Below, piece by piece: positions 1 through 55,557 of a stretch of 55,557 bases of DNA; position 1 is the first letter of the stretch, and every line of letters starts with the position of its first letter. Source of the DNA: Holophagae bacterium (GTDB lineage: Bacteria; Acidobacteriota; Holophagae; Acanthopleuribacterales; Acanthopleuribacteraceae); NCBI GenBank assembly GCA_029263455.1, contig JAJCXM010000036.1:1-55557 (forward strand), given 5' to 3'. The translations under genes and the position numbers were made by a program. The notes beneath the pieces are model-generated. The model made no database searches. It saw only the letters and a list, made by a program, of their open reading frames with translations, and was not told where the DNA came from.

Positions 1-981
1 GGCTCCAAAATAGTCGGCGTTAGGCGTGTAATCCACCGAAGCAGAAGTAGGCGTGAGCGGCGTAATGGCGCTCAGTGTTCCGTTGGCTGGACCGCTATCG
101 ATGGAAAAGGTCAAGGGTTGTCCTTCAGGGTCCATGCCCGTCAGCGTCATCGTATAGGCGGGATCGTCTTCAAGTAAGGTTTGCATCTGTGGATCAGCGC
201 TGGGCGCTTGGTTGAGTACCGCATCGATGCGGAAATAGATGCTTTGGGCGTTGGGGTGAATGCCTTGCACGCAGCTATAAAAAGCCAAGATATCAGGCGC
301 GGTGGCGTTGTCACCGGCGGGATCGCTGGCAATCGCGCCCATGGTCCAATCGGAAGGGTCGCCGTCCAAGACGATGCCGGTGCTAAAGCCAAGTAACGCC
401 AAAGAGGCGACGGCCAAGAACAGGACCGCTAAACCTTGTTGATTGGGGTGCCGTCGCATCCAAACCAACGCAGCCAGCATGAGTAATAGTGCGAACGCGA
501 TAAGAACCCATTGCGATAAAGTCGGTACCGGAATGAAGAGCAAGAGTCGGATAGGGTTGCCGTTGTTCAAAAGCAGGGCGTCCTCGCCACCGCCCGGTTC
601 ATTAGCGGTCAACGCCGCACGCACATATCCCGTGGGTGTATTGAAAACGGTCACCGGGTAGAGGGTCTCGATGACGTCGGAACCAGCCACGCCAGTCCCT
701 TGACCCACCGCCCAGCCACCAGGGTTGACGGAAACAGGTGCGCCAAAAACCGCACCGGTGCAGTCGGCAATCGAGATATCGGTCACCAGCATGCTGCCTT
801 GATCGACGGTGGTGATCAGGATCTGTTCGGCACCCAAGAACGTGCCGTCTACGGTGACAACCGAACAACCCGTATTAGGGTCATCGTCTAAATCAAGCGG
901 GATACGGAACTCCACTGTTTGTGCCCATCCCCCTAATTGGAATAGACAAAAAGCGACCGCAATCCGCATGAATTGACGCAT
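1..981 (-). CDS. Exported protein with internal IPTL-type motif and cadherin-like repeat (3' end beyond window)
   Basis: The frame is open from an ATG at 981 to the left edge (327 codons, no stop), so the C-terminus is missing. A GGAGGG Shine-Dalgarno lies 5-7 bases upstream of the ATG. Residues 1-21 form a signal peptide (MRQFMRIAVAFCLFQLGGWA). A beta-rich domain follows to about residue 145. Residues 152-177 read PTLSQW, a hydrophobic helix and RRH, a close match to the IPTL-CTERM sorting tag. Unlike the family norm, this is not the C-terminus: a second helix (183-204) and a further exported domain follow. The last visible part (about 275-327) looks like a cadherin/tandem-95 fold (MDPEGQPLTFSID, then VDYTPNADYFG). 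Function unknown; probably a surface-anchored protein. It could be a fusion of two ancestral genes. Confidence 0.85.
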   Translation of the reverse strand, partial: MRQFMRIAVAFCLFQLGGWAQTVEFRIPLDLDDDPNTGCSVVTVDGTFLGAEQILITTVDQGSMLVTDISIADCTGAVFGAPVSVNPGGWAVGQGTGVAGSDVIETLYPVTVFNTPTGYVRAALTANEPGGGEDALLLNNGNPIRLLLFIPVPTLSQWVLIAFALLLMLAALVWMRRHPNQQGLAVLFLAVASLALLGFSTGIVLDGDPSDWTMGAIASDPAGDNATAPDILAFYSCVQGIHPNAQSIYFRIDAVLNQAPSADPQMQTLLEDDPAYTMTLTGMDPEGQPLTFSIDSGPANGTLSAITPLTPTSASVDYTPNADYFGA

Positions 982-1507
982 TCGCACCCTCCTCGATTCG
1001 ACTTACATGTTGCTCAAATCTATACCCCTGACGGGGTGCCCAGCAAGAAGTTCTTCGTCGAACGAAAATGGCGACAAACACGTGCGGTAGACAAATTGCG
1101 TCGTATCTGGCGGGCGCAACCATAGGCTCTGTCCTATGTCTCACCGACCCAAACGCAGTCAGACACTGCCATAAGTCACGTGCCTAGCACTGGCTTTTAC
1201 AAAAAGCCAGTTAGGAAAAATACGTCTGCATCCGTTGACTTCAGGCTTAGGTTGAAACTGAGCGGATGAATTTTTTACATATTTGCGACCATTTCTATCA
1301 GCTGTACAAAGTTCCCGCAGGTATCGTTATGCACGGCCATCTTAACAGGGCCAGCTGCCGTTGGCGTTTGCATAAATGGCATGCCCATACCTCTATCAAA
1401 AAACCCGGATTTTGGCCCGTGATCCTGACAACGAGATTGAAACGAATAATTTATTGTGACGGAATTGTTGTGTTCGCCAAGAAATCAGATACGGCATGAA
1501 GAACCGT
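982..1507. other. Intergenic stretch without a convincing gene
   Basis: About 520 bases between the end of the minus-strand IPTL gene to the right and the start of the partial gene to the left. Short frames exist on both strands but lack a Shine-Dalgarno, family resemblance or sensible composition. The only structured element I see is the perfect hairpin at 1189-1211. The promoter of the partial gene should lie in the part next to 981. Confidence 0.5.
1189..1211. terminator. Perfect 10-bp hairpin (possible terminator)
   Basis: ACTGGCTTTT, loop ACA, AAAAGCCAGT: a perfect 10-bp inverted repeat. It lies downstream of the 3' end of the minus-strand gene at 1508-2386, where a terminator would be expected. 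The T-rich part lies inside the stem and no clean T-run follows, so intrinsic termination is plausible but not certain. Confidence 0.4.
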
Positions 1508-2386
1508 TTACAGCAAAGCTCTTCGCCGCTGAATCGCCAAGAGGAGTAAGGAAACGGCTAGCACCCAAGCACCCATCGAGCCGAGTGCAGGGACCGAACG
1601 ACCGAAATCGTGCGCAACAGCCAAGAGATCCTCACCTGAAAAATGAGCTCCAGAATCGCCCCCTGACCAAATCAATGCGCTATTCTCTTCGCTTTCGACG
1701 CCTGAGGTTTGGTGGTCGAACGCAATAACGTCAAACTCTAGCTCACTATGGGGCTCAGGAAAGACGGTAAGTAGACTGGTGGCTGCGTTTACAAAGAATT
1801 GAGTTGATACTGAGTTTCCTTGAACATCGGCATTAGATGCTCGATTTGCTTTTCCGATCTGAAAAAGCGGGTCCGCTTCCTGCGAAGATACTTCGCCACT
1901 TATGCCTAAGCGGAACCTGACGGGATAATTCGGTGATGGTGCCACAAGAAAGCCTTGACGGTTGATCCAATCACTACTATTTGAGACGACGCGTAGCCAA
2001 AATTCTGACTCTCCTGCTTTCCATCGTGCTAGGGCAATAGCATTCGCTGGCATGTTCAAAGTTGCATTCGAAGATTCATGCAAGAACGCCGCTAAATAGA
2101 TAGGACGATGCAGGGTAAGAAAGGGAGCCGGAGCAACGCGCGTTTCACTCAAAGTAACTGCCTTATCTAGCCGCAACTTCACATAAACGGGCGTTTCTGG
2201 CGACGCAAAGAAAAAGTCATTACCATTGACTGTAAATGTCATCGTGCCTGCCAGCTCATGTCTTCCGCGATAGTCAATATCCTCGATTGTGGTGGTCATG
2301 TTCACGTTTGCCAAGATCGGTTGTAGACAGCAGCTAGCGAAGACAAACAACAACACAATATTTAGACAAAAGCAGTCCCTTTTCAT
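1508..2386 (-). CDS. Exported protein with C-terminal IPTL-like anchor
   Basis: 292 aa from an ATG at 2386. That start gives a clean signal peptide (MKRDCFCLNIVLLFVFASCC, cleavage probably near ILANV). An in-frame extension upstream would add 27 residues of hydrophobic, poorly coding sequence and is less likely; neither start has a strong Shine-Dalgarno. The middle is a beta-rich secreted region with no domain I can name. The last 28 residues are VPALGSMGAW, a membrane helix and QRRRALL. This is the layout of IPTL-CTERM tags, which are thought to direct processing and anchoring at the cell envelope. The same VPALGS start recurs in the gene at 15161-15781. Function unknown. Confidence 0.8.
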   Translation of the reverse strand: MKRDCFCLNIVLLFVFASCCLQPILANVNMTTTIEDIDYRGRHELAGTMTFTVNGNDFFFASPETPVYVKLRLDKAVTLSETRVAPAPFLTLHRPIYLAAFLHESSNATLNMPANAIALARWKAGESEFWLRVVSNSSDWINRQGFLVAPSPNYPVRFRLGISGEVSSQEADPLFQIGKANRASNADVQGNSVSTQFFVNAATSLLTVFPEPHSELEFDVIAFDHQTSGVESEENSALIWSGGDSGAHFSGEDLLAVAHDFGRSVPALGSMGAWVLAVSLLLLAIQRRRALL

Positions 2387-2609
2387 TTTCAATAAGTGCC
2401 TAAACAAAAGGATTCTAACCAACAAATGCGCTAGTGTCTTATACATAAGCAAGATGTCAGCCAACAAGATTTAGGTCGACATTATTGTGTTCCGCAAGAT
2501 AATTGCAGCCGTAAAGAATGGCTCGAAAATTCCATATCTTGCTCCCTTCGTTAAGACGAAGCAATCGAAGAAGCACGCTAATTTTTGTCGTTTAGCTGTT
2601 TCATTTAGC

Positions 2610-4031
2610 CTATTTCTTGAAAAGCGACGCTCGTATACGGCTCGCGATGTCTTGCGCCTCACTTGTCACCTTAGCTGTGTCAATGGTTAACAGCTGCCCA
2701 TCTCGCATGAGCGGCCTACCATCGACAATCACGGTGGCAACGTCTTGTTCGTCAGTTACATATACCAAATGTGATATCACATCATAGGTCGGCACGAAAT
2801 GGACATCGTCCATTGATACCTGGATCAAATCGGCTTGCATGCCTTCGACCAAACGGCCAACACGGTCACCCAAACCGATCGCTTTTGCACCACCACTTGT
2901 TGCCATCCGCAGTACGGTTAAAGCGGGCAGCACTTCAGGGTCCATGCGATCGACTTTTTGCAAAAAAGCAGCCAGTCGCATTTCCTCCCACATGTCGAGG
3001 TCATTATTACTGGCGCTGCCGTCTGTTCCCAGTCCTACACGAACACCTGCGTCCAACATGGCTGTCACCGGCGCAATGCCCGATGCGATTTTCATATTCG
3101 AGGTTGGGTTGTGAATAACACCGACCTTGCGGTTTGCCAGCATAGGGATCTCAGTATCAGTCGGCCAGACCACGTGAGCTCCGATGGTCGGCCCGTCCAA
3201 GAATCCAATGGAATCGAATAGCTCAATCGACGTCATCCCAAAAGTCGCTTTTGAGTACTCTAATTCAAAAGGTGATTCGGACATGTGGATGCTGATGGGC
3301 ACGCCAGCCTGTGTGGCGGCTACCCTCGTCGCTCTTAATTGAGCCTCACTAAGCGTGTAATTGGCGTGGGGACCAAAAATGGGGGTGACGCGACTGTTGC
3401 GACCCTGCCAGCGAGCGATGAATTGCAGCCCTTTTTCAATCGAATCTTCCGCGTTTTCAGCATCCGGACTCTTTTGACCTATGACCGTCGATGCAACAAA
3501 GGCTCTCATGCCACATGCAACGACCACTTCGGCAACGGCATCGGGAAAATAGTACATATCGACAAATGTCGTTGTGCCCCCACGAATCATTTCCCAACAG
3601 GCGAGCTCTGTGCCGACACGTACAAATTCAGCGTCCACAAACTCAACTTCTGCTGGGAAAATGTAGTCGTTCAGCCATTCCATCAGGGCCAAATCATCGG
3701 CTATCCCTCTAAATAGCGTCATGGCAGCGTGAGAATGTCCATTGATCAAACCGGGGAGCACAATGCGATTTTCGCCAGTTATGACCTCACGGGCGACGTA
3801 GCGTTCGTGGATCTCAATTGCCTTGCCAGTGGCAACAATCTGCCCTTTGTCGATGGCGACGGCACCTGCCTCGATCACCGTGCCAAGTTCATCCATGGTA
3901 ACCACGTAATCGCCCTCGACAATCAGGTCAATGCCCAATCCTGCGGCTTCAGAAGATGCTGTCTCTTCCTTCGACTTGCAGGTAGAAGTGAGCAGGATCA
4001 TTGAAATACAAAAACATAACCACAAACGCAT
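2610..4031 (-). CDS. Amidohydrolase, MTA/SAH deaminase-like, with N-terminal leader
   Basis: 473 aa; the ATG at 4031 has AGGAG nine bases upstream and is preferred to an in-frame TTG at 4040. Metal and active-site residues of the 5-methylthioadenosine/S-adenosylhomocysteine deaminase branch are visible: GHSH (H99, H101), a GIADDLALMEWL stretch typical of this group, H222 in GPHANY, H249 and E252 in IHMSE, H286 in GAHVV, and D337 in GLGTDGSASNND. The family deaminates the adenine of MTA or SAH using Zn or Fe. Unusually, residues 1-18 are a hydrophobic leader ending in TSTC, suggesting export or lipidation, although the lipobox is poor. Substrate is inferred; guanine, chlorohydrolase-type or other purine-analogue substrates remain possible. 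It stands alone, 223 bp from the next gene. Confidence 0.85.
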   Translation of the reverse strand: MRLWLCFCISMILLTSTCKSKEETASSEAAGLGIDLIVEGDYVVTMDELGTVIEAGAVAIDKGQIVATGKAIEIHERYVAREVITGENRIVLPGLINGHSHAAMTLFRGIADDLALMEWLNDYIFPAEVEFVDAEFVRVGTELACWEMIRGGTTTFVDMYYFPDAVAEVVVACGMRAFVASTVIGQKSPDAENAEDSIEKGLQFIARWQGRNSRVTPIFGPHANYTLSEAQLRATRVAATQAGVPISIHMSESPFELEYSKATFGMTSIELFDSIGFLDGPTIGAHVVWPTDTEIPMLANRKVGVIHNPTSNMKIASGIAPVTAMLDAGVRVGLGTDGSASNNDLDMWEEMRLAAFLQKVDRMDPEVLPALTVLRMATSGGAKAIGLGDRVGRLVEGMQADLIQVSMDDVHFVPTYDVISHLVYVTDEQDVATVIVDGRPLMRDGQLLTIDTAKVTSEAQDIASRIRASLFKK

Positions 4032-4261
4032 CACACACAACTCCTATGGAATGACCTTGATTGGGGTCCGATTATCCCATTGACTGCTTTACCAGCTCAA
4101 CAAAGATCACAACACGATCATTCGAGCCCTTAAAGAATCTCTTTGAAGAGTTTAAATGGCCATTTGCTGCCAATCACAGGCCAAATATCTGGACACAGGG
4201 CGTTTTGAATCGTTCGATCAACTGTTATGATGGCGAAATTATTGGGAACGGGGCGTTAGAA

Positions 4262-4930
4262 ATGTCTGAATCTCAGCGCCCTTCCTGGCGCGCCTACCTA
4301 GTCGAACTTTCCATCGTATTTATTGGACTTTCAGGCGCGCTTTTCTTAGATAGCTGGCGCAATCAAAAGCAAGACATCTCGCAGCGCCAAAAGTACTTAA
4401 CTGGCGTAAGTGCTGATCTCAATAGCGATCTAGCCTGGTTTACTCAAACAACTCAACTGGCTCAATCCGCACGAAACCAGTTAGACGATCTCATACAGCA
4501 ATTGGGGCAACCTGAATCGCCGCCCTACACACCGCAGCAGATTTTTCAAAAGTTAGCACCCGTCGCCTATATTTATGAATTCACGCCCAATACGACGACC
4601 TACGAAATGATGAAATACAGCGGCCAACTAGATTTGATCGACGATTATGATCTTCGTGCTCGATTGGTTGCCTACCACCTCGACATGAACAATGTGGCGC
4701 TGAGCCAAAACGTGCTCAAGGAAATCACCTTATCCTACGCCCTTCCCTTTTTGTTTGAGCACACAGACCTAGGGAATGGAACCATGAATGATGCGACGAT
4801 CTTAGCATCGCCCTACTTCAAAAACTTCATCATCGGATACAAGATTTCGCTTGATCAGTACATCGCAACCGTTGCCAGAATCAGTGATACATGCACGACT
4901 TTAAACACGCAACTGAAAAACAAGCTATAA
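4262..4930 (+). CDS. DUF6090-like small membrane protein
   Basis: 222 aa from the ATG at 4262. An upstream in-frame extension to 4061 lacks coding character and is rejected. Residues 5-35 hold the family pattern: a charged start, one membrane helix (VELSIVFIGLSGALFLDSW) and RNQ, followed by a long soluble helical region. This resembles DUF6090-type proteins, whose N-terminus reads as an E-hydrophobic-NxW motif. Function of the family is unknown. The 3' end overlaps the convergent DUF1801 gene by 6 bases. It is divergent from the deaminase gene, so its promoter should lie in 4032-4261. Confidence 0.75.
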   Translation: MSESQRPSWRAYLVELSIVFIGLSGALFLDSWRNQKQDISQRQKYLTGVSADLNSDLAWFTQTTQLAQSARNQLDDLIQQLGQPESPPYTPQQIFQKLAPVAYIYEFTPNTTTYEMMKYSGQLDLIDDYDLRARLVAYHLDMNNVALSQNVLKEITLSYALPFLFEHTDLGNGTMNDATILASPYFKNFIIGYKISLDQYIATVARISDTCTTLNTQLKNKL

Positions 4931-5374
4931 ATCATCTCCATTCAACGAATCCACCGCGCTGACGCCCAGATTTGCTAGCTGTTTGACGCGGTGATATGTC
5001 AAAGCTAGCGAGATACAATGTTTAAGCACTGCCACTGGCAACACCTCATCAACATGGAGAATGAGCGCGCGATTGCCTTCAAATTCAAATTGATCGCTGT
5101 AAAGAAGACGGAAAGTCGCCACCAGTTTGCTACTACAAACAAAGTAAAGTGCCAAACGATCTGGCCGAGACGGTTTCCAACCGAGCCGAATCGGACTGCC
5201 ACCTACGACGACATACGAAGGTTCACCCCACTTAACAGACTCCTTGATTGCGCTCGTGCCCAATTCTGTAGCCGTCTCAAGAATCAAACGACGTAGATCA
5301 AGCAAGCGAGTGCCTACGTTTTGGGGATAACTAGCAAATATTTCCGCCACTTGAGGTACCTGAAAATACGTCAT
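4925..5374 (-). CDS. DUF1801 domain protein
   Basis: 149 aa; ATG at 5374 with GGGGTGA upstream. The sequence follows the DUF1801 (YdhG-like) pattern: an early helix with a YPxxV...LR segment, then SVKWGEPSYVV, a region around FVCSSKL, and a C-terminal helix. These are small cytoplasmic proteins with an alpha/beta fold; their activity is not established, and some are suspected to bind small ligands or iron. It is single, and converges on and overlaps the DUF6090-like gene by 6 bases. Confidence 0.8.
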   Translation of the reverse strand: MTYFQVPQVAEIFASYPQNVGTRLLDLRRLILETATELGTSAIKESVKWGEPSYVVVGGSPIRLGWKPSRPDRLALYFVCSSKLVATFRLLYSDQFEFEGNRALILHVDEVLPVAVLKHCISLALTYHRVKQLANLGVSAVDSLNGDDL

Positions 5375-5443
5375 TCATCACCCCATTAGTTCAGCCAACC
5401 CGAAAGAGCCCGTTGCAAAACTAAGAATTGAATCCATAATCGA

Positions 5444-6352
5444 TTACGGCGTTGCCTTTAATGATTCCATCAATTCCTCTATTATATCCTCAATCTCACC
5501 TTGATAAATATCTCCCGGCGGTCGCTGATCCGTGTCCAATTTCGGCACTATTCCTGGCCTTTCCGAGGTGAAATAGAGGGTGCGATCATCCTTACTCAGG
5601 GCGGGCGCAAAATCAGCGTTCGCCGAATTTATCTTGTCACCCAATGAAATCAATTCGCTCCATCGACCCTTTAGATTGAAAGTTACGAATAGATCCGGCG
5701 CCCGTTCCTTCACGCTCACGGAAACGATCAAGAAACGTTCATCTGAAGAAATACAGGGATTACTGGCATAAACGAGTGCGCCCTCGATCTTTAATTGAAT
5801 ACGCTCCATTGGGTGATAGAAACCGTCTGAATACCGGCTCACCACCACGCCACGCTGCCCATCAAATTCACTGACAAAATAGGCATTCCCGTTTTTGCTC
5901 ATGGTGAAGAAAATCTCGGTTGCATCGCTATTCAGAGGTGCGCCAGGGTTAATTGGATGAGACCAACCATCTGATGTTCGTTCCACGTACCAAGTATCAA
6001 AGTCCTTCGCCTCTTGACCGGCGATTAGCGGCCGTGTCGAACTGAAGTACAGTCGTTTACCGTCATGGCTGAGAAACGGATCTAATTCTCGATAACGCGC
6101 TTCCGAGAATTCCATCTGTGTGGCCGCTTCCCATCCCCCATCACCCTTTTGGCTGGTCATTAGCTCAATGATTTTTCGATCTTCGCTGGTACGGTTGAAT
6201 ATGATTGTGTCTTGTTCGGCATTGATGGAGAAAGAGAATTCAGGAGCCGCCGTCGAAACGATCCCAGGCTCAAATAGCACCAAATCTAAAGGCGGCTCTA
6301 TCGCTTCTGAAGACAGGGCCCAAATAATTACAAACGCTACGAATTTGTACAT
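5444..6352 (-). CDS. Exported PD40/TolB-like beta-propeller protein
   Basis: 302 aa from the ATG at 6352 (AGGA six bases upstream); a TTG two codons earlier is possible. Residues 1-18 are a signal peptide (YKFVAFVIIWALSSEA). The rest shows four to five PD40 repeats: DPFLSHDGKRLYFSSTRP, NPCISSDERFLIVSVS and APALSKDDRTLYFTSERPG, with EIFFTMSKNGNAYFVSEF as a degenerate blade. Such WD40-like propellers occur in TolB and in many periplasmic sensor or binding proteins. The C-terminus is acidic (EIEDIIEELMESL). No enzyme motif is visible. Monocistronic, divergent from the DUF6544-like gene. Confidence 0.8.
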   Translation of the reverse strand: MYKFVAFVIIWALSSEAIEPPLDLVLFEPGIVSTAAPEFSFSINAEQDTIIFNRTSEDRKIIELMTSQKGDGGWEAATQMEFSEARYRELDPFLSHDGKRLYFSSTRPLIAGQEAKDFDTWYVERTSDGWSHPINPGAPLNSDATEIFFTMSKNGNAYFVSEFDGQRGVVVSRYSDGFYHPMERIQLKIEGALVYASNPCISSDERFLIVSVSVKERAPDLFVTFNLKGRWSELISLGDKINSANADFAPALSKDDRTLYFTSERPGIVPKLDTDQRPPGDIYQGEIEDIIEELMESLKATP

Positions 6353-6682
6353 AAACAATCCTGATTGGGGTGTACTTGGTCAATAGTTTTACGCATGGCT
6401 CATGCGCAATGTTTTTGCACGATTTTCGTTTGTCGTAACCTACTCAGAAAAACACCTTATGCATAAACTTACGGCGGTCAATGGGATTCCGATCGGCCAA
6501 ACTTCAAGTGCTCAATTCTAAGTGGACACATCTGGGACCTAAATCCCCAATTCAAAGTATTTTTGCCTCAAAGCCGCTAAGCTTCATTGCTGGCCTCCCT
6601 ATTAACTTCAAGGCTGTAATCTCTGCAACCCACATGATTTAATTAAAATTGAAATCCAATCTTTCGGCGTTTGGAGGCGACG
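6353..6682. other. Divergent intergenic region
   Basis: 330 bases between the divergent PD40 and DUF6544-like genes, expected to hold both promoters. A TTTAATTAAA palindrome lies at 6638-6647, about 35 bases before the plus-strand start. It is AT-rich and may be chance. I see no other structured element and no gene. Confidence 0.4.
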
Positions 6683-7531
6683 ATGTGGCAAGTAGTAATC
6701 GTGTCAACGCCAACCATAATTTTACTTTTTGGGGTCGTCGCTTGGTTTGGGAAACGCAAGCGAAAGCAGTTGTTGAATCAATTTCAAGCCAAATTGGATG
6801 AGAGCAAAAACGATACGCCAGACTACGATACGAACTCTATCAAGAACCTGCCTGCTGTCGTTCAGGCGTACCTGAACAACGTTTTGGGAGATACGCCCCC
6901 ATTAATTTCTTCAGTGAAAATGCGGCACCACGGCACGATCAATATGAGTGAGACCGCAGAGAACTGGAAATCATTCACCTCCACACAGCAAGTTAATATG
7001 CATCGACTTGGCTTTGATTGGGCGGCCGAAATCAAATTCTTGCCCGGAATGACGGTGCTGGTTCACGATGCCTATATCGGTGGTGAAGGTATCCTTCAAG
7101 CCTCACTCCTTGGTCTCATCCCCCTTGCCGAATCACGTGGCAGCACCGACATCGCCCGCGGTGAACTCTTACGCTTCTTGGCTGAATCGCCTTGGTACCC
7201 GTCCAAACTATTCTCAGGTCAGGGCGTTACATGGCAACCGATTGATCAAAGCAGTGCTAAAGCTAGCTTAACCGATGGGGACCATACAGTTTCTGTCACA
7301 TTCCACTTCAATCTCGACGGACTCATAGACCGAGTGCGAGCTGAATCTCGAGGTCGTATGTTAGCAGGCCAACTAATAGACACGCCCTGGGAGGGTAAAT
7401 GGTCTTGCTACAAACCGAGGCACGGCATTTTGGTACCTACAAAAGCTGAAGTGGCCTGGATTGTCGATGGCGAGCCAAGAACCTATTGGCGAGGCGAACT
7501 CGACGATATTGACTACGAACTCTCAAAGTAG
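6683..7531 (+). CDS. DUF6544-like membrane-anchored protein
   Basis: 282 aa from the ATG at 6683, with GGAGG at 6673-6677; a TTG at 6671 overlaps that ribosome site and is rejected. Residues 5-24 form a membrane helix, followed by a basic stop (GKRKRKQ). The soluble part has the DUF6544 landmarks in order: LPAVVQAYLNN, VKMRHHGTIN, FTSTQQVN, GFDWAAEI, DAYIGGEG, GELLRFLAESPWYPS, an R-rich segment near AESRGR, TPWEGKW and VPTKAEVAWIVDGE. The family is of unknown function and probably lies at the cytoplasmic membrane. No operon partner. Confidence 0.8.
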   Translation: MWQVVIVSTPTIILLFGVVAWFGKRKRKQLLNQFQAKLDESKNDTPDYDTNSIKNLPAVVQAYLNNVLGDTPPLISSVKMRHHGTINMSETAENWKSFTSTQQVNMHRLGFDWAAEIKFLPGMTVLVHDAYIGGEGILQASLLGLIPLAESRGSTDIARGELLRFLAESPWYPSKLFSGQGVTWQPIDQSSAKASLTDGDHTVSVTFHFNLDGLIDRVRAESRGRMLAGQLIDTPWEGKWSCYKPRHGILVPTKAEVAWIVDGEPRTYWRGELDDIDYELSK

Positions 7532-7849
7532 CGTCATCGTTTAGCAATTCGATCGGCATCAATAAGCATTGCGGATTCAACTCTGTCTCCCCCTTTTGTC
7601 TTATGGAACCCCCGTCGATTTTAAAGCTAAATCTTTGGATGAAATCGTTAACTCGAACTTGATCAAGGCATTGACTAGATCATGACGGAAATAAGGGTAA
7701 CAAGGCGCTGGCATACCTCTTCCAACGACGGAGAGAGTCTATTAAACAAAAAAGATACAAGTTGTTGATCCAATCAATACCTGATTGTCGGATTACAGCC
7801 TATGAAGCCCGTCTTCAAAAGATGGCCTACAAAATCAACTGGAGATAAC
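7532..7849. other. Intergenic region upstream of the NHL propeller gene
   Basis: 318 bases with no credible gene. A small dyad CAATCA-ATACC-TGATTG lies at 7771-7787, about 63 bases before the next start codon; it could be an operator but is short. Nothing else stands out. Confidence 0.35.
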
Positions 7850-9382
7850 ATGCCCAAATCCATCAACGCACTATTACTCGTCTTGTGCACCTCCGTATTC
7901 GCACAGCAAACATTAAACTACCCATGGGTGACCTTTAATGACCTATTCGATAGTGAAATCGTCATTAACAACCTCGACATGCAAACGGCTCAGGTGACTC
8001 TCACCGCGACACGATCTAGCGGCGAAAACCAAACCGCCATGCGAACGATCGAGCCCGCCAGTCAATGGGTCGAAGGCGCAAGCTCTCTCTTCCCCGATTT
8101 CGAACCAGGAAGCGGCTTTTCTGTCATGCTTAACAGCGAATCAAACGCGGTTACAGGGTCTTTTCGCGTGTTTGGTCGCGGAACGGCTTCCGGTAATTCG
8201 CCAGCACAGGCCAGTGTTGTTTCCCTAACCGATGCGTCGAACATTCAATTATTCAATTATTTGCCCATCCCTGATTCAGCTCCTGCCAATTCAGCAGTGG
8301 TGGTTGTCAATACGAGTGACGTTGAGGCCAATGTCACCTTTTGGGGGTTCAGCGCCTCTCAACCTGCTCAACAAGTGACCTACCAAATTCCACCGCAACA
8401 ACCGCTAGCTCAATTGGTCACCGACCTATTTCCTGGCACCACAGGCTCCATGTACGTCATCACTGAAGGTGACCAGCCTCTGACAGGCATGGCATTTATC
8501 TTTAATGAGTATCTGGAACCGTCAATGGACAACCCGCAACCATTGGCGTCCATGCCTAACCTAGACTATGGGCCTCAAGAATTGACCGTCTCCTCGTTGC
8601 CTTTGGTAGAACCCTTGTCAATTGAGAATCTAGTGCTGGATGACGAAGGCACGATGTACGCCGTTGAAGGTTACGCCAACAGCCGTGCATTTCGCATTGC
8701 AGCAGACGGATCTTCGTACGAGGTTATCGCCGAGAATCTAGGCGGCCCAAATGGCATTGCCCGAGACTCAAACGGAAATCTGTACATCACCGAATTCAAC
8801 ACCAGCCAGCTTACAAAGATAAGCGCAGACGGTGTTGTTTCTACATTCGCTGCACTTGAAGTAGGGCCTCAAAACGTTACGGTTGATGCAAACGACCATA
8901 TCTATGTTTCGTACTGGGGAAGCGGTAATGGTACCGGAAATCAGGTTTCCCATATCACCCCTGCAGGCGTGGTTACTACCTACGCGCAAGGAATTAGCGT
9001 ACCTAACGGATTAGCCTTTGACGATGAAAACAACCTATATGTGGTCACGACGTTCAACGGCTTGGTGAAACGCGTCGCGCCCGATGGCACGATCACCGAT
9101 TTCAGTGACCTTCCTGGCTCTGGCATCATTGGTGGCACCATGATTTGGGCCGAAGGGAAATTGTTCGTAACCGGCGTGTACGGCAACAAAATCTTTCAAA
9201 TCGAGGATGGCGTAGCTACACATATTGCCGGCACCGGGACCGCAGGGTCCATTGATGGTCTCGCATTTGAAGCTCAATTCGACTCCCCACTCGGATTGGC
9301 ATACAACGCTCAAAAGCGACAGCTCTATATCACCTCAGTTGGTATCACTGCTCCAGCCATTCGCATTATCACGCTACCCTAA
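7850..9382 (+). CDS. Exported protein with NHL/SMP-30-like beta-propeller
   Basis: 510 aa from the ATG at 7850 (GGAG five bases upstream); this gives the signal peptide MPKSINALLLVLCTSVFAQQ, while the ATG at 7802 would bury it. Residues about 20-235 look like two copies of a beta domain: each ends with an LFP motif and a strand such as SNAVTGSFRVFG or QPLTGMAFIFNE. Residues about 250-510 are an NHL-type propeller with blades such as PNGIARDSNGNLYITEFN, PNGLAFDDENNLYVV and SPLGLAYNAQKRQLYITS. Related proteins bind ligands or act as lactonases; no metal-binding set is evident here. A strong hairpin follows the stop. Confidence 0.85.
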   Translation: MPKSINALLLVLCTSVFAQQTLNYPWVTFNDLFDSEIVINNLDMQTAQVTLTATRSSGENQTAMRTIEPASQWVEGASSLFPDFEPGSGFSVMLNSESNAVTGSFRVFGRGTASGNSPAQASVVSLTDASNIQLFNYLPIPDSAPANSAVVVVNTSDVEANVTFWGFSASQPAQQVTYQIPPQQPLAQLVTDLFPGTTGSMYVITEGDQPLTGMAFIFNEYLEPSMDNPQPLASMPNLDYGPQELTVSSLPLVEPLSIENLVLDDEGTMYAVEGYANSRAFRIAADGSSYEVIAENLGGPNGIARDSNGNLYITEFNTSQLTKISADGVVSTFAALEVGPQNVTVDANDHIYVSYWGSGNGTGNQVSHITPAGVVTTYAQGISVPNGLAFDDENNLYVVTTFNGLVKRVAPDGTITDFSDLPGSGIIGGTMIWAEGKLFVTGVYGNKIFQIEDGVATHIAGTGTAGSIDGLAFEAQFDSPLGLAYNAQKRQLYITSVGITAPAIRIITLP

Positions 9383-9390
9383 CTGTATGA

Positions 9391-9419
9391 GGGCGGACGA
9401 ATTCAAACATCGTCCGCCC
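9391..9419. terminator. Perfect GC-rich hairpin between convergent genes
   Basis: GGGCGGACGA, nine-base loop, TCGTCCGCCC: a perfect 10-bp stem starting 9 bases after the stop of the NHL propeller gene and facing the convergent ArsR gene. No T-run follows on either strand, so it is terminator-like but might act by blocking exonucleases or with Rho. Confidence 0.6.
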
Positions 9420-9473
9420 CAAACCATCATATTGATGCCTGCCAAAATTGATCTGTTTGCGGCAAATGCTGGT

Positions 9474-9803
9474 TTAAATTAAGGGGAAAGTGGTCTCGTC
9501 GTTCGTGGACAAGTGAATTCCATCCAAGCTATCTAGGCGGGCCGTCCACATATCGGCAAGAGCGGCAAGCCAGTTTTCCAATTCGCAGATACCTGCCGGA
9601 TCCAGCTGGTATAGGCGCTGTTGCGCCTTTTTTTTCACTTGCACAATGTGCGTCTCTTTCAAGATCTTAAGATGCTGTGAAACAGCAGGGGCGCTAATGG
9701 AGAAGTGACTGCATATAGCGTTCACGGGCATTTCACCTTTACGAGCCAATAACTCTACAATGCGCCGCCGATTTTCGTCCGCCAAGGCCGCAAAGCTATT
9801 CAT
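9474..9803 (-). CDS. ArsR-family transcriptional regulator
   Basis: 109 aa. A winged helix-turn-helix fills residues 1-75: FAALADENRRRIVELLA, then the recognition helix SAPAVSQHLKILKE and the wing VQVKKKAQQRLYQLDP. The family represses its own operon and neighbours. No ArsR-type metal-binding CxC is present in the recognition helix, so it belongs to the non-metal (SdpR/PadR-adjacent) ArsR group. The C-terminal 35 residues form a helical extension with WTARLDSL. A 14-bp palindrome 21 bases upstream of the ATG is a likely autoregulatory operator. No plausible target gene lies next to it on the same strand. Confidence 0.85.
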   Translation of the reverse strand: MNSFAALADENRRRIVELLARKGEMPVNAICSHFSISAPAVSQHLKILKETHIVQVKKKAQQRLYQLDPAGICELENWLAALADMWTARLDSLDGIHLSTNDETTFPLI

Positions 9804-9823
9804 AAAATCACTATATAACCCAC

Positions 9824-9837
9824 TGCTTAATTAAGCA
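9824..9837. promoter_or_regulatory. Palindromic operator candidate for the ArsR gene
   Basis: TGCTTAATTAAGCA is a perfect 14-bp palindrome 21 bases upstream of the ArsR start codon, next to a TATATA stretch that could serve as the -10. Its size and position suit an ArsR dimer that represses its own promoter. Inference from position only. Confidence 0.5.
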
Positions 9838-9885
9838 AAGACAAAATAACCTCGTTTGGACCCCGTTGGACGCGAAACGGTCACG

Positions 9886-11268
9886 CTATTGGCGTTTAAG
9901 TCTTAGCGGCGGTGGCGGATCTGGCGATACGGCGATTTGGACTGTCTTGATTTCGGCCTGCCGTTTTGCCATGTCCTCCGCCCGCACGTAGAGTTGTTTG
10001 ACATCATTAGATGAAGCCAGGAACGGCTCTTTATAGGTGTGCCAAGTTGAACCATCCCATGAATAGTTTATGCTTTTGACGCCTGACGTATCGTCCGTAG
10101 CGGAAATCACAATCTCTGTCGTCGGGTCTATGACCAGCGAATCCGAGCTATCCCAGTGACCATAGCCAGCGAACGTTACGGTAACCGTTGGCGGTACCAT
10201 GTCACGTTCTTCAGAGGTGACTTCAAAATCGATTTCTGAGCTAGAGTAACCGTCCAGTCCTTGGGCACCGATCGCCTTCACCTGCCAGGCCAATTGTCCC
10301 GCTGGCAAATGATCTGGTGACCATTCCGCGCTCTTTGCTAGGGATGTTGCTGCCAGTACACGTTTGTTGTTTGTTGTTTCGAAAACGCTGACTCGGTAAG
10401 CCTTGGCGCCTTCAACTTCCTGCCAAGCAAAAGTGGGATTGGCGTAGTTGAAAGAGGCATTCTTCGATGGATAGCTGAGTTTTGGCCCGTTGAGCAGTTT
10501 TGTGGGAGCAGCAGGCGCCTCGCCAGGCTTTACAGTAGTACCCATGCCTTCTGGCACTTGAACCATCGCGCCTTCGGACTCAACTTCAGCGGTACCATTG
10601 AAGACCATCACTTCCGCGCGTCCCTGTTCGCCTAGACGGCTTCGCGACACCAACGTCGATCGCTTATCAAGAACTTGGCGGTTGCGCACGCCGCCCATAA
10701 TGATTTCAATTTCAGTGTTTCGACGATCCGTGGGCTTCGCCTCAATATCTGCCATGCCTTTGATAATTTCAACTGTCTCACGATTAACACCCACCAAGTC
10801 TCGTTTGAGTATTTGAAGAAAAATAAGTGATTGCTCGCCGATCTTGAGCATCGATCCGTCTGCGAATTGGAGTTCGGTAGATGATTTTTCATAGGTGCGT
10901 AGTCCATCATTTTCACGCAACAACTCGCCTTCAATTGTGGTTGTCCAGGGTTCAGAGGTGGCTTGGTGTTCTACACGACGCCGCACCGTCGTGACTTGTG
11001 CAGACTGAGGAGGTAATTCTCGCTGAAGGATGACTCGAATGCGTTGGCCCGGATATATTTTGTGCGGATCTTTGATATCGGGGTTGAGCTCCCAGTTTTC
11101 GCGCCACAACCACGTAACACCCAAATATTGTGCCGTGATAGATTGCATAGATTCGCGCTCTTTAACGATGTGCCAGCCTAGCGTATCCGTTGGCTGGTCC
11201 CGGTTCTGACCACAAACGATTTGGCTGAGGAACAGCGCGATTAAAAAGGCAAGAATAGTTTTGATCAC
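9886..11268 (-). CDS. Exported LysM-FecR-Ig protein
   Basis: 460 aa. The GTG start at 11268 overlaps the upstream gene's TGA stop (GTGA), implying translational coupling. Signal peptide at 1-20. LysM at about 33-80 (HIVKERESMQSITAQYLG, then NPDIKDPHKIYPGQRI), a peptidoglycan-binding module. FecR-like domain at about 130-240 (TELQFADGSMLKIGEQS, EIIKGMADIEA). A fibronectin-like strand region follows (PTFAWQEVEGAKAYRVSV). A C-terminal OmpL47-type Ig repeat ends the protein (ISATDDTSGVKSINYSWDG). Together with the kinase and Ig genes upstream it forms one transcription unit. Likely a periplasmic or outer-membrane-associated component; a sensory role is inferred. Confidence 0.85.
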   Translation of the reverse strand: MIKTILAFLIALFLSQIVCGQNRDQPTDTLGWHIVKERESMQSITAQYLGVTWLWRENWELNPDIKDPHKIYPGQRIRVILQRELPPQSAQVTTVRRRVEHQATSEPWTTTIEGELLRENDGLRTYEKSSTELQFADGSMLKIGEQSLIFLQILKRDLVGVNRETVEIIKGMADIEAKPTDRRNTEIEIIMGGVRNRQVLDKRSTLVSRSRLGEQGRAEVMVFNGTAEVESEGAMVQVPEGMGTTVKPGEAPAAPTKLLNGPKLSYPSKNASFNYANPTFAWQEVEGAKAYRVSVFETTNNKRVLAATSLAKSAEWSPDHLPAGQLAWQVKAIGAQGLDGYSSSEIDFEVTSEERDMVPPTVTVTFAGYGHWDSSDSLVIDPTTEIVISATDDTSGVKSINYSWDGSTWHTYKEPFLASSNDVKQLYVRAEDMAKRQAEIKTVQIAVSPDPPPPLRLKRQ

Positions 11269-12788
11269 TGTGTTGGCCCTCCCACTTTGAAAAAGTAACC
11301 AGCACGTTTGATACGCCCTACACGATCTTTTGCCCTTATTTGCAACATGTAGTGGCCTGTTTCTGGGAAGATGATTTGGTCAGACCGCTCTTTGCCGCCT
11401 TGCGAAGGACTAAATTCACCCGTCAAAGTAACGCGTTGATCTGCTTTCGAAACGCGTAAGATCCCTTCTTCATCTGCCGCAACATCACATGTCGTGTCGG
11501 TCATAGTTGACCACTTAGACATGTGCATCTTATAGCTCCGATCCCCAATGCCACTATGTTCGTCAGTCAGTTCGACTCGAATTGCGGCTCCAATCGGTAA
11601 CTCATTGGCCTGGTCTCGCCTTGCCGCTTTCCCATCAATAAATACGGAAATGGAGGGCCGCTTTCGATCAAAGCCCAAGGGCTGTTCTTTCGTCACCGTA
11701 TTGCCAACGCGGTCTGTAGCCCGAAGATATAGGCGAGAGCGGTGGCTGCTTACCCTAGACACGCCGGCATGCCAATTTGATTCGTTTCTGGACCAAGCGT
11801 ATTCACTGATGCCAGACAGATCATCCATAACTTCTATGATGGCAATAGCCGTCTTTTTTCGATGCCAAGCTATCCCATTTGCGTCAATAAATTGGGCGTT
11901 CGGGTATTCAATCTGAAACGTGGGCGCGTGCCAATCTGTCGAAAACATGAGTGGCTCTGCCTGACTCTTGTTTCCGCAAGCATCCGTTGCTGTCAGCTCA
12001 ACGCGATGTGCACCCAATTCTTGGGGCGGTTGAATGCTCGGTTTAGATGTTTTTGCGCCATTCAAAAAGAAATTGACCGATGCGACCCCGCTTTGGGCGT
12101 CGTTGACCACCGCTTTGATTTCAGCTGCGGGCGAAAAAATTAACGCGTTTTTGACGCGAATCGAAGGACCAAATGTTTCGATTTGTACACGAGGCGCCAA
12201 ATCGTCCACACTAATAGGTGCATAATTGAATTCGCTGCGATTTCCTACGCCATCGAAGGCTTCTGCTTTGATTTCAAGGGACGTTCCGCTCTCGATGGTC
12301 AACGTGTGCACCGCATTGAGGAGGTCATTGCCCGTTTGTAAGGTCATTTGTTGACTGCGTATACCGGAGCCTGTGTCCAAACAAGAGAGATGGGCTTGAG
12401 CCCCAGCAGCAACCCAGAAATGACCGTCCTTGCCAGGAACGGGCTGAGGAGAGATTTCCACGCTGACGTCGGGCGCTAGGTCATCGATGCGCACCAAGAG
12501 ATTGAGTTCGGTAGACGAACGCCCAAGCTTATCCGTCTGTCTAATTGAAAGCTGGTGATCACCAACGGTAGGAGCCGTAACTGGATGGGTTGCCGCCCCA
12601 AATTCTTGACCGTCCCACGCCAATTCCAGCGTTGCGTCCACAATGAAACCTTCAAATTCTAACTGCTCACTGGGTGCCGCCCAAACAGTCTCGGCCTCAG
12701 TTTTCTGAATCGCCGGCTCGTCGTATATTAACGGTTTCCACCAGCTGACTACTATAAGAAGCGACAGTGGGTAATAATGCAGATTCAT
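11265..12788 (-). CDS. Exported Ig-like/OmpL47-repeat protein
   Basis: 507 aa; ATG at 12788 with GGAGG upstream. The start lies inside the kinase gene: the first 92 bases overlap the kinase 3' end in another frame, and the 3' end overlaps the LysM-FecR start by four. Residues 1-20 act as a signal peptide. The rest is four or five Ig-like repeats of about 90 aa, recognised by recurring VxDxxSGI and AxDxxGN signatures (NDAQSGVASVNFFLNG, DACGNKS, DDLSGISEYAWS, TDRVGNT, DEHSGIGDRSYK, AKDRVGR). OmpL47-type repeats are typical of surface or periplasmic adhesin-like proteins. No enzymatic motif. Confidence 0.8.
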   Translation of the reverse strand: MNLHYYPLSLLIVVSWWKPLIYDEPAIQKTEAETVWAAPSEQLEFEGFIVDATLELAWDGQEFGAATHPVTAPTVGDHQLSIRQTDKLGRSSTELNLLVRIDDLAPDVSVEISPQPVPGKDGHFWVAAGAQAHLSCLDTGSGIRSQQMTLQTGNDLLNAVHTLTIESGTSLEIKAEAFDGVGNRSEFNYAPISVDDLAPRVQIETFGPSIRVKNALIFSPAAEIKAVVNDAQSGVASVNFFLNGAKTSKPSIQPPQELGAHRVELTATDACGNKSQAEPLMFSTDWHAPTFQIEYPNAQFIDANGIAWHRKKTAIAIIEVMDDLSGISEYAWSRNESNWHAGVSRVSSHRSRLYLRATDRVGNTVTKEQPLGFDRKRPSISVFIDGKAARRDQANELPIGAAIRVELTDEHSGIGDRSYKMHMSKWSTMTDTTCDVAADEEGILRVSKADQRVTLTGEFSPSQGGKERSDQIIFPETGHYMLQIRAKDRVGRIKRAGYFFKVGGPTQ

Positions 12789-14637
12789 TTAACTCCTCCA
12801 GCTCGATAGAGCGATAGGTCCATAGAGTCGATGGTTTCAGGGCAGAAAGTAATTCAACCAGTCCAACAGCGTCACCTCGAAGATCCGGATCCTTTTCAAT
12901 CAAGGACAGAATGATATTGTTTAGCTGATCAGATAATCTCGGGCTCAGTTTTTGGGGTGGCTCGGGCAAGTTGCGCACGGTTTCTAGCATCACATCACGC
13001 ACAGATTTGCCAGTGAACGGTAGCCTGCCAGTAATGCATTCATATAAGAGCACACCCAGCGCAAACAGATCGCCTTGTTCACTGAACCCCTGGCCGGTCA
13101 GCGTTTCCGGGGGTAAATAGCCTGGGGTTCCAAAAACCTGGTCTCGGTCAGCATGGAGCGAAGTCATTAGCGCGGAAATACCAAAATCCGAGATCTTGAT
13201 CTCGCCCTCGTGACCCAAAAGCACGTTTGCTGGTTTGATATCTCGGTGAACGATTTTCTTGTCATGTGCCGCTTGTAGTCCACGCGCTACAGCAAGTCCA
13301 ATCTGAATCGTATCGGATTCCGATAAGGGACCCTGTTTTCGCAAGTAACCCTCTAAGGTGTCGCCATCAATAAACTCCATGGCAACAAACGAATAATCCG
13401 GAGTATCTTCGACGTCAAACACGCCCACCACATTATCGTGACGCACACTGGCCGCGCTCACCGCTTCACGAACAAGTTGGGACGTGTGTTTATGAGTCGC
13501 TCCATCCCTGTCATCGTCAATTTTTATCGTCTTTAAGGCAACGGATCGCTTTAATTTCGGGTCCCAGCCCTGGAACACCGTTCCCATGGCACCAGCCCCT
13601 ATTTGCTTTATGACTTGATAACGTCCCAGCGCGACATTTTCGATTTGTCGTTTATCTTTCGCATGCTGGCGCAATGCGGCGAAGGCTTTCCGCAGATCAC
13701 CGATCTCATCGCCTCGTTTGGTCTGTTCACCATCTAACAAATCGCTGTGTTCCAGTATCAACATTCGCAAGGGTCTAATGACACTGCGAAAAGCCGCAAG
13801 TGTAAGTAACGCCACCAGTAGCAATGCTAATCCAGCCGCTCCCAAAGAATGACGACGCATCGTATAAGCGACGGCTTCGGCAACCTTGATTGGTTGCCAG
13901 GACACGATTGTCCATGATGCCAGATCGATAGGCGCAAAGGCACCTAAAAGCTTCGCACCATGCTGACCTTCATAATGTCCCGCCCCAGACACCTGGCCCG
14001 ACACCGCTTTGGCAGCAAGATCCGCAGGAATGCTTCCCGCTCCTGTGCTTTGTAACAACGTATGCTTGCTCGCATCTAATAGGGCGAGGTGCGCTTCTTG
14101 GCCTAACTCCTTGGGTTCCAGGTACAAACCTAAAGCGTCAGCCTGGAAGACTGCCCGTATCTCACCATGTGCCCTCTGAATCTCCTCAACGACAGTTAGG
14201 TAACTAATCCCATTGCTAGTCGCTATGTTCAGATTCGGCGGCGCATTTCTTAGTACGTCTATAGCGTCTTCTTGTGCTCCGGGCATTTGAGCGCGCAAGA
14301 CTTCCGTGCCGTCTGGTGCGTAAATTCCTACTGCGATCACCTTTATTGAATCATCGACGGACAGAATTCCCTTTAACTGTTCCTGACTATCCGTCGACTG
14401 CGGTTCAGCAAGGGCCGGATGATCTGCAGCAGCTTTCACTAATTGTCGGCGAACCTGCAAGAAAGCATCGACTCGTGATGAAGTAGCAGACGCATTGACA
14501 GCATGCAGCCGCAGAACCTGTTCCGTAAACGCTTCTCGATTGATTTGGATCAGGCTAAATGTCACCCAAGCCAATGGAACAAGTGCAACGAGGACCAAGG
14601 CCACGATAACTTTGGTCAAGAGAGAAGTTTTCATCAT
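12697..14637 (-). CDS. Transmembrane Ser/Thr protein kinase with Cache and HAMP domains
   Basis: 646 aa. Domains in order: TM1 (8-29), a periplasmic Cache-like sensor (about 35-250), TM2 (about 266-285), HAMP (286-335), then a Hanks-type kinase (about 338-600). The kinase has the glycine loop GAGAMGTVF (347-355), K369, catalytic HRDIKPAN (464-471), DFG (484-486) and the activation-segment end GTPGYLPPE. All catalytic residues are present, so it should be active. Sensor, HAMP and kinase are arranged as in a chemoreceptor or histidine kinase, which is uncommon for Ser/Thr kinases, whose sensors are usually C-terminal. First gene of the unit with the Ig and LysM-FecR genes, which may supply its ligand or envelope contact. 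Confidence 0.9.
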   Translation of the reverse strand: MMKTSLLTKVIVALVLVALVPLAWVTFSLIQINREAFTEQVLRLHAVNASATSSRVDAFLQVRRQLVKAAADHPALAEPQSTDSQEQLKGILSVDDSIKVIAVGIYAPDGTEVLRAQMPGAQEDAIDVLRNAPPNLNIATSNGISYLTVVEEIQRAHGEIRAVFQADALGLYLEPKELGQEAHLALLDASKHTLLQSTGAGSIPADLAAKAVSGQVSGAGHYEGQHGAKLLGAFAPIDLASWTIVSWQPIKVAEAVAYTMRRHSLGAAGLALLLVALLTLAAFRSVIRPLRMLILEHSDLLDGEQTKRGDEIGDLRKAFAALRQHAKDKRQIENVALGRYQVIKQIGAGAMGTVFQGWDPKLKRSVALKTIKIDDDRDGATHKHTSQLVREAVSAASVRHDNVVGVFDVEDTPDYSFVAMEFIDGDTLEGYLRKQGPLSESDTIQIGLAVARGLQAAHDKKIVHRDIKPANVLLGHEGEIKISDFGISALMTSLHADRDQVFGTPGYLPPETLTGQGFSEQGDLFALGVLLYECITGRLPFTGKSVRDVMLETVRNLPEPPQKLSPRLSDQLNNIILSLIEKDPDLRGDAVGLVELLSALKPSTLWTYRSIELEELNESALLPTVASYSSQLVETVNIRRAGDSEN

Positions 14638-15160
14638 TTAGAGGCACCCTCTTCAATTTCTAACAGGTAGCATAACCTTTTGCTTGAAACGCAATCATCG
14701 CATGTCATCTATTAAACTTATGGTTGGCCTGATCGCTGTGACAAGCTCCGGCAAGATTCCGACGTTCGAGCAGAATCTTACTGCTACCTGATCTCGGCCC
14801 ATTTTGATATCAGTCATTCAACACAACAAATACCTTCTTAGCTGAAGTTCAAAAAGGCCGGCAGGTCATATTCAGCAGCGGCCGAAAACGCGACACACCC
14901 TGACCCGCTCACTTTTCTGAATTGCTATTCAGCAATCTTAGTGCCAGCCAAATATGCGACGAAACAAAGATGTTGCGACGGTATTGATGATTATCCAACA
15001 AAATCATGTTGAATATTACACAGTAAACAGGTGAATATTGAGCAACTAATCAATACGTAAGGGCTTATTTGGCTGGGAATGAAGAGACCGATGTCATTAG
15101 TTTGACGCCAAACGGTTCTTGTCTAGCTCTTTGGGACGCGAGATTTTGTCTTACGGCCTA
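14638..15160. other. Intergenic region, no gene seen
   Basis: About 520 bases upstream of the kinase operon and downstream of the IPTL gene, both on the minus strand. A six-bp dyad ATTGCT-ATTC-AGCAAT lies at 14921-14936. It could be a weak terminator or operator. No open frame with a ribosome site and coding character. The kinase-operon promoter should lie close to 14640-14750. Confidence 0.4.
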
Positions 15161-15781
15161 TCAGGCAGCTGATCTAACCCGTCTCAGCCAAATGGCCATA
15201 CCTGCTAAGCCAATGAACAAGGCCGCCAACCCCCAGCTTCCTAGTGCCGGCACCTGGCCCATACCACGCATGGAAATGAGCTGCATTGGATCAGCAGAAC
15301 CACCACCTGCACCCAAGGTGAAAAACCAAACACCATTCGGCGCTGCGGCACCATCCACAACCGTCCCTGAGCCGTAAGATTCTGTGAGGACCGAAAAAAT
15401 ATTAAAGTCGCCTCCTGTTCCCTCGATTCCATCCACAGGAGGGATGGTTCCCCAAAGATCCTGCGACGTCGGCTGACCAATAAGTTCCTGGGCAAAATCC
15501 AATACGCCTCCGTTTGTGTCCCACCTAACCGATACAAAATCAGCCAAGGTGAATGATCCATTTCCAGAAGAAGCACCACTAACCGTCACTTGCAAGTCCA
15601 GAACCGCAGGGTTCGGCAAAATGAAATCTGTATCTCCTGGGTTGGGTAAGAGCGTGTCCTCAAAGACGATATAGCCAATTGCAGTCGCTCCTGATTGTGC
15701 ATTCAAAAAAGTGAAATCAAATCGAATAGGCGCAGCAAAAAGATTAAGGGCAGTAAATATCAATAGCGCAGTACGACACAT
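15161..15781 (-). CDS. Exported protein with C-terminal IPTL-like anchor
   Basis: 206 aa from the ATG at 15781 with AGGAG spaced correctly; a longer in-frame start would precede the signal peptide (MCRTALLIFTALNLFAAP). The body is beta-rich and glycine/serine-rich (SGASSGNGSFTLADFVSV, PVDGIEGTGGDFNIF), resembling short PEP-CTERM-type secreted proteins. The last 30 residues are VPALGSWGLA, a membrane helix and RRVRSAA. This is an IPTL-CTERM-like tag, nearly the same start as in the protein at 1508-2386. Function unknown. Monocistronic, divergent from the ABM/ArsR pair. Confidence 0.8.
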   Translation of the reverse strand: MCRTALLIFTALNLFAAPIRFDFTFLNAQSGATAIGYIVFEDTLLPNPGDTDFILPNPAVLDLQVTVSGASSGNGSFTLADFVSVRWDTNGGVLDFAQELIGQPTSQDLWGTIPPVDGIEGTGGDFNIFSVLTESYGSGTVVDGAAAPNGVWFFTLGAGGGSADPMQLISMRGMGQVPALGSWGLAALFIGLAGMAIWLRRVRSAA

Positions 15782-15944
15782 AAATTCTCCTAGCAGACAG
15801 GAATAGTTACTTACTATAACACATACTAATTTTTGACTATGCAGTCCTACTAATACCCACAAATTATTGAGGCGAAGCTACCGCCGTTGGAGAACACTAG
15901 AAATTAGATTTATTACTTGTAAGAACAAACAAAAAGGCTTGATT

Positions 15945-15958
15945 TATTTGTTTAAATA
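15945..15958. promoter_or_regulatory. AT-rich dyad upstream of the ABM/ArsR pair
   Basis: TATTT-GTTT-AAATA lies 29 bases upstream of the ABM-like start. It is a perfect but AT-rich 5-bp-arm dyad, so chance is possible. The position would suit an ArsR operator for the two-gene unit. Confidence 0.25.
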
Positions 15959-15987
15959 GCTAAATAATGACGATACAAGGAGTGATA

Positions 15988-16302
15988 ATGGACAAACCTG
16001 TCAAAATGTTAGTGACCTACAGACCAAAGAAAGGCAAGGCTGACGAACTCAAAGCGCTGGTCATGAAGCACGGGCCAATGCTTCGCAAAACGGGATTGAT
16101 TGCCGATGATCCTGTCCAGCTATTTAGCGCTGAAGACAAAAGAAGCGGCGATGGCTATTTTGTTGAAATATTCTCATGGCGAAACGATAAATCATCTGCC
16201 ATTGCCCACCAAACCCCAGAGGTGATGTCTGTTTGGGAGCCGATGGGACCTCTGCTTGAGACCATCACTCTTGCAACGCTGGACGAGCTTGCCGAAGCCT
16301 GA
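15988..16302 (+). CDS. ABM-like (dimeric alpha/beta-barrel) small protein
   Basis: 104 aa from the ATG at 15988, which has AGGAG six bases upstream; an ATG seven codons earlier has no ribosome site. Pattern of an antibiotic-biosynthesis-monooxygenase-type or related dimeric alpha/beta barrel: strand KPVKMLVTYRPKKGKADEL, helix KALVMKHGPMLRKTG, strand DGYFVEIFSWRND, helix AIAHQTPEVMSVWEPM. Such proteins act as small oxygenases, stress-response proteins or ligand binders. It overlaps the downstream ArsR gene, so the regulator probably controls it. Confidence 0.7.
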   Translation: MDKPVKMLVTYRPKKGKADELKALVMKHGPMLRKTGLIADDPVQLFSAEDKRSGDGYFVEIFSWRNDKSSAIAHQTPEVMSVWEPMGPLLETITLATLDELAEA

Positions 16303-16585
16303 TCCCGCCCAAGAGCTAGCCGATCTGGAAGCGGTTTTCTCAGCCTTAGCCCACCCTGCCCGGCGCCAAATTCTGCTGACGATCCATTTTAGGGGAGGAA
16401 GCGCTTCGGCCGGTGAAATCGCGTCACGGTTCGAACACGCATGGCCAACGACGACGCGTCACCTGCAAGCACTGGCAAAGGCTGGACTCTTAACTCACAG
16501 GAAAAGCGGCAGGCAAAGCATCTACCAAATTAGCCGTCCTCGGTTGCTGCTCATAAGTGAATGGCTAGATTGGTTTGACCTGTGA
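16256..16585 (+). CDS. ArsR-family transcriptional regulator
   Basis: Up to 109 aa. The start is uncertain: TTG at 16256 (47-base overlap with the ABM-like gene) or TTG at 16289 (14-base overlap); neither has a good ribosome site, which fits translational coupling. Residues 25-95 are an ArsR winged helix: VFSALAHPARRQILLTIH, GEIASRFEHAWPTTTRHL (turn and recognition helix), KAGLLTHRKSGRQSIYQI (wing). No metal-binding cysteines. ArsR regulators paired with a small alpha/beta-barrel or SRPBCC partner are common. It likely represses its own two-gene unit. Confidence 0.8.
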   Translation: MRPSLLQRWTSLPKPDPAQELADLEAVFSALAHPARRQILLTIHFRGGSASAGEIASRFEHAWPTTTRHLQALAKAGLLTHRKSGRQSIYQISRPRLLLISEWLDWFDL

Positions 16586-16630
16586 ACCACGACTGAATTC
16601 CTACGTTATTGGATGCCATCGTCGCCCAGG

Positions 16631-16662
16631 CGCCCTGAATCTAAATCGGCTTTTTCAGGCGG
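16631..16662. terminator. Imperfect stem-loop between convergent genes
   Basis: CGCCCTGAA and TTCAGGCGG flank a 14-base loop that ends in TTTT; pairing needs one bulged C. It lies between the ArsR stop and the convergent 3' end of the caspase operon, the expected place for a terminator serving both directions. Confidence 0.35.
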
Positions 16663-16686
16663 CATGTCACAGGAGAGTCAATTCAT

Positions 16687-18123
16687 TCAGCTGTCTTTGA
16701 CGTTTAGTTTCTCGACAAGGGACTGTATCGAATCCGCGATAGCAAAGCGCGGCGCGTCTAATTTTCGAAACAGTCTACGGGCTTTCCTTTGGATGCGCTC
16801 GTCACTGTGCGCTTCATTGCCGCTCGGATGAATCGATTCCATTGATGAACTCAAAATGGTTGATTCCAACCCGGTGAGTCCTCCTTGCGACGTGACCTCG
16901 TTAATTAAAACCCGTTTATCGAGATCGGAAAGTTTGAGTAAATTCTGCAGAAGCCGTTGAGCAGAAGCGATGGACACTTCCGGCTCCTCTTTAGCTTTCT
17001 TGGCCAGAACACGGTGGATCAGCCAGAGCTCCGCCGAAACTAAATTATCGGCAACTTGTCCGGCTATGCTGTCTCTAGGTACAAGTGATGCGCGACGTAT
17101 GCTCTTCTCGACGACCATGTCCCAGCTCCGCATTAACATAGGCGGGGTTTCAAATGCCGGGGTGGATGAAGAAAGTCCATGTCGTAGTTGCAAAGCAGAT
17201 AAATCTGGGTGTGGGCCCAACCGTTGGGCCATCCTTTCGCATACTTTATCAATCAGTGCCTGGTTGGGTTTTGCACTCATAAGTAAGATATGAGCGGCAT
17301 AGATCCCCAGCATAGGATTTTCGAATTTACTGGACAAAATATGATTCATCTCGTCGCGGCTTATCACTTTACGCCCTTGTAGCAGACCCAAGCGGGCCAA
17401 GTCTGTCAGTCGTCCACTGTCCCCGTGAACATCGAAACCGCGACCGATGTGGGCCATGTGGACCGAAGATCTTCGTATTGAGGGCCGACGAAGCTGAGTA
17501 GACCCAACGGGAAAGTTGTCCATGATCAAAAAGACCTGCGTCTGCCAGCCTGCAGACATGGTGATGAAAGATTCATATATGCCCATCGGTTCTGTATCAA
17601 CCCTCAATCTGTAAGTACCTGGATCAAGATCAAGGTTGATGGCCGCAAATTGATCGCCCAGATTTACATGCCCTTCGGTGATGCGACACATAAGAGCACC
17701 ATCTAAATGGTGAATCGTCACCACATCGGGCTCTAAAGGATGGTGGCGGTCCACGTCGCGCAAAAAGACGAACAATTGGCTCCCGTGACCGATCCGCCGG
17801 TCCACTTGACGCGACAAAGTCTGGGCAGGTCCCGCATGGTACTCATGACTGGTACTGGTGTCTGCCAAGGGTGCGGCACTCTCAAAATTCAAACGTTTAC
17901 CGACTAAGGAAACGGGGCCATCACGCACTTCAACCAACTCATCGTGCTGTTGTGACCCGGATCTGAATCGAACCTTATAGAGACCAGGTTCAACATCCAA
18001 ATTCAATTCACCCGTGCCGTTGGCAACGCGTTGCAGTTTCCAGTTGATCACAAATATCTCGGTTGCCCTATCGGCAGCACGAATATTCAAGTTCAATGCG
18101 CTAGAGCTTTGCGTGGCGATCAT
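16687..18123 (-). CDS. Caspase-operon protein of unknown function with two GLYKV-type beta-modules
   Basis: 478 aa, third gene of the hydrolase-caspase operon; its ATG lies 23 bases inside the end of the caspase gene. No signal peptide. Residues 8-74 and 114-201 look like two copies of a small beta-sandwich: LDVEPGLYKVRFRSG and LDLDPGTYRLRVDTE, each followed by a strand such as ELVEV or ESFITM. The C-terminal domain of the neighbouring caspase carries the same module (LLKAGLYKVVVTG). Residues about 230-478 are mainly helical, with no family I recognise, and the end is basic (RIQRKARRLFRKLD). The shared module suggests physical association with the caspase or a common ligand. No catalytic motif visible. 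Confidence 0.8.
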   Translation of the reverse strand: MIATQSSSALNLNIRAADRATEIFVINWKLQRVANGTGELNLDVEPGLYKVRFRSGSQQHDELVEVRDGPVSLVGKRLNFESAAPLADTSTSHEYHAGPAQTLSRQVDRRIGHGSQLFVFLRDVDRHHPLEPDVVTIHHLDGALMCRITEGHVNLGDQFAAINLDLDPGTYRLRVDTEPMGIYESFITMSAGWQTQVFLIMDNFPVGSTQLRRPSIRRSSVHMAHIGRGFDVHGDSGRLTDLARLGLLQGRKVISRDEMNHILSSKFENPMLGIYAAHILLMSAKPNQALIDKVCERMAQRLGPHPDLSALQLRHGLSSSTPAFETPPMLMRSWDMVVEKSIRRASLVPRDSIAGQVADNLVSAELWLIHRVLAKKAKEEPEVSIASAQRLLQNLLKLSDLDKRVLINEVTSQGGLTGLESTILSSSMESIHPSGNEAHSDERIQRKARRLFRKLDAPRFAIADSIQSLVEKLNVKDS

Positions 18124-19105
18124 TGGGAACCTCTATCAGTTTGGATCGTTGATTGCCTGTCACCACGACTTTGTAGAGTCCGGCCTTTAGTAGGATTTCC
18201 GTGTGACTATCTTGAGCCACAAATCGACTGATCTCAGCATTTCGGCCATCGGTTACCATAACTTCTTCGGCGCCGACGAAAGGATCGAGTTCAATGACAA
18301 TTTTCAGCCCCAACGACTGGGGACGCTTGGTAAAAACAAACTCTTTAGCGCTGTCAACTTTGATATCAGGTGCTTCTATGCGAATGTCGCCAGCTACGCG
18401 GTCGATGACATTGTGGATGTAGTCTTTAATTTTCTGACCCGTGATGCAGCCATCAGAATCCGGCGTCGCATGGTCCAGCGCTTCAAGTAAGGCCGTTGTA
18501 AATATGCCTTGGGACTGTCCATTGATGTCCCGTTCGCGCGATGCTTGGCCCCAGCCAGTGGCATAGGCGTAAAAGGTCTTAACCGTATTGGCTTGGGCAC
18601 TACCTTGTAACTCCGCAACCATGGGCGCTCGGATTTTGTGCAATGGGCTGGTGGTACGACAGCAGTCCATAATTAAGGCAATCTCCCGAAAGACCCAGTG
18701 TCGCCGGAACCATTCGGCATACGCGGTGGCGGCCACATGCCATGGCATGACTTGCGTTGCGTTGGCTGTATAGAGGGCAGATTCGTCTACAGACTGAGGA
18801 TCACTAAAGCCATGCCCAGCCATAAAGATGAACAGCCGGTTACCCAGCGGATCGTCATTGATACCTGCATCGACGAACGGTTGAAAGAGATTGGCAACCT
18901 CGTTGAGGATTGGATGCGCGTCGTTGACACCGTTGGGAGCAGGGAATTGTGATGATAACAAAACATGCACGTTGGCCGCTGGAACATCCCCACCATCCGG
19001 TCTCTTTAACCAGTCTGCGAAGCGATTGGCGTCGCCGCATGGACCCTGGAGGTCCGACAGGCCGGGATAGGATTGGATACCGATGACAACGGCAAAGTCC
19101 ATCAT
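18101..19105 (-). CDS. Caspase-like (peptidase C14) protein with C-terminal beta-module
   Basis: 334 aa; ATG at 19105 with a second ATG next to it, 2 bases after the hydrolase stop. Caspase p20-like fold: FAVVIGIQSYPG (strand 1), CGDANRFADWLKR, the catalytic histidine in FIFMAGHGF (H98), and the catalytic cysteine in ALIMDCCRTT (C149 in the D-x-C-R position; C148 is adjacent). A p10-like region follows (FYAYATGWGQ, SQGIFTTALLEALD). Residues 266-327 form a beta-module with GLYKVVVTG, also found twice in the downstream protein. Cytoplasmic. Bacterial caspase homologues act in regulated proteolysis and in defence or cell-death systems; that role is an inference here. Confidence 0.9.
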   Translation of the reverse strand: MMDFAVVIGIQSYPGLSDLQGPCGDANRFADWLKRPDGGDVPAANVHVLLSSQFPAPNGVNDAHPILNEVANLFQPFVDAGINDDPLGNRLFIFMAGHGFSDPQSVDESALYTANATQVMPWHVAATAYAEWFRRHWVFREIALIMDCCRTTSPLHKIRAPMVAELQGSAQANTVKTFYAYATGWGQASRERDINGQSQGIFTTALLEALDHATPDSDGCITGQKIKDYIHNVIDRVAGDIRIEAPDIKVDSAKEFVFTKRPQSLGLKIVIELDPFVGAEEVMVTDGRNAEISRFVAQDSHTEILLKAGLYKVVVTGNQRSKLIEVPNDRHAKL

Positions 19106-19107
19106 GA

Positions 19108-20574
19108 TTAGAATCCCCGTTGAATGATATGGCCAATACTCGCAAGCGTCGCCGCATCATTGTCAAAATCGCCGTGCTTGCGAGAAGCGGTCGTGCGTCC
19201 ATTACCGTCATCAGCGATGGACCAAGCCACGCGCGTGAGCATGTACTCACGAACGGAGGTCATGAAAAGGAAATCAGCGTCGTCATAAACGTTTGGGTCG
19301 TAATAACGCTGCATACCTAGAATCAGGGTATCTGAATTGTCCTCCAGTACTCCAGAAATAAAATACAGCAATGAATGTGGATAGATAATCGGCACCAACG
19401 TGTCTTTACGTTCCAAGTCATCACGCATCGTGAACATCCTTAAATTAGCGATTCGATGACGATGTTGGGCAAGGGTAACGCTGAACTTCTTAGCCGTAAT
19501 AGCCGGTGCTAGGAACATGACGTCGAATGTCTGACCGGCAGGCAACATTGCGTCGGCTGATTCAAGAAACTCTGATATGTAGACGGCGCCTGTACTGTGC
19601 CCCACCAAGCGAATTTTGCTTGGCTGACCCGCATTCATTTGGCGCGCCAATTCCGCAATCAAACACGAACCGCCATACACCTGGGTGTCAGGCTGAAAAC
19701 TGTCCGCCGTATCTTTTTTCATTAGGTCCCATATCAGTTGCCCAGCATTGCCTACGTAGTATTTGCGTAGTAGTTCTTCGACCAAAGTCGCATGAAATCC
19801 GTGATCGCGATCAGAGCGATAACGTTTGATGATTTGAGCAGCCAATACGACAATCGACTTAATAAATTTCGCCGTCGAGAGAAACCCTCGGGCAGCAGGG
19901 TCCGGCCGCTCAATATAGGTGTCTAACTGGTCCGGGTCCATCAGCGTTTCGCTTGAAGCCCTACTGCGTGCACTTCTCTCGCCTTTGGCCGCAGCTAACT
20001 CCTGTGGCGTTAGCAGCCCGTTCGAGATCTCATTCAAACTATTTACAAGCTGTAAATCTTGCGTCAATTCTTGTTCTAAACTCAGCTGCTCAAATCGGGT
20101 AAGTTCTAACGTGTCGCGGTAGTCAGGCTGAAGTTGATCCAGACCAAGGGGATCCTGTTCAAGCTGGCTCACCGCAAGACGTAGGTCGCTGTCATCGACT
20201 TGAGGCAGGGCTTGCGCGTTTCGGTCAGCGACTGACTGGCCTAATTTCCGTTTCACAATTCGAAGCAGTAGCTTGAACAAAAGTTTAAACAATCGCTCGC
20301 GAGCAATCTCAGATAGGTTGTTCTTAAGTATCTCGAAAAGGCCAGCTTCCCAAACAAAAAAGATGGGGTAAACGCCTGCCGCTTGATAAACGGGCAACAA
20401 CCGTTTGGCAATGTCTCTACCAGCCGCGTCATTAACCAAGCCACCGTGAAAATGAAGCAAAAGGCCACCTGGCTGTGCCAATGCACTCGATACCATCGTC
20501 TTGACGGACTGGGCTGTGGTCGCACCCGCCATCTTTCCATCTTTCAGGTGAATGATGTGATCGGAAAGCGCCAT
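19108..20574 (-). CDS. Alpha/beta-hydrolase-like protein (GHSTG)
   Basis: 488 aa, first gene of the caspase operon; ATG at 20574 with GGGG upstream. No signal peptide. LLLHFHGGLVN (38-48) supplies the HGG oxyanion-type motif and IRLVGHSTGAVYISEFL (321-337) the nucleophile elbow with S327; MFLAPAIT follows as the next strand. A C-terminal histidine (H467 in KHGDFDND) could complete the triad. Between them lies a long, mostly helical, charged insertion (about 90-290), much larger than a usual lid. The substrate is unknown: a lipase, esterase or peptidase are all possible. The gene spacing of 2 bases to the caspase gene shows a tight operon. Two abutting dyads precede it. Confidence 0.8.
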   Translation of the reverse strand: MALSDHIIHLKDGKMAGATTAQSVKTMVSSALAQPGGLLLHFHGGLVNDAAGRDIAKRLLPVYQAAGVYPIFFVWEAGLFEILKNNLSEIARERLFKLLFKLLLRIVKRKLGQSVADRNAQALPQVDDSDLRLAVSQLEQDPLGLDQLQPDYRDTLELTRFEQLSLEQELTQDLQLVNSLNEISNGLLTPQELAAAKGERSARSRASSETLMDPDQLDTYIERPDPAARGFLSTAKFIKSIVVLAAQIIKRYRSDRDHGFHATLVEELLRKYYVGNAGQLIWDLMKKDTADSFQPDTQVYGGSCLIAELARQMNAGQPSKIRLVGHSTGAVYISEFLESADAMLPAGQTFDVMFLAPAITAKKFSVTLAQHRHRIANLRMFTMRDDLERKDTLVPIIYPHSLLYFISGVLEDNSDTLILGMQRYYDPNVYDDADFLFMTSVREYMLTRVAWSIADDGNGRTTASRKHGDFDNDAATLASIGHIIQRGF

Positions 20575-20597
20575 TCCAGCCCCTTTTCATCTTTTTT

Positions 20598-20633
20598 TAG
20601 AATTATCGTATTCTACACACTATACAATAGTGT
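20598..20633. promoter_or_regulatory. Two abutting perfect dyads upstream of the caspase operon
   Basis: TAGAAT-N6-ATTCTA (20598-20615) and ACACTAT-N3-ATAGTGT (20617-20633) are both perfect inverted repeats, one base apart, 24 bases upstream of the first start codon of the hydrolase-caspase operon. On the minus strand they also contain -10-like hexamers (TAGAAT, GATAAT). This layout suits an operator pair overlapping the promoter. The protein that would bind is not known. Confidence 0.5.
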
Positions 20634-20739
20634 TACAGATGAACAAACACAACCCCGAAAGGACGAAAATGGGCTGACCTCAATGCTTATGTTTCACAAG
20701 TTAAGGGAATTCGATGATCGCCGACTCGGCTGACGTGTT

Positions 20740-23136
20740 CTAGGGGCTTGGTTGGGCGGCGAGATCTGAGCGCAGACTTCTTGATTCTGCCTCCAAAATT
20801 TCAGCGTCATGGGCGCGACCGGCGCCCCTAAGTACAGTTACGACCAAGTCCATACAAGACAGCGTGAATGGATGCGCCTGGCCCATTGCTTGTCGGCTAC
20901 GTTCCACCAATTCGGACCCACGTTCAGCCGCTTGATCAAATTCACCACGGTCATAAAGGATTTTTACCAGCGCCCACATGGTCTTAAGGCAAAACGGATG
21001 GTCGCTACCCAGGCCCTTAAAACAACGATCGATTAGCTGAGTCAATTGCTCTTTGGCTTCCTCTGTCTTGCCGGATTTTCCCAAGGTATAGGCTAAATTG
21101 AACATGCCGAACAAGCGATCTGGATGATCCTCACCCAAAATCTTCTGCTCAAGCGCAACCACGTCTCGTAGTACGGGGAGCGCTTCATCAAATCTTTGTT
21201 GCTGAGAAAGTACGACCGCCAAAGAGTTCATCAGACTAATGGTCTCGCGATGTGCTTTTCCATATCGGGCTTGAGCAACTTCAAGTACCTCGCGCAGTGT
21301 TTCTTCCGCCTCAGCATATTGTCCGAGTGACGTTAAAGAACTGGCTAGCGAGTTGACAGCAGCCACGGTTTGAGAGTGGTCTGGGCCCAATACCCGACGA
21401 CTGGTAACGATCAAATCTCGATAAAGCGAAACGGCCTCGTCCAATCGGCCTAAAGCCATGAGCGAATGCCCATAACCCATCATTGCCACCAGATGATCTG
21501 GATCTTCGACCCTTGCGGCCAGGCGGTCCATTTCGATGATCGCGCTTTGTAGCTGTTCTGCCTCTTCATAACGGCCCATTGAATAGAGCGTGTCAGCTAA
21601 ATTGTTTTGTATGTCTAGCGTTTGTATGTGACTGGCACCCAGTATCCGGGTCGACCGCCTTAGCAAATCGCGCTGCAGAACTAAGGCCTCATCGAATCGA
21701 CCAAAAAAACACGTGGCAGTTGCCACATTGTTAGCCGCAATGAGTGTTTGGAGATGGTCCGCGCCGAACACACGTTGACTGGTCGCCTGTAATTCTGTAG
21801 CTACTTGATAGGACTCCTCGTAAAGACCCAAAGCGAGCAGCACAAGGAATAATTCACTGCGGGTAGTTAATGTCTGCTCATGGTTGGGTCCCAGTTGGTC
21901 ATTTCTGATGCGAAGGGCTTCGTTCAAATGTTGTTGGCTTCTTTTATAGTCACCAAGCGCGTGATACACACTGCCGAACGACTGATGAAGATCCCCGCGA
22001 ATATCTGGATATGCTTCGAAATCACGGTCTATATCAGGAGCCGTGTCGTTGAGCAGGTCGATCACCTTGAGATCGATACCTGCGTTGCGCGGATCCACCT
22101 CGATTAGCATGTCCTGCAAAAAGCGGTTGATTTCTTGTGACGCACGTACGGCTTGTCGGGCCCGGTAAAACCCGATTGAGGAAAGGACCGTACCCAAAAC
22201 CAACACCAAAACGAATGCCGCCATCGCCCATCTACGCAAGTGCCTTTTTGGTTTTTCGATGATCCAACGAAGTCGGGTCGCGCATTCTTGTGCGGTCATT
22301 CGTTGTGCCGGTGATTCGCTCTTTTGACGCAGGATTAACCGAGTCAGGTCATCGTCCAGACCCTTGATTTCCACCGTTTCACCATTCATAGCTCGCCACA
22401 ATAGCGCTTCCTCGGTGAGACCAGCCGGATAAGGATTGCTATTGGTAAATAGTTCCTGCATCAATAGACCGAACGAGTACATGTCACTGGCTGGCGAGGC
22501 TGGCTCTCCACGTGCCTGTTCGGGACTCATATAACGAATGGTCCCCTTAATGGTGCCTAGCTTGGTTTTGAGCACAGCAGACATACTTTCGGTGAGTTTT
22601 TCTTGACCAAATGGCAACATCTCAAGAGTTGGGGCATGTTGATCTACCTTGGAACTAGCTAAACCGAAATCGAGGATTTTGATTGTCCCGTCATTGGTTA
22701 ACATGATGTTCTCGGGTTTGAGATCGCGATGGGTGACACCGCCGGCATGTGCAGCCGCCAAGGCTTTGCAAATATCAAGCACCATGCGCAGCTTTTCGGA
22801 AAAACGATGACTGCGTTTCATCCCCTCGCGTAGATTGACGCCTTCCAAGAGCTCCATGACGATGAAGTCGCCTTCTGGTTGCTGGATCAAATCATAGAGA
22901 CGACAAATGTTGGGATGTTCGAGCTTTGATAGGATCTTGGCTTCGTGAAGCAATCTTGCCTGGGCATGCTCCATTAGGCGCCGGTCGCGATGTACGGCCT
23001 TAACCGCTACTCTGCGTTCGAGCTTTTCGTCGTAGCCGACGTAGACTTCACCCATTCCGCCCGCGCCCAGGTGGTCCACAATGCGGATCGGACCGATATT
23101 TGTACCAAGAAGTGGATCCAATTCATCTTCCGTCAA
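20740..23136 (-). CDS. Ser/Thr protein kinase with C-terminal kinesin-light-chain-type TPR array
   Basis: 798 aa; TTG start at 23136 with an in-frame stop just upstream and no clear ribosome site, so the exact start is unsure. Hanks kinase at about 17-290: glycine loop GAGGMGEVY (24-32), K46, HRDLKPEN (136-143), DFG (156-158), GTIRYMSPEQ. A 35-residue insertion sits between DFG and the activation-loop end. One membrane helix (303-323) places the C-terminal half outside the cytoplasm. Residues about 350-798 hold nine or ten TPRs of the KLC type, about 42 aa each, with repeated LGxxHxxTL joints. TPRs probably bind proteins. Same strand as, and 165 bp upstream of, the caspase operon; functional coupling is possible but unproven. 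Confidence 0.9.
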   Translation of the reverse strand: MTEDELDPLLGTNIGPIRIVDHLGAGGMGEVYVGYDEKLERRVAVKAVHRDRRLMEHAQARLLHEAKILSKLEHPNICRLYDLIQQPEGDFIVMELLEGVNLREGMKRSHRFSEKLRMVLDICKALAAAHAGGVTHRDLKPENIMLTNDGTIKILDFGLASSKVDQHAPTLEMLPFGQEKLTESMSAVLKTKLGTIKGTIRYMSPEQARGEPASPASDMYSFGLLMQELFTNSNPYPAGLTEEALLWRAMNGETVEIKGLDDDLTRLILRQKSESPAQRMTAQECATRLRWIIEKPKRHLRRWAMAAFVLVLVLGTVLSSIGFYRARQAVRASQEINRFLQDMLIEVDPRNAGIDLKVIDLLNDTAPDIDRDFEAYPDIRGDLHQSFGSVYHALGDYKRSQQHLNEALRIRNDQLGPNHEQTLTTRSELFLVLLALGLYEESYQVATELQATSQRVFGADHLQTLIAANNVATATCFFGRFDEALVLQRDLLRRSTRILGASHIQTLDIQNNLADTLYSMGRYEEAEQLQSAIIEMDRLAARVEDPDHLVAMMGYGHSLMALGRLDEAVSLYRDLIVTSRRVLGPDHSQTVAAVNSLASSLTSLGQYAEAEETLREVLEVAQARYGKAHRETISLMNSLAVVLSQQQRFDEALPVLRDVVALEQKILGEDHPDRLFGMFNLAYTLGKSGKTEEAKEQLTQLIDRCFKGLGSDHPFCLKTMWALVKILYDRGEFDQAAERGSELVERSRQAMGQAHPFTLSCMDLVVTVLRGAGRAHDAEILEAESRSLRSDLAAQPSP

Positions 23137-23428
23137 GTTGCGTTCGCATCATCATAGCCCTTGAAACGAAAGAACACGACTTGTGATTGTTTGCAAGATG
23201 CAGGTCAGCCCCTGGCTCTGAGGAGCTTGTCGTTCGCTCTAACGAGCACCCGAGATCCTTCCAGCATCACGATCCTACAAAAGCAAATCCGGTCATGAGC
23301 CCGACGGAGGCGTTAGCTGCCCTAGCCCGATCACAAACAACACGCGCAGTCACGCAAGCTAACCGAAAACTTGAACGATTTCGGTCAAATGAGACGTGGA
23401 AGTATGTTGTGAGCCTCGAGTACTTGGA

Positions 23429-24187
23429 TTACTTTTTTGGAATCGACTTCTTGAGGACAGCTTTACGTTTAGATTTCACTTCCTTCAATAGTTGACTGGT
23501 GCTGGTTTCAATCTTTTCGATGTCAAACAGATGCCATGTCGTAGAAAGCTCGCCTAAGTTGCGATCCAGGTTTCGTAGAAAGAGTTTGGATTCTACTGGG
23601 TCTCGGCGTTCAATGAATCGCCGATATCCGCTGATAGTATTTAAATCATTAAGTAGGACCATGGCTTTGTTCGGAATCTCCGGCGCGTTCTCTGATTCCT
23701 CGTTGTGGCACTGTTCGCATACCTCTGCGACCGTATTGACATTGAGTTTGCGAGAGTTGAGAGAACCGTGACACGTGACACAATTGGGGCCGCGCCTGTC
23801 AGCATCCTTCTTGGTCAAATGCTGGTAGTGATTGCTCTTAATATAAGCCTGCAGAAGGTCGTCGTGGCAGGTTCCACAAGTGTCAGGTATGTTCTGGAAA
23901 TCAACCGATCGCGACTTCGAATCAGGCGACATGCGTGAAACGTGGGCGGCTTCCTTGTCCTTGGCTTTGGCATTTCCACCATGGCAGTCGACACAAACAA
24001 TGTCTTCCTGTCCGTGGATAGAGGCTCGCCAATCCTGGAAATAGTCGTAGAGTTTCTTGTCGGTCACCAAAAAATCTTCTGATTTGTGGCAATCGATACA
24101 ACTGTCGCCGGTCACCGTTGTTTGCGAAAACAGTGGCAATCCGATAAGGCAGGCAACGAACACAATGAAGTGTCTTCTTTTAAACAT
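23429..24187 (-). CDS. Periplasmic pentaheme cytochrome c
   Basis: 252 aa with signal peptide (RRHFIVFVACLIGLPLFS). Five CxxCH haem-attachment motifs: C30 (CIDCH), C65 (CVDCH), C104 (CGTCH), C136 (CVTCH), C157 (CEQCH). Extra histidines between them (for example H58, H82, H120, H123) could be distal ligands. The C-terminal 80 residues lack haem motifs and are helical and basic, perhaps a docking surface. Last gene of the four-gene electron-transfer unit, 27 bp after the NrfD-like gene. It should carry electrons between the membrane complex and a periplasmic or outer-membrane partner not encoded here. Confidence 0.9.
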   Translation of the reverse strand: MFKRRHFIVFVACLIGLPLFSQTTVTGDSCIDCHKSEDFLVTDKKLYDYFQDWRASIHGQEDIVCVDCHGGNAKAKDKEAAHVSRMSPDSKSRSVDFQNIPDTCGTCHDDLLQAYIKSNHYQHLTKKDADRRGPNCVTCHGSLNSRKLNVNTVAEVCEQCHNEESENAPEIPNKAMVLLNDLNTISGYRRFIERRDPVESKLFLRNLDRNLGELSTTWHLFDIEKIETSTSQLLKEVKSKRKAVLKKSIPKK

Positions 24188-24214
24188 GATTCACCTTCTC
24201 TATCAAGTCAGGCT

Positions 24215-25432
24215 CTAAGCCAATTCGCTTGATTTGTACTTTAGGCGGTCCGTTTCGATCTTGATCGTGACTTTGGCTAGAATAGTAAATACCAGAATCC
24301 CAAACGCCCAGATTCCAAAACTCACCAAGCTCTCCGTCATGGTTGGTAAATACCCAAAGACTTCGCCAAGAGGGGTGGGCGTGAATCCAGGTATGATGAG
24401 ACCCATGCCTTTTTCAATCCAAATACCCACGATCGCCAAGACGCAGGCAATTGCCAGTAAATTGGAATTCTCTCTAAGCTTATGCACCATTAAGATCACC
24501 ACGGCGACGATCTCGATGAACAATGCGCCCCAAATCCAAGGAACCAAAGCGTTCTGCCCGTCTGCACCAAAGAACAGAAATTGAGCCGACGCTGAATGTT
24601 CGGTGGGCGCGTAGAATTCAGTGAATAGCTCTGTGCCAACCATGAAAAGATTGATTTGAAGGGCGACGGCTGTGATCAGAGCCAACAGTTTCTGTACGCT
24701 GGTATTAACTTTGAAATCCGTTTCTCGGTCTATGACGCGAAAGGCCAGGACCATAAATGCGGGACCGGCAGTAAAGGCTGATGCAATAAAACGGGGACCA
24801 AGAAGTGCTGTGTTCCAAAAAGGACGACCTGGATTGCCAATGAACAAGAATGCAGTCACCGTGTGAATGGATATAGCCCAGAAGATAGCGATAAGGATTG
24901 CGGGAAAATAGACGCGAATATCGGGTTTCTTTCCCATATATCGGTGGTAGGTGATGTACCACGGAATGGTGATATTCAGAAATAGATAACCCGACAAAAC
25001 CACAACGTCCCAGGCCAACATAGATTGTGGCCAATTGAGACGTCCCACGAATGGAATCATGTGCCAGAATCGCAGTGGCTGACCCAGATCAACGGTTACA
25101 AACAACATGCACATGAGGCATGCGGCAACAGCCACGCCCTCCGCCAGCAAAACCACAGATCGAGCAGCTTGATTATGAAAAATATAGGCGGGGATAACCA
25201 ACATGACTGCGGCAGCCGCCAATCCCACAAGAAAGGTGAAGTTCGCGATATAGATGCCCCAAGACACTTGATCGCTCATTCCGGTAACGATGAGACCATT
25301 TGTAAACTGGTTCCAATAGGCAATAGCGCCGACCAAACAGACTGCAATCAGACACGATAGCCACAACCAATAGCGGCGGCTCCCTTGAAACGCCTCCTTG
25401 GTGCAATCTTTAATGAATTGAATTCCGCTCAA
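24215..25432 (-). CDS. NrfD/PsrC-family quinone-interacting membrane subunit
   Basis: 405 aa from a TTG at 25432. The choice rests on a strong GGAGGAGGG just upstream, which begins directly after the stop of the Fe-S gene; an in-frame TTG at 25465 would overlap that gene and lacks a ribosome site. About ten membrane helices with the NrfD landmarks: SWGIYIANFTFLVGLAAA, LGQPLRFWHMIP, MLAWDVVVLSGYL, a SIHTVTAFL helix, and EKGMGLIIPGF near the end. Members (PsrC, DsrP, ActC/F, HybB-like) oxidise or reduce quinol at the membrane surface and contact a four-cluster Fe-S subunit, here the upstream gene. It binds no haem itself. Confidence 0.9.
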   Translation of the reverse strand: MSGIQFIKDCTKEAFQGSRRYWLWLSCLIAVCLVGAIAYWNQFTNGLIVTGMSDQVSWGIYIANFTFLVGLAAAAVMLVIPAYIFHNQAARSVVLLAEGVAVAACLMCMLFVTVDLGQPLRFWHMIPFVGRLNWPQSMLAWDVVVLSGYLFLNITIPWYITYHRYMGKKPDIRVYFPAILIAIFWAISIHTVTAFLFIGNPGRPFWNTALLGPRFIASAFTAGPAFMVLAFRVIDRETDFKVNTSVQKLLALITAVALQINLFMVGTELFTEFYAPTEHSASAQFLFFGADGQNALVPWIWGALFIEIVAVVILMVHKLRENSNLLAIACVLAIVGIWIEKGMGLIIPGFTPTPLGEVFGYLPTMTESLVSFGIWAFGILVFTILAKVTIKIETDRLKYKSSELA

Positions 25433-25446
25433 GGACAGCCCTCCTC

Positions 25447-26376
25447 CTAGTCGGCGTAATACCAAAACTTGGGTTCGGTGTTGAGGTCCTCTTTGAGTCT
25501 AAAGACCTTCTTGTTGGCCAGGATGTAGCGAATCTCGCTATCGGGATCCAGCAAGTTTCCAAAAACCCGCGCCCCTGTCGGGCAGGCTTCCTGGCAGGCA
25601 GGCAATTGCTGTTTGCGAACGCGATGAAGGCAAAACGTGCATTTTTCCATGACACCTTTTTCACGAGGACGATTACTCAGATAGTGAGTCTGTGTGTTTA
25701 AACTTTCGGCAGGTATCACCGGCTCATTCCAATTGAATTTACGTGCCCAGTATGGACAAGCCGCCTGGCAATAACGGCAACCAATACACCAGTCATAATC
25801 GATGACAACGATTCCGTCTGGCTCCTGCCAGGTAGCTTCAACTGGACATGCTTTGACACAGGGCGGGTTTTCGCATTGCTGACATTGGACTGGAAGGTAG
25901 AAATGGTCGGGCTTAGGAACTTCGCCAGCGTAGTAATGGTCGGCGTGTTCAAGATTCATGGTCCCGTCAGGTATTTCCAAAACGCGGATGTACTGAATTT
26001 CTGAGTCACGGCTTTGATTGTTTTCTTCGACACAAGCGCTGACACAGTCGCGATAGCCCCTGCATCGCGAGAGATTAAGCGCATATCCAAAGAGCGTGTT
26101 AGGCAGAGCCGAAGTAGCTTCAACTCGAACATCCTGTTTGTACTTTTCTTTGTATTTTCTTTCCATGCGCGCAAGTGTTTCGCCAACTTCATCTGGTGAA
26201 AGCCGAGAAAAGTGGTTCTGAAAAAGGCCGCCAAGTGTGTCGACAATGGTGCGCCGAGTATTCTCGTCGGTTAATTTATTGGCCGCCGCGGTCAGACTCG
26301 CTCCTCCCGCGGTCAAACCCAGAACCTGTAGTAACCTTCGGCGAGTAATCTGCTTTCTCGATTGTTTTTCACTCAT
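25447..26376 (-). CDS. TAT-exported four-cluster Fe-S protein (NrfC/DsrO-like)
   Basis: 309 aa. Twin-arginine leader TRRRLLQVLG (11-20) and an alanine-rich c-region. Cysteine groups for four [4Fe-4S] clusters: CRGYRDCVSAC (105-115), CQQCENPPCVKACP (165-178), CIGCRYCQAACP (197-208), and CTFC...CQEACP (246-266). This is the ferredoxin subunit that sits on an NrfD-like partner facing the periplasm and relays electrons to or from cytochromes. The 5' end overlaps the tetraheme gene by 8 bases and the 3' end abuts the NrfD gene, so the stoichiometric complex is probably co-translated. Confidence 0.9.
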   Translation of the reverse strand: MSEKQSRKQITRRRLLQVLGLTAGGASLTAAANKLTDENTRRTIVDTLGGLFQNHFSRLSPDEVGETLARMERKYKEKYKQDVRVEATSALPNTLFGYALNLSRCRGYRDCVSACVEENNQSRDSEIQYIRVLEIPDGTMNLEHADHYYAGEVPKPDHFYLPVQCQQCENPPCVKACPVEATWQEPDGIVVIDYDWCIGCRYCQAACPYWARKFNWNEPVIPAESLNTQTHYLSNRPREKGVMEKCTFCLHRVRKQQLPACQEACPTGARVFGNLLDPDSEIRYILANKKVFRLKEDLNTEPKFWYYAD

Positions 26377-26959
26377 GTTCTACTCCGCCGATGTCTTGAT
26401 GTACGGAAGTCGCCGTCAGACCCGTGCGTGCTTGGGGCGGCTGCCACGCCTCTCGCGGCTTAAAGTTAGGGCTGTGCACGTCATGACATTCGGCACAGGC
26501 TACGATCTGGCGAACGCCTGTCCAAGACTGGAGTCGTTTTCCGTGCGCCCCATACATGAAATCCGTTTGCTGCTGATAATGGCAATCCCCGCACAGCAGA
26601 TGAGATTCATCGAAAGCGATTAGTTGGCCTCCGCGATTCACTAGCATGTCGCGATTCTCGGAGTCGTGACACGCAAGACACCAGAATCGTTGCTTTCCGT
26701 GATCAAACGCCAAGTCATCGTGTTCGTCATCCAGTTTACGCATGCGCGGATTAGACTTCTGCGAGTCGTTATCGTGGCAATCACTGCATGGGTAGTAGCC
26801 GTTATCTTCTAGAACAGGAACGCGTTTGCTTACGACGAAAGGCGGAGGCGACTTGGCCTCTGTGTCGTCATTGTTCCAAGCAAAAGGGCCAGCGTCTAAC
26901 ACGAGACAGACGGTCGGTATGACCAAACTCACTGCCAACCAAACCAGTCTCTGGCGCAT
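26369..26959 (-). CDS. Tetraheme cytochrome c
   Basis: 196 aa; ATG at 26959 with GAGGTGG four bases upstream. An uncleaved or cleaved N-terminal hydrophobic segment (7-24) exports the protein. Four CxxCH motifs: C58 (CSDCH), C94 (CLACH), C123 (CGDCH), C155 (CAECH). First gene of the cytochrome / Fe-S / NrfD / cytochrome unit. A tetraheme cytochrome together with Fe-S and NrfD subunits matches Geobacter Cbc4-type and Qrc-like complexes, in which the cytochrome exchanges electrons with other periplasmic cytochromes. No Mo-bisPGD subunit is encoded nearby. A 14-bp dyad lies directly upstream. Confidence 0.9.
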   Translation of the reverse strand: MRQRLVWLAVSLVIPTVCLVLDAGPFAWNNDDTEAKSPPPFVVSKRVPVLEDNGYYPCSDCHDNDSQKSNPRMRKLDDEHDDLAFDHGKQRFWCLACHDSENRDMLVNRGGQLIAFDESHLLCGDCHYQQQTDFMYGAHGKRLQSWTGVRQIVACAECHDVHSPNFKPREAWQPPQARTGLTATSVHQDIGGVEHE

Positions 26960-26969
26960 CAGGCCACCT

Positions 26970-26983
26970 CATGTATTTACATG
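26970..26983. promoter_or_regulatory. CATGTA-TT-TACATG dyad upstream of the cytochrome operon
   Basis: Perfect 6-bp-arm inverted repeat ending 10 bases before the start codon of the tetraheme gene and abutting its ribosome site on the minus strand. It could be an operator or a small hairpin that affects translation initiation. The half-motif TCATGTATT recurs at 27038-27046 in the same divergent region. Confidence 0.4.
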
Positions 26984-27050
26984 AATAATAGGTCCTTTAC
27001 TCTGGTATTTCAAGTAATTGCTTAAATGATCAACTATTCATGTATTGTCG

Positions 27051-27079
27051 TTGACTTTCTCAGAAAACCTTTCTATCTT
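27051..27079 (+). promoter_or_regulatory. Sigma70-like promoter for the large membrane protein
   Basis: TTGACT (27051-27056), 17-base spacer, TATCTT (27074-27079). The -35 matches consensus in five of six positions and the -10 in four. It ends 30 bases upstream of the ATG at 27110, giving a short leader. Confidence 0.5.
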
Positions 27080-27109
27080 GGAAATGTCGATCCCCGTACA
27101 GAGGCAGAT

Positions 27110-28798
27110 ATGAGTGAACAAAGGTCACCTGCCCTGGAAGACCGATTTAGGTCGATCGAAAATCGGCTCAGGGCTATTGAAACGAAACTGGCGCTCGGAA
27201 TTAACGCACCTACGCAGGCTGTTTCGCTACCGGCTCCCACCGCTCCTGATACTCCCCAATCAGACGTTCTGCAGCAGCTGGGTACACAGAGCGGACAGCT
27301 ATTGCTGATTTTTGCAGGCGCCTTTTTGTTTCGCTTCGTGACCAAATCGGAACTCGTTGCACCCCAGATCGGGGCGCTATTGGGTTTTGCCTACGCCCTA
27401 TTTTGGCTGTGGTTCGCAGACACGCGCGCGGCCAAAGGACAGGCGGTCACAGCGACCTTCTGCGCAACAGCGGCAACACTGCTTGTCTTACCGATGATCA
27501 CCGAATCATTGCTAGTCTTTAAGCTAATAACGCCAGGAGTGGCCGCATTTGCGCTAGCGGCGTTTGCATGTGCAGTACTGTGGGTAGCCAGCCGACGAGG
27601 ATTGAGGATTGTAGCTTGGATTGGCACACTGGGAACAATGGCCGCCGCAGTATTGCTTGTGGCGCGTACCCATCAGACCATCCTTTTTGGACTCCCTATG
27701 CTGGTCATGGCATTGGTGACCACGTGGATGGGCTATGCCAAAGCTTGGCGCTGGTTGCGTTGGCCATGCGCCTTGCTGACAGACTTAACCTTTTTTGTAG
27801 CACTTCGACCGCCTCGGACAGATGTGACGGATCTCTACCAACCGTTCTCACCTGAGCTGGTGCAGGTCCTGGGGATACTCCTACCGGTTGCCTTTCTAGC
27901 CTTGTTTCGCGTCATAGATGCAAGCGGTCGACCGACGCGTCTTTTCGCCTATATTCAATGCTTGTTGGCATTGGTCATTGGGCTGGAGGGAGCCCTGAAC
28001 TTGGCTGAGATTGGCTTTCCTACTCTGTTTGTGAGTATCGCCGCGTATGCCATAAGCTTGTGGGCCTATCATTGGGCCCTAATCCGACCCGACGCTACCG
28101 CTGCAAGGGGACTAGCCTCTATGGTCGCAGCACTTGCTTTGATAATTGGCAGCATTAATCTAACCGGATCAGGCTGGGCTGTGGGGCTACTGTCCGCCGC
28201 TTCCGCGTCGATAATTGTGCTCGCCGTTAAAACAGTACGCCTCGACCTCAAGCTTCAGGCCACTATTTATGTGCTGACGGCTGCGTTACTAGGGAATCTG
28301 CCTGGTTGGTTTATTGGCGTCGCATCACTGCCACAAACCCAGTGGCTCTGGCCCAATTTTGAGCTATGGGCTGTTTTGCTTGCTGGAATTTGGACCTATC
28401 TCTGGTCCCGTCAACAAGATAGTGAACTCAGATGGGAACACGTGGTTAACTTCATATTGCTTTTGATTTGCATTGTTGCTTTGGCAGGATTAGTCATAGC
28501 ATTCCTGGTCAGTTCTTGGCAGCTATTGTGGGCTCTAAGCGCAGCCTCTTTTCACTTTTTAGTTACTTTGATTGGCAGCGTCGCTGCGTCATTGATGGGC
28601 TACTTTGGCTATGTACGCAGGATTCGGGAATGTCGCTGGTCTGTTTGGCCACTTTACTTGCTATTGGCAGCTAAGCTCGCCTTGGTAGACCTGCGTTTTG
28701 GAACCGAAGTGACTCTGTTTGGAGGGTTCGCCGTACTTGGTCTTGCCATAATGGTCAGTTCACGCCAACGCATCGCGAAAAGCGCTCACCCTCAATGA
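27110..28798 (+). CDS. Large polytopic membrane protein, DUF2339-like
   Basis: 562 aa from the ATG at 27110, with GAGG five bases upstream; an earlier in-frame start would place the predicted promoter inside the coding region. Residues 5-30 form a short coiled coil (EDRFRSIENRLRAIETKL). A proline-rich linker follows, then about 14-16 membrane helices starting with LLLIFAGAFLFRFV. DUF2339 proteins have this same plan: N-terminal coiled coil, GxxLLxxAGxxFL helix, then many helices. Function is not known; no transporter or enzyme signature is visible. Divergent from the cytochrome operon. Confidence 0.75.
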   Translation: MSEQRSPALEDRFRSIENRLRAIETKLALGINAPTQAVSLPAPTAPDTPQSDVLQQLGTQSGQLLLIFAGAFLFRFVTKSELVAPQIGALLGFAYALFWLWFADTRAAKGQAVTATFCATAATLLVLPMITESLLVFKLITPGVAAFALAAFACAVLWVASRRGLRIVAWIGTLGTMAAAVLLVARTHQTILFGLPMLVMALVTTWMGYAKAWRWLRWPCALLTDLTFFVALRPPRTDVTDLYQPFSPELVQVLGILLPVAFLALFRVIDASGRPTRLFAYIQCLLALVIGLEGALNLAEIGFPTLFVSIAAYAISLWAYHWALIRPDATAARGLASMVAALALIIGSINLTGSGWAVGLLSAASASIIVLAVKTVRLDLKLQATIYVLTAALLGNLPGWFIGVASLPQTQWLWPNFELWAVLLAGIWTYLWSRQQDSELRWEHVVNFILLLICIVALAGLVIAFLVSSWQLLWALSAASFHFLVTLIGSVAASLMGYFGYVRRIRECRWSVWPLYLLLAAKLALVDLRFGTEVTLFGGFAVLGLAIMVSSRQRIAKSAHPQ

Positions 28799-28943
28799 CT
28801 CTATCGGTATTGCATTAGTTCCGCTAATCCGATTGTGAATCAATGGAGTAAACAGGCACAACCACTAGCAGGCGCGCTTACTCGCCAAACTTTCGATGTT
28901 CATCAGCAAATGGCGCTTTAGATCAATCCTGAAGATCCCTGAA

Positions 28944-29237
28944 TCACTCAGCCGAGTTTTGACGAATTCCGCGGGTATCGCCGCCATGCAAACCCTTTAC
29001 TCGCTTTAATGTCACAAATAAGACAGCGAAAACAACCGTGATCAGGGCGCTCACCGGCGCAAACCAACTCCATGCGGTTTCCATCACCACAGACCAATGC
29101 GTGCCTTCGGAATCGCGAAACAGCGCGTTGGGGTTTAGCCGCCAATCCGCCCAAGTCATGGCGACCGAGACTGCCACGCCCACGCGAGTCCCAGCAACAA
29201 TCCATTTCTCAATGGTTTCGAGACGACAGATACCCAC
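28944..29237 (-). CDS. Possible small two-helix membrane protein
   Basis: Up to 97 aa from a GTG at 29237 without a clear ribosome site. Two hydrophobic segments (about 17-31 and 57-78; WFAPVSALITVVFAVLFVTL) are separated by a polar loop and followed by a positive stretch (KRVKGLHGG), consistent with the positive-inside rule. No family recognised. Included because the frame has sensible membrane topology and fills an otherwise empty gap. Could be spurious. Confidence 0.4.
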   Translation of the reverse strand: MGICRLETIEKWIVAGTRVGVAVSVAMTWADWRLNPNALFRDSEGTHWSVVMETAWSWFAPVSALITVVFAVLFVTLKRVKGLHGGDTRGIRQNSAE

Positions 29238-29304
29238 ATGGACAACAAATACGTGATGACTCTTTCATTGTTGCGTTGGTGCACGACAACAAATTTCTGG
29301 TGCT

Positions 29305-31089
29305 CTAAGGCGTGGGGATGATGGGCAGGCACCGAGTCACCATGACCGCCAAATCCAACACGTCATAAGGCGTTGGCCAATGAGGATAAGCCGCTTGCAT
29401 AGTCGTCAATGTGCGTATCAGACCACCTTGACCCACAATGACACGGCTGGTGCCAAGACTTGCTGCTCCTTGCGTGTTTTGTGATCCACCTATGGTTGAG
29501 ATATCGAAGTCAGTAGCGAATTTGCTAGTGAACACCATGCCGGCCGCCCCTGCACCCCACCATCGCTCGCCATTAAAATGGAGATCCACGATAGCCTTAT
29601 TGCTGCCAAAGGTAATCGGAGCCCAGTCTTCACCGTCTGAACTCGAGATCAACGTGCCTTGAGCACCGCCAGCGATAAATGCTTCGTCCTGTCCATTTGC
29701 GCCAAAAGCAACCGCAAACAAATGTGCGGACGTGCCACTAACGCGCGTCTTCCACACGGAACCGTCTGCACTGGTGGCAATAGTCCCATTATCACCCACA
29801 GCCACGATTACGCCATCTGCGTAGGTCACTGCATTGAGATTTTCGGTTGTCATACTGTCTTTTGCCGACCACATTAGGTTGTCTTCCGACGAAAGTACGG
29901 CGCCGTCGTTTCCTACGGCAATCGCATGAGAACCCGTCGAAGTAATCGCCCTTAAGAAGCCAGAGGCAGCCGGCGTGACAATCTGCCAATTTGTACCGTC
30001 AGCGCTTACGGCAAAATATCCGTCATAAGCGACACACACATAAGCACCATCATGTTTGGTTACATCGCGTAGGGTAGCTAAAGTGGGTATCTGAGAGAAA
30101 GTCCAGTCTAATCCATCTAAGCTAGTTGCCCAGGTGCCGTATCGCCCAACAGCAATCAGGAGGCCGTCGATAGCGTCAACCGCCCACAAGTCAATAAGTG
30201 GCCCACTGTGCTGCGATGTCCATGTCAATCCATCGTTGGACGTCACCACACCACCAAATGATAGCGTGCCTGCCATTACTCCATTTCCCGATGCCAACGC
30301 CACCAGTACCGTTTCGAATCTGGGCGAATCATATTGCCAGACAACACCATCAAGACTGGAGTAATGATCACCAGCAGACCCGCCGCAGACAAAGCGGTCG
30401 CCTACATGCGCAATTGAATATATCGCACCGCTAATGGGTGTAGACGGTGAAGACCAAGAAACCGTATCTGGACTGGTAATCAACGTACCCACTGCGCCCG
30501 CAGCAACCCAGAAGCCATTGTGTTCCGCCACGGCGTAAAGATGGTTCGCAGTATTGGCGTTGCGCGGCGTCCATGTAAATCCATCGGGACTTGTAATCAG
30601 TGTGCCGGCCTTGCCCACAGCCACAAACAACCCGCCTGCAAAAGTGACGGCGTGTAACTCCTCTGTTACCAGTGAATTACCTGGCGTCCAGACCATGCCA
30701 TCGGAACTCGAAAAGAGCGTGCCATTATCGCCTACGGTTACAAAGAGTCCAGCGCCATAGGCCACGTCATTAAGGGTGGTAGAGGTAAAATTGAGGTCGT
30801 CCCAGGCGGCCAAATCGGTACTGGTTCGGGCCACACCGTTCTGGCCAACCACAACATAGCGACCCGCCCCTTTTACGATGGCGAAGAAGTTGGGCGGATC
30901 CAGTTCGATTTTTGGTATTTGTGTCCAATTGACTCCATCCGGGCTGGTCTGAATCATGCCACTACTGCCAACTGCTATGAATTGATTGCCGTCATGAGTC
31001 ACACCGTACATGAATTGGCCGTGGGGCTGGGGATTTGCCCAGGACCAACTACATGGTGTCTGCATGGTAAATAGCAGAGCGAGTAACAT
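29305..31089 (-). CDS. Exported BNR/YCF48-like repeat protein with VLDL-C C-terminal motif
   Basis: 594 aa; ATG at 31089 with GGAGG seven bases upstream. Signal peptide at 1-19. The body is 12 clear and one degenerate repeats of about 42 aa, each with a TSxDGxxW joint (QTSPDGVNW, FSSSDGMVW, ATSLDGLDW, ISSSDGEDW) and a central VAVGxxGT strand. This is the pattern of BNR/YCF48-like beta-propellers, so one or two propellers are likely. The C-terminus after the last repeat is unusual: HWPTPYDVLDLAVMVTRC and a proline-rich end. A similar VLDL-x6-C end occurs in the next gene on the same strand (31350-32003). Function unknown; surface or secreted. Confidence 0.85.
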   Translation of the reverse strand: MLLALLFTMQTPCSWSWANPQPHGQFMYGVTHDGNQFIAVGSSGMIQTSPDGVNWTQIPKIELDPPNFFAIVKGAGRYVVVGQNGVARTSTDLAAWDDLNFTSTTLNDVAYGAGLFVTVGDNGTLFSSSDGMVWTPGNSLVTEELHAVTFAGGLFVAVGKAGTLITSPDGFTWTPRNANTANHLYAVAEHNGFWVAAGAVGTLITSPDTVSWSSPSTPISGAIYSIAHVGDRFVCGGSAGDHYSSLDGVVWQYDSPRFETVLVALASGNGVMAGTLSFGGVVTSNDGLTWTSQHSGPLIDLWAVDAIDGLLIAVGRYGTWATSLDGLDWTFSQIPTLATLRDVTKHDGAYVCVAYDGYFAVSADGTNWQIVTPAASGFLRAITSTGSHAIAVGNDGAVLSSEDNLMWSAKDSMTTENLNAVTYADGVIVAVGDNGTIATSADGSVWKTRVSGTSAHLFAVAFGANGQDEAFIAGGAQGTLISSSDGEDWAPITFGSNKAIVDLHFNGERWWGAGAAGMVFTSKFATDFDISTIGGSQNTQGAASLGTSRVIVGQGGLIRTLTTMQAAYPHWPTPYDVLDLAVMVTRCLPIIPTP

Positions 31090-31349
31090 AATTTCGCCTC
31101 CAGTCTTTACCTTGTTAAATGGATACCACGGGTGAAAGCGAACATTTTTTCTTGCAGATCACTGCCAATACCAACGAATGACATGACTAAGGCAGTCGCG
31201 TAACCGGAGTCCTAGAATCCCCCATCTAGCCGCACCGCCATTCTGAAAATATCGCCCTTGTCAAAAAGCAAAGTGTCGTCAGTAAGAGGCACCACGCAGC
31301 ATGCTTACCAATTATTTCAATAGAGAATAAAAAATGGGTTTCGGCAGTG

Positions 31350-32003
31350 TTAGGGCTGTCCACAATGTGTGAGTTTTGTCAGGTCAAGGACATCGATGGG
31401 CCCCGATGGTGCAACCAAATCGTAAGAAGGTGCATTCAGGGTCCAGGAGCTGATTCCGGCCCCCCAATCCAACGAAAACGTAACCGTGATCGGCAGCGTA
31501 AACGCACTCGGCGCACCGATGTCTATCGGACCTGGCCCATCGCCCGCAACGACCCGTGACCCCAAGGACGATTCTGACGGTACATACGTCAAGGTGACAT
31601 TTCCCAACGAACCGCACAAAACCACCGTCGCCACGTGATAGTTCTGATTGGGCGCGGCCATATCGGCGACTGCACCAACGAGAATCAATCGATCCGTCAT
31701 CGCCACTAGATTGCGACTGGTTGCAAAGAATCCCCAGTCGCTGATCGGACTGGTGCCAGCCCGGGCAGAAGCAAAAACGTCGCTGCGATCGAGATCAAAG
31801 GCCAGGACATAGGCATTCAATCCTGCATCACCACCGGTCCCGGAGAGTCCAGTCACATCAACAAAAACGTCCACTGTGACACAAGAACCCCCACAATCTG
31901 CAGCGCCCTCTTGAAGAGTCAGCGGCGCATTGCCAACAATGCTGGATTGAGCCAGCACGAGGTTGGTCGACATAAAAGCAAACGGAATCATCCAACGCGA
32001 CAT
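31350..32003 (-). CDS. Exported cohesin-like protein with VLDL-C C-terminal motif
   Basis: 217 aa; ATG at 32003, its AAGGAG ribosome site overlapping the stop of the upstream gene. Signal peptide about 1-18. The body is beta-rich: FDLDRSDVFASARAG, YHVATVVLCGSLGNVTL and a disulphide-prone CGGSC pair. The layout of a one-domain fold with FDL...ATVxL strands recalls cohesin-like modules, but I would not insist on this. It ends in PIDVLDLTKLTHCGQP, resembling the end of the 29305-31089 protein and one half of a dockerin repeat. It is translationally coupled to the 1125-aa LVIVD protein. Confidence 0.75.
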   Translation of the reverse strand: MSRWMIPFAFMSTNLVLAQSSIVGNAPLTLQEGAADCGGSCVTVDVFVDVTGLSGTGGDAGLNAYVLAFDLDRSDVFASARAGTSPISDWGFFATSRNLVAMTDRLILVGAVADMAAPNQNYHVATVVLCGSLGNVTLTYVPSESSLGSRVVAGDGPGPIDIGAPSAFTLPITVTFSLDWGAGISSWTLNAPSYDLVAPSGPIDVLDLTKLTHCGQP

Positions 32004-32005
32004 GA

Positions 32006-35000
32006 TTACTCCTTGATGCTCAACAGATCTTTGATTTTCTTGATCTCCATGGAGAGTTCTTGGTTTTGTGATTTAAGTATCGCATTTTCTGCTTCCACCG
32101 TCCGCATGCGAATTCTAAGATCAGCGCCGGGTTCAATATCTACATTGACCGCGCCTTGCAAATAAACAAGCCGCTCACCCGCCATTTGTTCAATGAGACG
32201 CGCAGCTTTCAGCATATCTACGTTGATTGCCGCACCATCGCGTTCCGAATAAAACGACCATGCCAATGGTTCCGATGGCTCGCCGATTAGGGTGAAGTTG
32301 TGGGGTGACAAAGTGCTGATATTGCCCGCTTCATCGCGAACTTTGAGCTCAGAGCTGCCGGAAGCATCTTCGGCATAGAGTTGGACAAGGTTGGCGGGCG
32401 AAGACGTAGGAACCACGTCGTTAGCAATCGCAAATGTACCTGATAATCCCAAGTTGCCATCGCTAAAAAGTCCGCCAGGTCCAATGGAGGCTCCATTCGC
32501 GGTAATCGTTCCTCGAGCTTGCAGATCGTTCTGAACGCACAAACGACCGGCTTCAATCGAGTGAGCCGACATGGTGGCGGCATCAATTCCGAAAAGATCA
32601 ATCACATAAAATGCGTAGATATCCACCGCCACAGCGACTCGACCCGTAACCGAGAGACTGTACAGTATCGATCCAATTTGCTGACGGCCAACGCGAATCG
32701 GATTGGACGAATCTCGTATATCGATGACGTTTACATAAAGAGAGTCTGTTACGTAGGCGAATCCGCCGGACAATTCAACCGAATTAGCGGCAAACAAAGC
32801 GAGTGTTCCTTCCAGGACTGGGTTCGTCGGGTCTGAGACGTCCACAATGTTAAGCCCACTGGGGTTTACTGCATAAACTCGACTTGCGGAGGCTTTCAAA
32901 TCTTTAATACTTGTCAGTGAGACCAACGACCCGACCTCACTGGGTGCTGAAGGACTGGATACGTCGATCACCCGAAGGCTTGGGCCACCGAGGAACATAT
33001 ACTGACCAAGAACGTCGAGTGTCGTCATTATCTCGCTCAAAGCCAGGTTGCCTACACTCGAAGGTTGGCTTGTATTGACAATATCGATCACGTTCAAATC
33101 CATGTTGGCGTCAACCGCATAGGCGTAACGACCTGAAACGGCGACCTTCAGCGATGGGCCCAGTGCTAACGACCCTGTAACCGATGGGCTGCTGACATTT
33201 TCTAGATCCACAATCTTGAAAACGCCTGTGTCACCCAAATAGGCATAGCGTCCCTGGATTGCTATGGAGCTTGGCTCAATTCCCAATGACAAACTACCCA
33301 GCGACGTAGGCGAGTCAGGAAGTGAAATTTCCATGACATGCATTTCTCCCGGCGAGACGCCTCCATCCCAAAGAGTGACATAGGCGTAGTTCCCACTGGC
33401 AACAACACGCAAAGGGTTTAGGCCGCTAAAAGACGTTAAACTTGCCTGTTTGGGCGAAGACGGGGTTTGGACGAGCTGACTTCCATTCATATGGACGTCC
33501 GAAAGAGAAGAAGGTCCCGAGACATCGAGCCCTTTAGCCACACTTAAGTTACCGCTAATTCGACTGTTTTGATCAACCGTGACCGACCCGACCCTGAGGC
33601 TGCTCACGTCAATACTAGGCGTATCAATGCCGGTAAGTTTCATCACCTCAAGTCCCAAATCCGTGTTTCCTACAGCATAAGCACGGGAACCTACAACCAC
33701 CACATCGTAGGCACCTGAAAGTTCCGTTGTGCCATCATCCACGATGGCGCCCACCTCGAAAGGTGCTGTGGGATCCGAAATGTCCAATACGCTCACGGCG
33801 TTGTCGTCTTCGCCCGCCACGAAGAGGAATGATCCGGCGAGGTCGATACCTCGAGGCGAAGCCAGCCTTGTAGTGCCGTTGTCAACAAGGAAACCGACTT
33901 CCGCCGGTGAACTGGGGTCTGACACATCAACCACTGAAATCGCGTCCTCCGTGGTGGCGGATATAAACGCGTGCCTACCTGAGACCTTGATTTCTCGGCA
34001 GCCAGCTAGGTGAATCGATCCGTCGTCGAATAATGCGCCGACATGTTTGGGTTGTCGTGGGTCGGAAACATCAAGAATTTCTAATCCCTCAAAGGGAGCG
34101 GTCACATAAGCAAGCGAGCCGCACACTTCAACGCCAATTGCGCCCGACAAGGCGGTCGTGCCGTCGTCAAAAATGACACCAACAGGGACAGGATTTTGAG
34201 GATTTGAAATATCGACAATTTGCAAGCCACTATCCGAATTGGAAGCGATATAGGCATAAGAGCCTACTATTTTCAATGCAGCCGCACCATTCAGGGCAGT
34301 TTCCGCTGTATCAGTCAATACGGCCACGTGGGTTGGTTGTGTGGGATCGGACACATCAATTACTTCCAGGCCATCATCTCCAGAGGATGTTACATAGGCG
34401 TAATTACCCACCACCACCACGTCGGTCGGAGACGCCAGCGCGGTTATACCCGTATCCGCAAGTGTTCCAACCACAAGCGGCGCTGTGCCGTCACGCACAT
34501 CTACCACGTGAAACCGGTTGCCGCCAAAAACGCCCACGTAGGCATAGTTGCCTTGAACGAAGACGGAGCGTGGGAAAGTGCCAGCCATGCTAACCGCGCC
34601 TTCGTGTCGAGGATCACCTATCGTCTGTAATATTCGACCACCGTTGAGTGTTAAAGCTTCACTAGGACTGCTAGTGCCAATGCCAAAATTGCCTGTCGTT
34701 GTGAGGTGATCGTCATCAAAATCTAGGGTGCCACTGCCAGCAGTGATCCGATCATTGCTGCCATCCACCGTTAACGATCCATTGCTTGTGACCGTACCCA
34801 TGGCGCTTAGGTTTCCACCTACCCACTCCCCTGCGCTATTGACTACGGTACCAAAACCACTCACGGAGTAGCTGGTGCCGGTCACATCGAGCGAGGCGAG
34901 ATTTCCGGCAAGGAAGTTGGCGACCTGGGACAGGTAGGCACCGTCTACGCCAGGTAGGCCCCGCAGCAATGCACCCCGTACTTGTTCTTCATTTTCGGTA

Positions 35001-35383
35001 AGGCGGATGCGCTTTGCGCGCGGATGGATGGTTAGGGGTCTGTCCGTTAACCGCTCACCATTTAGCCAGATATCAATCCAGGCGGTACCGCGGTTAATAA
35101 TGTTAGAAGGGACGGGATTTCCTGTTGCGCCCAACAGTAAAACTGGTGTGTCTGCAAGCCACCAAATCTTTTCCGCTGCCTCAAAGGCAATAGCCGCGCC
35201 AGCAGGTGAGTCCATATAGGTCACTTCAACCCATAGCGGCTGTCCTGACCCAACGCCCTCTGCGAGCACAGATGTCTCGTCCAGGACGACCGGGACGACT
35301 ACAGGCCCCAAAGCATCATTCGCAATCGTAAACAAACTAAGACAGCACAATAATCCAAAAGGCTGTATCACAGTACCCACCAT
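32006..35383 (-). CDS. Giant exported LVIVD-repeat propeller protein with tail-fibre-like segment
   Basis: 1125 aa; ATG at 35383 behind AGGAGG (three-base spacing; a GTG at codon 2 would space better). Signal peptide 1-24. An N-terminal beta domain is followed by a Gly/Ser/Thr-rich stretch (about 165-245) that ends in NFGIGTSSPSEALTLNG, a motif of phage tail-fibre and intramolecular-chaperone proteins. Two blocks of LVIVD-type blades follow (about 265-590 and 655-935): GNYAYVGVFGG, VVDVRDGTAPLVVG, VIDVSDPTQPTHV, LNIVDVSDPTNPV. The last 35 residues are a coiled coil (EAENAILKSQNQELSMEI), likely trimerising. No S74 chaperone is seen. Probably a fibre-like surface protein; first gene of a two-gene unit. 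Confidence 0.85.
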   Translation of the reverse strand: MVGTVIQPFGLLCCLSLFTIANDALGPVVVPVVLDETSVLAEGVGSGQPLWVEVTYMDSPAGAAIAFEAAEKIWWLADTPVLLLGATGNPVPSNIINRGTAWIDIWLNGERLTDRPLTIHPRAKRIRLTENEEQVRGALLRGLPGVDGAYLSQVANFLAGNLASLDVTGTSYSVSGFGTVVNSAGEWVGGNLSAMGTVTSNGSLTVDGSNDRITAGSGTLDFDDDHLTTTGNFGIGTSSPSEALTLNGGRILQTIGDPRHEGAVSMAGTFPRSVFVQGNYAYVGVFGGNRFHVVDVRDGTAPLVVGTLADTGITALASPTDVVVVGNYAYVTSSGDDGLEVIDVSDPTQPTHVAVLTDTAETALNGAAALKIVGSYAYIASNSDSGLQIVDISNPQNPVPVGVIFDDGTTALSGAIGVEVCGSLAYVTAPFEGLEILDVSDPRQPKHVGALFDDGSIHLAGCREIKVSGRHAFISATTEDAISVVDVSDPSSPAEVGFLVDNGTTRLASPRGIDLAGSFLFVAGEDDNAVSVLDISDPTAPFEVGAIVDDGTTELSGAYDVVVVGSRAYAVGNTDLGLEVMKLTGIDTPSIDVSSLRVGSVTVDQNSRISGNLSVAKGLDVSGPSSLSDVHMNGSQLVQTPSSPKQASLTSFSGLNPLRVVASGNYAYVTLWDGGVSPGEMHVMEISLPDSPTSLGSLSLGIEPSSIAIQGRYAYLGDTGVFKIVDLENVSSPSVTGSLALGPSLKVAVSGRYAYAVDANMDLNVIDIVNTSQPSSVGNLALSEIMTTLDVLGQYMFLGGPSLRVIDVSSPSAPSEVGSLVSLTSIKDLKASASRVYAVNPSGLNIVDVSDPTNPVLEGTLALFAANSVELSGGFAYVTDSLYVNVIDIRDSSNPIRVGRQQIGSILYSLSVTGRVAVAVDIYAFYVIDLFGIDAATMSAHSIEAGRLCVQNDLQARGTITANGASIGPGGLFSDGNLGLSGTFAIANDVVPTSSPANLVQLYAEDASGSSELKVRDEAGNISTLSPHNFTLIGEPSEPLAWSFYSERDGAAINVDMLKAARLIEQMAGERLVYLQGAVNVDIEPGADLRIRMRTVEAENAILKSQNQELSMEIKKIKDLLSIKE

Positions 35384-35582
35384 GAACCTCCTAAGCCAAC
35401 GTTCGTTTTCTTAAGTCTTTTTATGATTTATCGGCAAAAGAGCCAGCGTGGATGAGTGGCCTACTATCCATTGTCAAAAACACGCAGTGCTCTCTCCCGT
35501 GTCTTGTATTTGTGAAATGCGTTAGCTACGATGTTTCATAATCTTCACTGACAAAAAAACGAGACAATGGATGGGCTAGCCT

Positions 35583-36401
35583 TTGTACACGCGCGCGGTT
35601 TGTTATGTCTTTCTTCTCGCTTCACCTTTTCTTGTCATAGGCGTCGTAACCCGAGGATTGCGGGTGCCGGGCGTTCACCAATTTATTGGAGTTACAGTTT
35701 TCATCGCAATGGCGTTAGCTGCTTGGAACCTTGGCTGGCATTCAAGAAGAGCCAATGCGCATAATCGAACGCTCATGAGCACGGCTGGAGCCCTTCTTAT
35801 CGCACCCTTTGCGCTAATAGGTCTTTTTTGGGTGGGCCTGGGAACGCCCTGGCAAGCGACACCTTCAGAAAACATGTTGCGCTATGTTGTTCTCACCATT
35901 GGCGCCATTGCAGAAGTGGTTGGGTTTGTCATGGCAAGAGAAGCGCTCGCAAAGGCAGGCGAACGGTTTTTCGCAACGCTTAGCGTAAGTGCAATCTTGT
36001 TAGCTGGCCCACTGCATGTCATCTGGAGTATCTTCAATTTTGGCTTGCACTCCGCGAGGGAGGCCACAGGTGAGATTCCTTCTGTCTTTATGGAACTTGA
36101 CCAAGTCCTTGATGTAGTACTCTTCTTTTCTGGAGCCTTGACCTACTTCGCAGCTGCGTTTCTGGCAGTCGCATTGGGTAAAGTAAAGTGGCTGGGACGT
36201 GCTTCACTTCGGGTCTTTGCAAGTATATGTGGCTTGGCACTCTTCTTTCTTTTACAACGGGGCATGAACTTCATCACACCTGCCGAATTGTCGGACCCTT
36301 GGTATGTTGTCCCTGGCTTTATTGTGGGAATCCCTGCTGTCCCCTATCTTTTACCATGTCTCATGGGCGCGATTATGCTGCATCGATCTGATGACAATTA
36401 A
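35583..36401 (+). CDS. Polytopic membrane protein of unknown family
   Basis: Up to 272 aa from a TTG at 35583; the start is unsure, as no ribosome site is obvious and the nearby ATG at 35567 is out of frame. Seven or eight membrane helices span the whole length, starting with YVFLLASPFLVIGVV and ending with VPGFIVGIPAVPYLLPCL. A small soluble loop carries NMLRYVV and REALAKAGERFFATL. No family recognised; loosely like DUF4386-type proteins. It precedes the oxidoreductase cluster by 394 bp and is unlikely to share its transcript. Confidence 0.7.
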   Translation: MYTRAVCYVFLLASPFLVIGVVTRGLRVPGVHQFIGVTVFIAMALAAWNLGWHSRRANAHNRTLMSTAGALLIAPFALIGLFWVGLGTPWQATPSENMLRYVVLTIGAIAEVVGFVMAREALAKAGERFFATLSVSAILLAGPLHVIWSIFNFGLHSAREATGEIPSVFMELDQVLDVVLFFSGALTYFAAAFLAVALGKVKWLGRASLRVFASICGLALFFLLQRGMNFITPAELSDPWYVVPGFIVGIPAVPYLLPCLMGAIMLHRSDDN

Positions 36402-36795
36402 GACATCGATAAATTTTCAATGGGCCGCCATTCCGATGACAAATCTTCGGATTATGCGTCAGTCAGAAGCACTTTATGTTTCATGCACACTAGTCCTTTT
36501 TCATAAGCCAAGGCGTATTCAATCGACATCCAAGTAGCGGGTTCAAAGTCATAAGACGTAAAGCCGGCAGCATAAAATACGCATCATTGCTCTCTTATCT
36601 ATTGTCCTGCTGCGCGCTATCTCTCAACCCGATCGACGAGAATTAGAGCCAACTTAGGCTGGCTACGCACGAAAAGATAGATGTTTGGCCTATTTATTAG
36701 CCACAAACGCATTCCTAATATGACGCCAGTCATAATGCCAGCTGGCCCAGTACGCGCATACTCGACCTCGGAGAACATCATAGACGGAGGCCGAT
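36402..36795. other. Upstream control region of the haem-copper cluster
   Basis: 394 bases with no credible gene. The distal part carries nothing I recognise. The proximal 80 bases hold an FNR/DNR-like dyad, a -10-like hexamer and the ribosome site GGAGG at 36786-36790. Confidence 0.6.
36719..36734 (+). promoter_or_regulatory. FNR/DNR-like dyad upstream of the haem-copper cluster
   Basis: TATGAC-GCCA-GTCATA, a perfect 6-bp-arm dyad with a four-base spacer. FNR-family sites are TTGAY-N4-RTCAA; each half differs from the DNR/NNR form TTGAC only at its first base. Its centre is 33 bases upstream of the centre of a -10-like CATACT (36757-36762), the geometry of class II FNR activation, and 69 bases upstream of the start codon. 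Confidence 0.5.
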
Positions 36796-38193
36796 ATGCC
36801 AGTATCGGACAGTACCCAGCGTACCCTTTCGCGCTTGTGGTTTACGCTCGCCGTGGGCAGTTTACTTTTACCGGGAATCCTAGCTTTACTCTTAGTTATC
36901 GCGCGCATGCCGCCATTCAGCAACTGGATCACCGATCCTTTGCTATTTAAGCGCTGTTTGGTCGTGCATGTTGTGCTGTCTCTTTTCGTGTGGTTCTGCG
37001 CCTTCCTGATGCTCATGTACTCACGATTACCTCGTGACCCTCGCTTCATCGGACAGGAAATTGCAGCGCTTGTATGCGCTTTCGGCGGCGTCGCTATGAT
37101 GGTAATCGCCGCGGGCATGCCGGGCTCTATGCCCATCCTGTCAAATTATTTACCGGTCATCGATCACCCACTCTTCCTAGGCGGACTGGTCATCTTTGCG
37201 ATTGGTATCGGACTACAAATTCTGCAGCCACGGCTCTTGCCAGGCGGGCCTGAGGCTGACAATACGATTATGCCAGGTATCGCACAGGCAGGGTTACGCG
37301 CTGCTGGCGTGGCGGTGCTCTTTGCATTGATCACGATCTGGGCTGCTTGGTGGAATACCCCGGGCGATTTGGGTGCCAATGTCTATTTCGAACACCTGTT
37401 TTGGGGGGGAGGGCACGTCTTTCAGTTTGCGAACACGTGTGGCATGTTGGTCGCTTGGACCGCACTTACCGTGTTCGCAACTGAACAATGGCCATGTTCA
37501 AGAAGAACCGCTTTTTGGCTCTTCTCATGTTTGCTGCTGCCCGTATTTGTCGCTCCCCTGCTCACCTTGTCTGGAACGACGACAGCCATATACCGGACGG
37601 TTTTCACAAGTCTCATGCAGTGGGGCATATTCCCGGTGGTGCTCATTTTCATGTTCATGTGTGGGCGACGATTCTTTGCCAGTGAAAAGCCAAGCCAGAC
37701 GCTCAAATCCGTTCGACTCGGGTTCCTGATAAGCGCCGGCCTGACGCTGCTCGGATTTGTCCTAGGTGCCTTAATTCGCGGATCCAATACATTAATTCCC
37801 GCCCACTACCATGCCAATATTGGCGCAGTAACCTGCGCATACATGACCCTGACATATGTTTTGCTGCCTGAGCTTGGTTATCGATTTCAATCGATGAAAC
37901 TGCGAGGCTGGGCACAATGGCAGCCAGCTACATTTGGATTTGGTCAGGCAATTTTCGCGTTGGGTTTTGGGTTGGCTGGCAGTTACGGCATGGGCCGAAA
38001 ACTGTATGGCCAAGAACAGTCAATTCAGCATTTAGGTGCCACCACAGGATTGGTTGTGATGGGCATTGGCGGCCTGATCGCCATCGTCGGCGGTATCACC
38101 TACCTCATTCTCACACTGCACGCCATTAAGCACCCTATTGAAGAGGTGCCCACAGCGGCCCACACACCACGAGAACGTCTCGCATCACGTTAA
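36796..38193 (+). CDS. Haem-copper-oxidase-like membrane protein lacking the CuB histidine pair
   Basis: 465 aa; GGAGG five bases before the ATG. Twelve or so membrane helices in the order of a haem-copper oxidase subunit I. Ligand positions retained: H58 in helix II (LVVHVVLSLF), H207 in WGGGHVFQFAN, and H337/H339 in the helix X motif PAHYHANIG. The helix VII HH that binds CuB is replaced (FVAPLLTLSG), so a complete binuclear centre cannot form. This matches accessory proteins next to NOR-like oxidases, such as Orf1 beside norSY-senC in ammonia oxidisers. It probably holds one or two b-type haems and could transfer electrons or assist assembly. First gene of the cluster, 22 bp before the small peptide. 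Confidence 0.75.
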   Translation: MPVSDSTQRTLSRLWFTLAVGSLLLPGILALLLVIARMPPFSNWITDPLLFKRCLVVHVVLSLFVWFCAFLMLMYSRLPRDPRFIGQEIAALVCAFGGVAMMVIAAGMPGSMPILSNYLPVIDHPLFLGGLVIFAIGIGLQILQPRLLPGGPEADNTIMPGIAQAGLRAAGVAVLFALITIWAAWWNTPGDLGANVYFEHLFWGGGHVFQFANTCGMLVAWTALTVFATEQWPCSRRTAFWLFSCLLLPVFVAPLLTLSGTTTAIYRTVFTSLMQWGIFPVVLIFMFMCGRRFFASEKPSQTLKSVRLGFLISAGLTLLGFVLGALIRGSNTLIPAHYHANIGAVTCAYMTLTYVLLPELGYRFQSMKLRGWAQWQPATFGFGQAIFALGFGLAGSYGMGRKLYGQEQSIQHLGATTGLVVMGIGGLIAIVGGITYLILTLHAIKHPIEEVPTAAHTPRERLASR

Positions 38194-38215
38194 ACGAAAT
38201 ATAGGGAGGTTTCTA

Positions 38216-38362
38216 ATGAGTCAAGACAAAAAACACCCACTCCAGAAACTCCTCGACAACCCATGGCTACTGTTGGCATTAGGCGTACTCATCCCAGTTC
38301 TCTCCTATACGGTTTGGGGCTGGGTTGAACTCGCCACGCTGGCGCCAGCGGCTCTGCCATGA
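38216..38362 (+). CDS. 48-aa single-helix membrane peptide
   Basis: Starts at the ATG at 38216 with AGGGAGG upstream; this is a better start than an in-frame ATG inside the previous gene. A charged N-terminus (MSQDKKHPLQKLL), then one membrane helix (LLLALGVLIPVLSYTVWGW) and a short tail. Its position directly before the CuA subunit suggests a small structural subunit, like subunit IIa of ba3 oxidase or CcoQ-like peptides. Assigned by position and topology only. Confidence 0.65.
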   Translation: MSQDKKHPLQKLLDNPWLLLALGVLIPVLSYTVWGWVELATLAPAALP

Positions 38363-38384
38363 GTCAGTCTAGGAGGAGACGGTT

Positions 38385-38909
38385 ATGAGTATTCATGTAC
38401 CTGACAAAGATTGGTTCAAAGCGCCATCCGGCGGTGAACGCATCTGGATTGCACTTTCACTCATCTGGTGCCTGATCATGTTTATCATGATGCCTGTTTG
38501 GCATTTCAAGGGTAAACAGAACAGCACTGGAGAAGCGTACCGCGTAGAGCCTGCCGCCTTTGTGGCCAGGGTCGAAGCCGCCATCAAAACCCACCAAGTG
38601 GGCGAAGAAAACGGAGTTCCAATCGTGGAACCTACACCAGGTGGCGACGCCTATTTGCTCGGGCAAATGTGGCGCTGGTACCCCATTCTCAAACTCAAGC
38701 AGGGCCAAAGTTACCGACTACATGTATCTGCTTTGGACCTTCAACATGGATTCTCGTTGCTGCCTGTCAACATGAATTTCCATATCCTACCGGGCTATGA
38801 CCACGTGCTCACTATCACACCCACGCAAGCCGGTGATTACCAGCTGATCTGCAACGAGTTTTGCGGCATTGGTCACCACCTGATGACCGGCAAGATCATC
38901 GTGGAATGA
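38385..38909 (+). CDS. CuA-type subunit II of a haem-copper oxidoreductase (NorS/CoxB-like)
   Basis: 174 aa; AGGAGG precedes the ATG. One membrane helix (20-41), then a periplasmic cupredoxin domain. The full CuA ligand set is present: H121 (LDLQHGF), C156, C160, H164 and M167 in CNEFCGIGHHLM. The short length and single helix are typical of B-family (ba3-like) subunit II. It would accept electrons from a soluble donor (cytochrome c or cupredoxin) and pass them to the next gene's haems. In NOR-like relatives (sNOR, CuA-NOR) this subunit is kept, so CuA alone does not show an O2-reducing activity. Confidence 0.9.
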   Translation: MSIHVPDKDWFKAPSGGERIWIALSLIWCLIMFIMMPVWHFKGKQNSTGEAYRVEPAAFVARVEAAIKTHQVGEENGVPIVEPTPGGDAYLLGQMWRWYPILKLKQGQSYRLHVSALDLQHGFSLLPVNMNFHILPGYDHVLTITPTQAGDYQLICNEFCGIGHHLMTGKIIVE

Positions 38910-38921
38910 GGAGGTTCGACG

Positions 38922-40619
38922 ATGAGTAATCATTTGGAAAATCAAGTTCGCACATGCGATACCACAGGGTTGCCGGTGTGTTTAACTGCACAAAAATTTA
39001 TAAAGCTGAACGGCGTATTCGCCGTCATCTTCCTACTCATAGGCGCCATTGCAGCCGTCCTGTTGGCGCTCACTCGCTGGCCAGCGGTTCACTTGCTCGA
39101 TGCCCAGTGGTATTACCGTATTCTCACGGCACACGGCATGAATATGTTGATCTTTTGGATCCTATTCATTGAGGTGGCCATCCTCTACTTTGCTTGTACC
39201 ACGCTGTTGAACTCACGCTTATTCTCCAAGAAGATCGCATGGGTTTCTTTTGTCATGATGTTGGTTGGCGCTGTCATGGTGAATGTCATTGTCTTCATCG
39301 GCAAAGCAGACGTCTTAATGACGTCATACATACCACTGCTCGCCCACCCTGTCTTTTATCTGGGCATCATACTGGTGGCGGTAGGTACTTTGATCGGCGT
39401 CTACAATTTCTTCGCAACCGTCTATATCGCCAAACGGGACAAGACCTACGATGGCTCCGTTCCTTTGGTTGTATTTGGTGCGATTGCCGCCGCCATCATC
39501 GCGGTCGTCACCCTACTTCACGGAGCGGTCGTCATGATTCCTACCTTTACCTGGTCCATGGGCTGGACGGCTCAACCGGATCCGGGCTGGTACCGACTCA
39601 TTTGGTGGGGTTTGGGCCATCAATCGCAGCAAGTTAACGTGTGTGCCATGGTCTCGGTCTGGTATTTACTTGCTAGCTTGACGACAGGTGCCAAACCGTT
39701 GAATCAAGCGGTTTGTCGCAGCGCGTTTGTGCTCTACATCCTCTTCATCAACCTTGCATCCGCCCATCACCTATTGGTCGATCCTGGCGTCGGTGCCGGC
39801 TGGAAAATCTGGAATACATCCTACGCGATGTACTTGGCTGTACTCGCCTCCATGATCCATGGCTTCACGGTACCTGCTTCCGTTGAGATCGCTCAACGAG
39901 CCAAAGGCTACGTTAGAGGTCTATTCGGATGGCTTACCAATGCACCTTGGAAGAATCCCGGTTTCTCGGCCTTTTTCCTCTCGCTTGTCATCTTCGGATT
40001 CATAGGTGGGATCACAGGTGTAACCCTCGGCACCCAACAGATCAATATCCTAGCTCACAATACCTTGCGCATTCCGGGGCACTTCCACGCGACCGTTGTT
40101 GGTGGTACCAGTCTCGCCTTCATGGGACTTATCTACTACGTGGTGCCTCTGATCTTTCAACGGGAATTCTATGCGCGCTCGTTAGCAATCATCCAACCCT
40201 ACATATTCGGGATCGGCATTGTCATGCTCTCCTTTGGGATGTCGTTTGCCGGTTCGGCGGGCGTGCCTAGGCGACATTGGGATGTGGAATTCACTGGCGC
40301 TAACTTAGCCGCTGGCTTCGATTCTGGAACCCATCTGTGGTTGGGTGTTATGGGTATCGGTGGCGTGCTGGCCTTTATTGGCTTGCTGACCTTCATCCTA
40401 CTCACCGTAGCAGCCGTGTTCTTTGGCAAATCAAACAAGGGTCGAGCTATGACGCCTTGGGCGACGCCAAAGACCTTAGTGACCGAGGGCGATGTCGACG
40501 CAACCGAAGACCACCGTTCTCCAGGAACCATGACACTTGTGATCATCTTACTCGTCACATTTGTCGTCTACTACTTCGCAAACTGGCTTGCATTGACCGA
40601 CGTCTGGCACGTTCGGTAA
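38922..40619 (+). CDS. B-family haem-copper oxidoreductase catalytic subunit, NOR-like (no active-site tyrosine)
   Basis: 565 aa; GGAGG upstream, 12 bp after the CuA gene. About 14 membrane helices. All six metal-binding histidines are visible: H71 (TAHGMN), H233 (GLGHQSQQ), H282-H283 (SAHHLL), H387 and H389 (PGHFHATV). In O2 reductases H233 would start HPEVY with the cross-linked tyrosine at H+4; here that position is Q237. Loss of this tyrosine is a hallmark of NO-reducing members such as NorY of sNOR. With CuA and SenC neighbours, NO reduction to N2O at the periplasmic side is the best guess. Annotation as an ordinary cytochrome c oxidase would probably be wrong. Confidence 0.85.
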   Translation: MSNHLENQVRTCDTTGLPVCLTAQKFIKLNGVFAVIFLLIGAIAAVLLALTRWPAVHLLDAQWYYRILTAHGMNMLIFWILFIEVAILYFACTTLLNSRLFSKKIAWVSFVMMLVGAVMVNVIVFIGKADVLMTSYIPLLAHPVFYLGIILVAVGTLIGVYNFFATVYIAKRDKTYDGSVPLVVFGAIAAAIIAVVTLLHGAVVMIPTFTWSMGWTAQPDPGWYRLIWWGLGHQSQQVNVCAMVSVWYLLASLTTGAKPLNQAVCRSAFVLYILFINLASAHHLLVDPGVGAGWKIWNTSYAMYLAVLASMIHGFTVPASVEIAQRAKGYVRGLFGWLTNAPWKNPGFSAFFLSLVIFGFIGGITGVTLGTQQINILAHNTLRIPGHFHATVVGGTSLAFMGLIYYVVPLIFQREFYARSLAIIQPYIFGIGIVMLSFGMSFAGSAGVPRRHWDVEFTGANLAAGFDSGTHLWLGVMGIGGVLAFIGLLTFILLTVAAVFFGKSNKGRAMTPWATPKTLVTEGDVDATEDHRSPGTMTLVIILLVTFVVYYFANWLALTDVWHVR

Positions 40620-40643
40620 GCGAAGATTGAGGGAATCGTCACT

Positions 40644-41594
40644 ATGAAACTCCAATCCAGATCCGTCTACGATGTTCTCCAATTCTGGTTGGCATCCTGG
40701 CGGTTCCCTCTCTTTTTTATCTGTTTCTTGTTCTTCTACACCCTATTACAAGGGATCGTCTTAGCCTTGCCAACCAGCGGTGACACCTTGCTGGCTTCGT
40801 TTGCAGATGAATTTAAGACCTGGTGTTTTGGCTACGATCCAGCGACTAAAACTTTTGAGACAGCCTATCTCGTGATGATGATCGTTAACCCGGTTGTCAT
40901 CGCCGGTTTGGTTGCGGGTATTTGGTGGAAATCCCTGTGTGAGGTTTATCGAGAAAACAAACCAGCCGTGTATCGCACGGTTAGCCTCACTTTCACACTC
41001 GCACTCATCATGATGGCTTCGCTGGCGGTCTTGTTCAAAAAACCACCTTCATCGTTCGCGGCAGAGATGCCTTTTCCGGCCGAGTCCTTGAGAACATCTT
41101 ACGCCGCTCGCCCTATTTCGTTGGTCAACCAGTTAGGTGATCCCGTGCAGCTGGCCGAGCTCAAAGGTAAAGTCATCCTCGTCACCGCCGTATATGCAAC
41201 TTGCGGATACACCTGTCCCATGATCATGGCGCAAACCAAACGCGCCGTGGCGTCTCTGACAGAATCTGAACAGAACGACCTGCGCGTCTTGGCCATCACA
41301 CTCGATCCGACTCGTGACAGCACCCAGGTCTTGGCTGGAATGGCCGCAGGTCAACAAATCGAGGCGCCCACATTCCAGTTGCTCACGGGACCCCCCGTAG
41401 AGGTAGAGCGAATACTGGACGAATATGAATTCGCACGCTCCATCAACCCAGAAACGGGCGTCATTGATCATGCCAACCTGTTCATCCTCATCGACCGTAG
41501 CGGTCGCATTGCTTACCGATTCACACTTGGCGATCGCCAAGAGCAATGGTTGATAACCGCACTGCGTTTATTGCTTAATGAAGACGTGAGTTGA
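40644..41594 (+). CDS. SCO1/SenC copper protein fused to an N-terminal membrane domain
   Basis: 316 aa; ribosome site GAGGG. Residues 20-42, 73-94 and 110-130 are three membrane helices, unlike normal SCO proteins with one anchor. The C-terminal half (about 150-316) is a thioredoxin-fold SCO1/SenC domain with the copper ligands C187 and C191 (CGYTCP) and H276 (DHANLF). SCO proteins deliver copper to, or reduce, the CuA centre, encoded two genes upstream. The stop overlaps the next start by one base (TGATG). senC follows norSY in ammonia oxidisers in the same order. Confidence 0.9.
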   Translation: MKLQSRSVYDVLQFWLASWRFPLFFICFLFFYTLLQGIVLALPTSGDTLLASFADEFKTWCFGYDPATKTFETAYLVMMIVNPVVIAGLVAGIWWKSLCEVYRENKPAVYRTVSLTFTLALIMMASLAVLFKKPPSSFAAEMPFPAESLRTSYAARPISLVNQLGDPVQLAELKGKVILVTAVYATCGYTCPMIMAQTKRAVASLTESEQNDLRVLAITLDPTRDSTQVLAGMAAGQQIEAPTFQLLTGPPVEVERILDEYEFARSINPETGVIDHANLFILIDRSGRIAYRFTLGDRQEQWLITALRLLLNEDVS

Positions 41595-43696
41595 TGGACA
41601 CACCCAGCAAAACAACGATTGCGGGCGTTGGTAAACTAGCTGAAGCGAATCCGCTATTTCGCGCAGGTCACCGCGCCATGTTGCGAATCAACGAGTTGGC
41701 AGGACGCGGATTGCCTGAATCCATGAATCCGCTTGCACAAACCGGTGCCATGGCCAACGTCCTCTTCATCATTGCCACAGTCACCGGAATCTTGATGTTG
41801 ATCTGGTACCGACCTAGTCTTCACCAAGCCTACACATCCGTTACCGCCATGACGGATGCAACTTGGTCTGGCGGCATATTGCGATCCCTTCACCGCTACA
41901 GCAGTGATGCCTGCATGTTCTTTGTCATCGTTCATGCGCTGTATCTATTATTTGCTGGTCGCTTCCGCGGACCTCGTTGGCTTGCCTGGACAACCGGACT
42001 ATTGTCCTGGACCCTATTAGAAATGATCGGTTGGACTGGCTACTGGTTGGTTTGGGATGAACGTGGTCAGATCGTGGCAACCGGCAGCGCCAAAATTCTT
42101 GACCTCATCCCTATTTTTGCCGATCCCCTTTCTCGATCCTTCTTAACTAACGACACTATCAATTCTCTCTTCTTCTTCGTCATTTTCTTTTTTCACATGA
42201 TCGTGCCTTTGGCGATGGCGGCAGTGATCTATGTCCACATCGCTCGCCTCTCACGTCCGAAGTTCTTAACGACCAGACCTGTGACCTTGATTCTCTTACT
42301 GGGGCTACTCATCATTTCGGCTTTGGCTCCCGCCGACTTGGCGGCCCGGGCGGATATGCTTCAAAACCCCACAAATTTCCTGATGGACGGCTGGTACTTG
42401 GCTCCGCTGTGGCTACTTGAACGAACCACGGGAGGGTTATTCCTCGGACTATTCATGGTGGCAGGCGCGGTTCTGTATTCCTTACCGTTCTGGCGACAAA
42501 AGAAGCCTCCCACCGCCGAGGTCGTTGTGTCGCGCTGTAACGCGTGCATGAAGTGTTACCAGGATTGCCCTTACAGTGCCATTTCCATGGTTCCCAGAAC
42601 CGACGACAAGACCTATCACGCACAAGCCTTTGTCGATCCCAACCGCTGTGTTAGCTGTGGGATATGCGCCGGATCATGCGATTCAGCAGGCATCGGAGTT
42701 CCCTATCTCGACGTACTTGATACGCGCCGTAGTTTGGAAACTGCGGTCGCAGCCCATGCCGATCCTCCACGCGTCCTATTCCTTTGCCAGGACGCGCTCA
42801 CCCTTAATACAGACAGCCAAGGTCATTGCCCGCAACTGCCTGGCTATCTGGTCCAGCACGTGCCTTGTTTAGGTTGGATTCATCCCCTAACCGTGGAACG
42901 TCTCATCAAGAGAAAAGTGCCAGGCGTTATGCTGGCTGGCTGCGGGCCAGGTAGTTGCAGCTACCGGGAAGGCGCAACCTGGACGAAAGACCGCTATCAA
43001 GGACAACGTGAGCCCATCCTGAGAACGGACGTCGTGGATCCCGACCTTGTAAAGCTCTACCAAGATGAATCACTCACCATGAAGAGTCTTAAACAAGCGA
43101 CAGAGAGTTTCGCTCGCGCTACAAGTGCGAAAAACGAGCCAAAAATCTGGTGGCGATTGGCAGCTTCAGGAATGGTTTTTGCCGTCGCCTTCGCGCTAGT
43201 CTTCGCCAGTCGTGTCACCTGGAGCGGCTCACCCAGCTCGTCGCCGCAATTGGTGGTTTCGTTTAAACATGCAGGCGAAATTAAGCTTGCAGAGCGCCAA
43301 CGATCGGCTGAGGAACTAGAAGCCCTACCCGTCCATATGCGCAACGCCACCGTCACCAGCCGAGAACGAGCACCCGTGTCGCTGCGTGTGACCGCCAATG
43401 ATGAGCAGATCATGAATAAGACGTTTGAGCCAGGTGGGATCATGAGCGATGGCCACAGCATCGCCATTGAGCACTTCGACTTAATGCCTGGCAGCTATCA
43501 TGTAGTTGTAGAAATAGAAGACCGCAGTGAGCCGTCTGATGGCTGGCATTACCGCAGTGAACAAACCATCGAGCTCAAAGAGAATCAACGCTGTGTGGTC
43601 CTATTCGACAAGCTCAATGCATTTACTTGGCACACACCAACGCAGGACACGAGTCCAGACGCTGATATCACCAGGTCAAGCTCAATAGCTAACTAG
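41594..43696 (+). CDS. Cytochrome b - 2[4Fe-4S] ferredoxin - MvhD-like fusion protein
   Basis: 700 aa from the ATG at 41594 (TGATG overlap with the SCO gene). Residues 50-300 form a cytochrome b6-like membrane part with two bis-His pairs spaced by 13: H100/H114 and H201/H215. Next come two ferredoxin motifs: C315-C318-C321-C325 (CNACMKCYQDCP) and C352-C355-C358-C362 (CVSCGICAGSC). A cysteine-rich domain at about 390-480 (LFLCQD, HVPCLGW, LAGCGPGSCSYREG) resembles MvhD/HdrA-partner delta subunits that bind [2Fe-2S]. A final membrane helix (about 523-540) leads to a periplasmic beta domain. It could link quinol or low-potential donors to the reductase; topology relative to CuA is not settled. 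Confidence 0.85.
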   Translation: MDTPSKTTIAGVGKLAEANPLFRAGHRAMLRINELAGRGLPESMNPLAQTGAMANVLFIIATVTGILMLIWYRPSLHQAYTSVTAMTDATWSGGILRSLHRYSSDACMFFVIVHALYLLFAGRFRGPRWLAWTTGLLSWTLLEMIGWTGYWLVWDERGQIVATGSAKILDLIPIFADPLSRSFLTNDTINSLFFFVIFFFHMIVPLAMAAVIYVHIARLSRPKFLTTRPVTLILLLGLLIISALAPADLAARADMLQNPTNFLMDGWYLAPLWLLERTTGGLFLGLFMVAGAVLYSLPFWRQKKPPTAEVVVSRCNACMKCYQDCPYSAISMVPRTDDKTYHAQAFVDPNRCVSCGICAGSCDSAGIGVPYLDVLDTRRSLETAVAAHADPPRVLFLCQDALTLNTDSQGHCPQLPGYLVQHVPCLGWIHPLTVERLIKRKVPGVMLAGCGPGSCSYREGATWTKDRYQGQREPILRTDVVDPDLVKLYQDESLTMKSLKQATESFARATSAKNEPKIWWRLAASGMVFAVAFALVFASRVTWSGSPSSSPQLVVSFKHAGEIKLAERQRSAEELEALPVHMRNATVTSRERAPVSLRVTANDEQIMNKTFEPGGIMSDGHSIAIEHFDLMPGSYHVVVEIEDRSEPSDGWHYRSEQTIELKENQRCVVLFDKLNAFTWHTPTQDTSPDADITRSSSIAN

Positions 43697-43777
43697 GTGC
43701 TCCAGGTTCCAAATTGTGAGGAAAGCCCAATGACATTCCTGACACTGGAATTGGAGTGGGTCTGCAGCTGTCAGAAC

Positions 43778-44641
43778 CTATTCAACTGAGTAATTGAGTA
43801 ATTCGACCGGCATCGCATCTCGAGCGCAAGCAGCGGCGTCGTAAAAGCCTCCGCTATCAGGGGCTGAGAATGTTGAGATAATGGTTGGATTGGCAGTAGC
43901 TACACCTGTTATTTGAAAAATCAAACCTGAGTTTTCGTAAAGCATTAAGTCACCCGCAGCATTAAACCAGGCGCCGCCAAAGCCACTGCCTGTTGGCAGC
44001 GAATTAGCCGTACAGGTTGCCGTTAACATTGGGCAACCCATAACAACTACATCGGTTCTGGCATTAATTGCGGGATCGACAATAGCGAGTTCTCCGTCGG
44101 TGTCGTCTCCACCATATAATAATCCGTTCGTGGGATGAGCTGCCCAGTCCGCCACGCGACCGCTATCTGGCAAGGTGACTGTTTGAATTAACGCAAGACC
44201 CGGTAAGGCAAGCGTATGAAGCGCTCCGGCTCCATTAAGATTAAAGTACATGACTGACCCATCAGGCGAAACGTCGCCCGAGTTATATTCGGCGCCTGCC
44301 GCTGGTGGTAGCCCGCCAACACCGAGTCCTACAAGCGTCCCGGCAGCATCGATAGTCACAACTTCGACTGTACCGGTTCGTCGGTATGCGTATAACAACC
44401 CATCCGTACTGCGAAATCCCATATTGTTAATGTCGTCAGCGAAGGGACCGCCTATCGATACTAAAGTGAACGGCGATACAGTTTGATCTATAGCACTTAG
44501 TTCCGCCATGCTTTCGTGAATTAAGTATGCTTCGCCATCACAAGGGAACGCCTGGGCCTTGGCGTCTGTCAGATGTAGTGCCAGACTTAATAGAATTGTA
44601 AATGGAACCTTGAAAACATAACCAGAAAGGTATTGAGTCAT
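43778..44641 (-). CDS. Exported DUF6923-like propeller protein with PVELxxxSVE end
   Basis: 287 aa; ATG at 44641 with GGAG six bases upstream; signal peptide about 9-30. The sequence begins after cleavage with FPCDGEAYLIH, then shows blades such as INNMGFRSTDGLLYAYRR, NSGDVSPDGSVMYFNL and WAAHPTNGLLYGGDD, the pattern of the DUF6923 propeller found in secreted proteins. Two cysteines (VMGCP, TATC) may pair. The C-terminus MPVELLNYSVE resembles that of the repeat protein at 49201-50526 (VPVALQSFSVD). Function unknown. It converges on the oxidoreductase cluster. Confidence 0.75.
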   Translation of the reverse strand: MTQYLSGYVFKVPFTILLSLALHLTDAKAQAFPCDGEAYLIHESMAELSAIDQTVSPFTLVSIGGPFADDINNMGFRSTDGLLYAYRRTGTVEVVTIDAAGTLVGLGVGGLPPAAGAEYNSGDVSPDGSVMYFNLNGAGALHTLALPGLALIQTVTLPDSGRVADWAAHPTNGLLYGGDDTDGELAIVDPAINARTDVVVMGCPMLTATCTANSLPTGSGFGGAWFNAAGDLMLYENSGLIFQITGVATANPTIISTFSAPDSGGFYDAAACARDAMPVELLNYSVE

Positions 44642-44768
44642 TAATTACTCCGAGATCTTAAGTTTGAGGTAGAGACGAATAAGGGGTTGAGATTCTACGA
44701 ACGACAACCCACAGCGCGTATGCAAAATGGCCAAGTCGATTATAGGAAGGTCCTCTAAAAAATATTGC

Positions 44769-44811
44769 CGCAGACATCTGCGAATTTGTGCAGTATGTTT
44801 TCGCATTCGCA
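44769..44811. promoter_or_regulatory. Nested dyads upstream of the hybrid regulator gene
   Basis: CGCAGA-CA-TCTGCG (44769-44782) overlaps the left arm of TGCGAAT...ATTCGCA (44779-44785 and 44805-44811, 19-base spacer). Both are perfect. They lie in the divergent region between the DUF6923-like gene and the hybrid regulator and may be operators; AraC-type regulators, however, usually use direct repeats. Confidence 0.35.
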
Positions 44812-44923
44812 CATCGGCCTCAATCGGGCCGAGAAAATATCGGCACTGTCCACTATTTAGGGGTACTTGAAGATAAGATTACAGATTAATGTAGACGGGT
44901 TGGTTGGGAAGGCGCAGATATTT

Positions 44924-47900
44924 ATGGTTCAGTTGAATAGTATCGTCGTCGTTTTGTGGGTTCTGACACTCTCAACTCTAAATGCTTCAGAACCAACCAA
45001 ACTTAAGGTCAGGTTAATATCGACAGATGATGGGCTGTCTCACAACGTAATCAAAGACCTCATTCAAGACAGAATGGGCTTTATGTGGATAGCAACGGAA
45101 TATGGGCTCAATCGCTATGATGGCTACGAAATCGTAGTGCATTGGGCCGATGACACACCAGGATCACTGGACAAACACTTTGTTGGGGATATTTTTCAAG
45201 ATGCAAAAGGTCGTTTGTGGGCCATGACTGGCAGGCTAAACCTGTACGACCCGGTCAACGAGAGATTTACGACCTTTGGGTTAAAGAGTAATTCGGCTTA
45301 CATCGAAACACTTATCAATCCAGTGGGATTGATTAATGACCGAATGCTTCTATTTAGCCGTGATCGTGCTGGACTGATTCACCAGGACTTTACACTCGCC
45401 GCTGATCTTGACCTCAGTAGCATCGACGAATTTGGCGAGGACGTCATAGCCGTGGCAGTCGACGCAGCAAATCGAGTATGGGCTCTACGTAACTCAGGCA
45501 CGCTTAATGTCTATGATGCCGAATTTCGTCTTTTGTATGAAAATGAATTGGGCTACGAGCCGACATCTGCCCTATTTGTAGATCGTGCCAATCAGATCTG
45601 GAGCTTCACAAAAAGCGGAATTTGGTGTGCATCGACTGAAGGGCGTCTCGTTACTAAATTTTATAGCTGTCCTTTTGGCATAGGGTTGCCCGAGGTGATT
45701 ATCGTCGCCGAAGATCTCAAAAATAACCTTTGGGTCATACTTACCAACGGGCTATTGCGCTTTGAGCCTTCGTCTGGTCAATTTCGTAGATTTGAATTGG
45801 ATGCTCCGCTGAATACCGTCATCAACGCCATTTCCGTCGACAATTCAAACCACCTTTGGATTGGAACCGAGGGTTTTGGCGTTGCAATTGCAGATTTAAA
45901 TCCGTCTGCGACAAGCCATTTTTCAAGCGCCGAATTGGGTCTGCAGCATAGTCATGTGCGCGCCGTTCTTGAAGACAAGGACGGAGGATTGTGGGTTGGT
46001 ACAGAAAGCGGCATTGCGACACCGATGCAGACGACGGGCACGATATCGAGCAACACGCCAAGAATTGAGCTCGAGCAAATCCTCGTCAGAGCTATCTTTC
46101 AAGATCAAGCCGGTAATTTTTGGTTTGGGACCCAAAAGGGACTCGGGTATTGGGAACCCACAACTGATAGCTGGAATTGGCTTTCGATTGACGAGTCGCT
46201 CAAACAACTAGATATACGCACTGTCACTCAAAGTGAAGGCGGCGAGATTTGGATAGGGACAAACGGTAGTGGACTCTTTGTGATCCAACCGCCTAAGGCA
46301 GACAGCGATTATTCGCCCGCACCCGTTTCCTCACTAGCTGAACTTTTCGTGAATTGCTTTTTAGAGGACAACTCCGGTTTTTGGATAGGGTTGAGTAACG
46401 GGTTGTACTTTGCTTCGTTTGACGGCGAAAATATTCATTCTGAAGAGATTATCGGCGAAATGCTTGTCACAAAAATTGCCCATGAATCAAGCACATCGCT
46501 TTTAGTTGCGACCTACGGATCCGGCGTGTTTCGCTTCGACAAGAATACACGCCAACAAGAGAATATTCCAATTGCTTTAGATCCTCGTACAAAGGCTGTT
46601 GCATCTCTAATCCTTATTAATCGAACCATTTGGATAGGGACATCTTATGGGTTGTTCGTTAAGGACTTGAACAGGGATAGTTGGTCAAGCCAACTTAACA
46701 ACCATTTGTATTCAACAGGGGCAAGTTGCGAATCAGTTAGAGGGGGCATGTACTTCGGTGGGAGTAATGGATTGGACTATGTTCAATCCCAATTATTGAT
46801 TGATCCTTGGCCACCTAAGATGGCTGTCACGAAAATTGAGACGATCGATCAAGCGGGAACACGGGTGACACGACCGATTCCCAATTTTCAGCAAATAACG
46901 GACGAAACGCAGCTCGAGGGGATACAACTCAACCATTTTATCAATGCCTTGGAATTACATTTTGCTGGACTACATTTCAGCCATCCCAATCTCCATAAAT
47001 ATGCTTACAGGCTGTTAAATCAAAACGCTGAATGGAAGATATTAGACTCAAACCATCGTCGCGTTCTGTACACCAACCTTCCCGAAGGAAACTACGAATT
47101 CGAAGTCAAAGCCGCCAACAAAGATGGGATTTGGAGCGAATCGATAAAATTGCCCATCCACGTGGCGACGCCGCCCTGGCGAACTTGGTGGGCGTATTTA
47201 GTCTATTGCGCATCCTTAGCCATCGTCTTTCTTGCTTTTGTCTATTTCCACCAATATCGATTAGGTAGAGCCCATCGTATTAATCAACGACTAGACGCCG
47301 AAGTTGTTCTCCGAACAGCCGAATTACAGGAAAAATCCAAACAGATTGCCGCACTGTCCGATCGAAAAACACAGTCATTTGCCAATTTTTCTCATGAAAT
47401 CAGAACTCCTTTGTCACTCATCCTGGAACCCCTTATTACGATCTACGAACTCAGTAGCGAGAACATACGGAAAAGCCTTCAAGTAGTGCTTCAAAATGGA
47501 CAGCGGTTAAGGAATCTGGTTGATCAGATGATCGATGACGCATACATAGAATCAGGGAAATTGGAGTTAGGCTTAGCCCCAATCGACATGAGTTTTGTCG
47601 CCCGACATTGTCTGTCACTGTTCACGTCTGCTGCCGAAAAGCGCGACATCACGCTCCACGTACTCGATAAATTGACCATTACAAACATCGTGGCTGATCG
47701 GGGTCGAATCGAAAGTGTGTTAATCAACCTCTTGGCAAATGCTGTCCGCTCCATGCCTCTTGGGGGCGAAGTGACACTTACGCTGTCCAATTCGCAGAGT
47801 CGAATGGCATTGATCGTGTCCGATAATGGTACCGGTGTGGCAGAAGACCAGTTTGAACACATCTTCGAGCGCTTTTATCAAGCACCTGACGAGACAGCAA

Positions 47901-48910
47901 GTCCAGGAACTTCAGGCCTCGGGTTGGCTATCGCAAAATCTGCTATGGAATCTCATGGAGGCGGAATTGAAGTTTGCCATAATCAGCCTAAAGGCTTGAT
48001 CTTCACGGCTTGGCTGCCAATCGTTAGACATGCCGAAAATATTGACTCAGCGAATGATTCTGCGGCCAGCGATGCCGTAGTTGATGAGTTGGGAACCCTT
48101 GCAGGCCAAAAGAACGAAATCATACTTATTGTTGAAGATCATCCCGAAATGATCAATCTTTTGACATCCATTTTGGAGGTTGAGTACACCATCTTGTCAG
48201 CGACATCAGCAGAGCAAGCATGGGAACAGATTGGCAGTGCTTTGCCAGATCTTATCATCTGCGATGTGATGCTGCCCGGGATGAACGGATTGGAATTATG
48301 TGGACGATTGAGGAATAGTGAGCGTACTGCCGCAATCCCAGTGCTGATGCTGACGGCAAAAGCCACAGAAGAAGATAAGATCGAAGGTTTTCGCGTGGGT
48401 GCAGATGCTTATTTAACCAAACCCTTCAAACGAACTGAATTACTCAATCGTATTCGTACGTTAATTGATATTCGAGCTCGTATCACCCAGTCATTGAGTC
48501 TAAAGCTTCCCAACATACGGCTCAATGAGTCAGGCGGAGAAGATCATGATTTTGTGCGGCAAATCGTAAAGACCGTTCAGGGCCACTACGGCAATCCGGA
48601 ATTTGATGTCAGCGCGTTAGCAAAAGAGATGGGCTACAGCCGTCGCCGATTGTATCAGCTATACACGGAAGCCACTGGCCAAAGTCCTGGGCAATTTTTA
48701 CGGGATTTTCGTTTGCAATATGCAGAGAAACTGCTTTTGCATCGTGTAGGAAACGTTTCACAGGTGGCCTACCGTGCAGGTTTCAAAAGCCCATCGCATT
48801 TCTCGTCCCTATTTAAACGAAAATTCGGACTGAGTCCGAGTCAATATGCAGAGCGGGCGACTAAGAGCCCAGACGAGCAGAGCAGCGAATCAACAAACGA
48901 AAGTGCATGA
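44924..48910 (+). CDS. Hybrid two-component system: propeller sensor kinase-receiver-AraC regulator
   Basis: 1328 aa from the ATG at 44924, which opens the signal peptide (LNSIVVVLWVLTLSTLNA); an in-frame TTG at 44867 is possible. Domains: two-component-regulator propeller repeats (about 30-640; first SHNVIKDLIQDRMGFMWIAT), a Y_Y_Y domain (about 669-747), one membrane helix (about 751-775), HisKA with H in FSHEIRTPLS (about 823), HATPase (LLANAV, SDNGTG, GTSGLGLAI), a receiver with phospho-Asp in CDVMLPGMNG (about 1112), and an AraC DNA-binding domain (about 1212-1319; RRRLYQLYTEATG, VAYRAGFKSPSHFSSLFK). This HTCS layout is best known from Bacteroidota glycan utilisation. All catalytic residues are intact. 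Its target genes are not evident. Confidence 0.92.
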   Translation: MVQLNSIVVVLWVLTLSTLNASEPTKLKVRLISTDDGLSHNVIKDLIQDRMGFMWIATEYGLNRYDGYEIVVHWADDTPGSLDKHFVGDIFQDAKGRLWAMTGRLNLYDPVNERFTTFGLKSNSAYIETLINPVGLINDRMLLFSRDRAGLIHQDFTLAADLDLSSIDEFGEDVIAVAVDAANRVWALRNSGTLNVYDAEFRLLYENELGYEPTSALFVDRANQIWSFTKSGIWCASTEGRLVTKFYSCPFGIGLPEVIIVAEDLKNNLWVILTNGLLRFEPSSGQFRRFELDAPLNTVINAISVDNSNHLWIGTEGFGVAIADLNPSATSHFSSAELGLQHSHVRAVLEDKDGGLWVGTESGIATPMQTTGTISSNTPRIELEQILVRAIFQDQAGNFWFGTQKGLGYWEPTTDSWNWLSIDESLKQLDIRTVTQSEGGEIWIGTNGSGLFVIQPPKADSDYSPAPVSSLAELFVNCFLEDNSGFWIGLSNGLYFASFDGENIHSEEIIGEMLVTKIAHESSTSLLVATYGSGVFRFDKNTRQQENIPIALDPRTKAVASLILINRTIWIGTSYGLFVKDLNRDSWSSQLNNHLYSTGASCESVRGGMYFGGSNGLDYVQSQLLIDPWPPKMAVTKIETIDQAGTRVTRPIPNFQQITDETQLEGIQLNHFINALELHFAGLHFSHPNLHKYAYRLLNQNAEWKILDSNHRRVLYTNLPEGNYEFEVKAANKDGIWSESIKLPIHVATPPWRTWWAYLVYCASLAIVFLAFVYFHQYRLGRAHRINQRLDAEVVLRTAELQEKSKQIAALSDRKTQSFANFSHEIRTPLSLILEPLITIYELSSENIRKSLQVVLQNGQRLRNLVDQMIDDAYIESGKLELGLAPIDMSFVARHCLSLFTSAAEKRDITLHVLDKLTITNIVADRGRIESVLINLLANAVRSMPLGGEVTLTLSNSQSRMALIVSDNGTGVAEDQFEHIFERFYQAPDETASPGTSGLGLAIAKSAMESHGGGIEVCHNQPKGLIFTAWLPIVRHAENIDSANDSAASDAVVDELGTLAGQKNEIILIVEDHPEMINLLTSILEVEYTILSATSAEQAWEQIGSALPDLIICDVMLPGMNGLELCGRLRNSERTAAIPVLMLTAKATEEDKIEGFRVGADAYLTKPFKRTELLNRIRTLIDIRARITQSLSLKLPNIRLNESGGEDHDFVRQIVKTVQGHYGNPEFDVSALAKEMGYSRRRLYQLYTEATGQSPGQFLRDFRLQYAEKLLLHRVGNVSQVAYRAGFKSPSHFSSLFKRKFGLSPSQYAERATKSPDEQSSESTNESA

Positions 48911-49030
48911 CCCATCAACGTTCGCGCGTTTCCCACATTCCCACAACCCTCTGCGACGACTTCGACAAATTAGCTCTTAGTCCATTGAATAAAGTGCTCG
49001 TTTTGTATTTAACCGAAAGGCCAATAAACT

Positions 49031-49070
49031 ATTGAGCATGACGTCCACTTATTGGACGTTCGCGCTCAAT
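49031..49070. repeat. 40-base interrupted inverted repeat (two stacked stems)
   Basis: ATTGAGC (49031-49037) pairs with GCTCAAT (49064-49070) and, inside, ACGTCCA (49041-49047) pairs with TGGACGT (49053-49059) around a CTTAT loop. It lies about 120 bases after the hybrid regulator stop and about 130 before the next start. It could be a terminator stem without a T-run, a protein-binding site or a remnant of a mobile palindrome. Confidence 0.5.
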
Positions 49071-49200
49071 CCGCCCAAATAAGAATGAATTTTGCACAAA
49101 TCAACATCCCGAACTCCTGTTCAATAGATCACTTCATTTGCGACGATAGTTAGCAAGCAATATGGTCACGAAAAACTCAGGATAACGGGGTAATGAAATA

Positions 49201-50526
49201 ATGAGATGTAATCTTCGCGAATCGAGACCAAAGCTTGGTCAATGGTTTCTCAGCACAAAATTATCCTCAAATGAACACCCAAATAACCTATTCAATACTA
49301 ACCCCGGCAGACTGGTCGTGCTTATGTGCCTAATTGTGCCCTTATCTTTGGCGCAGCCCGTGCCCAATGGCATCGACTTTCAAGTCAACGAAAATACAAC
49401 CAGCCGGCAATGGCATGGAGATATTGCCGTTAACGGAGACGGCACCTTTGTGATCGTATGGGAAGACCAATCAATATCGGATGGCAGCAGTTCCAGGGTC
49501 TCTGGTAAAAGATATGACTCCGATGGTTCGGTTCTTCTTTCTGAATTTCAAATCAACACCTATACAACTGAGGCACAGTACGCACCTTCGATTGCCATGG
49601 AATCAGGAGGGGCGTTTGTTGTCGTCTGGGGAGGGTATGGCAATGCCACCCGCGGACAGCGATACGATGCTGCAGCAGCCACCGTCGGCGGTGAATTCGT
49701 CATAAGCTCTGCGGCCAACGACTATACCTATTACCCTGACGTGGCGAAACACCCAAACGACAATGATTTTACCGTCGTCTGGTTAGAAGGATTCTCTGGC
49801 ACCAATGTGATTGGAAGGCGTTTCAATTCCACGGCCTCACCGCTGGCCGCCGAATTTCCTATCAACACCTATACAACCGGCAATCAGACACTTCCACAAA
49901 TTTCATCAGCACCTAATGGCGATTTTGTGGTGGTGTGGCAAAGCCCAGGTTCACCAGGCGACGACAGCGGAAGCGACAGTGTTCAGGCACGAACGTACGA
50001 TGCCGCCGGAAATCCCACAAGTGCTCAATTTCAAGTCAACACTTTTACCACAAACGGTCAAATACACCCGGATGTGACTCATCTGTCAACCGGTGAATAC
50101 ATCATAGCGTGGACAAGCGGACACGGCATGACCACCGCACTGGTACAGGGTCAACGCTATAATTCAGATGGTACTACCCTTGGTGGAGAATTCACCATGA
50201 ACCCAGTGGTGGATGCTGGTGGGGGCTTGTCGGTGACAACGGGTCCTAATGACGAGTACGTTGCCAGCTGGTCGGTGGGGAACTTCGTATACCTTCGAGC
50301 ATTTTCATCGGCTGCATCACCCTTTTTCGCGACCACCCAGGTAAACACTTATACAACGGGTAATAAGAATAATCCCGTCGTCGGAACCGACTCAAGTGGC
50401 AACGTTATTGTGACATGGGAAGGCACTGGAGGTTCCCCGGGCAATGACACAAATTCCCAGAGCATGCAAGCTGTTCTGATGAATGGTCCCGTTCCCGTCG
50501 CGCTGCAATCCTTTTCAGTCGATTAG
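49201..50526 (+). CDS. Exported QVNTYTT-repeat protein with PVxLxxFSVD end
   Basis: 441 aa. The ATG at 49201 leaves about 33 residues before a signal-peptide core (RLVVLMCLIVPLSLAQ), so the true start may be internal. The body is seven repeats of about 50 aa: FQINTYTT...P-I, then FVVVWxSxG and GxRYDSxGxxxGxE. Examples are INTYTTGNQTLPQISSAPNG, FVVVWQSPGSPGDDSG and VQGQRYNSDGTTLGGE. The third and sixth are most degenerate. Such repeats probably form a beta-propeller and occur in secreted proteins of unknown role. It ends in VPVALQSFSVD. Confidence 0.8.
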   Translation: MRCNLRESRPKLGQWFLSTKLSSNEHPNNLFNTNPGRLVVLMCLIVPLSLAQPVPNGIDFQVNENTTSRQWHGDIAVNGDGTFVIVWEDQSISDGSSSRVSGKRYDSDGSVLLSEFQINTYTTEAQYAPSIAMESGGAFVVVWGGYGNATRGQRYDAAAATVGGEFVISSAANDYTYYPDVAKHPNDNDFTVVWLEGFSGTNVIGRRFNSTASPLAAEFPINTYTTGNQTLPQISSAPNGDFVVVWQSPGSPGDDSGSDSVQARTYDAAGNPTSAQFQVNTFTTNGQIHPDVTHLSTGEYIIAWTSGHGMTTALVQGQRYNSDGTTLGGEFTMNPVVDAGGGLSVTTGPNDEYVASWSVGNFVYLRAFSSAASPFFATTQVNTYTTGNKNNPVVGTDSSGNVIVTWEGTGGSPGNDTNSQSMQAVLMNGPVPVALQSFSVD

Positions 50527-50624
50527 TTACCCCAATCAAGTCGAAATTCATTTAGTACCGAAATCGGGCGGCGAAATGCGTTTCATCTAGCAATTGAGCG
50601 AGTCCGATCAATACGAGGCCATCA

Positions 50625-52595
50625 TTGCGATTCTTATCGAGCCAGCCATGGCGCCTATTAATGGGTTTGGTCGTTGTCTTATCTTTATGCTACTGCGGCG
50701 CTCGTCAAAACGACGCGCACGTCATGGTGCTGGCCCTAGACGGACTCGACCCCAAGATAGTCGATTTGCTAATGTCCGAAGGCAAGCTGCCAAATTTTGC
50801 AGAGATGCGATCCAATGGTGCCTACGGCGAGCTGCTGAGCATGGAGCCTTTGCTCAGTCCCGTTGTGTGGACCACCATTGCCACTGGCAAGACGCCTGAC
50901 AAACATGGGATAGCCCATTTCGTGGCTCAAGATGAAAACGGAGACCGCCAACCCGTTACCAGCCAAATGCGTCAGGTCAGTGCCCTTTGGAACATGTACA
51001 CCGTCATGGAGCGCTCAGTAGTTGTGGTGGGCTGGTGGGCAACTTGGCCGCCCGAACAGGTCAAGGGAACGATCGTTAGTGATCACACCAGCTACCACTT
51101 CCTATTTGAACAGGGCTCTTCAGCCATTCAAGAATCGAAGCTTCTTACTTATCCTGAATCGGCTTGGCAACAGATAAGAAGATCGGTTGTTCGCCCCCAT
51201 CAACTTGCATTAACTGATGTCACACCCTACGCCAGCATTGCCGCCAGCGAATTTGATGAGCCCTTTGATTTCAACAACGATATTAGCCACCTCAAATGGC
51301 TACTCGCTGCCACAACCTCTTATACTCGTATCGCGCTCGAACTATGGCAGTCACAGCAACCCCACCTGTTAATGGCCTATGTGGAAGGGACGGACTCTGC
51401 GTCACACTTATTCGGGCACCTGTTCAGAGCCGACGGGCTAGCGGGGGAACTTGAGGAGCAGCACCAAAAATTCGGCAATACCGTTGAGGCCATGTATCTC
51501 TATGCGGACAAAATTGTCGGACAGTTTATGCAAGAAATGGATGATGACACGGTCCTAGTCGTACTCTCCGACCATGGATTCGATTTGGGCAGACCCCATG
51601 ATGACCCCACCAAGACACGCGATATGCGCCGTGTCAGCGAGGCCTACCATTTGCCTGAAGGAATCCTGTACCTTTACGGCAAAGGCATCAGACCCCACGC
51701 ACAACTTCAACAAGCCAGCATTCTGGATATAGCGCCAACCATCCTTGCTGCCGGAGGTTTGCCGATCGCGGACGATATGACTGGCCGTGTACTCACAGAG
51801 GCCTTTGTATCGCCGCCAGAACCAGTGCATATCAACTCTTATGATTCAGCGGAGTGGCGGTCCCAAGATCCGTCCGCTCAAGATGAGATAGGTGATGAAG
51901 TGATGGAACACCTCAGGAGTCTGGGGTATATAGGTACATCCTCATCCAGTCACAATGATCGCAATCTGGCAGCGATCCACTACAAGGCAGGAAATTTCGC
52001 TGAAGCTGAATTGATTTATCGAAAGCTCTTGGAATCTGATCCGAATAACGCCCACTTGCACACCAGTTTGGCGGGCGTTTTAGGAACACAAGGGCGTTTA
52101 ATGGATGCCGAAACCCACTTACTTAAAGCTCTGGATGCCGAACCCGATGGTGCAGATACTTATCACAACTTGGGTGTCGTCTACGAACGGCGCGGTAATC
52201 GAGATCAGAGCATCGCCGCTTATCGCGAAGCCCTGAGGTGTGCGCCCGACTATCAACCCGCGAAGGATGCCTTAATCAGGTTAGGTTATGTTCGTGCCAA
52301 CAAAGAGCGCACTGCGCAAGAACAGCAGGCTTTATTGCTGGCTGAGCAAGCTCGTGAATTGACGCTCAAAGGCAGCTACGAACCTGCCCTGTCGCTGCTT
52401 GATCAAGCTGAAAAAATGGCGCCAAACCTAGCACTTTTACAGCAGTATCGCGCCAATATTGCCTATTCAGCTGGCGACGAAGAAATGGCCCTAAGGGCGC
52501 TAAGAAGGGGACTCGATCTCGATCCCGGGAATCTTGTCCTACAGCGTAATCTCGATCATTTCCAGTCCAAAAATGCAAAGTCTGATCAAGAATAA
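50625..52595 (+). CDS. Alkaline-phosphatase-superfamily hydrolase with TPR tail
   Basis: 656 aa; TTG start at 50625 with GAGG six bases upstream. N-terminal hydrophobic leader followed by LCYCG, a possible lipoprotein site but not a canonical lipobox. Residues about 33-440 are a type I phosphodiesterase/nucleotide pyrophosphatase-like domain: VLALDGLD (D39), the Thr nucleophile region SPVVWTTIATG (T83/T84), GTDSASHLFGH, and LSDHGFDLG metal ligands. Residues about 445-650 hold four or five TPRs (AAIHYKAGNFAEAELIYRK, HNLGVVYERRGNRDQSIAAY). Substrate unknown. Its 3' end overlaps the DUF2723 gene by 23 bases, so the two are probably co-translated. Confidence 0.85.
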   Translation: MRFLSSQPWRLLMGLVVVLSLCYCGARQNDAHVMVLALDGLDPKIVDLLMSEGKLPNFAEMRSNGAYGELLSMEPLLSPVVWTTIATGKTPDKHGIAHFVAQDENGDRQPVTSQMRQVSALWNMYTVMERSVVVVGWWATWPPEQVKGTIVSDHTSYHFLFEQGSSAIQESKLLTYPESAWQQIRRSVVRPHQLALTDVTPYASIAASEFDEPFDFNNDISHLKWLLAATTSYTRIALELWQSQQPHLLMAYVEGTDSASHLFGHLFRADGLAGELEEQHQKFGNTVEAMYLYADKIVGQFMQEMDDDTVLVVLSDHGFDLGRPHDDPTKTRDMRRVSEAYHLPEGILYLYGKGIRPHAQLQQASILDIAPTILAAGGLPIADDMTGRVLTEAFVSPPEPVHINSYDSAEWRSQDPSAQDEIGDEVMEHLRSLGYIGTSSSSHNDRNLAAIHYKAGNFAEAELIYRKLLESDPNNAHLHTSLAGVLGTQGRLMDAETHLLKALDAEPDGADTYHNLGVVYERRGNRDQSIAAYREALRCAPDYQPAKDALIRLGYVRANKERTAQEQQALLLAEQARELTLKGSYEPALSLLDQAEKMAPNLALLQQYRANIAYSAGDEEMALRALRRGLDLDPGNLVLQRNLDHFQSKNAKSDQE

Positions 52596-54552
52596 CTTCG
52601 AATTCGCTCCCGTCAAGTCGTTCGGTTATTTAGACCGATTAACGGTATTTGGCGTCGTTTCAGGTTGTTTTGCCGTCTACGTTATTGGGGCAACGCGAAC
52701 CATTTACGTGGGTGACAGCGGTGAACTAGTCGCTGCTGCATACAGTCTTGGAATTCCCCACCCACCCGGATACCCGCTCTTTGTCCTCTTAGGAAAATTG
52801 TGGCTGGCCGTGGTTCCGTTTGGGACGGTTGCCTTTCAGATGAGTCTGTTCAGTGCCTTTTTTGCCGCCCTGTGTTGTGGTCTCTTATTCGTTGTTTGCC
52901 GCGGATTGGATATCAGTCGAATGGCTTCAATCATGGCGACTACCGCACTCGCCTTTAGCCCTAGTTTTTGGTCTCAAGCAAATGTACAGCGCGTTTACGC
53001 ATTGAATGGCTTTTTCCTGGTACTTAGCTTGTGGTTCTATTTGAAATGGTGTGACGATAACTGCTTCAAAAATCTAGCGCTTGCGTTTTTTGCGGTTGCC
53101 TTGGGTTCGTGTAATCACCCCTTCATGGGTGTTTTTGCCATCATTTTGATCCTGCACTCCGTATGTTTACGTCCGCGCACGTTCATGAACATAGGTCAAT
53201 TCGCAATGCTAGCGGTCGCTGGAATAATGGGGCTCCTCCCCTGGCTCTATTTGCCTCTTCGTTCCAAAATGCAACCGAGACTCGATTGGGGCAATCCAGA
53301 GTCATTAGACGCATTCTGGGATATGGTCATACGACGCGATTTTTGGGGGCGCGCTTGGATCGAAGGGCCTGCAGACCTCCTTCCAATTTCTACCGACTAC
53401 TTAACAGGCATTGGGGCGGAGTTCTTATGGGTCGGAGCCATCATCGCCTGTGTCGGTTTATGGGCCATGAAGAGCCAACACCGCTGGTTGTTCGCGTTGA
53501 TCATGATTGCAAACTTTGCGACCATAGCGTGGCACGGTTCACGATCAGACATTTTCATCTGGCACCGCTATTTCATTCCCTCATTCATTGTTGTGGCCAT
53601 CGCTCTGGGTGCAGGTGTGCATTGGATCGTGGCCCATCGCTGGCGCTATGCAGGTTGGCTTTTGCTTTTGTTGCCGACGGCCTCATTGTGTCTTCATTTG
53701 CGCGACATGGATCGCAGCAAATACCAAATTGCCGATGACTTTTCTCGCCAAATCCTTGAACAGCTGCCAGCCGGTGCCACATTGATCGCCAACGACGATA
53801 ACATTCTGTTTGTCCTGATCTACCTACAATTAGTCGAAGGATTGCGGCCGGATATCAATTTGGTCATGCAGGGCGTCGGTGACGCTGACTTAGCGCCCCT
53901 GCACTTTGATCCTACCATTGACCCCGTCTTTTTTACCCACCACCCAAACTGGAATTTGCCTGACCTTCGCATTATCCCTTTGGGGCTTGTTTTTCGCGCA
54001 TGGCCTGTCGATGCCCCACCGCCCAAGCCTTTGGGTTTCTCTCAGTCATTGGTCGGATCCGACGACCCGGAAATACCCAAAGATTATTTGACCCAAAATT
54101 TAGTTGGCCATTTCCACTACATGTGGGGCATTACGTCGGAAAACTACCATTGGATTGAAGCCGAACGCCATTTTCGCTTGGCAATCAAACATGCGCCCTC
54201 TAATGACGTGCTGTTTTACAACTTGGGTCTGATCTACGCCAGGAACGGATTTCTCAAGCGCGCTCGTGTCATGTTTGCGCGGTCCCACGCTATTAACCCG
54301 CGCCGGATTCCTTCTAACGCAGAGGCAAAGGCCTCAAACATGCTTACTCAAGTCGACGAATTGATTGCCATCCGCGATCAAATTTTGAGTTCACTGGTCG
54401 TAGAAGCCAATTCGCAAGGCCGCAAATCTCGACTTTGGGCCATAGCCAGCGCCGCACATCGTGCGGGTTACGTCGACATCGGCCGAGCTTTGAGCCTACA
54501 AGCCATGGAGCTCGAAAGGCTACCACCCCATTCTCACAATAACTATTTGTAA
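52573..54552 (+). CDS. DUF2723 membrane protein (GT-C glycosyltransferase-like) with TPR end
   Basis: 659 aa from the ATG at 52573, inside the end of the phosphatase gene; a TTG at 52534 is an alternative. The first loop carries the family signature GDSGELVAAAYSLG and IPHPPGYPLF, with an acidic pair typical of GT-C O-mannosyltransferases. About ten membrane helices follow (to about residue 390), then a periplasmic part with DDNILFVLIY and a TPR-like pair (AERHFRLAIKHAPSND, NLGLIYARNGFLKRA). It may transfer a lipid-linked sugar to protein or polymer. Coupling with a phosphodiesterase-like enzyme suggests a shared envelope-modification pathway; this is inference. Confidence 0.85.
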   Translation: MQSLIKNNFEFAPVKSFGYLDRLTVFGVVSGCFAVYVIGATRTIYVGDSGELVAAAYSLGIPHPPGYPLFVLLGKLWLAVVPFGTVAFQMSLFSAFFAALCCGLLFVVCRGLDISRMASIMATTALAFSPSFWSQANVQRVYALNGFFLVLSLWFYLKWCDDNCFKNLALAFFAVALGSCNHPFMGVFAIILILHSVCLRPRTFMNIGQFAMLAVAGIMGLLPWLYLPLRSKMQPRLDWGNPESLDAFWDMVIRRDFWGRAWIEGPADLLPISTDYLTGIGAEFLWVGAIIACVGLWAMKSQHRWLFALIMIANFATIAWHGSRSDIFIWHRYFIPSFIVVAIALGAGVHWIVAHRWRYAGWLLLLLPTASLCLHLRDMDRSKYQIADDFSRQILEQLPAGATLIANDDNILFVLIYLQLVEGLRPDINLVMQGVGDADLAPLHFDPTIDPVFFTHHPNWNLPDLRIIPLGLVFRAWPVDAPPPKPLGFSQSLVGSDDPEIPKDYLTQNLVGHFHYMWGITSENYHWIEAERHFRLAIKHAPSNDVLFYNLGLIYARNGFLKRARVMFARSHAINPRRIPSNAEAKASNMLTQVDELIAIRDQILSSLVVEANSQGRKSRLWAIASAAHRAGYVDIGRALSLQAMELERLPPHSHNNYL

Positions 54553-54674
54553 TTAAACAAAACCGTTGATTAGTCTTTTGCGTTGAATGTCTTATTGCTC
54601 GCCCATTTCAGGACGATTCAAACCTTCAATACGCGTTTTGATAAAGGCGTCATTCATTCAAACACGGGGACATA

Positions 54675-55223
54675 ATGAAAATTATCCAATATTTGGCACT
54701 GGCTCTGATCGTAGCGACGGGTGCCAAGTCAAACGAGCAGTTCAACGCTATTCAATATGTTGAAGGTCAATGGCAAGTGGTGACCACATTTTTCGAGGAC
54801 GGTAAGTGGGGCACGCCCAGTCCTGCAACAACCACGGTTGCTGAACGCGCTTTAGGTGGCGCCTTCATTCGCTTGAATACGCCTATCCCCTTCCCAGGTG
54901 CGACGTTTCAGTTTGAAATGACGTTGTCCTACGACCGTTTCAATCACGTGTACCGCGTCGCGTTCCTAGACGACCTCAACGGCTACATGGACTTCTATAC
55001 AGGGCAAATGAAAGACGGCATTTTAACCATCACTAATACAAACACGGGTACCGCCTTCCCCGACGGCAATGGCGGATTTGTTTACGGGAAACTGGAAATA
55101 CAACCAACTAAGGGTGGTTTTTCGCTTCACGCCTATACGAGCAGTAGCACTGAAGGACCGTTCGCGTCGTATATGAAATTGGAATTCACCGCTGTGGCCA
55201 AAGACAAGGCTGACGGCAAATAG
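54675..55223 (+). CDS. Exported DUF1579-like protein
   Basis: 182 aa; GGGG five bases before the ATG; signal peptide about 1-19. Beta-rich, barrel-like pattern: YVEGQWQVVTTFFEDGKW, ERALGGAFIRLNTPIP, FEMTLSYDRFNHVYRVAFLDD, MDFYTGQMKDGILTITN. This is the layout of DUF1579 proteins, a lipocalin-like family that probably binds small molecules. No catalytic motif. Last gene before the group II intron. Confidence 0.7.
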   Translation: MKIIQYLALALIVATGAKSNEQFNAIQYVEGQWQVVTTFFEDGKWGTPSPATTTVAERALGGAFIRLNTPIPFPGATFQFEMTLSYDRFNHVYRVAFLDDLNGYMDFYTGQMKDGILTITNTNTGTAFPDGNGGFVYGKLEIQPTKGGFSLHAYTSSSTEGPFASYMKLEFTAVAKDKADGK

Positions 55224-55420
55224 TCATCTATCTCGCGACAACTTGTCCGAACAATCTATTTCGACGAAGTGACGGTGTCGACAGGAGCCTAAGCGACTGA
55301 GGTGCCGCTCTGAGGTAAACAGACGGGACAATGGCATCGGGGTACAGCTATCAATCTGAGTCTGGCTTCCTTGACGCGGCGTAATGTGTGAAACCGGCCA
55401 GCCATAGGTGTTCAAAAATG

Positions 55421-55557
55421 ATAGGGGTAGGGAGGAGCCATTTCTGAATCCCCCCTCCCTCCGAACCGTACGTGCGGTTCTCCCGCATACGGCTCTCCGG
55501 TTGGTGGTCTTACCTCACAGAGGACTTGAAATTCAGCCGATGCGCACGTGTGGCTGA
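55421..55557 (-). mobile_element. 3' end of a group II intron (continues beyond the window)
   Basis: On the minus strand, domain V (55463-55495) is followed by a G-rich/C-rich stem (domain VI) and a CTACCCCTAT end at about 55421, matching the usual 3' boundary (AY). The remaining 62 bases toward the window edge are typical of the sequence between the maturase ORF and domain V. The maturase would lie to the right of the window; whether the intron is complete cannot be seen. It lies in the intergenic space after the DUF1579-like gene, orientation opposite to that gene. Bases 55224-55420 hold nothing I recognise. Confidence 0.75.
55463..55495 (-). ncRNA. Group II intron domain V
   Basis: On the minus strand: GAGCCGTATGCGG, loop AGAA region, CCGCACGTACGGTTC. 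The lower stem GAGCCGT/ACGGTTC, the two-base bulge and the upper stem GCGG/CCGC match the conserved catalytic hairpin of bacterial group II introns, which binds the active-site metals. Confidence 0.85.

Follow-up and report, generated by a model that had tools for sequence, protein, structure and literature searches.

The trio and its surroundings

The window (the whole stretch of DNA that was analysed, 55,557 nucleotides) carries at 16687-20574, on the reverse strand, a compact trio of genes whose products we refer to as HYD, CASP and THIRD (Table 1). The genes for HYD and CASP are separated by a 2-bp gap and those for CASP and THIRD overlap by 23 bp, the same figures for the ORF coordinates as in a preliminary description of this locus. 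That description had also reported the absence of signal peptides, and hydropathy, rather than a dedicated predictor, agrees with it, as neither a strongly hydrophobic N-terminus nor a membrane span was apparent in any of the three proteins.

Table 1. Positions of the trio, its domains and the upstream gap in the window.
Feature	Position	Strand	Basis
165-bp gap separating HYD from the upstream kinase gene	20575..20739	-	sequence
HYD, alpha/beta-hydrolase, 488 aa	19108..20574	-	ORF
HYD helical insertion, about residues 94-253	19816..20295	-	AlphaFold2 model and alignment
CASP, caspase (Peptidase_C14), 334 aa	18101..19105	-	ORF and Pfam
CASP C-terminal beta-module, about residues 258-334	18104..18334	-	homology to THIRD N-terminal module
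THIRD, adaptor-like protein, 478 aa	16687..18123	-	ORF
THIRD beta-module 1, residues 10-75	17899..18096	-	model pLDDT about 80; hhalign to CASP module
THIRD beta-module 2, about residues 116-225	17449..17778	-	low-confidence model
THIRD helical region, about residues 235-472	16708..17421	-	low-confidence model

The operon promoter probably lies in the gap before HYD; a search of this gap for a consensus sigma-70 site returned none. The upstream Ser/Thr kinase-TPR gene (20740-23136) was considered as a fourth component and dropped because it has 78 matching places in the genome and is not found beside other trios. The base composition of the trio resembles that of its flanks, and its setting is chromosomal, with respiratory and kinase genes as neighbors. 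There are no defence genes among these neighbors, and the defence-island context raised in the preliminary description was not borne out for the window.

Features of the three proteins

CASP matches the Pfam family Peptidase_C14 (E 2.6e-9; 37.6 bits against a cut-off of 21.4). The dyad residues H98 (codon 18812-18814) and C149 (codon 18659-18661), previously proposed to be those of a caspase-like protease, are invariant in all 12 caspases, and the profile score and the His/Cys dyad together place CASP in the caspase superfamily. A more specific identity, the EACC1-associated caspase (NF047832), was rejected at 50.4 bits against a cut-off of 140.

HYD matched no Pfam family and a plain Foldseek search with its AlphaFold2 model (mean pLDDT 84.5) returned nothing at E 0.001. 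The model has the alpha/beta-hydrolase fold, with Z values of about 10-11 to many alpha/beta-hydrolases. The GHSTG motif is intact at residues 325-329, as had been described, and contains the nucleophile S327 (codon 19594-19596); the catalytic acid is E388 or D391, the histidine is H467 (codon 19174-19176) and an HGG motif is conserved at residues 43-45. In an alignment of 85 hydrolases S327 and E388 are present in every sequence and D391 in 84/85, and H467 is kept in 83/83 untruncated hydrolases, i.e., the rows that reach that position. Fold and Ser-acid-His triad together assign HYD to the alpha/beta-hydrolase superfamily. Its tied best structural matches include LCAT, LPLA2, PlaB and the B. 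subtilis lipase, and thioesterases tie with the lipases and phospholipases, TesA being among the best ties. Based on the model, we consider HYD a putative lipase-like or phospholipase-like serine hydrolase, presumably with a lipid substrate.

The large helical insertion ascribed to HYD was recovered in the AlphaFold2 model as helices at residues 94-253, with stretches 121-156 and 188-208 at pLDDT under 50. This insertion is limited to trio-type hydrolases in the alignment: the distance from G78 to W282 is 176-221 residues in all 12 of these and 33-50 residues in all 73 others. The trio-type proteins also form a single clade (support 100/100) that takes in Planctomycetota and Pseudomonadota as well as the window; within it, some of the copies on rhizobial plasmids sit beside the planctomycete one. 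An arginine in the loop of the insertion, R205, is common to the nearest relatives (window, L021, L022, and L117). No universal cleavage site is visible because the disordered loop cannot be aligned over all trio members, and the idea of a universal caspase site there was dropped, as the loop does not align in the rhizobial copies.

THIRD has two beta-modules followed by an all-helical part whose conserved core extends to about residue 380. Its N-terminus is related to the C-terminus of CASP (hhalign probability 95.5, E 1.4e-8, versus 0.1 for a control pair), which upholds the earlier description of a partner with the beta-module of the caspase, and its second module is weakly similar to its first. 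Pfam searches of THIRD gave nothing above threshold, the sole sub-threshold match being bMG6, and no sensor domain was recognised in it. The THIRD model was built from three sequences and its quality is below use for fold search. THIRD is best read as an adaptor-like partner.

Distribution of the trio and exchange of its enzymes

Full trios in the same order were found at ten loci (window, L022, L117, L101, L103, L104, L105, L109, L110, and L112), comprising the window, a Thiobacillaceae genome, seven rhizobial plasmids and one integrase-flanked viral-type contig, with the S. meliloti copies L103 and L112 being near-identical members of this count. Two further loci, L021 and L024, fit the pattern, though they are cut or frameshifted, and the HYD gene of L023 ends at a contig end. 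Chance association is excluded, since genomes far apart from one another share these three genes and their order. The preliminary description had named two findings that would speak against it, a trio confined to close relatives and degenerate catalytic residues among homologs. Neither was observed: the trio is kept over several phyla, and the catalytic residues are retained at the frequencies given above.

The distribution of the trio is patchy. It was absent from the one genome of the same genus that was searched, and THIRD was found in 4/247 genomes of the phylum of the window (one of them marginal) and in 1/369 genomes of the class that holds the L022 genome. Copies of the trio lie on chromosomes and plasmids and in one phage-type island. 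Some relatives have a mobile setting, on rhizobial plasmids or, for L117, with two integrases adjoining the trio, and a candidate defence pair, PDC-M01A/B, lies near L106; such mobile or defence surroundings were seen only in relatives, not in the window. A phage origin was rejected, a search of 50,697 phage records having produced no match. One viral-type contig does carry the trio, and a search of viral contigs with a two-sequence alignment returned no THIRD relatives.

HYD and CASP are fused into a single chain in 36 other loci, and CASP and THIRD in two (L106 and L108). Caspase-HYD fusions without THIRD are common, and THIRD therefore appears dispensable in some lineages. CASP-THIRD pairs also occur without HYD (L102, L107, L126, and L127), and the enzyme beside CASP-THIRD may be a phosphoesterase/PLC-astacin (L127), a metzincin (L106 and L108) or an S8 subtilase (L107). 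The tail of THIRD varies as well, being Trypsin-PLD in L101, Trypsin-Endonuclease_NS in L109, pYEATS in L103, L105, and L110, and astacin in L126; no enzyme was recognised in the tails of the window, L104, L102, L107, or L117. Peptidoglycan hydrolases adjoin HYD in L103 and L110, a Tle1-like lipase fragment is near some copies, and in 16 of 80 retrieved loci an Amidase_2 domain is fused into the HYD-CASP chain. The fusions and effector swapping lend support to the idea that the caspase acts together with a lipase-like hydrolase as its separate effector, and to that extent the preliminary description stands.

Proposed function and relation to known systems

We propose, at a probability of roughly 0.55, that the trio is an inducible operon for conflict or programmed cell death that acts inside the cell, with the caspase in control of a gated effector, HYD. 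THIRD and CASP would form the control unit, held together as a complex via their common beta-module, with THIRD taking in or relaying a trigger that activates the caspase. CASP would then cleave and activate, or release, a destructive enzyme. In the window this enzyme would be HYD. Its long helical insertion, part of which is disordered, would keep it inactive until cut, whereupon HYD may attack the membrane so that the cell is killed or arrested. The trigger may be phage or plasmid infection, and the role of the trio would then be one of defence. We tentatively extend this to a mobile, modular class of operons for programmed lysis, not described before, whose conserved unit of caspase and adaptor would set off any of several exchangeable killers. 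The killers in this extension comprise the gated alpha/beta-hydrolase, phospholipases C and D, nuclease, trypsin, metzincin, and subtilase, sometimes with peptidoglycan hydrolases alongside, an arrangement likened to an initiator caspase with many executioners.

The caspase may instead act on THIRD, a pro-effector whose tail (trypsin, phospholipase D, nuclease or astacin) it would free, while HYD would be a further effector from this operon that works on its own. Variation is greatest in the tails, among which are pairs of trypsin with an effector, and the CASP-THIRD pairs that lack HYD are consistent with this; yet no enzyme is recognised in five of the tails, including that of the window, and the trio-specific insertion of HYD is left unexplained, so we regard this alternative as somewhat doubtful. 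Descent of the trio, as a stand-alone form, from the caspase/alpha-beta-hydrolase pair of the vWA-MoxR (VMAP) systems is a question of ancestry and is compatible with our preferred model. It draws on the statement that an alpha/beta-hydrolase gene always accompanies VMAP caspases (PMC7159879), but is rather unlikely given that VMAP, vWA, and MoxR were unrecognised beside the trio in the scanned neighbors and that five sampled VMAP loci lacked any caspase and any relative of HYD.

Two alternatives set suicide or conflict aside and seem improbable to us. The adjoining peptidoglycan hydrolases, the Tle1-like fragment and the Amidase_2 domains would suit a destructive cocktail of lipase, protease, nuclease, and peptidoglycan hydrolase that reaches competitors or prey via lysis or a non-Sec route; however, neither secretion-system genes nor delivery domains were recognised in the inspected loci, the window proteins have no signal peptide by hydropathy, and delivered toxins are rarely caspases. 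The respiratory chromosomal neighbors, flank-like base composition and lack of a defence island in the window fit a housekeeping regulatory or stress module, e.g., for proteolysis-controlled lipid remodelling, an explanation against which stand the patchy distribution, the plasmid and integrase settings, and the effector swaps.

If our preferred model holds, a single conserved unit of caspase and adaptor governs a range of killing enzymes that are unrelated to one another. Every swap would then point to a likely bacterial caspase substrate, and what bacterial caspases cut would become directly testable. The 176-221-residue stretch of the hydrolases that travel with the caspase makes them candidate protease-gated lipases, in parallel with the caspase-gated nucleases of Canu and with gasdermins elsewhere.

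We found no published name for the trio, and PADLOC gave only its generic "caspase" model for CASP and none for HYD and THIRD, in line with the earlier view that this is not a recognised named system. The closest analogy is to Canu (CanABC), in which the caspase, in complex with CanB, turns on a pro-nuclease that is gated (PMC12799240), and the trio is best read as working in a similar manner, minus the Canu nuclease. Both are three-gene loci with a caspase, a protein that partners it (THIRD being the proposed partner in the trio) and a separate effector. The Canu caspase has a C-terminal beta/Ig-like domain, and for CASP a beta-module is suggested by homology to the modelled domain of THIRD; CanC is gated by insertions, and HYD has its trio-specific insertion. 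CanC is a metallo-beta-lactamase-type nuclease, whereas the effector of the window is an alpha/beta-hydrolase, and no metallo-beta-lactamase-type nuclease domain was found in the window trio and its neighbors.

In CARD-NLR/LypABC systems phospholipases and endonucleases are alternative effectors, and LypC is a trypsin-endonuclease protein (PMC13236601) whose two domains end the THIRD of L109 in the same order. The activator of the window trio, unlike that of these systems, would be a caspase, and no NLR-like ATPase, CARD, or gasdermin was recognised beside it. Amidase_2-metacaspase proteins are known, e.g., from Polaromonas (Asplund-Samuelsson, 2012, PMC3501461), and in the Polaromonas proteins (L050 and L055) the HYD domain lies between amidase and caspase, which explains part of the puzzle posed by these proteins with known ends. 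They differ from the trio in being one chain with a short, insertion-less HYD outside the trio clade and in lacking THIRD, often with an adjoining gluzincin-like gene.

The pairing of caspase and alpha/beta-hydrolase was itself reported in 2020 for vWA-MoxR VMAP ternary systems, which, as far as the available portion of that report goes (PMC7159879), share with the trio this genetic linkage and are given no THIRD-like third protein. VMAP, vWA, and MoxR genes were not present among the scanned neighbors of the trio in the window and its relatives.

Genes and predicted structures

The three adjacent genes of the trio, which encode an alpha/beta-hydrolase (HYD), a caspase (CASP) and an adaptor-like protein (THIRD), are separated by a 2-bp gap (HYD-CASP) and joined by a 23-bp overlap (CASP-THIRD). 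The catalytic residues predicted in the preliminary description, S327 within GHSTG of HYD and H98 and C149 of CASP, are present in the window sequence. Among PADLOC models CASP was matched only by the generic "caspase" model. Its score with the separate EACC1-caspase profile was far under the cut-off. A Pfam search with HYD returned zero matches, and the sole Pfam match of THIRD was sub-threshold.

Coordinates of the trio and of neighbouring genes in the window and related loci
Feature	Locus	Position	Strand	Remarks
HYD	window	19108-20574	-	ORF
CASP	window	18101-19105	-	ORF; Pfam Peptidase_C14, score over cut-off
THIRD	window	16687-18123	-	ORF
Ser/Thr protein kinase	window	20740-23136		
Ser/Thr protein kinase	window	12697-14637		
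Sorting-tail protein	window	15161-15862		terminal PEP/IPTL-CTERM-like tail (by inspection)
Respiratory cluster	window	23429-26959, 36796-43696		multi-haem cytochrome, NrfD, Fe-S, COX1-like, cytochrome b
RoxA-like cytochrome	L110	2911-5163		
RoxA-like cytochrome	L126	3261-5453		
CHAT-domain protein	L025	4708-6846		with DUF7363 (Pfam-checked)

The predicted model of HYD is good (mean pLDDT 84.5, pTM 0.84). Its alpha/beta-hydrolase core is interrupted by inserted helices (roughly residues 94-253), which are poorly predicted at 121-156 and 188-208. Plain Foldseek against the PDB gave no significant match; in a second structural comparison many alpha/beta-hydrolases scored Z ~11, among them LCAT, lysosomal PLA2, PlaB and bacterial lipases. 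From these matches we consider the fold secure but not the substrate class, since thioesterase TesA is also one of them. THIRD, modelled poorly overall (pLDDT 49; ~80 for the first beta domain, residues 10-75), appears to comprise a pair of beta-modules and then a helical part. In a profile comparison its N-terminal module was homologous to the C-terminal module of CASP (95.5%, E 1.4e-8; control pair, 0.1%).

Conservation and distribution

In a tree of 85 hydrolases the 12 window-like members formed one clade (support 100/100), and the stretch separating positions 78 and 282 is 176-221 residues long in all 12 versus 33-50 in 73/73 others. HGG, S327 and E388 are kept in 85/85 sequences, D391 in 84/85 and H467 in all 83 reaching that position; H98 and C149 are kept in 12/12 caspases. 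Ten of the loci in this clade carry the full trio in identical gene order: the window, L022 (Thiobacillaceae), L117 (viral-type contig), L101 (Mesorhizobium), the near-identical L103 and L112 (S. meliloti), L104 and L105 (R. leguminosarum), L109 (R. gallicum) and L110 (Ensifer). L021 and L023 run into contig borders, and L024 (Chitinophaga) retains frameshifted pieces of all three genes in order.

Seven full trios are carried by rhizobial plasmids. The L117 trio sits immediately after two tyrosine integrase genes, and the genes on its other side resemble DUF932 and YqaJ proteins (named by inspection). The PADLOC candidate defence pair PDC-M01A/B lies a few kilobases from CASP-THIRD in L106. 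No mobile or defence context was found among the window neighbours scanned, which encode cytochromes, NrfD, COX1 and protein kinases, and the base composition of the trio resembles its flanks. THIRD is rare and patchy (4/247 genomes of the window's phylum, one marginal; 1/369 of the class containing the L022 genome), and neither HYD nor THIRD was found in the one other same-genus genome searched. Separately, 78 places in the genome match the kinase encoded at 20740-23136, upstream of HYD, indicating a large kinase expansion. The presence of RoxA-like genes close to caspase/THIRD loci in unrelated bacteria is possibly a coincidence.

Exchange of enzymes and domain fusions

Some loci have CASP and THIRD but no HYD. 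In L106 and L108 the two form a single chain, with a metzincin gene upstream; the HYD position is taken by a phosphoesterase (phospholipase C family)-astacin protein in L127 and an S8 subtilase in L107. The THIRD tail is Trypsin-PLD (L101), Trypsin-Endonuclease_NS (L109), pYEATS (L103, L105, L110) or astacin (L126), and the next gene in L102 encodes an Endonuclease_NS-Trypsin protein. HYD is preceded by a lysozyme gene in L103 and a CHAP/peptidoglycan-binding protein gene in L110. Across these loci the control unit stays the same while the destructive enzymes vary, an arrangement typical of conflict systems (cf. PMC7159879).

Scanning 84,980 genomes for HYD relatives yielded 237, and most of those in the 80 loci fetched are multidomain chains. 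HYD and caspase share one chain in 36 loci, 20 as HYD-caspase and 16 as Amidase_2-HYD-caspase (~930-1080 aa; L032, L034, L036, L039, L049, L050, L052, L055, L056, L064, L070, L072, L073, L074, L096, L100); three others are Amidase_2-HYD. A gluzincin-like gene, directly downstream in most cases, adjoins HYD-caspase chains in 25 checked loci (HExxH in 25/25), and adjoins most of the Amidase_2-HYD-caspase chains. Amidase_2-metacaspases of Polaromonas and others were noted in a 2012 prokaryotic caspase survey, whose passages on them, as far as found, make no mention of an intervening HYD domain (PMC3501461); together with the gluzincin-like gene, this unit is apparently undescribed. A papain-like (C1A) domain is N-terminal to HYD in 35 widespread loci of many phyla, as single chains without caspase (e.g., L026, L033, L040, L047, L053, L079, L095). 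A further caspase-clan protease, the CHAT/DUF7363 protein, lies beside the L025 HYD-caspase protein, and members of its neighbour cluster (by cluster membership only) are near L054, L066, L067 and L027.

Comparison with known systems

The closest worked-out precedent is Canu, whose caspase bears a C-terminal Ig-like domain and, complexed with CanB, activates a nuclease that disordered insertions block, protecting E. coli against T4 (PMC12799240). Transferred to the trio, this would make CASP-THIRD the activator of a gated effector, HYD, a reading we favour slightly (probability about 0.55). The observations establish the anatomy of the trio, while cleavage, a lipid substrate, cell death and a trigger are inferred. 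Within this reading, cleavage of the HYD insertion in particular is a more tentative proposal, judged less likely than not, because the loop sequence varies. Caspase/alpha-beta-hydrolase pairing was reported in 2020 for VMAP (vWA-MoxR ternary) systems (PMC7159879); the trio neighbours scanned include no VMAP, vWA or MoxR partner. As the pairing is known from VMAP systems and no name for the trio itself was found in the literature searched, chiefly open-access journal papers, we class it with the bacterial caspase effector systems.
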